Below are positions 1 to 25,710 of a stretch of 25,710 nt of DNA, in pieces. Both the position numbers and the translations under genes were made by a program. The notes under the pieces were generated by a model that was given only the letters and a program-made list of their open reading frames with translations, searched no databases and had not been told where the DNA came from. The DNA is from an uncultured delta proteobacterium. GTDB taxonomy: Bacteria; RBG-13-61-14; DRUE01. The stretch spans positions 1 to 25,710 of the forward strand of contig CAIYYW010000103.1 of assembly GCA_903930515.1 (NCBI GenBank), written 5' to 3'. How positions within the stretch are numbered: the stretch's first letter is position 1; each line of letters opens with the position of its first letter.

Positions 1-1
1 C

Positions 2-2425
2 TGGGAATACAAGAGGCCGGAGGTAAAACATCTGTTGGATAACCTGGCCCGGGAAAAGGAGGCGGAGGAGAGGATCTGTTATTTGGCGAACGCGCTGGAA
101 TCCAGTCATGAGCCGTTCGCCGCAGGCCTGCCGGACGGGAAATTGATTCTCTGGAACCGGGCGTTTGAAGCATTCAGCAGCTATTCCAACCATGAACTGC
201 GCTTGCTGAAATGGAATAAAGATTTGGTTCCTTCCGATTGGAACGGAACCCTGATCCACACCCTGGAAGAACTAAACCAAACCAATCAACCGCAATGGAT
301 TGAGATGGAATTTCTCCGAAAGGACGGCTCCCAGATTCCGATTGAGATCATCTTTCATCTAGTCACCGATTCCGAAGGAAAGGGTCAATATTACTACGCG
401 TTTATTAAAGATATTACGGATCGGAAGCGGGCGGAGAAGGCGCTCCGGGAGAGCGAGGAAAAATATCGGGAATTGATTCACAGCGTTAACAGTATTATTA
501 ACCGGACGGATAAAGAAGGTCGGATCACTTTTATGAATGATTTCGGGCTGAATTTTTTCGGATATTCGGAAGCGGAGGTGATCGGGAAGTCGATGCTGGG
601 GACCATCTTTCCGGAAACGGACGCGTCGGGCCAGAACCACGGGGAGAAGTTTAGAGAAACCATTTTGGATCCGGAAAAATGTCCGGACCACGTGAATGTA
701 AATGTTTGCCGGGAGGGCAAGCAGGTATGGATTTCCTGGAACATCAAGGCCCTTAATGACCCGGATGGTAATCTCAAGGAGTTTCTGGGAGTCGGGGTTG
801 ATATCACGGAGCTGAAGCTGGCGGAAGAGGCTCTTGCCACGGAGCGGGAGTGCCTGACAGTGACTTTGCGGTCAATCGGGGACGGCGTGATTGCCACGGA
901 TATGGCCGGCCGGATCAGCCTGGTCAATAAGGTGGCGGAGCGTCTTACGGGCTGGCCCCAGGAACAGGCCCTGGATCGGTCCCTGGAAGAGGTTTTTGAT
1001 ATTCGGAATGGCGAAACCGGGGAGCCCTGCGGAGAGGTCTTTAAGCGGGTCTTAGAGACCGGCACGGCCGTAACCATTGATCAATGCGGGATTTTAAAGG
1101 CAAAAGACGGCACGGGAAGGATGATCGCGGACAGTTGCGCTCCGATCCGGGACCGGACCAGCAAGGTGATCGGTCTGGTGTTGGTGTTCCGCGATATCAC
1201 GGAAAAGCAGAAGATGGGAGAGGAAATCCAGCGGACCCAGAAGCTGGAATCATTGGGGGTTATGGCCGGAGGGATCGCGCACGATTTCAATAATATTCTG
1301 ACCGCGATGATGGGCAATATTTCCCTGGCCCGGAGCGTGACTGAGACGGGAACTGATTTGTCGGAGTGTTTGGAGGACGCGGAAAAGGCTTGTGTCCGCG
1401 CCAAGGGCCTGACCCAGCAATTGCTCACCTTTGCCAAGGGCGGGATCCCGATAAAAAAGGTTATCCGGATCAAGGAGCTGATCCGGGAAGCGGCCACTTT
1501 TGCCCTGCCCGGATCCAAGAGCCGTCCGGAATTATACCTTGAAGAAAATCTCTGGCCGGTGGAGGCGGACCCCAACCAGATCGGACAGGTGATCCATAAC
1601 CTGGTGATCAACGCGGACCAGGCGATGCCCGAGGGGGGCGTGGTCAAGATTCACGGCCGTAATATCTTTGCCGGGGAAGAAGAATCCAAGCCGGGATCGC
1701 CTCTGACCCAGGGCCGGTATGTGAAAATCTCGGTGGAGGACCAGGGGATCGGGATCCCGGAAGAGTATCTGGCTAAAATTTTTGACCCGTTTTTCACGAC
1801 CAAGCAGAATGGGCGGGGCCTGGGCCTGGCCACCAGCTATTCCATCATCAAGAACCATAGCGGTTATCTCTCGGCGGAATCAAAGACCGGGGTGGGAAGC
1901 ATTTTTTATTTTTACCTCCCGGCCACGGACCAGCCGGCGCTTAATGAGAATACCAAGCGGGAAAAGCGGGTCCCGGGTTCGGGTAAAATCCTGGTGATGG
2001 ATGATGAAGCCTCGGTCCGGGCGGTTGCCGGGGCCATGCTCCGGAACCTGGGATACAGCGCGGAATTCGCCAAGGACGGGAACGAGGCGATCAAATTATA
2101 CCGGTCGGCGCGGGAATTCGGAAACCCGTTCAATATGATAATTATGGATTTGACCATTCCGGGAGGAATGGGCGGCAAGGACGCGATCAAGAAACTGCTG
2201 GAGATAGACCCGAAGGTGAAAGCGATCGTGAGCAGCGGTTATTCCACCGACCCGATTATGGCCGAGTATCAGAAATACGGTTTCCAGGGCGTGATCGTCA
2301 AGCCTTATGTGATTGAGGAATTCAGCCAGGTCCTGCGCCAGGTGAATAATTCCGGCCGGGAATCAGAGGAAAGCTCCCAAGGGTCGGGAGCTAATCCCGA
2401 GCCGGTCCGGATGACCGCGGGGTAA
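2..2425 (+). CDS. Multi-PAS hybrid sensor histidine kinase with C-terminal receiver domain (5' end outside window)
   Basis: The protein is a sensor kinase that autophosphorylates on His and passes phosphate to its own receiver Asp. The frame is open to the window edge; the first possible start is a TTG at 35, so the N-terminus probably lies outside. Numbered from that TTG, there are three PAS domains (about 20-135, 140-262 and 265-398). They end in PAC-type sequences such as [13 protein letters not shown] and [10 protein letters not shown] HisKA segment follows with the phospho-acceptor H416 in [11 protein letters not shown], then a HATPase with N526 ([10 protein letters not shown]), DQGIGIP and [10 protein letters not shown] receiver domain (about 660-775) carries D705 in [13 protein letters not shown] and a conserved Lys in VIVKPY. 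No transmembrane segment appears in the visible part, so sensing is probably cytoplasmic, though the missing N-terminus could change that. There is no HPt domain and no separate response regulator nearby. The stop codon directly touches the stop of convergent mobA. The signal sensed is unknown. Confidence 0.93.
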
Positions 2426-3067
2426 TCAAACTCCCGCCTGATCGCGCCGCTGATTCCGGATCAGTTCTTCCGCTTTCCTTAAATCTTCAACGGTATTGAT
2501 GTTGAAAAAAGAACGCAGGGCCGGATCCCGGCTTTGAATCTCCTCCGCGCCGATCTCCCGCACCCGGAGTTGGGCAAACATCTCCACCGGACGCTTCCGT
2601 CCCGCCCCGATCAAGCCTTCCAGGGCCGGCCGGCAGGCCGGCGCGTAGACCGCATGCAGGGGTTCAAAAAAATCCCCCGGTTTCGGGACCACCGCGTCAA
2701 AACCGTCCCGGACTTCCACCTGATACCGGATCAGCCCCTGGTTCAAAAAAGGCATATCGCATCCGCAGACAAACACCGGCCGGTTCAAAACCTTGAGCGC
2801 GGCGTGGATCCCGGACACCGGGCCGAGCGAAAGCGCCAAGTCGGGAAATATTTCCCCGTATTTCTCCAGGCCCTCCCTGGTCTGGCCGATCAAAACGATT
2901 TTTGAGAAAATACCTTTCAGATTTTCCAGGACATATTCAATTAAAGGTTTTCCGCAGAGCGGGATCAGGGCCTTGTCTCTGCCCATCCGTTTGCTCAATC
3001 CTCCCACCAACACCGCGGCGAAAACGGTGGGGTCAGGTCTTAACTTATGACTTGACGGACAATTCAT
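2426..3067 (-). CDS. mobA: Molybdenum cofactor guanylyltransferase (MobA family)
   Basis: MobA enzymes transfer GMP from GTP to molybdopterin to form the guanine-dinucleotide form of the cofactor in the cytoplasm. The 213-residue product has the family's nucleotide-binding signature near the N-terminus (residues 20-33: LVGGLSKRMGRDKA, a variant of LAGGxSxRMGxDKA). It also has GCDMPFL, the acidic metal-binding motif, and the GPVSGIHAAL segment. Length is normal. The ATG at 3067 has no clear Shine-Dalgarno sequence. The gene lies 53 bases after the M14 peptidase stop, so read-through from that unit is possible. No molybdoenzyme or other moa/moe gene is in the window. The gene ends exactly where the convergent kinase ends, leaving no room for a terminator. 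A related nucleotidyltransferase such as MocA is possible but less likely. Confidence 0.85.
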   Translation of the reverse strand: MNCPSSHKLRPDPTVFAAVLVGGLSKRMGRDKALIPLCGKPLIEYVLENLKGIFSKIVLIGQTREGLEKYGEIFPDLALSLGPVSGIHAALKVLNRPVFVCGCDMPFLNQGLIRYQVEVRDGFDAVVPKPGDFFEPLHAVYAPACRPALEGLIGAGRKRPVEMFAQLRVREIGAEEIQSRDPALRSFFNINTVEDLRKAEELIRNQRRDQAGV

Positions 3068-3097
3068 GGTTTTGAGGTTTCCGGGTGATCAAACATC

Positions 3098-3119
3098 GCG
3101 ACTGAAGTCGCTCGCACAA
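3098..3119 (+). repeat. Intergenic palindromic repeat, copy A
   Basis: GCGACTGAAGTCGC forms a 5-6 bp stem around a very small loop and is followed by the flank TCGCACAA. It matches 18 of 22 positions of copy B at 5896-5917, which is in the opposite orientation. The repeat sits between the M14 gene and mobA. No U-run follows the stem, so it does not look like a terminator. Confidence 0.5.
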
Positions 3120-3120
3120 T

Positions 3121-4359
3121 TTAATCCCGAGAATAGGAGGCGCTCAAATCAAGAGGGGATTCCGCGCCGACCTTTTTCCCCGGCTCTCCGGTCCAGTTCT
3201 CCTCGGCCGGCTTCCACTTAATCAGGCCCGGGTTCTGCTTGAGCTTGACCGCCCACTGGATCAGGTTGAGCGCGCCCGGCATCAGGTTGACGATTTCCCG
3301 ATCCAGGTAATAAACATTGTAAGTCCAGAAGATGACCGAGGCGGTTCCGTTCCTGGGGATCAGGGCGCGGGTCTCGGCGTGATTTCCGATCTCAATGGTC
3401 AGAGGGAGGATCCCGTATTTATAATAGATGTAATCGTCAAGCGATCCGATGGTGGGGTAGAGGTCAAACTCGGAATGAACCTGATATTGATCAAACTGAA
3501 GCTTTTGATACTCATCCGCCATTTGCCGGAACAATCCGTCATCCGCGGTTTTGTCCGGAAAGGTTCCGGGCGGGAACATAATCATCCCGCCGGTGGTGTG
3601 ATAGTTCATGGAAATAATGAAATGATGCTTTTCAATGAACGCGATCAAGGCCTGGCTCTCCGGCTCGCTGATCGGCTCCGGCCCGCGGTAGCTGGTCATC
3701 CATTTTTTCTCGGACCCGGCGGAATCCTTGAGCCGGTCCGGAGCCGAGGCCGGATATGGATAGTTCCGGTTCAGGTCCACCTTGTTCTGGTTCTTGCGGA
3801 CAAAGCCGGTAAAGCCGTATTTGGCCTGGGTCAAAGCCGCCCGATAGTTCCCGTCCGGGTTGAGGCTCGGGATCACATAGATGTCCGCGCCGTCCACCAA
3901 CCCGGTAAGGTAACAGTCGTTTCCGTATCCCTCCGCCAGTTTCCTGATCACGGCCATGCAGAATTCCGCCCCGGCAAGTTCCTGAGCGTGAATGTTTCCG
4001 GAAAAAAGAATCTCCGGCCGGTTTGCGCCGCCGCGGGAAATTTTTATTGCCTTTAAGTCTCTCCCCCCCAGGCTCTTCCCGTAAACCTCCAAGCTCAAGA
4101 GCTTGGGATATTTTTTCACCAGCTCGTCCAGTTCCGAGTTCAGCTCCTCCAAAGTATGATAGGGACGGAGCTTCCGGTTCATATCCTCCCGCCGCTTTTT
4201 CGCCTCCGCTTTCTTTTCCGTTTCGCGCTTCTTCTTCAACTGGTCCTGGTATTTTTTTATCTCAGGATCCAGCTTGTCCGAAGCAAGAACGCGCAGCGGC
4301 GGCAAGCCCAAGCAAAAGATCAGGATCCATCCGAGCATAGCGGCCCGAAAATTTTTCAT
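3121..4359 (-). CDS. Secreted zinc carboxypeptidase, peptidase family M14
   Basis: This is a metallocarboxypeptidase-like enzyme predicted to act outside the cytoplasm. Residues 1-27 form a signal peptide (basic start, WILIFCLGLPP core, VLAS before the likely cleavage). A highly charged Lys/Glu-rich helix follows at about 30-65 and probably acts as a spacer or coiled coil. The M14 domain spans about 66-370. It shows the zinc ligands H124xxE127 (NIHAQE) and H254 (MNYHTTGG), the substrate-binding pair N197/R198 in DLNRNYPYP, and the catalytic E323 in LPLTIEIGNH. All key residues are present, so the enzyme should be active; whether it cuts peptides or cell-wall peptides cannot be told. The ATG overlaps the stop of the upstream GNAT gene by four bases (ATGA). 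A GAGGGGG Shine-Dalgarno sequence lies about seven bases before the start, so the two are co-transcribed and translationally coupled. Confidence 0.9.
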   Translation of the reverse strand: MKNFRAAMLGWILIFCLGLPPLRVLASDKLDPEIKKYQDQLKKKRETEKKAEAKKRREDMNRKLRPYHTLEELNSELDELVKKYPKLLSLEVYGKSLGGRDLKAIKISRGGANRPEILFSGNIHAQELAGAEFCMAVIRKLAEGYGNDCYLTGLVDGADIYVIPSLNPDGNYRAALTQAKYGFTGFVRKNQNKVDLNRNYPYPASAPDRLKDSAGSEKKWMTSYRGPEPISEPESQALIAFIEKHHFIISMNYHTTGGMIMFPPGTFPDKTADDGLFRQMADEYQKLQFDQYQVHSEFDLYPTIGSLDDYIYYKYGILPLTIEIGNHAETRALIPRNGTASVIFWTYNVYYLDREIVNLMPGALNLIQWAVKLKQNPGLIKWKPAEENWTGEPGKKVGAESPLDLSASYSRD

Positions 4360-4901
4360 TGCGGAACCCCCTCAACTTTGTCCGGCACTTCCCGGCTCAT
4401 CGCCTTTTCCGGACAGGATAAAGGCGAAATATATTTTGTGCAATTGATGCATCCCAGATAAATCTTGGGATATATCTTGCGCTTGCTCACCCGCTTGAAG
4501 CCGAATTTCTTGAAAAACTTCGGATAAAAGGTCAGCACCAGGAGCCGGTCCGGCTCAAACTTCTCCAGTTTCCTGATCATCTTGTTCAGGAGCAGCCTCC
4601 CGATCCCGCTCCGCTGGCAGCGCTTGCGGATGGAAAAGCTCACGACCTCCAAAGTGCTCTCTTCCTTCAAATCCACCGTGGGCAGGACCTGCCAACTGAT
4701 CACGCCCTTGATCTTTCCCTTGTCCTCGTAAACCAGGAACCGGTCGAAATTGCGCCAGAGGTCCGGGTATGAGCGGGGCAACACCTCTTTCGGGTTCTCC
4801 CGGATCACCTTGTAAATCTGCGGGATGTCTTTCATCCGGGCCGGCCGAACCTGCCCGGTCAGCTTCTGGTTGAGCTTCTGTTTATTTTTTTTCGCCGGCA
4901 T
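4356..4901 (-). CDS. GNAT acetyltransferase resembling single-domain N-acetylglutamate synthase
   Basis: The 181-residue protein has a GNAT fold. Its acetyl-CoA pyrophosphate loop reads RKRCQRSGIGRLLLNKMI (the R/Q-x-x-G-x-G/A pattern). It is followed by the LVLTFYPKFFKKFGFKRV segment and a Cys-bearing tail with CINC and a third Cys. This combination (RSYPDLW, then LTFYP..FFKKFGF, then C-I-N-C) is what I recall of the stand-alone N-acetylglutamate synthases of delta-proteobacteria and relatives, which make N-acetylglutamate for arginine synthesis. That assignment rests on remembered family resemblance. No arginine genes are nearby; the partner gene is the secreted M14 peptidase. The ATG at 4901 lacks a Shine-Dalgarno sequence. 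A TTGACA box lies just upstream, so the mRNA may be leaderless. The first 15 or so residues are Lys/Asn/Gln-rich and possibly disordered. Confidence 0.75.
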   Translation of the reverse strand: MPAKKNKQKLNQKLTGQVRPARMKDIPQIYKVIRENPKEVLPRSYPDLWRNFDRFLVYEDKGKIKGVISWQVLPTVDLKEESTLEVVSFSIRKRCQRSGIGRLLLNKMIRKLEKFEPDRLLVLTFYPKFFKKFGFKRVSKRKIYPKIYLGCINCTKYISPLSCPEKAMSREVPDKVEGVPQ

Positions 4902-4910
4902 CAGGCATTA

Positions 4911-4939
4911 GATTTAGCAAGGCGGGATATAATTGTCAA
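4911..4939 (-). promoter_or_regulatory. Predicted sigma-70 type promoter of the GNAT-M14 unit
   Basis: On the minus strand a perfect TTGACA (4939-4934) is followed after 17 bases by TAAATC (4916-4911, 3 of 6 matches to TATAAT). A better TCTAAT hexamer lies at 4912-4907, but its 21-base spacing is unfavourable. Either choice puts the transcript start within about four bases of the ATG at 4901. Confidence 0.45.
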
Positions 4940-5032
4940 ATGGAAAAAGAGAATTTATGAATTTCCCCGGCCGAAAAACCTAACCGCCCTTTTCCCCTCC
5001 CCGCGCTTAAATGCGGGATCGGCGCAATTTTT

Positions 5033-5869
5033 TCAGAACTCAACCTTGATGATCGGCTTCAAGGCAAAGGCGAAGACGAACATCAGGATGATGAAGGGCC
5101 AGATCCAGTAGGTTTTCCAGCCGAAGAAATCGGCGTCCCCTTCCGGGTATTTTATCTCAATCTTTTGGATCCCGCTTGCTGGATCCAGCTTGGCCAGGGT
5201 CGGATGCCAGAAATTAACCGAAAAGCCGTTGGCCGTTACCGGATTGAAACGGGGATTGCCTTTGGCGTCCGCAAACACCCTAACTTCAACCGGCGGTTTT
5301 CCCTGCGCGAAAATCTTGACCGGCAGACTGCCTTTGGCCTTGACCTGGATTTGATAGTCAATTTCCCTGAGCCCCCCGCCTATATCATCCGGCTCCTGGA
5401 TTCGCAGGGGCGGGTATTTCAATTCCAGGTTTGGAGGCAGTTCCAGCCTGATCCCGTTCATCCAATCCGACATTTGCCCGGAAACTTTCAGCTTGAGCAA
5501 AAAGGCCTCGCCCGGCTCAAAGGCGCGGAAGTGATAGCGATGCTCGCAATTGACCAGGAAGATCATCACCGGCAAAAACATCACCACCAGCGGGATCAGG
5601 GCGAACCCGAGATATTTCCCGCCGTTCCCGAAAATCCCGGCTTGCGCCTTCAGGATCAAAACAGGATCGTCTATATAAAGCCAGACTTCCACGAAATGCG
5701 CCTTGATTTTTTCCTTGGCTTTCTTGATCCCGTCCTGGCTGGAAGTGTATTTATAGATCACCAGCGCGAACACCGTGACCAGCAGGGTGGCAAAGGCCAT
5801 CCCATACCCGGACGCGAGTCCCGCGAAGGGCGCGAAGATCAGGTCAATTATTTTTTGAAACTCAATCAA
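5033..5869 (-). CDS. Three-helix membrane protein with YidC/Oxa1/EMC3-like layout and large extracytoplasmic domain
   Basis: I do not recognise a named family with certainty. The 278-residue protein has TM1 at about 20-41, a Lys-rich loop at 45-85 (KKAKEKIKAHFVEV, then YIDDPVLILKAQ), and TM2 at 86-107. A beta-rich domain of about 140 residues (108-250) follows, then TM3 at 252-270 with a short basic C-terminus. By the positive-inside rule the Lys-rich loop and C-terminus are cytoplasmic and the beta-rich domain is outside. The pattern K-x-K...DDP...Q...P....P around TM2 recalls the coiled loop and second helix of YidC/Oxa1 and archaeal DUF106/EMC3 insertases; this is inference only. The start is a TTG at 5869, directly preceded by AAT and an in-frame TAG, so it cannot extend further. 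It is the last gene after the AP pair and the small RHH-like gene, 62 bases downstream of the latter, with palindrome copy B in the gap. Confidence 0.75.
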   Translation of the reverse strand: MIEFQKIIDLIFAPFAGLASGYGMAFATLLVTVFALVIYKYTSSQDGIKKAKEKIKAHFVEVWLYIDDPVLILKAQAGIFGNGGKYLGFALIPLVVMFLPVMIFLVNCEHRYHFRAFEPGEAFLLKLKVSGQMSDWMNGIRLELPPNLELKYPPLRIQEPDDIGGGLREIDYQIQVKAKGSLPVKIFAQGKPPVEVRVFADAKGNPRFNPVTANGFSVNFWHPTLAKLDPASGIQKIEIKYPEGDADFFGWKTYWIWPFIILMFVFAFALKPIIKVEF

Positions 5870-5895
5870 ATTCTATCGTCTCTCTTTTTCCATTA

Positions 5896-5917
5896 CTGTG
5901 CGCGCGACTTTGGTCGC
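5896..5917 (-). repeat. Intergenic palindromic repeat, copy B (inverted relative to copy A)
   Basis: The core at 5902-5919 is GCGCGAC, TTTG, GTCGCGC: a perfect seven-base stem with a four-base loop. Read on the minus strand, 5917-5896 aligns with 3098-3119 at 18 of 22 positions, including the CGCACA flank outside the stem. No T-run follows it, so a simple terminator is unlikely. Confidence 0.5.
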
Positions 5918-5931
5918 GCTTGGCTGCATTT

Positions 5932-6126
5932 TTACGAAATGTAGCCAAGCCCCTTCAGCTTCTTCTTGATCTCATCTTCCGAGTCCGATCCTTCCAGCTT
6001 GGACACTTCCTTCTCCAGCACATACTCCACAAACTCGTCCATAGAAGAATACCCGGCCAGCTCCGCGAATTTTTTCACCCGGTCATAAATCTCCTTGTTG
6101 ATCTTGATCTTCTCTCCGCCAAACAT
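5932..6126 (-). CDS. Small ribbon-helix-helix-like protein
   Basis: This 64-residue protein starts with a short strand (EKIKINKEIYDR) and two predicted helices (RVKKFAELAGY and MDEFVEYVLEKEVSKLEG). That is the order expected of a CopG/Arc-type ribbon-helix-helix unit, which dimerises and often binds DNA. The tail, DEIKKKLKGLGYIS, resembles an LxxLGY ending I recall at the C-termini of some sulfatases and other AP-superfamily proteins; this is memory, not a search. The ATG at 6126 is preferred over the in-frame GTG at 6153 because AAGGGGG (6139-6133) lies six bases before the ATG. The gene is close behind the Tat-type AP-superfamily gene (16-43 bases depending on start), so it is co-transcribed with it. 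Function unknown: autoregulator, or a small partner of the neighbouring proteins. Confidence 0.8.
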   Translation of the reverse strand: MFGGEKIKINKEIYDRVKKFAELAGYSSMDEFVEYVLEKEVSKLEGSDSEDEIKKKLKGLGYIS

Positions 6127-6132
6127 TTTCTT

Positions 6133-6139
6133 CCCCCTT
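6133..6139 (-). promoter_or_regulatory. Shine-Dalgarno sequence deciding the start of the small RHH-like gene
   Basis: AAGGGGG lies six bases before the ATG at 6126 and inside the longer GTG-initiated reading. It favours the shorter 64-residue protein. Confidence 0.6.
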
Positions 6140-6169
6140 GCCGGCGCAGACACCCTGGTCCGCGCGCCT

Positions 6170-8194
6170 TTAAAAGATAGGTTTCCCTTCCATATCCTCC
6201 GGGACCTTGATCCCGAATTCCTGGAGCACGCTCGGGCCGATGTCCCAGATCCCCGGGTCGGGCTTGATAATTTTCTTGTTGGCCAAAAGCGAGGCCGGGA
6301 CTTCGGTCGGGTCTATGCAATGGTCCCCGCTCCAGGGGTCCAGATTGTCCACGACCCAATCCTTGGGATACTTCCCGAGCGTGGTTTCCCAACTGCCGCG
6401 GTATCCCCTCCGGTACCCGATGATCATATCCGGAGAGACCGTTCCCACGAATTTTCCCCTGAACACCTCCTTGGCGATATAAGCGTTCTTGATCGGATGC
6501 TCCCCGGTCTTGGGATCAACCGCCTCTTCCAGCTTCCGCTTCAACTCTTTCAGCAGCCAGTCTTCCTGCTCCGCCTTCACGATCCCCATCCCCTCCCGGC
6601 CCTGTAAATTCAGGTAAAGACCGTTGATGCCCAAGCCATAGACGCGGGTCCTTCCCCAATCCACATTGTCAAAATATTCGGTCTTATCGCGTTTGGCCGG
6701 GTCCAGGAGATATGTATATCCGTTGTCCAAGAGCCAGGAATTGAGGTTGAAGGCGCGGTTGAACCCGGCGAACCCGTGGTCGGACATCACGATCAGGGTG
6801 GTGTCGCGATCAATTTTTTCCAGGGCCATCCCCAGCGCCTGATCCATCTGCCGGTAAAGCCGTCCGACCGGGTCTTCCAGTCCGGATTGAAGCGCCTGTT
6901 GATGGTTGTGATTGTTGGGATCAATGTATCTCCAGAACATATGCTGGCCCAGGTCCAAGGTGGAGAAATAGAAAAACAGGAATCCGTCCTTGAACCGGTC
7001 CAGGTGCCAGCGGTAGGCGCGCATCCAGTCCGCGGTAACCATCTGGCTCTGGGTCCAGAATTCCAGGTCGTTCAAAATTCCATAGGTCAGGGCCTTGGTA
7101 TCCTCGGCCATCCCCTGGGTGTAGAAAAAGCCCAGGTCCCGCGTCAGCGCCTCGCCATATTCGTCCGGGTTGAAAATCGGCAGCGCCGGATTTTTCGGGT
7201 CAAGGTTGATCGGAGAAACATAGAGCTTGAAGTCCGGCCGCAGCTCCTTGAGATAAAACCTGGCGATGCCGTAAAGGTTTTTCAGATGGGGCAGGAGCGG
7301 GAATTTCAGTTCCACCCAGTCGCTCCATCCCCCCTGCTTCAAAAAAATCTCCTGTCCCGAAACCGATATTTTGGCGACCGGGTTTTCCGGATCTATAAAA
7401 ACCTGGAAGGGTATTTTGAGTTGCTCATAATGGTAAGTTTTCCCCCCCTCGCTTTCGTCAAAGGGCTTTTGCGGGTCCAGCCGGAAGGTATTGGGCGGTC
7501 CGTAAAGGAAATTTTGAGCGATATTGTTTTTTACGAAAGTCGGATACACTTCTCCGCCGGTGACATCCTTGGCGTTCTCGGGCGGGTTGTCGGTGTAATA
7601 GGAAAAAGTGCCGTAGGTGCCGAGGATGTCGGGGGTGCCCATTCCGGAAAACTCGTTGGCCTTTCCGGCAAAGGGCGGGAAGTTGCTGGGAGATCGGTAA
7701 ATGGTCGCGGATAGTTTGGCGTCGGTGAGATAGTTCCAGAACGGAGTGCCGTGGACCAAATTCTTGATCTCGCCGCCTTTGAATGGAACCATCCATTGGC
7801 CTAGTCTCAGCTTTCCCCCTTCCGGCTCGTAGGTCTTGCTGGTTGATAGATAGAGGTCGGCGGGAAAATTTTTCGGGCCGCGATGGATGAAGTCAAAAAT
7901 GCCGGTTTTGCCCGGGTTCTGCCCGGTGATGAAGGATGCCCAGGCCACCGGGCTTTGAGCCGGGATGGTGGTGGCCATATGCCGGAAATCCCCGCCCGAG
8001 GAGATCAGCCGCTGGAAATTGGGCATCTGTCCCTGATCCAGGAACCCCTGGAGCAGGCCCGGGTCCATCCCGTCAATCCCGAGCACGATCACCTTCTTCC
8101 TGCCGCCGTTTCCGCCGAAACTCCTTGCCGGGATTGAAAGCGCGAACCCCAGACCCGCGCCGGTCTTGATGAAACCTCTCCGATCTATCTTCAT
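6170..8194 (-). CDS. Tat-exported AP-superfamily phosphohydrolase/phosphomutase (COG3379 type)
   Basis: The 674-residue protein belongs to the type I phosphodiesterase / alkaline-phosphatase superfamily. Its N-terminus is a twin-arginine signal (DRRGFIKTGAGLGFALS, then IPARS), so it should be exported folded, probably with metals bound. Core features are metal ligand D41 in VLGIDGMDP, the nucleophile region PAQSPVAW with S81, a D-x3-H element in STLDLGQHMFW, the D-H pair in VMSDHGFAGF, and the last His in GDHCIDP. All superfamily metal positions are present, so it should be active on a phosphate or sulfate ester; the substrate is unknown. Its ATG overlaps the stop of the paralogous gene upstream by four bases (ATGA). 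Relative to that paralogue it has lost the N-terminal membrane anchor and gained the Tat signal. The two probably work in the same compartment on related substrates. Confidence 0.88.
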   Translation of the reverse strand: MKIDRRGFIKTGAGLGFALSIPARSFGGNGGRKKVIVLGIDGMDPGLLQGFLDQGQMPNFQRLISSGGDFRHMATTIPAQSPVAWASFITGQNPGKTGIFDFIHRGPKNFPADLYLSTSKTYEPEGGKLRLGQWMVPFKGGEIKNLVHGTPFWNYLTDAKLSATIYRSPSNFPPFAGKANEFSGMGTPDILGTYGTFSYYTDNPPENAKDVTGGEVYPTFVKNNIAQNFLYGPPNTFRLDPQKPFDESEGGKTYHYEQLKIPFQVFIDPENPVAKISVSGQEIFLKQGGWSDWVELKFPLLPHLKNLYGIARFYLKELRPDFKLYVSPINLDPKNPALPIFNPDEYGEALTRDLGFFYTQGMAEDTKALTYGILNDLEFWTQSQMVTADWMRAYRWHLDRFKDGFLFFYFSTLDLGQHMFWRYIDPNNHNHQQALQSGLEDPVGRLYRQMDQALGMALEKIDRDTTLIVMSDHGFAGFNRAFNLNSWLLDNGYTYLLDPAKRDKTEYFDNVDWGRTRVYGLGINGLYLNLQGREGMGIVKAEQEDWLLKELKRKLEEAVDPKTGEHPIKNAYIAKEVFRGKFVGTVSPDMIIGYRRGYRGSWETTLGKYPKDWVVDNLDPWSGDHCIDPTEVPASLLANKKIIKPDPGIWDIGPSVLQEFGIKVPEDMEGKPIF

Positions 8195-10293
8195 CTCTTC
8201 CTTAACTCCTCCAGCTCCGCGTCGCTCAGCAGCGGTTTCCAGTCCATATATGCCGGGACCTTAAGATCGAACAACCTCAAAATAGTCGGCGCCAAATCCC
8301 CGATCCAGGCGTTGGTTTGCTTCAGCTTCACGCTGCTGAAGAGCACGCCCGGGACCAGTTCCGGATCAATGCAATGGTCCCCGCTCCAGGACTTGTTGTT
8401 GTCCGAAAAAACCTTCCCGCTCACCGCCCCCAGGGTGCCGTCCCAGTCCATCCGATATCCCACATTGTACCCGACCATCACCTCCGGCGCGTTCTCCACA
8501 TACGGCCCGGACAAACTTTCATAAGCGTCATAAGCCTTGCTCACCGCGACCTCCCCGGTGTCCGGATCTTTCAGACCGGTGAGCTTGTCGCAAAGTTCCT
8601 TCCGGAGCTTCGCCGCCTCCCCCGGATCCACGACCCCGTTCTTCTCGCGGCCCTTGAGGTTCAAGTATATCCCGGACAGGCCCAAGGCATAGGCTTTGGT
8701 TTTGGACCAGTCCACATCTTTGAACATCTCCGCAGAGCCGGAATCGCTCTTGCAAGCCAGGTATCCATTCTTCCAGAGCCAGGAATTGAGGTTGAGGCCC
8801 CGGCGGAAGCTCTTGAACCCGTGATCGCTCATCACCAGAAGGAGATCGCGCTTGCCGAGTTTGGCCAGGACTTTTCCCAGCAGTTCGTCCGAGCGGGTAT
8901 AAACCTCTTCAATCGCGCCCCGGTATTTTTGGGCCTCTGCGCTGTGATAGAGCGGATGCGCCGGGTCCAATCCTCGGAAAAAGGTATGCTGGATCCGGTC
9001 GGTATGATCAAACACGATCGCGAGCAACCCTTTCCTGGTCCGGCTCAGGCAATGGAAAAAGGTCTGCTCCCGCTCCCGGTAATAATCCCAGGTCTGCTTC
9101 AAGAACGCTTCTTCGTCAATCACCCGCTCGTTCAAGGCCCAGGTGTCTTCGGCCAGGCCGAGCGTGGAAAACGGCCCGAGCAGCTTGGCCAGGTAAACGG
9201 AATAAAATCCCGGATGAGAGACCGGCATCGCCGGGTTTTCCGGGTCAAGGTTGAGCGGGGTGAGATACAACTCGGGAGATTCTCCGCCCTTGATCAGCAG
9301 GAATTTACCCAGGCCGGAAACCTTGATCCCGAGTCCGGCATTGAATTTAAACCGGATCCATTCCGAATATTTTTTCTCACCCAGCCGGACCTTCCGGTCC
9401 GGAAGGACCATCAGGAACCCGCCCTTCTTTTCCGGCCGGAGTTCAAAATTTATCCGGAGCTCCTCGCGGTTTTTGCTCAAGGTATTTTCCGGGCCCGGAA
9501 GGTATCCCTTCCAGTTGTTCCCGGATTTCTCCAGGGTCAATTCCAACCCGCCGGTATGTTTCCCGCCCGCGCTTTCCGCCCGCCAGAAGGTGAAGCTGCC
9601 TTGCGAGCCGCGCAAGTCCGGCACGCACATCGCGCTGAGCATCGCGCCGTAGAATTTTTCCGGCGGGAAGGTGATGGGGACGCGGATGATGTGGCTGAAG
9701 ATCCAGTGGTCCCCCAGGATTTTCCAGAAAGTCCGGCTCTTCCGCAAGAGCTGGATCTCCGGCTTCTTTAGCGGGATCAAATATTTTCCCAGCTTCAGGG
9801 TCTTTTGCGGGTCGCGGATCCGGGTGGAACTCAAGACCGGGAGATAGGAGTTGCGGTCCGGGGTAAGGAAGTCAAAGATATTATGCTTGCCCGGATTCAC
9901 CCCGGTGGCGAAGCAGGACCAGGCCACCGGACTCATCGCCGGGAGCGAGGTTTTCAGCCTTTGGAAAGTTCCCTGCTCGGATAGTTTTTTAAAATTGGGA
10001 AGCTTGCCCTCGGCCATCCATTTCTCGGCCAGCATCGGGTCCAAGCCGTCCAGGCCGAGCACAATCACCCGTTTCACAAAGGGCTTATTCCCCTGCTTTT
10101 TCACCTGGATGAACCGGATTACGAACCGGACCGGGAAGATCAATACCGACAGGATCGCGGCGATGATGGCGAAGAAGAAAACCATAAACGATCCCAGGAT
10201 GGCGAAGCCGGCGCCCGGGCCGATGTAGGCATTGGCCGGGAAGCTCAAGAGCAAGGAGATCAGCAAGGCGATTCCCAAGGATTTCTTGGACAT
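8191..10293 (-). CDS. Membrane-anchored AP-superfamily phosphohydrolase/phosphomutase (COG3379 type)
   Basis: This 700-residue paralogue of the next gene begins with a hydrophobic signal-like segment (about 5-20), then AYIGPGAGFAILG and a second membrane helix (about 30-55), then basic residues. The topology is uncertain: it is membrane-anchored, but which face carries the catalytic domain depends on whether the first helix is cleaved. The catalytic part has D82 in VLGLDGLDP, S121 in PAMSPVAW, the D...H element in VFDHTDRIQHTFF, the D-H pair in VMSDHGFKSF, and the final His in GDHCIDP. The YIGPGAG motif between signal and anchor recurs, in my memory, in similar membrane proteins of environmental bacteria. 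The gene has its own promoter-like boxes (10303-10330) and no Shine-Dalgarno sequence, and it leads the run 8191, 6170, 5932, 5033. Substrate unknown. Confidence 0.87.
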   Translation of the reverse strand: MSKKSLGIALLISLLLSFPANAYIGPGAGFAILGSFMVFFFAIIAAILSVLIFPVRFVIRFIQVKKQGNKPFVKRVIVLGLDGLDPMLAEKWMAEGKLPNFKKLSEQGTFQRLKTSLPAMSPVAWSCFATGVNPGKHNIFDFLTPDRNSYLPVLSSTRIRDPQKTLKLGKYLIPLKKPEIQLLRKSRTFWKILGDHWIFSHIIRVPITFPPEKFYGAMLSAMCVPDLRGSQGSFTFWRAESAGGKHTGGLELTLEKSGNNWKGYLPGPENTLSKNREELRINFELRPEKKGGFLMVLPDRKVRLGEKKYSEWIRFKFNAGLGIKVSGLGKFLLIKGGESPELYLTPLNLDPENPAMPVSHPGFYSVYLAKLLGPFSTLGLAEDTWALNERVIDEEAFLKQTWDYYREREQTFFHCLSRTRKGLLAIVFDHTDRIQHTFFRGLDPAHPLYHSAEAQKYRGAIEEVYTRSDELLGKVLAKLGKRDLLLVMSDHGFKSFRRGLNLNSWLWKNGYLACKSDSGSAEMFKDVDWSKTKAYALGLSGIYLNLKGREKNGVVDPGEAAKLRKELCDKLTGLKDPDTGEVAVSKAYDAYESLSGPYVENAPEVMVGYNVGYRMDWDGTLGAVSGKVFSDNNKSWSGDHCIDPELVPGVLFSSVKLKQTNAWIGDLAPTILRLFDLKVPAYMDWKPLLSDAELEELRKR

Positions 10294-10302
10294 TAAATTG
10301 AT

Positions 10303-10330
10303 AGTATAATTGCCAATCCGCTTTTTTCAA
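10303..10330 (-). promoter_or_regulatory. Predicted sigma-70 promoter of the AP-superfamily run
   Basis: TTGAAA (10330-10325, 5 of 6 matches) and TATACT (10308-10303, 5 of 6) are separated by 16 bases. Only nine bases separate the -10 box from the ATG at 10293, so the expected transcript would start about 2-4 bases before the start codon. Confidence 0.6.
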
Positions 10331-10344
10331 AGCCGGGTGATGGC

Positions 10345-10399
10345 GCAGGCTTCCAGCCTGCAAGCAGCGGTCCCGGCTAATTGTGGCGCAGACTTCTCC
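10345..10399 (+). repeat. Intergenic palindrome plus a degenerate direct repeat
   Basis: GCAGGCT, TCC, AGCCTGC at 10345-10361 is a perfect seven-base inverted repeat. The preceding sequence TGGCGCAGGCTTC (10341-10353) recurs with one change as TGGCGCAGACTTC at 10384-10396. The 181-base gap between the acyl-CoA synthetase and AP genes thus holds the AP promoter plus this element. It resembles short dispersed palindromes of environmental genomes, from memory. Confidence 0.4.
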
Positions 10400-10474
10400 G
10401 GCGGATTCGCGGGACGAATTCAATTGACGCCATGCGCGCAGGCAGGATTCCCGGGCCAAAAAAGGTCTGGGCGG

Positions 10475-12301
10475 TTATTCTTCCGGCGGATACATTTCCT
10501 CAATCAGGTTTTGGTATTTTTTCACAATCACCCGCCGTTTTCTTTTCAGGCTGGGGGTGAGTTCTCCGCCTTCCTCGGTGAAGGAGTGGTCAATCAGGCG
10601 GAATTTTTTTATCTGCTCGTACCGGGCCAGCCGCTGATTGGCCAGGTCCACCCGGGACTGGATCAAGGCGACCACCTCCGGATGCTTGATCAGATCGGCA
10701 TTGTCCTTGAACTGGATTCCCTTCCCCTTGGCCCAGGCGGTCAGGGCCTGGAACTCGGGCACCACCAGGGCGGAGACGAATTTCTGTCCGTCCCCGACCA
10801 GGGTGACCTGCTCAATATAGGGGTCGGTGTTAAATTCTCCCTCAATCGGCTGGGGCGCCACATATTTCCCGCCGCTGGTCTTGAACAATTCCTTCTTCCG
10901 GTCCGTAATCGTGAGATAACCTTCCTCGTCCAGAAAACCGATGTCGCCGGTTTTGAAAAAGCCGTCCTCGGTGAAAATCTCCTTGTTGGCTTCGGGATTA
11001 TTCCAGTATCCTTTCATCACCTGGGGCCCCTTGACCAGAATCTCTCCGTCCTCCGCGATCTTTTCAATCACGCCCAAAAGCGGTTTTCCGCAGGTGCCCA
11101 GCTTGCAGTTCTTGGGGGTGGACGCGTTGATGATCGGGCTGGTCTCGGTCAGTCCGAATCCCTGGAACAGGTTGATCCCCATTGCCCCGAAGAATACGAT
11201 CAGGTCGGGGTTGATCGGACCGCCCCCGGTGGAGCATAACCTCAAGCGGTCCAGGCCGGCCTTTTTCCGGATCAGGTTGAAAAGCGGCTTGGTCATTTTC
11301 TGCTTGAGCCGCAAGGAAACCGGCACCGGCTTGTTTTCGTTTTTAAGCAGGAACGCTTTGCTCCCGACCGCAATCCCCCATTTGAAATATTTCTGTATAA
11401 TCGGAGGCCTCTCCCGGAGCAGGGTATTGATCTGGACATAAAGTTTTTCCCACAGACGCGGCACCGAGTTCATCACCGTGGGTCTGATCTTCTGCAGGCC
11501 CCACTTGATCTCATCGCTCTGGAGCGAGTCCAGCACCGCGAGCACCCCGGGCACATAGCCGGCTCCGAGCAGGTCCGCGGAGAACCCGTAGGAATGACAC
11601 ATCGGGAGATGGGCGAGCCAGACATCCTCGGGTGTGAAATTCATCTCCGAGGTCACGCTGCGCTGACTCACCACATTGGAATGAGAAAGCATCACTCCCT
11701 TGGGCCGGCCGGTGGTGCCGGAGGTGTAGATCAGGGCCACCAGGTCGTCTGGAACCGTCTTCTCCACCAGCTTCTCCACCTCCGAATCCAGGCGCCGGTT
11801 CTTTTGGCCCAACTCCATAAGCTCGTCAAAGCCGATCACGATCGGGTCCGGCTTCTGGTCCATCTGATCAAACACGATCACCTTTTCCAGGGTCTTCACC
11901 CGGTCTTTGACCGCCAGAACTTTCGGAAGCTGTTCCTTGCCGCAAAAGCAGAACCGTGCCCCGGAATCGTGAAGAATCCACCAGACATCGTCCTCCTTGC
12001 TGGTGGGATAGATCGGGACAAAGGTCCCGCGCAGACAGATCGGAGTGTGGGCCGCGAAGATCCAGCGCGGCCGGTTGGGGGAAAAAACCGCGGCCCGGTC
12101 AAATTCCTTGAACCCGAGCGTGAGCAGGGCGTTGCACAGGTCGCGGATGATCCGCTCCCCTTCTCCCCAAGTTAAAGTATGAAGCTGGTCGGTCCGTTTC
12201 CCCTGCCGGTCGTAGCGGGAGATCAGATAGGGCTTGTCCGGGTATTTGAGCGCGTTATTGAGCGCGGTTCCGGATACGGTCTGGTCACTGAAAGTTTTCA
12301 T
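10475..12301 (-). CDS. Long-chain acyl-CoA synthetase (AMP-forming ligase)
   Basis: The enzyme activates a fatty acid with ATP and CoA through an acyl-adenylate, in the cytoplasm or at the membrane surface. The 608-residue protein shows the P-loop-like motif at 191-207 (IYTSGTTGRPKGVMLSH). It also has GFGLTETSPI at 381-390, TGDIG with D453, and the hinge region TDRKKELFKTSGGKY (467-480). A C-terminal Lys-rich stretch (PSLKRKRRVIVKKY) probably contains the catalytic Lys. Length and the YVAPQPIE sequence fit the FadD15/FAA1-like long-chain branch better than short-chain acetyl-CoA synthetases. The ATG at 12301 is one base from the rimO stop, and its AAGGGG Shine-Dalgarno sequence lies inside the end of rimO, so translation is coupled. 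It is the last gene of the barrel-rodA-rimO run. Chain-length preference cannot be read from the sequence. Confidence 0.9.
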   Translation of the reverse strand: MKTFSDQTVSGTALNNALKYPDKPYLISRYDRQGKRTDQLHTLTWGEGERIIRDLCNALLTLGFKEFDRAAVFSPNRPRWIFAAHTPICLRGTFVPIYPTSKEDDVWWILHDSGARFCFCGKEQLPKVLAVKDRVKTLEKVIVFDQMDQKPDPIVIGFDELMELGQKNRRLDSEVEKLVEKTVPDDLVALIYTSGTTGRPKGVMLSHSNVVSQRSVTSEMNFTPEDVWLAHLPMCHSYGFSADLLGAGYVPGVLAVLDSLQSDEIKWGLQKIRPTVMNSVPRLWEKLYVQINTLLRERPPIIQKYFKWGIAVGSKAFLLKNENKPVPVSLRLKQKMTKPLFNLIRKKAGLDRLRLCSTGGGPINPDLIVFFGAMGINLFQGFGLTETSPIINASTPKNCKLGTCGKPLLGVIEKIAEDGEILVKGPQVMKGYWNNPEANKEIFTEDGFFKTGDIGFLDEEGYLTITDRKKELFKTSGGKYVAPQPIEGEFNTDPYIEQVTLVGDGQKFVSALVVPEFQALTAWAKGKGIQFKDNADLIKHPEVVALIQSRVDLANQRLARYEQIKKFRLIDHSFTEEGGELTPSLKRKRRVIVKKYQNLIEEMYPPEE

Positions 12302-12302
12302 T

Positions 12303-13643
12303 TCATCCCCTTAAAATTTTTTCCCCGATTAAATCCAGCCCCTGGCTGTTGATGATCCGGACGGGGTAAAATTTACCCGGCTCAAATTTCCCGGTCAGTT
12401 GGACTACGCCGTCAAGTTCATAGGCCTGACCCTGGCTCCGGCCTTGAGATTCGTACCCCAGATCACTTCCGCCATCCACCAATACTTCCAATACCTTATT
12501 TATCTTAGCCTGACTTTTCGCTTCTGCCAACTCCAGCCAGAACATTTCCAAATCTTCCTTACGTTCCCGCGCGACCCGTTCCGGGATCTGCCCCTTCAGC
12601 CTGCCCGCCTGGGCCTGCGCTTCCCTGGAAAAGCTGAACACCCCCAGCCATTCAAATCCGGCTTCTTCAATAAAATCCAATAATTCCTGAAAGTCAATTT
12701 CACGCTCGCCCGGAAAACCGACCATTGCGGTCCCGCGCAAACAGGCCTCCGGGATTTCGGCGCGGATTTTTTCCACCAATCCCCGGATGGTTTCCGCGTT
12801 CGCTTTCCGTCCCATCGCTTTCAGCACCCGGTCGGAGATATGCTGGAAGGGCAGGTCTATATATTTGCAAATCCTTTTTTCGGTCCGGATCGCCTCCAAA
12901 AGCTCATCCGAAATCCCTTCGGGGTTGAGGTAAAAGAGCCTCAGCCAGGGGATTGAGGTTTCAGCCAGCAGCCGCTCAATCAGCTCCGGCAGGCTGGAAT
13001 CAATGTCCTTGCCGTATTCGCATAAGTCCTGGGCCACCAGGTTCAATTCCCTGACCCCGGAGCGCTCCAGAAATTTAGCCTCCGTGAGCAGCTTGTCCAA
13101 AGGCTCGCTCCGGAACCGGCCCCGGATCTTCGGGATCACGCAGAAGCGGCAGCCCTGGTCGCATCCCTCGGAGATTTTCAAATAGGAGAGATGCCGGGGG
13201 GTGGTGATGAGCCGGGGAGCGGGCTTGGACGAGGCTTTAAGTCCGCGGCCGAGATGTAGGGAGATTTTTTTATCCAACTGATCCATTTCCGAGAATTTCA
13301 CCCAGAGATCCACTTCGGGGATTGCTTGGGCCAGCTCCTTCTGGTTCAGTTCCACCATACATCCGGCGACGATGATGTTTTTTATCTCGCCCTTCTTCTT
13401 CCGCTCCACCGCAAAAAGGATTTGCTCAATGGTTTCTTGTTTAGCCGGCCCGATGAAGCCGCAGGAATTGATCAGGAGTATTTCCGCGCCCTGCCCGGAT
13501 GGAACCGGCTTTAAGCCCTTGCTTTTCAAGATCGCGAGCGCGCGCTCGGTATCCACCAGGTTCTTGTCGCAGCCCAGGCTGATGAATTCAATGGTTCCGG
13601 CTTTCGGTTTCGGCCTAGAAGACATATCTTCGCATCCCGACAT
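12303..13643 (-). CDS. rimO: Ribosomal protein S12 methylthiotransferase RimO
   Basis: RimO is a radical-SAM enzyme that methylthiolates an aspartate of ribosomal protein S12. The 446-residue product has an N-terminal cluster domain with C25 (SLGCDKN), C61 (NSCGF) and C95 (AGCMVE). The radical-SAM triplet C161xxxC165xxC168 (SEGCDQGCRFCVIPKIRGR) and a C-terminal TRAM-type domain (about 380-446) follow. SLGCDKNLVDTE and CVIPKIRGRFRS fit RimO better than the tRNA enzyme MiaB. The listed ATG at 13643 overlaps the end of rodA by 29 bases. A second in-frame ATG at 13625 gives a protein six residues shorter and an 11-base overlap. Neither has a strong Shine-Dalgarno sequence, and the shorter start is equally plausible. 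Confidence 0.92.
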   Translation of the reverse strand: MSGCEDMSSRPKPKAGTIEFISLGCDKNLVDTERALAILKSKGLKPVPSGQGAEILLINSCGFIGPAKQETIEQILFAVERKKKGEIKNIIVAGCMVELNQKELAQAIPEVDLWVKFSEMDQLDKKISLHLGRGLKASSKPAPRLITTPRHLSYLKISEGCDQGCRFCVIPKIRGRFRSEPLDKLLTEAKFLERSGVRELNLVAQDLCEYGKDIDSSLPELIERLLAETSIPWLRLFYLNPEGISDELLEAIRTEKRICKYIDLPFQHISDRVLKAMGRKANAETIRGLVEKIRAEIPEACLRGTAMVGFPGEREIDFQELLDFIEEAGFEWLGVFSFSREAQAQAGRLKGQIPERVARERKEDLEMFWLELAEAKSQAKINKVLEVLVDGGSDLGYESQGRSQGQAYELDGVVQLTGKFEPGKFYPVRIINSQGLDLIGEKILRG

Positions 13644-14712
13644 TGAGGGTCAGGCCGAGCATCATAAACAAGACCAGCAGGTGGGAGCCGCCGTAGCTGA
13701 AAAAAGGAAGGGGCACGCCGATCACGGGGAACCATCCCGAGATCATCAGCAGGTTGACGATGAAATGAGCGAAGATAACCATTACCGTGCCCAGCGCCAT
13801 CATCACTCCCAGCCGGTCCTTGGACTCGGCCGCGATCCAGATGCCCCGGATCAGCACTAACAAATAAAGGAGCAAGACCGGGACCACCCCGAGCAGGAAT
13901 CCCCATTCCTCGGCCCAGACCGAGAAGGTGAAATCGGTATGCTGTTCGGGCAGGTACCGGAGCATATTTTGCGAGCCTTTTCTCCAGCCCTTGCCGAAGA
14001 CGCCTCCGGACCCGATCGCGGTTTTGGACTGGAGCAGGTTGTAGCCGGCCCCCAGCGGGTCCTTATTGGGATAGATAAAAGTCAGGATCCGGTTTTTCTG
14101 ATGAGGCTTGAGCACATATTTCCAGCCCGCGGGAACGCTCAGGATGACCAGGATCGCCAGCAGCGCCACCAGCTTCCAGCGGATGCCGATAAAGATCAGG
14201 AGCCCGGCTCCGAACATCAGGAAGATCAGGGTGGTCCCCAGATCCGGCTCCAGGGCGGTCAGTCCGGCCGGGATCAAAATCAGCAGGAGCGGGTAGAGGG
14301 TTTCCCGGAGCCCCATCGGCCGGGAGGATTCGCGCTTCTGATAAAAGCGCGCCAGCATCATCACCACCGCCAGCTTGGCCGGCTCGCTCGGCTGGAGGCG
14401 GAAGCCGTGGAACACCAGCCAGGATCGGGAATGATGTATTTCCGGCCCCAGGAACAGGACGGCTCCCAGCAGGCCGACGCAGGCCAGATAAAAAGGGATG
14501 GCCAGGGCCTGGAAGCGGTGATAGTCAATCGCCATCATCACCGACATCGCGATCAGGCTGACCCCGAACCAGAGCAACTGATCCTTCCAGACCCCGCTCT
14601 CGCCGGCGGAGCTTCGGAGGTTTAAGATTCCGAGCAGGAACAGCGACCCGATCAGGATGATGAAGACTAAATCCAGGTTCTTGACCAGCCGTCGCTCAAT
14701 CGCGATGATCAT
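13615..14712 (-). CDS. rodA: Rod-shape peptidoglycan polymerase RodA (SEDS family)
   Basis: RodA is the integral-membrane SEDS glycosyltransferase that polymerises lipid II during side-wall growth with a class B penicillin-binding protein. The 365-residue product has about ten hydrophobic segments. SEDS hallmarks are visible: LQPSEPAKLAVVMMLA, ALEPDLGTTLIFL with the essential Asp, and AIGSGGVFGKGW followed by YLPEQHTDFTFSVWAEEWGF. The C-terminal PFFSYGGSHL segment is also typical. The absence of a cell-division context and the VFGKGW/LPEQHTDF wording favour RodA over FtsW. The ATG at 14712 is one base from the stop of the upstream barrel gene and lacks a clear Shine-Dalgarno sequence, so it depends on coupling. 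No PBP2, mreB, mreC or mreD gene lies beside it, which is unusual for rodA. Confidence 0.92.
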   Translation of the reverse strand: MIIAIERRLVKNLDLVFIILIGSLFLLGILNLRSSAGESGVWKDQLLWFGVSLIAMSVMMAIDYHRFQALAIPFYLACVGLLGAVLFLGPEIHHSRSWLVFHGFRLQPSEPAKLAVVMMLARFYQKRESSRPMGLRETLYPLLLILIPAGLTALEPDLGTTLIFLMFGAGLLIFIGIRWKLVALLAILVILSVPAGWKYVLKPHQKNRILTFIYPNKDPLGAGYNLLQSKTAIGSGGVFGKGWRKGSQNMLRYLPEQHTDFTFSVWAEEWGFLLGVVPVLLLYLLVLIRGIWIAAESKDRLGVMMALGTVMVIFAHFIVNLLMISGWFPVIGVPLPFFSYGGSHLLVLFMMLGLTLNVGMRRYVF

Positions 14713-14713
14713 T

Positions 14714-15217
14714 TTAGAACAGGTAGTTCACTCCCAGGAACAGCCCGACATAAATCTCTTCCGAGATGTTGAAGAGCAAATTCCCGTCCAGGGAAAGGTT
14801 GTCGTTGAGCTTGAATTCCATACCGCCCCCCACCGGGAACAGGTAGGTGGTCTTCTGGTCCCCGTTGAACAAGTGCTCATCCTGGAACTGGACAAAGCCG
14901 ATCCCGACCTCGCCGTAGGGACGGACCACTTTGCTGCCGGACAGGACCGCGTTGTATTTCACCATCCCGGCCACGCCGAAAATATGATCCTTGTCCTTGA
15001 ACGCATACTGGAGCAGGGGAGACACCGAGATTTCATCCGTGATGTAGTAATTGACATTCGCCTGAATTCCGTAGAGGGTGGGGTCCTCCGTGATCCCCAA
15101 GCCACCGCCCACCGTCCAGTGTCCCTGCCGCTCCAAAAACTTTTGCGCGAACACCGGCCGGGAAAAAAGCAAGGCGGCCAACCCCATTCCGATCAAGATC
15201 AGCTTCTGCTTCCGCAT
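14714..15217 (-). CDS. Predicted outer-membrane beta-barrel protein
   Basis: The 167-residue protein begins with a signal peptide (MRKQKLILIG... to PVFAQ). It continues with alternating, glycine- and aromatic-rich strands: GHWTVGGGLGIT, GIQANVNYYI, RPYGEVGIGFVQF, and a final VGLFLGVNYLF ending in Phe. A terminal Phe strand is the usual outer-membrane insertion signal. It looks like a small eight-stranded barrel of the OmpW/OmpA-like or OMP_b-brl type; the exact family is unknown. The ATG at 15217 is chosen because AAGGAGG (15230-15224) lies six bases before it. A longer reading from 15262 would overlap the preceding gene and move the signal peptide inwards. It follows a second barrel gene by 20 bases and precedes rodA by one base. 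Confidence 0.8.
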   Translation of the reverse strand: MRKQKLILIGMGLAALLFSRPVFAQKFLERQGHWTVGGGLGITEDPTLYGIQANVNYYITDEISVSPLLQYAFKDKDHIFGVAGMVKYNAVLSGSKVVRPYGEVGIGFVQFQDEHLFNGDQKTTYLFPVGGGMEFKLNDNLSLDGNLLFNISEEIYVGLFLGVNYLF

Positions 15218-15223
15218 CTTCTT

Positions 15224-15230
15224 CCTCCTT
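15224..15230 (-). promoter_or_regulatory. Shine-Dalgarno sequence deciding the start of the second barrel gene
   Basis: AAGGAGG with a six-base spacer before the ATG at 15217. It fixes the start at the signal peptide rather than at 15262. Confidence 0.75.
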
Positions 15231-15237
15231 TGTCCGA

Positions 15238-15873
15238 TCAATAAATCCGAACCTTGACCCACGCTCCCCCGATCACGATCCAGCTATTGGCCAGTTTATC
15301 ATAATCCAGGTAAACATTTCCAGCCGGGTCTATATCCGCCCGCTTTTCCAGCCGCTCATTCAGGGGATAGTAAAACGGCTCCGCATACAGCCCGACCGAG
15401 AGCCAGGGCTGGATCGGATATTCCACATCCATCAGCAAATAATAAATCGGGCTGTCGCCGTTCCGGTTGTTGAATACATCCGACTTGATCCACCAGCCCT
15501 CATAACCTAGTCCGGCGCCGAAGCCGAAATCCAGGAAAAAATCCCAGGCCGGCTGATACCGCACCCCGACCGTGCCGATCAGGGAGGTCCAATCCGGGAG
15601 GGTTTCGCTCTTCGGCTCTCCCGCTTCCTTCACCACAACCCGATATTGGCTCATCAGATAGGAGATATTCACATCCAGGGTGGAGGTGTCATTCAGCCAG
15701 TAACTATAACCGAGGGAATAGGCGGAAGTGTTTTCCAGACGGTTAAACCCGACCTGACCCTCGCCCAATCCTCCCCCGGCCGTGATGTCCATCTGCCGGT
15801 ACCGTCCCTGGGCAAAAGCCGGGCCGGACAGCAGCGCCAACAAGAAAATCCCGCTCAAAATATTTTTCCGCAT
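15238..15873 (-). CDS. Predicted outer-membrane beta-barrel protein
   Basis: The 211-residue protein has a clear signal peptide (MRKNILSGIFLLALLSGPAFA, cleavage likely after AFA). Amphipathic strands follow, rich in Tyr, Trp and Gly: TAGGGLGEGQVGF, YSLGYSYWL, WDFFLDFGFGAGLGYEG, WLSVGLYAEPFYY. The last strand ends in VKVRIY, with an aromatic terminal residue as in outer-membrane porin-like proteins. No named family is recognised. It is the first gene of the run ending in the acyl-CoA synthetase. Its leader has a GGAAAGG-type Shine-Dalgarno sequence and a well-placed promoter at 15890-15918. It shares only a general layout with the next barrel gene; the two sequences are not close copies. Confidence 0.78.
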   Translation of the reverse strand: MRKNILSGIFLLALLSGPAFAQGRYRQMDITAGGGLGEGQVGFNRLENTSAYSLGYSYWLNDTSTLDVNISYLMSQYRVVVKEAGEPKSETLPDWTSLIGTVGVRYQPAWDFFLDFGFGAGLGYEGWWIKSDVFNNRNGDSPIYYLLMDVEYPIQPWLSVGLYAEPFYYPLNERLEKRADIDPAGNVYLDYDKLANSWIVIGGAWVKVRIY

Positions 15874-15889
15874 CTTTTCCTTTCCACTT

Positions 15890-15918
15890 ATTTAAATGGA
15901 TTATGACCGGGCTGTCAA
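15890..15918 (-). promoter_or_regulatory. Sigma-70 type promoter of the barrel-barrel-rodA-rimO-acyl-CoA synthetase run
   Basis: Perfect TTGACA (15918-15913), 17-base spacer, TTAAAT (15895-15890, 4 of 6). The start would fall near 15883, leaving a short leader that contains the Shine-Dalgarno sequence of the first barrel gene. No other strong promoter is seen until 10330. Confidence 0.65.
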
Positions 15919-16003
15919 GGAAAGGTTCCGGAGGCGGTCTAACCTATTTTCCAAAACCATTCCCGCGGGCAGGCGCTGAAAATAAAAATTGAATTCCGGG
16001 TTT

Positions 16004-16016
16004 GCGCCGGAGGCGC
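16004..16016 (-). repeat. Short GC-rich palindrome downstream of the cupin gene
   Basis: GCGCC, TCC, GGCGC (minus strand) is a perfect five-base stem with a three-base loop in the 165-base gap between the cupin stop and the barrel promoter. A T-rich tract (AATTTTTATTTT) follows only about fifteen bases later. It could be a weak terminator or just a palindrome. Confidence 0.3.
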
Positions 16017-16038
16017 TTTGGATTGCGGAGGTCTGGGC

Positions 16039-16431
16039 TTAACCGCGCTTCCGGTAAATGGTCCCGAATTGATCCCGCTCCACCACGATCGCGATCCCGG
16101 AAAAAGGCCCGTTCGGGCAATAGCCGGAATGCCAACCCGCGACCATCACCGGTTGCATCGGCTTTAAAGCCAGCTCAAATTCTCCCTTGCCCTGATCCAG
16201 GATCAGGGTGACCTTTCCTTGCAGGAGCAAAAACAGTTCCACGCAGGTGTGCTTTTCCAGCCGTTTTACGCCCGGGTTCTTTCCCTGGGAAGGGCTGTAA
16301 AATCCGATCCGCCAGTGGTTTTTATCCCCGCACAGGACTTGCCATTCTTTTTTGGCTTTGGAGCTCAACCCTTGATCAAGCTTGAACTTCGGGAATGATC
16401 CCGCCCTGGTTTTCTCGCCTTTCGGTTTCAT
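16039..16431 (-). CDS. Small cupin-fold protein
   Basis: The 130-residue protein looks like a single-domain cupin. KHTCVELFLLLQGKVTL matches the second half of cupin motif 1 (H61, E65, then G72), and PVMVAGWHSGYCPN resembles motif 2 with H101. The first His of the usual H-x-H pair is not evident, so metal binding may be altered or absent. No signal peptide or membrane segment is seen, so it is probably cytoplasmic. The ligand or substrate is unknown. The start is secure: AAGGAG lies a suitable distance before the ATG at 16431, and promoter-like boxes lie upstream. It is downstream of, and in the same direction as, the three ferritin-like paralogues, but has its own promoter. Its N-terminal 25 residues are basic. 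Confidence 0.65.
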   Translation of the reverse strand: MKPKGEKTRAGSFPKFKLDQGLSSKAKKEWQVLCGDKNHWRIGFYSPSQGKNPGVKRLEKHTCVELFLLLQGKVTLILDQGKGEFELALKPMQPVMVAGWHSGYCPNGPFSGIAIVVERDQFGTIYRKRG

Positions 16432-16474
16432 CTTCTTACTCCTTATGGTTTATTTCAACTGATACTACTCATTC

Positions 16475-16503
16475 AGTTTAGCGGGAAAAACCGGGATGTT
16501 CAA
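16475..16503 (-). promoter_or_regulatory. Predicted promoter of the cupin gene
   Basis: TTGAAC (16503-16498, 4 of 6), 17-base spacer, TAAACT (16480-16475, 4 of 6). It gives a leader of about 36 bases containing AAGGAG. Confidence 0.45.
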
Positions 16504-16518
16504 TAAATCGGACGCGGA

Positions 16519-17025
16519 TCAAGCCGCGAGCGAGCTGGAATCGGGCAGGGACTGATTCTTGGAAACCGGGATCTTTCTCTTGAACGAAAATTCAAACAGG
16601 GCCTCAAAATGGACCTGGCCGAAGCGCTCAATATTTTTGAGCAGGTTCCCGAGGCAGGGATTGGACTCCGCGACCGCGGCGGCGAGGGCGATTTTAGACT
16701 GATCCGCTTCGGCTTTGAGGGCGAATTCCAGGGCCTGCTCTAATGAAGGAGCGGGATGGGCGTTCTGGAAGGCGTTCAGGCCGACCAGCATAGATTCCAT
16801 TTGACCCGGGTTGGTTTCAATCCGGCTGAACCCGGCGCGGTTGCTCAGGGAGTGAAGGATTGCGGATTTGAGGTGATGGTTATAGAAGGCTTTGTCGTTG
16901 CTGATCTGCTGGAACAGACAACAGGCTTCCGGGTCCGCGACAAAGGACAGGCTCAGCCATTCGTAGATTTGTTTCATCTTGAACTGGATTTGCTGAAACC
17001 AGAATAACAACCTGATTATACTCAT
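16519..17025 (-). CDS. Ferritin/rubrerythrin-like four-helix paralogue, copy 1 (metal ligands lost)
   Basis: This 168-residue protein is one of three tandem paralogues of 168, 169 and 170 residues. It shares with them QIY at the end of helix A, a PSLEQALEFALKAEADQSKIAL block (helix C) and a conserved His in helix D (QVHFEAL). The layout is that of a ferritin-like helical bundle. The residues aligned with E14, E45 and H48 of copy 3 are here Q14, K45 and Y48, and helix D has G-x-x-H. A diiron site is therefore unlikely; it may be a regulatory or structural paralogue. No signal peptide is seen. The ATG at 17025 has an AGGGGG-type Shine-Dalgarno sequence. No known family is assigned with certainty. 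Other possibilities are an unrelated helical family or a stress protein. Confidence 0.7.
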   Translation of the reverse strand: MSIIRLLFWFQQIQFKMKQIYEWLSLSFVADPEACCLFQQISNDKAFYNHHLKSAILHSLSNRAGFSRIETNPGQMESMLVGLNAFQNAHPAPSLEQALEFALKAEADQSKIALAAAVAESNPCLGNLLKNIERFGQVHFEALFEFSFKRKIPVSKNQSLPDSSSLAA

Positions 17026-17163
17026 CTCAACCCCCTGGGGTATTGATCGTCCATATCTATTAGATAAAAAAGACCGGGGAAAAGTGGCGATTTTTTTTAT
17101 TATTTATGACTGAATCAGCGAATCAGGATTCGGATTGCCGCGCAAGGGGCAAGCCGGGACGGC

Positions 17164-17673
17164 TCAGGCCGCGAGCGATTCGGTTTTGGGCCGGGCGCGA
17201 TCCGGAGGGACCAGGAGCTTTTTTTTCAACGCCAGTTCCATCAGGGCCTGATGATGTCTCCGGCGGGAATCGTCCAGGCCTCGCATTAGGCCGGAGATTT
17301 CCGGGTTGGATTGGGGGACGCTCTGGATCAGGGCGGTTTGATCCGGGCCCGATTCCAGGCTCAGGGCGAATTTCAGGGCCTGTTCCAGCGAAGGTCGGCG
17401 CGGAAACAGTTTTACCCGATCCAGTTCAAGGTTGATTGCGACCAGGTGTTCCGGGTTCAGGTTCATTTCCTGGAACTGGACCCCGCTCTTGATCGCCAGC
17501 TTGAGCGCGAGTATGGCCTGGTCGCTTTGGGAAAAGGCCTCCCGGCTGATCTCATGGAACAGGGAGGAGGTTTCAAGGTCGTTTTGGAAAAGCTCGGAGA
17601 ACTTCCGGTAGATTTGCCCGATCTGGAATTCCAACCGCTCCAGCCAGATCAAAAATTTAATGAAACCCATCAA
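17164..17673 (-). CDS. Ferritin/rubrerythrin-like four-helix paralogue, copy 2 (metal ligands partly lost)
   Basis: The middle copy of the trio (169 residues) keeps the framework: WLERLEFQIGQIY (helix A, E15), FHEISREAF (helix B), PSLEQALKFALSLE (helix C with Glu) and RRRHHQALMELALKKKL (helix D with His). The E-x-x-H pair of helix B in copy 3 is replaced by A46 and Q49, so the usual two-metal site is incomplete. The C-terminal ESLAA resembles the SSSLAA ending of copy 1, which suggests these two are the closest relatives. Two adjacent ATG codons occur at 17673 and 17670, with AAGGGGG upstream; either may be used. The distance to copy 1 (138 bases) equals the distance from copy 3 to copy 2. 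Confidence 0.7.
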   Translation of the reverse strand: MMGFIKFLIWLERLEFQIGQIYRKFSELFQNDLETSSLFHEISREAFSQSDQAILALKLAIKSGVQFQEMNLNPEHLVAINLELDRVKLFPRRPSLEQALKFALSLESGPDQTALIQSVPQSNPEISGLMRGLDDSRRRHHQALMELALKKKLLVPPDRARPKTESLAA

Positions 17674-17811
17674 TAGCCCCCTTGGCGAATTCTTAAGGCC
17701 CTCATTGCTTGACCTGTTTAATTAGATGATCCGGCGGGAGCAAAGGATACCGGCTGGATCGGAGGGCATCCGCAATTTTTTCCGGGATAAAACCGCGGGC
17801 CGGAGGGAAAG

Positions 17812-18324
17812 CTATTTGAACCGGGCCTGGAACTGAGGCCGGGCTTGAGCCGGCTGATCGGGGATGACCAGGTTGTGCCGGAGTGCGCATTCCCGCAAGG
17901 TTTCCAGATGCGTCCGGTCATACCGGTTGATGTCCTTGAGTACGCCGGCCAGTTTCGGGTGGGATTGAGCGATAGTTCTGGTCAGGGCGATTTTGGACTC
18001 GTCCGCTTCCGCGCTGATCGCGAACTGCAGCGCCTGCTTCAGGCTGGGAGAAGGGTTATTCGCCTTAAAAGCATCCAGCCCGGCAATCACCGCCTTCAAC
18101 TGTTCCGGATCCAAATCTATTTCCGGGAATTCGCGGCGGTTACCCATAACCATCCGGATCGCGAACTTGACATTGATGCTGTGTCCGGATTCCTCCCGGC
18201 TCATCCGCGAGAACAGCCCGGATAGTTCCGGATCTTCCTGGAACACCCCGGCCAGCCAGGAATAAATCTGTTCCATCCGAAGCTCAATCTCGTCCAGCCA
18301 GTTTAAAAACCTGACCACATCCAT
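17812..18324 (-). CDS. Ferritin/rubrerythrin-like four-helix protein, copy 3 (putative metal ligands kept)
   Basis: This copy (170 residues) keeps a ferritin-like ligand pattern. Helix A has E14 and E18 before Y21; helix B has E44-E45-x-x-H48 (SREESGHS); helix C has E106 (AISAEADE); helix D has D136-x-x-H139 (RYDRTHLE). These could hold a di-iron centre as in rubrerythrins, which act in peroxide reduction or iron handling. There is no rubredoxin-type Cys4 tail, so it is not a classical rubrerythrin. No signal peptide is visible, although the N-terminus (MDVVRFLNWL) is hydrophobic and shared by all three copies. The ATG at 18324 follows AGGAGG. It is divergent from the APC permease. The function and metal content are inferred from motif spacing only. 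Confidence 0.72.
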   Translation of the reverse strand: MDVVRFLNWLDEIELRMEQIYSWLAGVFQEDPELSGLFSRMSREESGHSINVKFAIRMVMGNRREFPEIDLDPEQLKAVIAGLDAFKANNPSPSLKQALQFAISAEADESKIALTRTIAQSHPKLAGVLKDINRYDRTHLETLRECALRHNLVIPDQPAQARPQFQARFK

Positions 18325-18545
18325 CGTCGCCTCCTCTGAGCAAGCCGCCCTCTCCGCTTAGTGAGCTTGAACATTTAGATGCCAAATTCCCGCCCAGGCA
18401 TTCTCCCCCCTCCGCGATCTATTTCATCCTTTTATCCTGAATTCCCTTTTTATCGGAATGATTGGAGCCGGGGGAAGAGCGGATATTTTAGCGGCGATTG
18501 ATTTGCGGAAAGGATAAAATTGAAACAAACTCAAGGCTGACCATT

Positions 18546-18551
18546 GGGAGG
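18546..18551 (+). promoter_or_regulatory. Shine-Dalgarno sequence deciding the permease start
   Basis: GGGAGG four to five bases before the ATG at 18556. It lies inside the longer TTG-initiated frame and so argues against the TTG start. Confidence 0.65.
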
Positions 18552-18555
18552 AAAG

Positions 18556-20064
18556 ATGTTAGGCAGGTTGTTTCAAAAGAAGTCGTATCAGGCCTATGTG
18601 GATGAGATGAAGGGGGAGAACCGCTTGCGGAGGGTTCTGGGGCCGATTTCGCTGGCGAGTCTGGGGATCGGGTCCACCATCGGCACCGGCATTTTCGTGC
18701 TCACCGGCCTGGCGGTCCACGACAAGGCCGGGCCCGCGCTGATCGTTTCCTATATGCTCTCCGGACTCGCCTGCGTGTTCGCCGCGCTCAGTTACGCCGA
18801 GTTCGCCTCAATGGTTCCGGTGGCGGGTTCAACCTATACCTACGCCTATGCCACCCTGGGCGAGTTGTTCGCCTGGATCATCGGCTGGGATTTGGTTTTG
18901 GAATACGCAATGGCCGGGGCAACCGTGGCCAACGGATGGTCCCAATATTTTAAAAGCTTCCTCAGCACCTTCGGGGTTCAATTGCCGGCCGCGCTCACGA
19001 TGGCCCCGTTTGATTACGACCCCGGGGTCGGGCATATCATATCCACCGGCGCGGTGATGGACCTGCCCGCGATCCTGATCACCGTGCTGATCACCTGGCT
19101 GTTGGTGATCGGGATCCGCGAGAGCGCGGGCGCCAATAATATTATGGTCGGGATCAAGGTGGCGGTGATCTTGCTCGTGATCGGGGTGGGGGCCTTTTTC
19201 ATCAAGACCGCGAACTGGCACCCGTTCGCTCCTTTTGGCTGGACCGGGATCAGCCTGTTCGGAAAAACCTTGTTCGGGCAAACCGGCGTGGGCGGGGAGC
19301 CGCTCGGGATGATGGCCGGGGCGTCCATAGTTTTTTTCTCCTATATCGGCTTTGAATCGGTTTCCACCCACGCGGAGGAAGCGCGCAATCCGCAAAAGGA
19401 TGTCCCGATCGGCCTGATCGCGTCCCTGATTGTCTGCACGGTCCTTTATATCGGCGTGGCCGTGGTGCTCACCGGAATGATCCCGGCCTCCAAGATGAAC
19501 CTGGAAGCGCCGGTGGCGGACGCCTTCAAACAGATCGGCATGCCCTGGATGCAATTCATCGTCTCGGTCGCGGCCATGGCCGGGATCACCTCGGTCCTGC
19601 TCGTGACCATCCTGAGCCAGGCGCGGATTCTGCTCGCGATCGCCCGGGACGGCCTGTTGCCCACCCGCTTTTTCGGATCGGTCCATCCCAAATACCGCAC
19701 TCCCTGGAAAGCCACCATTGCCACCGGGATTTTTGTCGGGATATTCGCCGCGTTCGTGCCGCTCCGGATTCTGGCGGAACTGGTCAATATCGGCACCCTG
19801 CTCGCGTTCGTGATTGTGTGCGTGTCGGTGCTGATTATGCGGCGGACCCATCCGGAGGTGAAGCGGCCGTTCCGCTGCCCGGGCATGCCTTACACTCCAA
19901 TCCTCGGCGCCATCTTCTGCGCCGTGCTGATGTTCTCTCTGCCCGCGGAAAATTGGCTCCGGCTCCTGGTCTGGCTCCTGATCGGGCTTGGGATTTACTT
20001 CTTCTACGGCCGCAGGCACGGCAAGGTCTGGGAACAAGAACCAAGCGCCGGAAGCAAAACCTGA
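18556..20064 (+). CDS. APC-superfamily amino acid permease (cationic amino acid transporter-like)
   Basis: The 502-residue integral membrane protein has about twelve or more hydrophobic segments. The APC signature in TM1 is GSTIGTGIFVLTG, followed by SYAEFASMVPVAGSTYTYAY (TM3 region). A GWDLVLEYAMAGATVANGWS segment and FFSYIGFESVSTHAEEARNPQKDVP are typical of the YfnA/CAT branch, which moves amino acids or polyamines across the inner membrane. Substrate specificity cannot be read. The start at ATG 18556 is preferred to the upstream TTG at 18544 because GGGAGG (18546-18551) lies just before it. It is followed 41 bases later by the DUF169 gene and is probably co-transcribed with it. The 231-base gap upstream also carries the promoter region of the divergent ferritin-like copy 3; no convincing sigma-70 promoter is seen for the permease. 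Confidence 0.92.
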   Translation: MLGRLFQKKSYQAYVDEMKGENRLRRVLGPISLASLGIGSTIGTGIFVLTGLAVHDKAGPALIVSYMLSGLACVFAALSYAEFASMVPVAGSTYTYAYATLGELFAWIIGWDLVLEYAMAGATVANGWSQYFKSFLSTFGVQLPAALTMAPFDYDPGVGHIISTGAVMDLPAILITVLITWLLVIGIRESAGANNIMVGIKVAVILLVIGVGAFFIKTANWHPFAPFGWTGISLFGKTLFGQTGVGGEPLGMMAGASIVFFSYIGFESVSTHAEEARNPQKDVPIGLIASLIVCTVLYIGVAVVLTGMIPASKMNLEAPVADAFKQIGMPWMQFIVSVAAMAGITSVLLVTILSQARILLAIARDGLLPTRFFGSVHPKYRTPWKATIATGIFVGIFAAFVPLRILAELVNIGTLLAFVIVCVSVLIMRRTHPEVKRPFRCPGMPYTPILGAIFCAVLMFSLPAENWLRLLVWLLIGLGIYFFYGRRHGKVWEQEPSAGSKT

Positions 20065-20105
20065 CCGGAAATATTTTCCCGCGCCAAAATTTGGAGGAGA
20101 CGCAA

Positions 20106-20924
20106 ATGGAGAGCAAACTCGGGGTCAGCCTGAAATTGAAATTTCAGCCGGTGGCGGTTTCCTGGACCGACCTTTTGCCCGAAGGCGCCCGGCAGTTCGC
20201 GCGCGGGAAATGGGGATGCGTGATGATGCTGTTCGCCGCGGCGGCCAAGGGCAAGACCGTGGCCTTTGACCGCGAGACCTGCGGTTGCATGGGCGGCTCG
20301 GTCGGACTCGGATTCGGAAACACCTATACGCAATGGGCCGGCGGGATTGAATGCTTCTATCGGTTCCTCTCCAGCGGGAGCGCCGACCTGGAGAAATCAA
20401 GGGAGATCATAGAGAAAATGGGCGTCCACATGACCCCGGAGCGGCTGGACAATTTTATCAACGGCGAGCGATACTTAAAAAGCCCCGAGCTCGCGAAGAA
20501 GTTCGTGGAAAATCTGCCGATGATAGACGCGCCGGAAAAATATGTGGTGATGCGGCCGCTCAAAGATGCGGACCTCGCCAGGGAAAAGCCGCAGGTGATC
20601 GTATTCGTGGCCAACCCCGATCAAATCTCCGCGCTGAGCGTGATGGCCAACTACGGCCGGATGAACCCGGAAAATGTGATGACGCCGTTCGGAGCCGGCT
20701 GCCACCAGATCGGGATCATCCCGCTCAACGAGGCCAAACGCGAATTCCCCCGCGCCGTGCTCGGGCTTACCGATCTCTCCGCGCGCAACGCCGTCAAGAA
20801 CACCCTGGGCCGCGACATCCTGACCTTTTCGGTCCCGCTCAAGATGTTTTTGGAAATGGAAGAGAATGAGGAGGGATCATTCCTGCATAGACATACCTGG
20901 AAGGAATTGATGAAGGATAAGTAA
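20106..20924 (+). CDS. DUF169 family protein (COG2043 type)
   Basis: The 272-residue product matches my memory of the DUF169 family, whose biochemical role is not established. It carries the conserved N-terminal core (LKFQPVAVSW, then KWGCVMMLFAAAAKGKTVAF), a Cys-rich segment RETCGCMGG, and a second Cys in FGAGCHQIGIIPL. These suggest metal, cluster or cofactor binding, but that is inference. No signal peptide or membrane helix is seen. The ATG at 20106 is chosen because GGAGGAG precedes it; the longer in-frame reading that reaches back to 19818 only overlaps the permease out of frame. It is the second gene of the permease unit. Its stop is 13 bases from the stop of the convergent secreted-protein gene, with no terminator between them. 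Confidence 0.85.
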   Translation: MESKLGVSLKLKFQPVAVSWTDLLPEGARQFARGKWGCVMMLFAAAAKGKTVAFDRETCGCMGGSVGLGFGNTYTQWAGGIECFYRFLSSGSADLEKSREIIEKMGVHMTPERLDNFINGERYLKSPELAKKFVENLPMIDAPEKYVVMRPLKDADLAREKPQVIVFVANPDQISALSVMANYGRMNPENVMTPFGAGCHQIGIIPLNEAKREFPRAVLGLTDLSARNAVKNTLGRDILTFSVPLKMFLEMEENEEGSFLHRHTWKELMKDK

Positions 20925-20937
20925 TAATCGGCTGAAA

Positions 20938-21624
20938 TTATTTGCCTTTATCTTTCTTTTTATCTTTATTCTTGCCCTTGCCTTTATTCTTGTCCTTATT
21001 CTTGTCTTTATCCGCGCCGGGATCCAGGATTTGGTTCAGGTCCGAAATGTTCCCGTTGTTTTTATCTTTGCTTTTGCCCTTGCCTTGATCTTTATCCGTA
21101 TCCTTCTGGGCATTGAAATCCGTCTCCGTATTATCGCCGCGGTCTTTATTTTTGCCTTTGCCCTTGCCTTCGCCTTTTCCCCCGTCTTCCGGACCAAGGC
21201 TATCCCCGCTCTTGCCCTTGCCTTTCCCGCCCTTGCCTCCGCCTCCTCCGCCCTTCTCAGCCAGCACCAGGTCCAGCTTGGTATTCTTGCCGGCCGCGAC
21301 ATTCACCCGGTCCTTCCTGATCACCAGGTCGCCCTTGGTCGCGCTCACCGCGTAGCCGGTTCCGGCCGGAATTCCGGTGACCATATAAAATCCCTTGCCG
21401 TCGGTCTGGCCGGTGATCTTGTTATTGCTCCCGAGAATAATTTCCACCTTGGCGCCGGAGCTGGCGGAGAGGTCCGGCTCAAAAATCTTGCCGGAAACGG
21501 TGCCGGTTTGGATGCCGTCTTTCGGTTTCTGGACTTCCACCCAATCGGCTTGCGGGAACGGGTTCGCCCCCAGCCTGAACGCGACGAGGCTCAAGAGCAG
21601 GATCAAATGATGATAGGCCTTCAT
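20938..21624 (-). CDS. Secreted protein: carboxypeptidase-regulatory-like beta domain plus Lys/Gly/Asp low-complexity tail
   Basis: The 228-residue protein starts with a signal peptide (about 1-19). A single beta-sandwich domain follows at about 40-123, of the carboxypeptidase-regulatory / CNA-B type (GTVSGKIFEPD, AKVEIILGSNNKITGQTD, GFYMVTGIPAG). These domains often act as spacers or adhesive modules outside the cell. The remaining 105 or so residues are low complexity: a glycine hinge (GGGGGGKGGKG), then repeated K-D-K-N and G-K-G-K units ending in KDKKKDKGK. The tail is strongly charged, probably disordered, and could bind polyanions, nucleic acid or cell wall. No sorting motif is visible. 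The ATG at 21624 has no Shine-Dalgarno sequence, but a TTGACA-type promoter abuts it, so the mRNA may be leaderless. Long antisense frames over the tail are composition artefacts. Confidence 0.75.
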   Translation of the reverse strand: MKAYHHLILLLSLVAFRLGANPFPQADWVEVQKPKDGIQTGTVSGKIFEPDLSASSGAKVEIILGSNNKITGQTDGKGFYMVTGIPAGTGYAVSATKGDLVIRKDRVNVAAGKNTKLDLVLAEKGGGGGGKGGKGKGKSGDSLGPEDGGKGEGKGKGKNKDRGDNTETDFNAQKDTDKDQGKGKSKDKNNGNISDLNQILDPGADKDKNKDKNKGKGKNKDKKKDKGK

Positions 21625-21630
21625 AACTAT

Positions 21631-21660
21631 ATATTAAGGAACGATCCGAGATTTTGTCAA
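21631..21660 (-). promoter_or_regulatory. Predicted promoter of the secreted Lys-rich protein gene
   Basis: Perfect TTGACA (21660-21655), 18-base spacer, TAATAT (21636-21631, 4 of 6). Six bases lie between the -10 box and the ATG at 21624, so transcription would start at or beside the start codon. Confidence 0.55.
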
Positions 21661-21692
21661 ATCACCGGGGAGGTTGATCGGGAGGACCGGCA

Positions 21693-21721
21693 TTGACAAT
21701 TCCAGCTTCAAATGTTATCTG
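21693..21721 (+). promoter_or_regulatory. Predicted promoter of the DMT permease-GH31 unit
   Basis: Perfect TTGACA (21693-21698), 17-base spacer, extended -10 TG at 21713-21714 and TATCTG (21716-21721, 3 of 6). The expected start near 21728 is about four bases before the in-frame ATG at 21732. It is back-to-back with the promoter at 21631-21660. Confidence 0.5.
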
Positions 21722-21731
21722 GTTATGCCTG

Positions 21732-22652
21732 ATGCCGAAAGATCAGCCCATTTATTTCGACGCGCTCCTCTTGATCCTGGCCAATATCATCTGGGGAGCC
21801 ACCGATGTGGCGGCCAAGTTCGCGCTTTTGGAAATGAGCCCGATCGCTTTGCTCTGGACCCGGCTGAGCATCGCCTTGATTACTTTACTGCCCGTGCTCT
21901 GGATTCGGCGGAAAGAAATCCCGAGAACCCTTTCCGGGATGTTGCCCTTCATCGGCCTGGGCCTGAGCGGGTTTGCGCTTAATTTCTTCCTGGTCTATCA
22001 AGGCCTGAGTCTGGCCCCGGCCTCCCACGCCACCGCGCTCCGGGTTTCCGAATCGTTGGTGATCCTGATCCTGGCCGCGATTATCCTGCGCGAGAAGGTC
22101 GGAGCCCGCGCCATCCTGGGCCTGGTCGCCGGGATCGGTGGCGTGGTCCTGGTCTTGAACCTGGATTTCAGGAACCTTTCCCTTTTCACCAGCGGTTCCA
22201 GGTTGGGAGACCTGTTGATTTTATCCGGGATTATCATTGAAGGCTTTTACACCATCATCGGCAAACCCGTTCTGAAAAAAAACAGCCCGCTCCTGGCCAC
22301 CGCGCTTGCGCTCTTGTTCGGATGGCTGATCCTGACCGTAATTTTCGGCGCCCGGGTCGGGACTGAATTCGCGCGCCAGATCCCTTCCATCAAATCCCTG
22401 CTCGCCTGCGCCTATCTCGGAATTGCCGCGAGCGCTTTCGGCTTTTGGATTTATTATGTGGTCTTGAGCCGAAGGCCCTCGCACCGGGTCGGAATTTCCA
22501 TTATGCTCCAGCCGGTGATCGGGATCCCGCTCGCCTATCTGGTCTTCCGCGATCCCCTCACCCCCAAATTCCTGATCGGAGCGGCTTTGATCGCGTTTGG
22601 GGTGTATTTGGCGCTGGCAAAAAATGAGACACCGGCTGAAAAAGGAGGATGA
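21732..22652 (+). CDS. DMT-superfamily (EamA) permease
   Basis: This is an inner-membrane transporter of the drug/metabolite family: two EamA repeats with about ten membrane helices. The first repeat begins with YFDALLLILANIIWGATDVAAKFAL, a typical EamA TM1. LAPASHATALRVSESLVILILAAIILREKV and the second-repeat LQPVIGIPLAYLVFRDPLTPKFLIGAALI are the helix pairs usual for this family. The substrate is unknown. An in-frame TTG at 21693 would add 13 residues, but it coincides with a perfect -35 box; the ATG at 21732 gives a normal EamA N-terminus and 306 residues. No Shine-Dalgarno sequence precedes it, so the mRNA may be leaderless. The stop is four bases before the GH31 start, so the two genes are coupled. 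Confidence 0.9.
   Translation: MPKDQPIYFDALLLILANIIWGATDVAAKFALLEMSPIALLWTRLSIALITLLPVLWIRRKEIPRTLSGMLPFIGLGLSGFALNFFLVYQGLSLAPASHATALRVSESLVILILAAIILREKVGARAILGLVAGIGGVVLVLNLDFRNLSLFTSGSRLGDLLILSGIIIEGFYTIIGKPVLKKNSPLLATALALLFGWLILTVIFGARVGTEFARQIPSIKSLLACAYLGIAASAFGFWIYYVVLSRRPSHRVGISIMLQPVIGIPLAYLVFRDPLTPKFLIGAALIAFGVYLALAKNETPAEKGG
22643..22648 (+). promoter_or_regulatory. Shine-Dalgarno sequence deciding the GH31 start
   Basis: AGGAGG eight bases before the ATG at 22657, within the last codons of the permease. It excludes the longer frame that begins at 22597 and would bury the signal peptide. Confidence 0.75.
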
Positions 22653-22656
22653 AAAA

Positions 22657-25080
22657 ATGAAAAAACGGTTTTTCGCAATTGCGCTTGCGGCATTGATCCT
22701 GTCGGGAGCGGTCTGGGCGCAGGGGGGCAGGGTTGAACTCGGTAAAATGACCGGGTTTGAGCGGAAGCCGGACGGGGTGGCGATAAATTTTGAGAAGGGC
22801 ATGGTCAAGGTGAGCGCGCTCACGCCCGAGATCGTGCGGGTGCGGGCAACGGCTCAGAAGGAATTCGCGCCTGATTTTTCGTTCGCGATTGTCCCAACCG
22901 CTCCGAAGCCGGGGCCGATCGCGCTCGTTGTCAACAAGCCGCTGCTGGTCCTATTTACCTCTGCCCTGCGCATCAGCGTCAACATGGGTAGTGGCCTCTT
23001 TGAGGCTTTTGATACGAGCGGCAATCTGTTGTTTAAGGATGCAGAAGGCGGCGGCATCTTTTTCGAGGGCAGCAAGCCGGGTGTGGTCCGGGCGATCCAG
23101 CCGGACGAGCATTTTTACGGGTTCGGGGAAAAGACCGGTCCGTTGGACAAGCTGGGCCGGAAGATGACGATGTGGAACACCGACCACGGCTATGCGCCAA
23201 ATGATGATCCGATCTATCAGTCGCATCCGTATTATCTCTCCCTCCGCGATGGGCTGGCCTATGGGATTTTCCAGGACAATTCTTATCGGACCATTTTCGA
23301 TGTGAGCGCGGCCGAGCCGGGAAAATTTTTATACCAGGCCGATGGGGGCGACTTGAACTACTATGTCATCGCCGGGCCAAAGCCGATGGAGGTGATTGAG
23401 CGGTACAGTTCCTTGGTGGGCCGGTACCCGCTTCCGGCGCTCTGGACTTTGGGGTATCAACAGTCCCGGTGGAGTTATAAGAATGAAAGAACCGTCCGCA
23501 GTCTTGCAAAAAAATTCCGCAAGAACAATGTGCCCTGCGATGTGATCTTCCTGGATATTCATTATCTGGATGCCTACAAGGTTTTCAGCTTCAACCAAAA
23601 GCGTTTCCCCGCTCCGGCAAAAATGATTGCCGACCTTCGCCAGGACGGCTTCCGGATCATACCCATTGTTGACCCGGGCGTGAAGATCGAGCCGGGCTAT
23701 GATGTTTATGACCAGGGGATGGGCGAAAAATATTTCGTGCATAGCGTCCAGGGCGGGTATTTCACGGCCAATGTCTGGCCGGGCGCGGTTTACTATCCGG
23801 ATTTTTACCGAGCCGATGTGCGCGAATGGTGGGGAGGTCTGCATAGGTTTTACCTGGATTTAGGCGTGGCCGGGATCTGGAACGATATGAACGAGCCCGC
23901 GGGATGGAGCAAGACCCGCCAGCCGGTGAATTTCCTGGAAATGAGACACGGCGCCAATGGCGAAGTGGAACACGCCTTGGTCCATAACGCTTATGGCTCG
24001 CTGATGAGCCAGGCGACTTTTGAAGGGTTGAAAAAGCTCAGACCCGATCAGCGTCCGTTCGTGATCAGCCGGGGCGGTTATGCCGGGATTCAGAGATCAG
24101 CCTGCGTCTGGACCGGGGACAATTCCGCGAGTTGGGAACATTTGAGACTGGCCTCGTCAATGCTGTTGAATATGGGCATCTCCGGCATCCCCATGGTCGG
24201 AGCGGACATCGGAGGGTTCTCGGGCCATCCGAGTCCGGAAATGTATGCGCGCTGGCTGGAGCAAGGGGTGTTTTATCCCTTCAGCCGGACTCATACCAGC
24301 CAAGGCACTCCCAGCCAGGACCCGTTCTCGTTCGGCGCCGAGGTATTGGACGCGTCCAGAAAAGCGATCCAGCTGAGGTACCGGCTCCTGCCCTACTCCT
24401 ATCATTATTTCAAGGAAAGTTCCGAGACCGGCCGTCCCATCTTCCGGGCTTTGCTTCTGGAATTTCCGGACGATGAAAAGACTTATCAGATCACGGACCA
24501 GTTTATGATCGGGGACTGGCTTCTGGTTGCGCCGGGGATGGAGGCGAAAAGGGAGACCCGCCGGGTCTATCTTCCCGAGGGGAAATGGTTTGTGTTTGAG
24601 AGCGCCAAGGGTGTTGAGGGGGGAAAGGAAATAGAAGTTGGCCTGGAACTGGACACCATCCCGATGTTTGTGAAGGCGGGCGCGATTATTCCGCTGGCCC
24701 CGGTGATGAATTACACCGGGGAGAAACCCTGGTCGCCTTTGGCCGTTGAGATTTATCCGGGCGATGCCAAGAGCTGCTTTGACCTTTACGAGGATGCGGG
24801 TAATGGATATGCCTATTTGGACGGCGAATACTTGAGCAACCGCTTCTGCCAGGAGCCGCAGGCTCCCCATTTAATCATCAGCAAGGAGGCTTCCATTGGA
24901 AGTTGGCAAGCTCCCAAGCGCGACCTTGAGTTCGTAGTCTTCACCGATCAGAAGCCGAAAGCGGTTGAGTTGGTCAATGGCAAGGAAAGCAAGCCGCTGG
25001 GCTATACTTTTTCCTCCGGCAAAATTACTTTCCGTTTGCCCGATACCAGGGACGCGCTCCAGGTAAAAATCAGTTGGTAA
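22657..25080 (+). CDS. Exported glycoside hydrolase family 31 (alpha-glucosidase-like)
   Basis: GH31 enzymes are retaining alpha-glycosidases that release glucose, xylose or related sugars from the non-reducing end. The 807-residue product starts with a signal peptide (MKKRFFAIALAALILSGAVWA) and is probably periplasmic or outside the cell. An N-terminal beta domain contains FYGFGEKTG. The (beta/alpha)8 barrel follows with DVIFLDIHYLD, the nucleophile D410 in GIWNDMNEPAGW and the acid/base D488 in VWTGDNSASWEHLR. C-terminal beta domains follow. Both catalytic residues and the M-x-E-P context are intact and the length is usual. WNDMNEP favours alpha-glucosidase over alpha-xylosidase, but the substrate is not certain. 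It is directly downstream of the DMT permease and ends 49 bases before the convergent RCC1 gene. Confidence 0.93.
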   Translation: MKKRFFAIALAALILSGAVWAQGGRVELGKMTGFERKPDGVAINFEKGMVKVSALTPEIVRVRATAQKEFAPDFSFAIVPTAPKPGPIALVVNKPLLVLFTSALRISVNMGSGLFEAFDTSGNLLFKDAEGGGIFFEGSKPGVVRAIQPDEHFYGFGEKTGPLDKLGRKMTMWNTDHGYAPNDDPIYQSHPYYLSLRDGLAYGIFQDNSYRTIFDVSAAEPGKFLYQADGGDLNYYVIAGPKPMEVIERYSSLVGRYPLPALWTLGYQQSRWSYKNERTVRSLAKKFRKNNVPCDVIFLDIHYLDAYKVFSFNQKRFPAPAKMIADLRQDGFRIIPIVDPGVKIEPGYDVYDQGMGEKYFVHSVQGGYFTANVWPGAVYYPDFYRADVREWWGGLHRFYLDLGVAGIWNDMNEPAGWSKTRQPVNFLEMRHGANGEVEHALVHNAYGSLMSQATFEGLKKLRPDQRPFVISRGGYAGIQRSACVWTGDNSASWEHLRLASSMLLNMGISGIPMVGADIGGFSGHPSPEMYARWLEQGVFYPFSRTHTSQGTPSQDPFSFGAEVLDASRKAIQLRYRLLPYSYHYFKESSETGRPIFRALLLEFPDDEKTYQITDQFMIGDWLLVAPGMEAKRETRRVYLPEGKWFVFESAKGVEGGKEIEVGLELDTIPMFVKAGAIIPLAPVMNYTGEKPWSPLAVEIYPGDAKSCFDLYEDAGNGYAYLDGEYLSNRFCQEPQAPHLIISKEASIGSWQAPKRDLEFVVFTDQKPKAVELVNGKESKPLGYTFSSGKITFRLPDTRDALQVKISW

Positions 25081-25092
25081 AGTTATTGCCTG

Positions 25093-25119
25093 GGTGAGCT
25101 TGCCAACCCTTTGTTCACC
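25093..25119. terminator. Weak hairpin between convergent GH31 and RCC1 genes
   Basis: GGTGAGC (25093-25099) can pair with GTTCACC (25113-25119), including one G-U pair, around a 13-base loop. It is followed on the plus strand only by TTATTG. It could be a poor bidirectional terminator; the loop is long and the U-run weak. Confidence 0.3.
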
Positions 25120-25128
25120 TTATTGAAT

Positions 25129-25710
25129 TCACGGGCCAAACCCGATTACATTTACTGGAATATTGCTATTAGTAATTGTCCCATTCCCAAGCGCACCATA
25201 ATAATTATACCCCCAGCACTTTACTCCGCCGCTGGAGACAAGGGCACAGGTATGATGACTGCCAGCAGAGATTGCGCTTATGCCTGAAGCCAGTCCGGAA
25301 ACATTAACCGGAACATTGCTATCAGCAGTTGTCCCATTCCCAAGTTGACCAGACCCATTATCACCCCAGCACTTTACTCCCCCGACAGAGTTAAGAGCGC
25401 AGGTATGATTGCCTCCCTCATAGGCACCACCAGCAGAGATTGCGCTTATTCCTGAAGCCAGGCCGGAAACATCCATAGGAACATTGCTATCAGTCCAAGT
25501 CCCATTCCCAAGTTGACCATACCCATTATCCCCCCAGCACTTTACTCCGCCGCTTACGGTAAGGGCACAAGTATGATCATACCCAGCCGAGATTGTGCTG
25601 ACCCCTGAAGCTAATCCGGAAACATCCACCGGAACATTGCTATCGGTCTTTGTCCCATTCCCAAGTTCACCATCCCCATTATACCCCCAGCACTTTACTC
25701 CGCCGCCGGA
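25129..25710 (-). CDS. RCC1-repeat (beta-propeller) protein, C-terminal part (5' end outside window)
   Basis: The frame is open to the window edge, so only the last 193 residues are seen. It consists of near-identical RCC1-type repeats of about 51 residues. Each has VKCWGxNxxGQLGNGTxxDS, then VPVxVSGLASG, then ISAGxxHTCAL. RCC1 repeats fold as blades of a seven-bladed propeller, and bacterial members of this type are usually large secreted or surface proteins of unknown binding partner. One repeat carries a five-residue insertion (the GAYEGGNHT region). The array stops in the middle of a repeat, where VNVIGFGP replaces the expected VNVSGLASG and the TGA follows. The C-terminus is therefore a partial blade, possibly closed by the N-terminus as in other propellers. 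The DNA is visibly more AT-rich than its neighbours. No signal peptide can be judged. Confidence 0.85.
25129..25710 (-). repeat. 153-base in-frame tandem repeats encoding RCC1 blades
   Basis: The landmark CCATTCCCAA (plus strand) recurs at 25181, 25334, 25502 and 25655, giving periods of 153, 168 and 153 bases. The 168-base unit has a 15-base in-frame insertion. High similarity of the copies at the DNA level suggests recent duplication or gene conversion. The array continues past the window end. Confidence 0.85.

Follow-up and report, generated by a model that had tools for sequence, protein, structure and literature searches.

A conserved gene cassette of two alkaline phosphatase superfamily enzymes, an LGYI-tailed small protein and an Oxa1-type membrane protein that appears to be tied to activated sulfate

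Layout and conservation of the cassette

The window analyzed here, a stretch of 25,710 nucleotides, constitutes one contig (C103) of an assembly of 401 contigs and 3.65 Mb that is 93.48% complete. Its minus strand carries four genes in a single direction, all of which were found where a first-pass annotation, made from the letters of the window, had placed them: APtm (8191-10293; 700 aa), APtat (6170-8194; 674 aa), SMALL (5932-6126; 64 aa counted from a conserved ATG) and MEM (5033-5869; 278 aa). The claim that the first two are paralogous members of the alkaline phosphatase (AP) superfamily is upheld by matches to the Pfam family PF01663 (Phosphodiest), with 106.6 bits (E 2.6e-30) for APtm and 115.1 bits (E 6.8e-33) for APtat against a curated cut-off of 23, and the ATGA overlap reported between their genes lies at 8191-8194. 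Likewise, APtm contains both the YIGPGAG motif and the membrane segment ascribed to it, and MEM is predicted to span the membrane three times and to carry a large domain outside the cytoplasm (AF2 pLDDT 92.6). Two further assignments held in part: APtat starts with a Tat-like sequence, MKIDRRGFIK, containing an RR motif, but its match to the PF10518 profile (E 0.044) lies below the cut-off; SMALL is indeed a 64-residue protein, but its ribbon-helix-helix (RHH) character is weak by sequence, with RHH_1 matches in 15 of 50 family members (best E 1.6e-4) and no RHH match at the profile level for the window's own version. The window also encodes a GNAT protein, an M14 peptidase and an acyl-CoA synthetase. 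As these are not recurrent neighbors of the cassette in the best 80 of 250 loci described below, except for the GNAT within the same genus, they were kept out of the module.

A first survey of 60 genomes searched for SMALL recovered it in eight, and in the seven loci that were fetched it was surrounded by AP paralogues and MEM. When 84,980 species genomes were scanned with a SMALL profile, 250 loci were obtained, of which the best 80 were retained. Wherever the contig is long enough in these 80, SMALL has an AP gene as its immediate upstream neighbor and MEM as its immediate downstream one, all on one strand. This arrangement is kept in about ten lineages, as named by the depositors: Acidobacteriota, Aminicenantes, Eisenbacteria, Gemmatimonadota, Calditrichota, KSB1, Schekmanbacteria, Sumerlaeota, delta lineages and one Methylococcaceae bin; a named cultured isolate is not among the 80. 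Since APtat is missing from four of the retained cassettes (L044, L066, L068 and L070), the core of the cassette is APtm-SMALL-MEM.

So that the result would not hinge on SMALL as the sole anchor, 386 genomes were searched with each profile separately. MEM was found in 35 of them, spread over more than 20 families, and these 35 are precisely the genomes with strong SMALL matches (35/35 versus 0/351; Fisher p 1.5e-50, a value in which relatedness is not modelled); three more genomes have weak SMALL-like paralogues. MEM adjoins SMALL in 34 of the 35 carriers, and precedes it in two genomes of one family (G103 and G234). APtm-type proteins are present in all 35 carriers and in 28 of the other genomes, as expected for a broad family. 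The genes of the cassette thus form a conserved unit, their content and order being kept across phyla far beyond chance. The gene-neighborhood check by which the first-pass annotation proposed to probe its single-unit reading therefore gave co-occurrence in many phyla, and neither rare co-occurrence nor a prevalence of unrelated partners was seen.

The NPP-fold paralogues and their Oxa1-superfamily neighbor

APtm is organized as a signal peptide, the YIGPGAG motif, one TM helix and an AP-superfamily catalytic domain with a β-rich insert. The solved folds nearest to its AF2 model (pLDDT 91.1) are those of ENPP5 (Z 27.6) and XacNPP (Z 27.3), the similarity extending at Z about 27 across 340-350 residues, and judged by this model APtm is an NPP-fold protein of the alkaline phosphatase superfamily; a search of the PDB with an APtm-only profile gave weak, short sequence matches. 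It also agrees with NPP/ENPP and XacNPP at the seven metal and nucleophile positions (D82, S121, D432, H436, D490, H491 and H640), which are invariant in 45 homologues with the exception of S121 (43 S, 2 T). The equivalent residues of APtat (D41, S81, D414, H418, D472, H473 and H625) are all invariant in 8 homologues. The nucleophile is Ser in the cassette enzymes, whereas it is Thr in XacNPP/ENPP. Further distinctions from NPP/ENPP are the membrane anchor of APtm, the predicted cytoplasmic location of its catalytic domain, its large β-rich insert and the presence of two paralogues within one operon.

The Y[IV]GPGAG motif is present in all 55 full-length APtm homologues, in 52 of which an A/L/V-x-A signal-peptidase-like site immediately precedes it, and it is followed by the TM helix and a K/R-rich stretch. 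In the window the motif (10207-10227, minus strand) is predicted to become the new N-terminus after cleavage of the signal peptide, on the periplasmic side. The positive-inside rule suggests that the catalytic domain is cytoplasmic and membrane-tethered; of the two enzymes, at least one therefore probably works inside the cell. APtat is probably exported, given that its N-terminus is Tat-like here and that some of its homologues (e.g. in L012) are lipoprotein-like instead.

A profile of 76 MEM family members retrieved a single significant match from the PDB, the archaeal YidC MJ0480 (5c8j; E 3.7e-10), the next match being at E 1.3. The alignment runs from TM1 through the cytoplasmic hairpin into TM2, and TM3 contributes a second, weaker stretch. 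A chance likeness of hydrophobic segments was ruled out with a reversed copy and with 2000 segment-wise shuffles, among which the maximum was 17.3 bits versus 40.2 bits for the MJ0480 fragment. The Pfam family most often matched is PF01956 (EMC3_TMCO1), with 36 of the 76 members at E<=1 (best 3.8e-7); used genome-wide, the model is too weak to detect MEM in most carriers, and none of 290 bacterial genomes had a match above its gathering cut-off. As the window's MEM has no PF01956 match, it was filed as a superfamily relative and not as a member of that family. The earlier description of MEM as YidC-like is hence borne out, and MEM can be placed more precisely in the archaeal/EMC3-TMCO1 branch of the Oxa1 superfamily.

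The AF2 model of MEM has helices at residues 20-42, 45-64, 69-112 and 256-274, a layout that corresponds to TM1 (20-42), a hairpin (45 to about 85), TM2 (to 112) and TM3 (256-274). Between TM2 and TM3, residues 113-253 are predicted to form a β-rich, Ig-like extracytoplasmic domain of about 140 residues (5111-5533, minus strand), and Lys/Arg residues at the cytoplasmic helix ends suggest an N-out, C-in orientation. Foldseek and VIA-align gave weak, generic Ig-like matches to the outer domain (Z up to 6.8); this domain fills the list of fold matches, so that the TM core was barely probed, and Oxa1-superfamily chains are not among the matches listed. MEM resembles archaeal YidC/DUF106 (MJ0480, Ylp1) and EMC3/TMCO1 (PF01956) in combining three TM segments with a cytoplasmic hairpin between TM1 and TM2, and in an N-out topology as judged from the charge distribution, but unlike these archaeal and eukaryotic proteins it is bacterial and encoded beside AP enzymes. 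Its Ig-like domain occupies the position that is filled by a short peripheral helix in the archaeal proteins and by a TM hairpin in bacterial YidC (PMC8675477). An ordinary YidC is encoded by 35/35 MEM carriers, which rules out MEM as a replacement of YidC and makes it a second, specialized Oxa1-superfamily protein. It might be a dedicated insertase or scaffold for APtm.

The LGYI tail and the association with sulfate activation

SMALL ends in an invariant LGY[I/L/M] preceded by an acidic, amphipathic stretch. This C-terminal tail (SDSEDEIKKKLKGLGYIS; 5935-5982, minus strand), in which G59-Y62 are invariant in 50 homologues, is the most conserved part of the protein, rather than the ribbon. 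An LGYI-type tail is also found on APS kinase, CysD (KLRSLGYM), PF01663 proteins, PF00884 sulfatases and an RHH-like paralogue that opens several operons. It is present on 91 of 1219 called genes in the loci read, the majority being SMALL itself, versus 0.1 expected from shuffled proteins. In one locus (L119) an APS-kinase remnant has lost its P-loop yet retains an LGYLEE end, so that the tail is seemingly what matters there. This evidence does not favor the role of regulator that the first-pass annotation gave to SMALL, and it speaks against a protein that does no more than bind DNA: the best-conserved part of SMALL recurs on APS kinase, CysD and AP-superfamily enzymes and instead points to an adaptor or docking protein. 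Some bearers of the tail, among them sulfatases and NPP proteins, are predicted to have a signal sequence or a membrane anchor, and a single cytoplasmic docking partner can therefore not account for every case.

Gene neighborhoods connect the cassette with sulfate activation. In several loci (L012, L013, L024, L026 and L037) the operon has the gene order ATP sulfurylase (ATPS)-AP458-APS kinase (APSK)-AP436-APtm-APtat-SMALL-MEM, and in L042 and L058 the same order is seen without AP458. Additional arrangements include ATPS-APSK downstream of the cassette (L040, L068), CysDN within the locus (L019, L025, L087) and, in a genome where MEM is split from the rest of the cassette (G222, locus L121), the order MEM-CysD-CysN-AP436. 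Sulfotransferase genes of the PF13469/PF00685 type are present in 12 loci. A sulfate-activation gene lies inside only 8 of the 33 loci of 18 kb or more, and most Aminicenantes loci have no sulfate genes nearby. Independently of gene position, an LGYI-tailed APS kinase is encoded by 23/35 carriers versus 2/38 non-carriers (p 2.6e-8, relatedness not modelled); 12 of the 35 carriers are without any tailed version, and in five an APS kinase match is absent altogether. The enrichment of PF13469 is modest (20/35 carriers versus 11/38 others; p 0.014, again with relatedness outside the model), and the family is missing in about 15 carriers, including the genome from which the window derives.

In that genome (G000, about 93% complete), contig C148 carries ATPS-AP458-APS kinase with an LGYI tail and AP436 is located at one end of contig C314, while matches to a CysH-type reductase and to Sulfotransfer_1/3 (PF00685/PF13469) were not found. 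The sulfate link was thus hidden from a reader of the window, because the relevant genes are on another contig. The first-pass annotation had proposed one unit handling a phosphorylated or sulfated envelope substrate: the unit stands, phospho- or sulfo-chemistry is plausible and the neighborhoods favor sulfate, but the envelope part of the proposal is conjectural. Considered together, gene order and the shared tails suggest that the four genes appear to be a membrane module tied to activated sulfate.

A possible membrane module and alternative readings

The explanation that we favor, tentatively and at somewhat less than an even chance, is an inner-membrane module acting downstream of sulfate activation, in which AP enzymes work on activated or sulfated compounds, SMALL serves as an adaptor and MEM as an insertase or scaffold. 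ATP sulfurylase (or CysDN) would produce APS, which the tail-bearing APS kinase would convert to PAPS in the cytoplasm. APtm would be a membrane-tethered metalloenzyme with its catalytic domain predicted inside, and APtat its exported paralogue, also of the NPP fold; positioned on the two faces of the membrane, they might target activated sulfate or a sulfated or nucleotide-linked intermediate. In line with this, a nucleotide pyrophosphatase that degrades PAPS was reportedly found in human placenta (Yoshida 1983, cited in PMC8038981). SMALL would be an RHH-type adaptor, probably dimeric, and because its LGYI tail matches that of APS kinase, the two may share a docking partner. MEM, as a second and dedicated Oxa1-superfamily protein, might insert or hold APtm, its Ig-like domain being predicted on the same side as the invariant YIGPGAG. 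The folds and topology of these proteins are predicted, and the weakest point of the model is the substrate, for which we infer activated sulfate or sulfated intermediates.

A clearly less probable explanation, though one that carries some weight, is the modification of an envelope component via phosphodiester chemistry (hydrolysis or transfer of phospho-head-groups), with sulfate genes as frequent but functionally dispensable neighbors. This would agree with the preference of AP-superfamily NPP folds for phosphodiesters, with the Aminicenantes loci, most of which are without nearby sulfate genes, and with the 5/35 carriers without an APS kinase match; it sits poorly with the association with tailed APS kinase, the operonic ATPS-AP-APSK-AP order, the MEM-CysDN-AP436 order where MEM is split off and the sulfotransferases in 12 loci, a pattern that recurs in distant lineages. 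The proximity of sulfotransferases to these 12 loci could also be taken to mean that the AP proteins are nucleotide scavengers, which hydrolyze PAP, APS or surplus PAPS and guard the cell against by-products of sulfation carried out by others. The NPP fold and the position of the cytoplasmic AP436 and AP458 next to ATPS and APSK are in line with such a role. We nevertheless regard scavenging as unlikely, since it leaves unexplained the joint conservation of a membrane anchor, an exported paralogue and an Oxa1-type protein, and since there are carriers without a detected PF00685/PF13469 sulfotransferase.

Slightly more doubtful still is the possibility that the NPP-fold enzymes themselves use PAPS, and would represent a sulfate-transferring class unrelated to the P-loop sulfotransferases that is assembled at the membrane with a dedicated bacterial three-helix insertase of the Oxa1 type and an LGYI-tailed adaptor. 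It draws on eight carriers, all incomplete assemblies, that have a tailed APS kinase but no detected CysH or Sulfotransfer_1/3 (G000, G001, G002, G104, G191, G206, G265 and G383). Least probable is a regulatory and unspecific co-location, in which SMALL would repress the operon as a DNA-binding RHH protein and MEM would be a surplus insertase of general use. While SMALL shows similarity at the RHH_1 and RHH_8 level and MEM does belong to an insertase superfamily, the concentration of conservation in the tail of SMALL instead of its ribbon, the absence of any MEM without SMALL among 386 genomes and the presence of YidC in all carriers speak against this proposal.

The sulfate-linked module recalls PAPS-dependent sulfation loci for capsular polysaccharide such as that of Vibrio sp. 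KMM 8419 (PMC11641403), in which a sulfated surface polysaccharide is reportedly specified by a gene cluster with sulfotransferases. The cassette differs in that it has no conserved glycosyltransferase block and that its core combines enzymes of the NPP fold with a tailed RHH protein and a protein of the Oxa1 type. In the open-access literature, this combination was not found described under COG3379, PF01663 with sulfation, or clusters of sulfotransferase, APS kinase and AP-superfamily genes, and no report of a bacterial three-TM insertase was found there either.

Descriptions of three-helix membrane-protein insertases otherwise come from archaea and eukaryotes, and MEM is a relative of these proteins in bacteria. 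A 2025 review assigns a three-TM insertase core to archaea and the ER and a five-TM core to bacteria, and considers the ancestral form unclear (PMC7618853); a bacterial three-TM family with a detectable archaeal match provides new material on this question. The cassette as a whole brings NPP-fold enzymes, sulfate activation and a short common C-terminal tail together in a single operon. This convergence, seen across about ten bacterial lineages of which many are without cultured members, suggests that a membrane step of sulfur or envelope metabolism has so far gone undescribed.

LGY tails beside ATP sulfurylase genes

On contig C148 of the window's own genome (L110:125-3359, 8276-16836), genes for ATP sulfurylase, the AP-superfamily protein AP458 and an APS kinase with the SMALL-type C-terminal LGYI tail are found near those for further LGY-tailed proteins, of which three are sulfatase-like and one is a PF01663 protein with multiple TM segments; in all of these the tail forms the C-terminal end. 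In L119, a 139-aa remnant of APS kinase (11556-11975), in which a recognisable P-loop is absent, retains an LGYLEE ending and adjoins both ATP sulfurylase and the cassette.

APtm-like proteins without MEM and SMALL

YYIGP-type N-termini are seen on the APtm-like proteins of L114 (1260-6319), L115 and L116, whose source genomes (1.3-1.7 Mb) lack MEM, the three-TM Oxa1-superfamily protein, and the RHH-like SMALL. The L114 genes are ordered CysD, TauE-type permease, CysN and then the APtm-like gene.

Other genes in the window and downstream of MEM

The window also encodes three tandem paralogues of ~170 aa each with a rubrerythrin-like REE..H pattern (16519-18324), a protein whose carboxypeptidase-regulatory-like domain is followed by an extended low-complexity C-terminal region made up of K/G/D/N repeats (20938-21624), and an RCC1-like repeat protein (GGVKCWG..LGNGT..; 25129-25710), incomplete at the contig end. 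In many Aminicenantes loci (L031, L035, L049, L057, L079, L082 and others) a conserved ~371-aa protein (MKIE.FKMERMQS...) is encoded directly 3' of MEM; judged by eye, its sequence looks aminotransferase-like.
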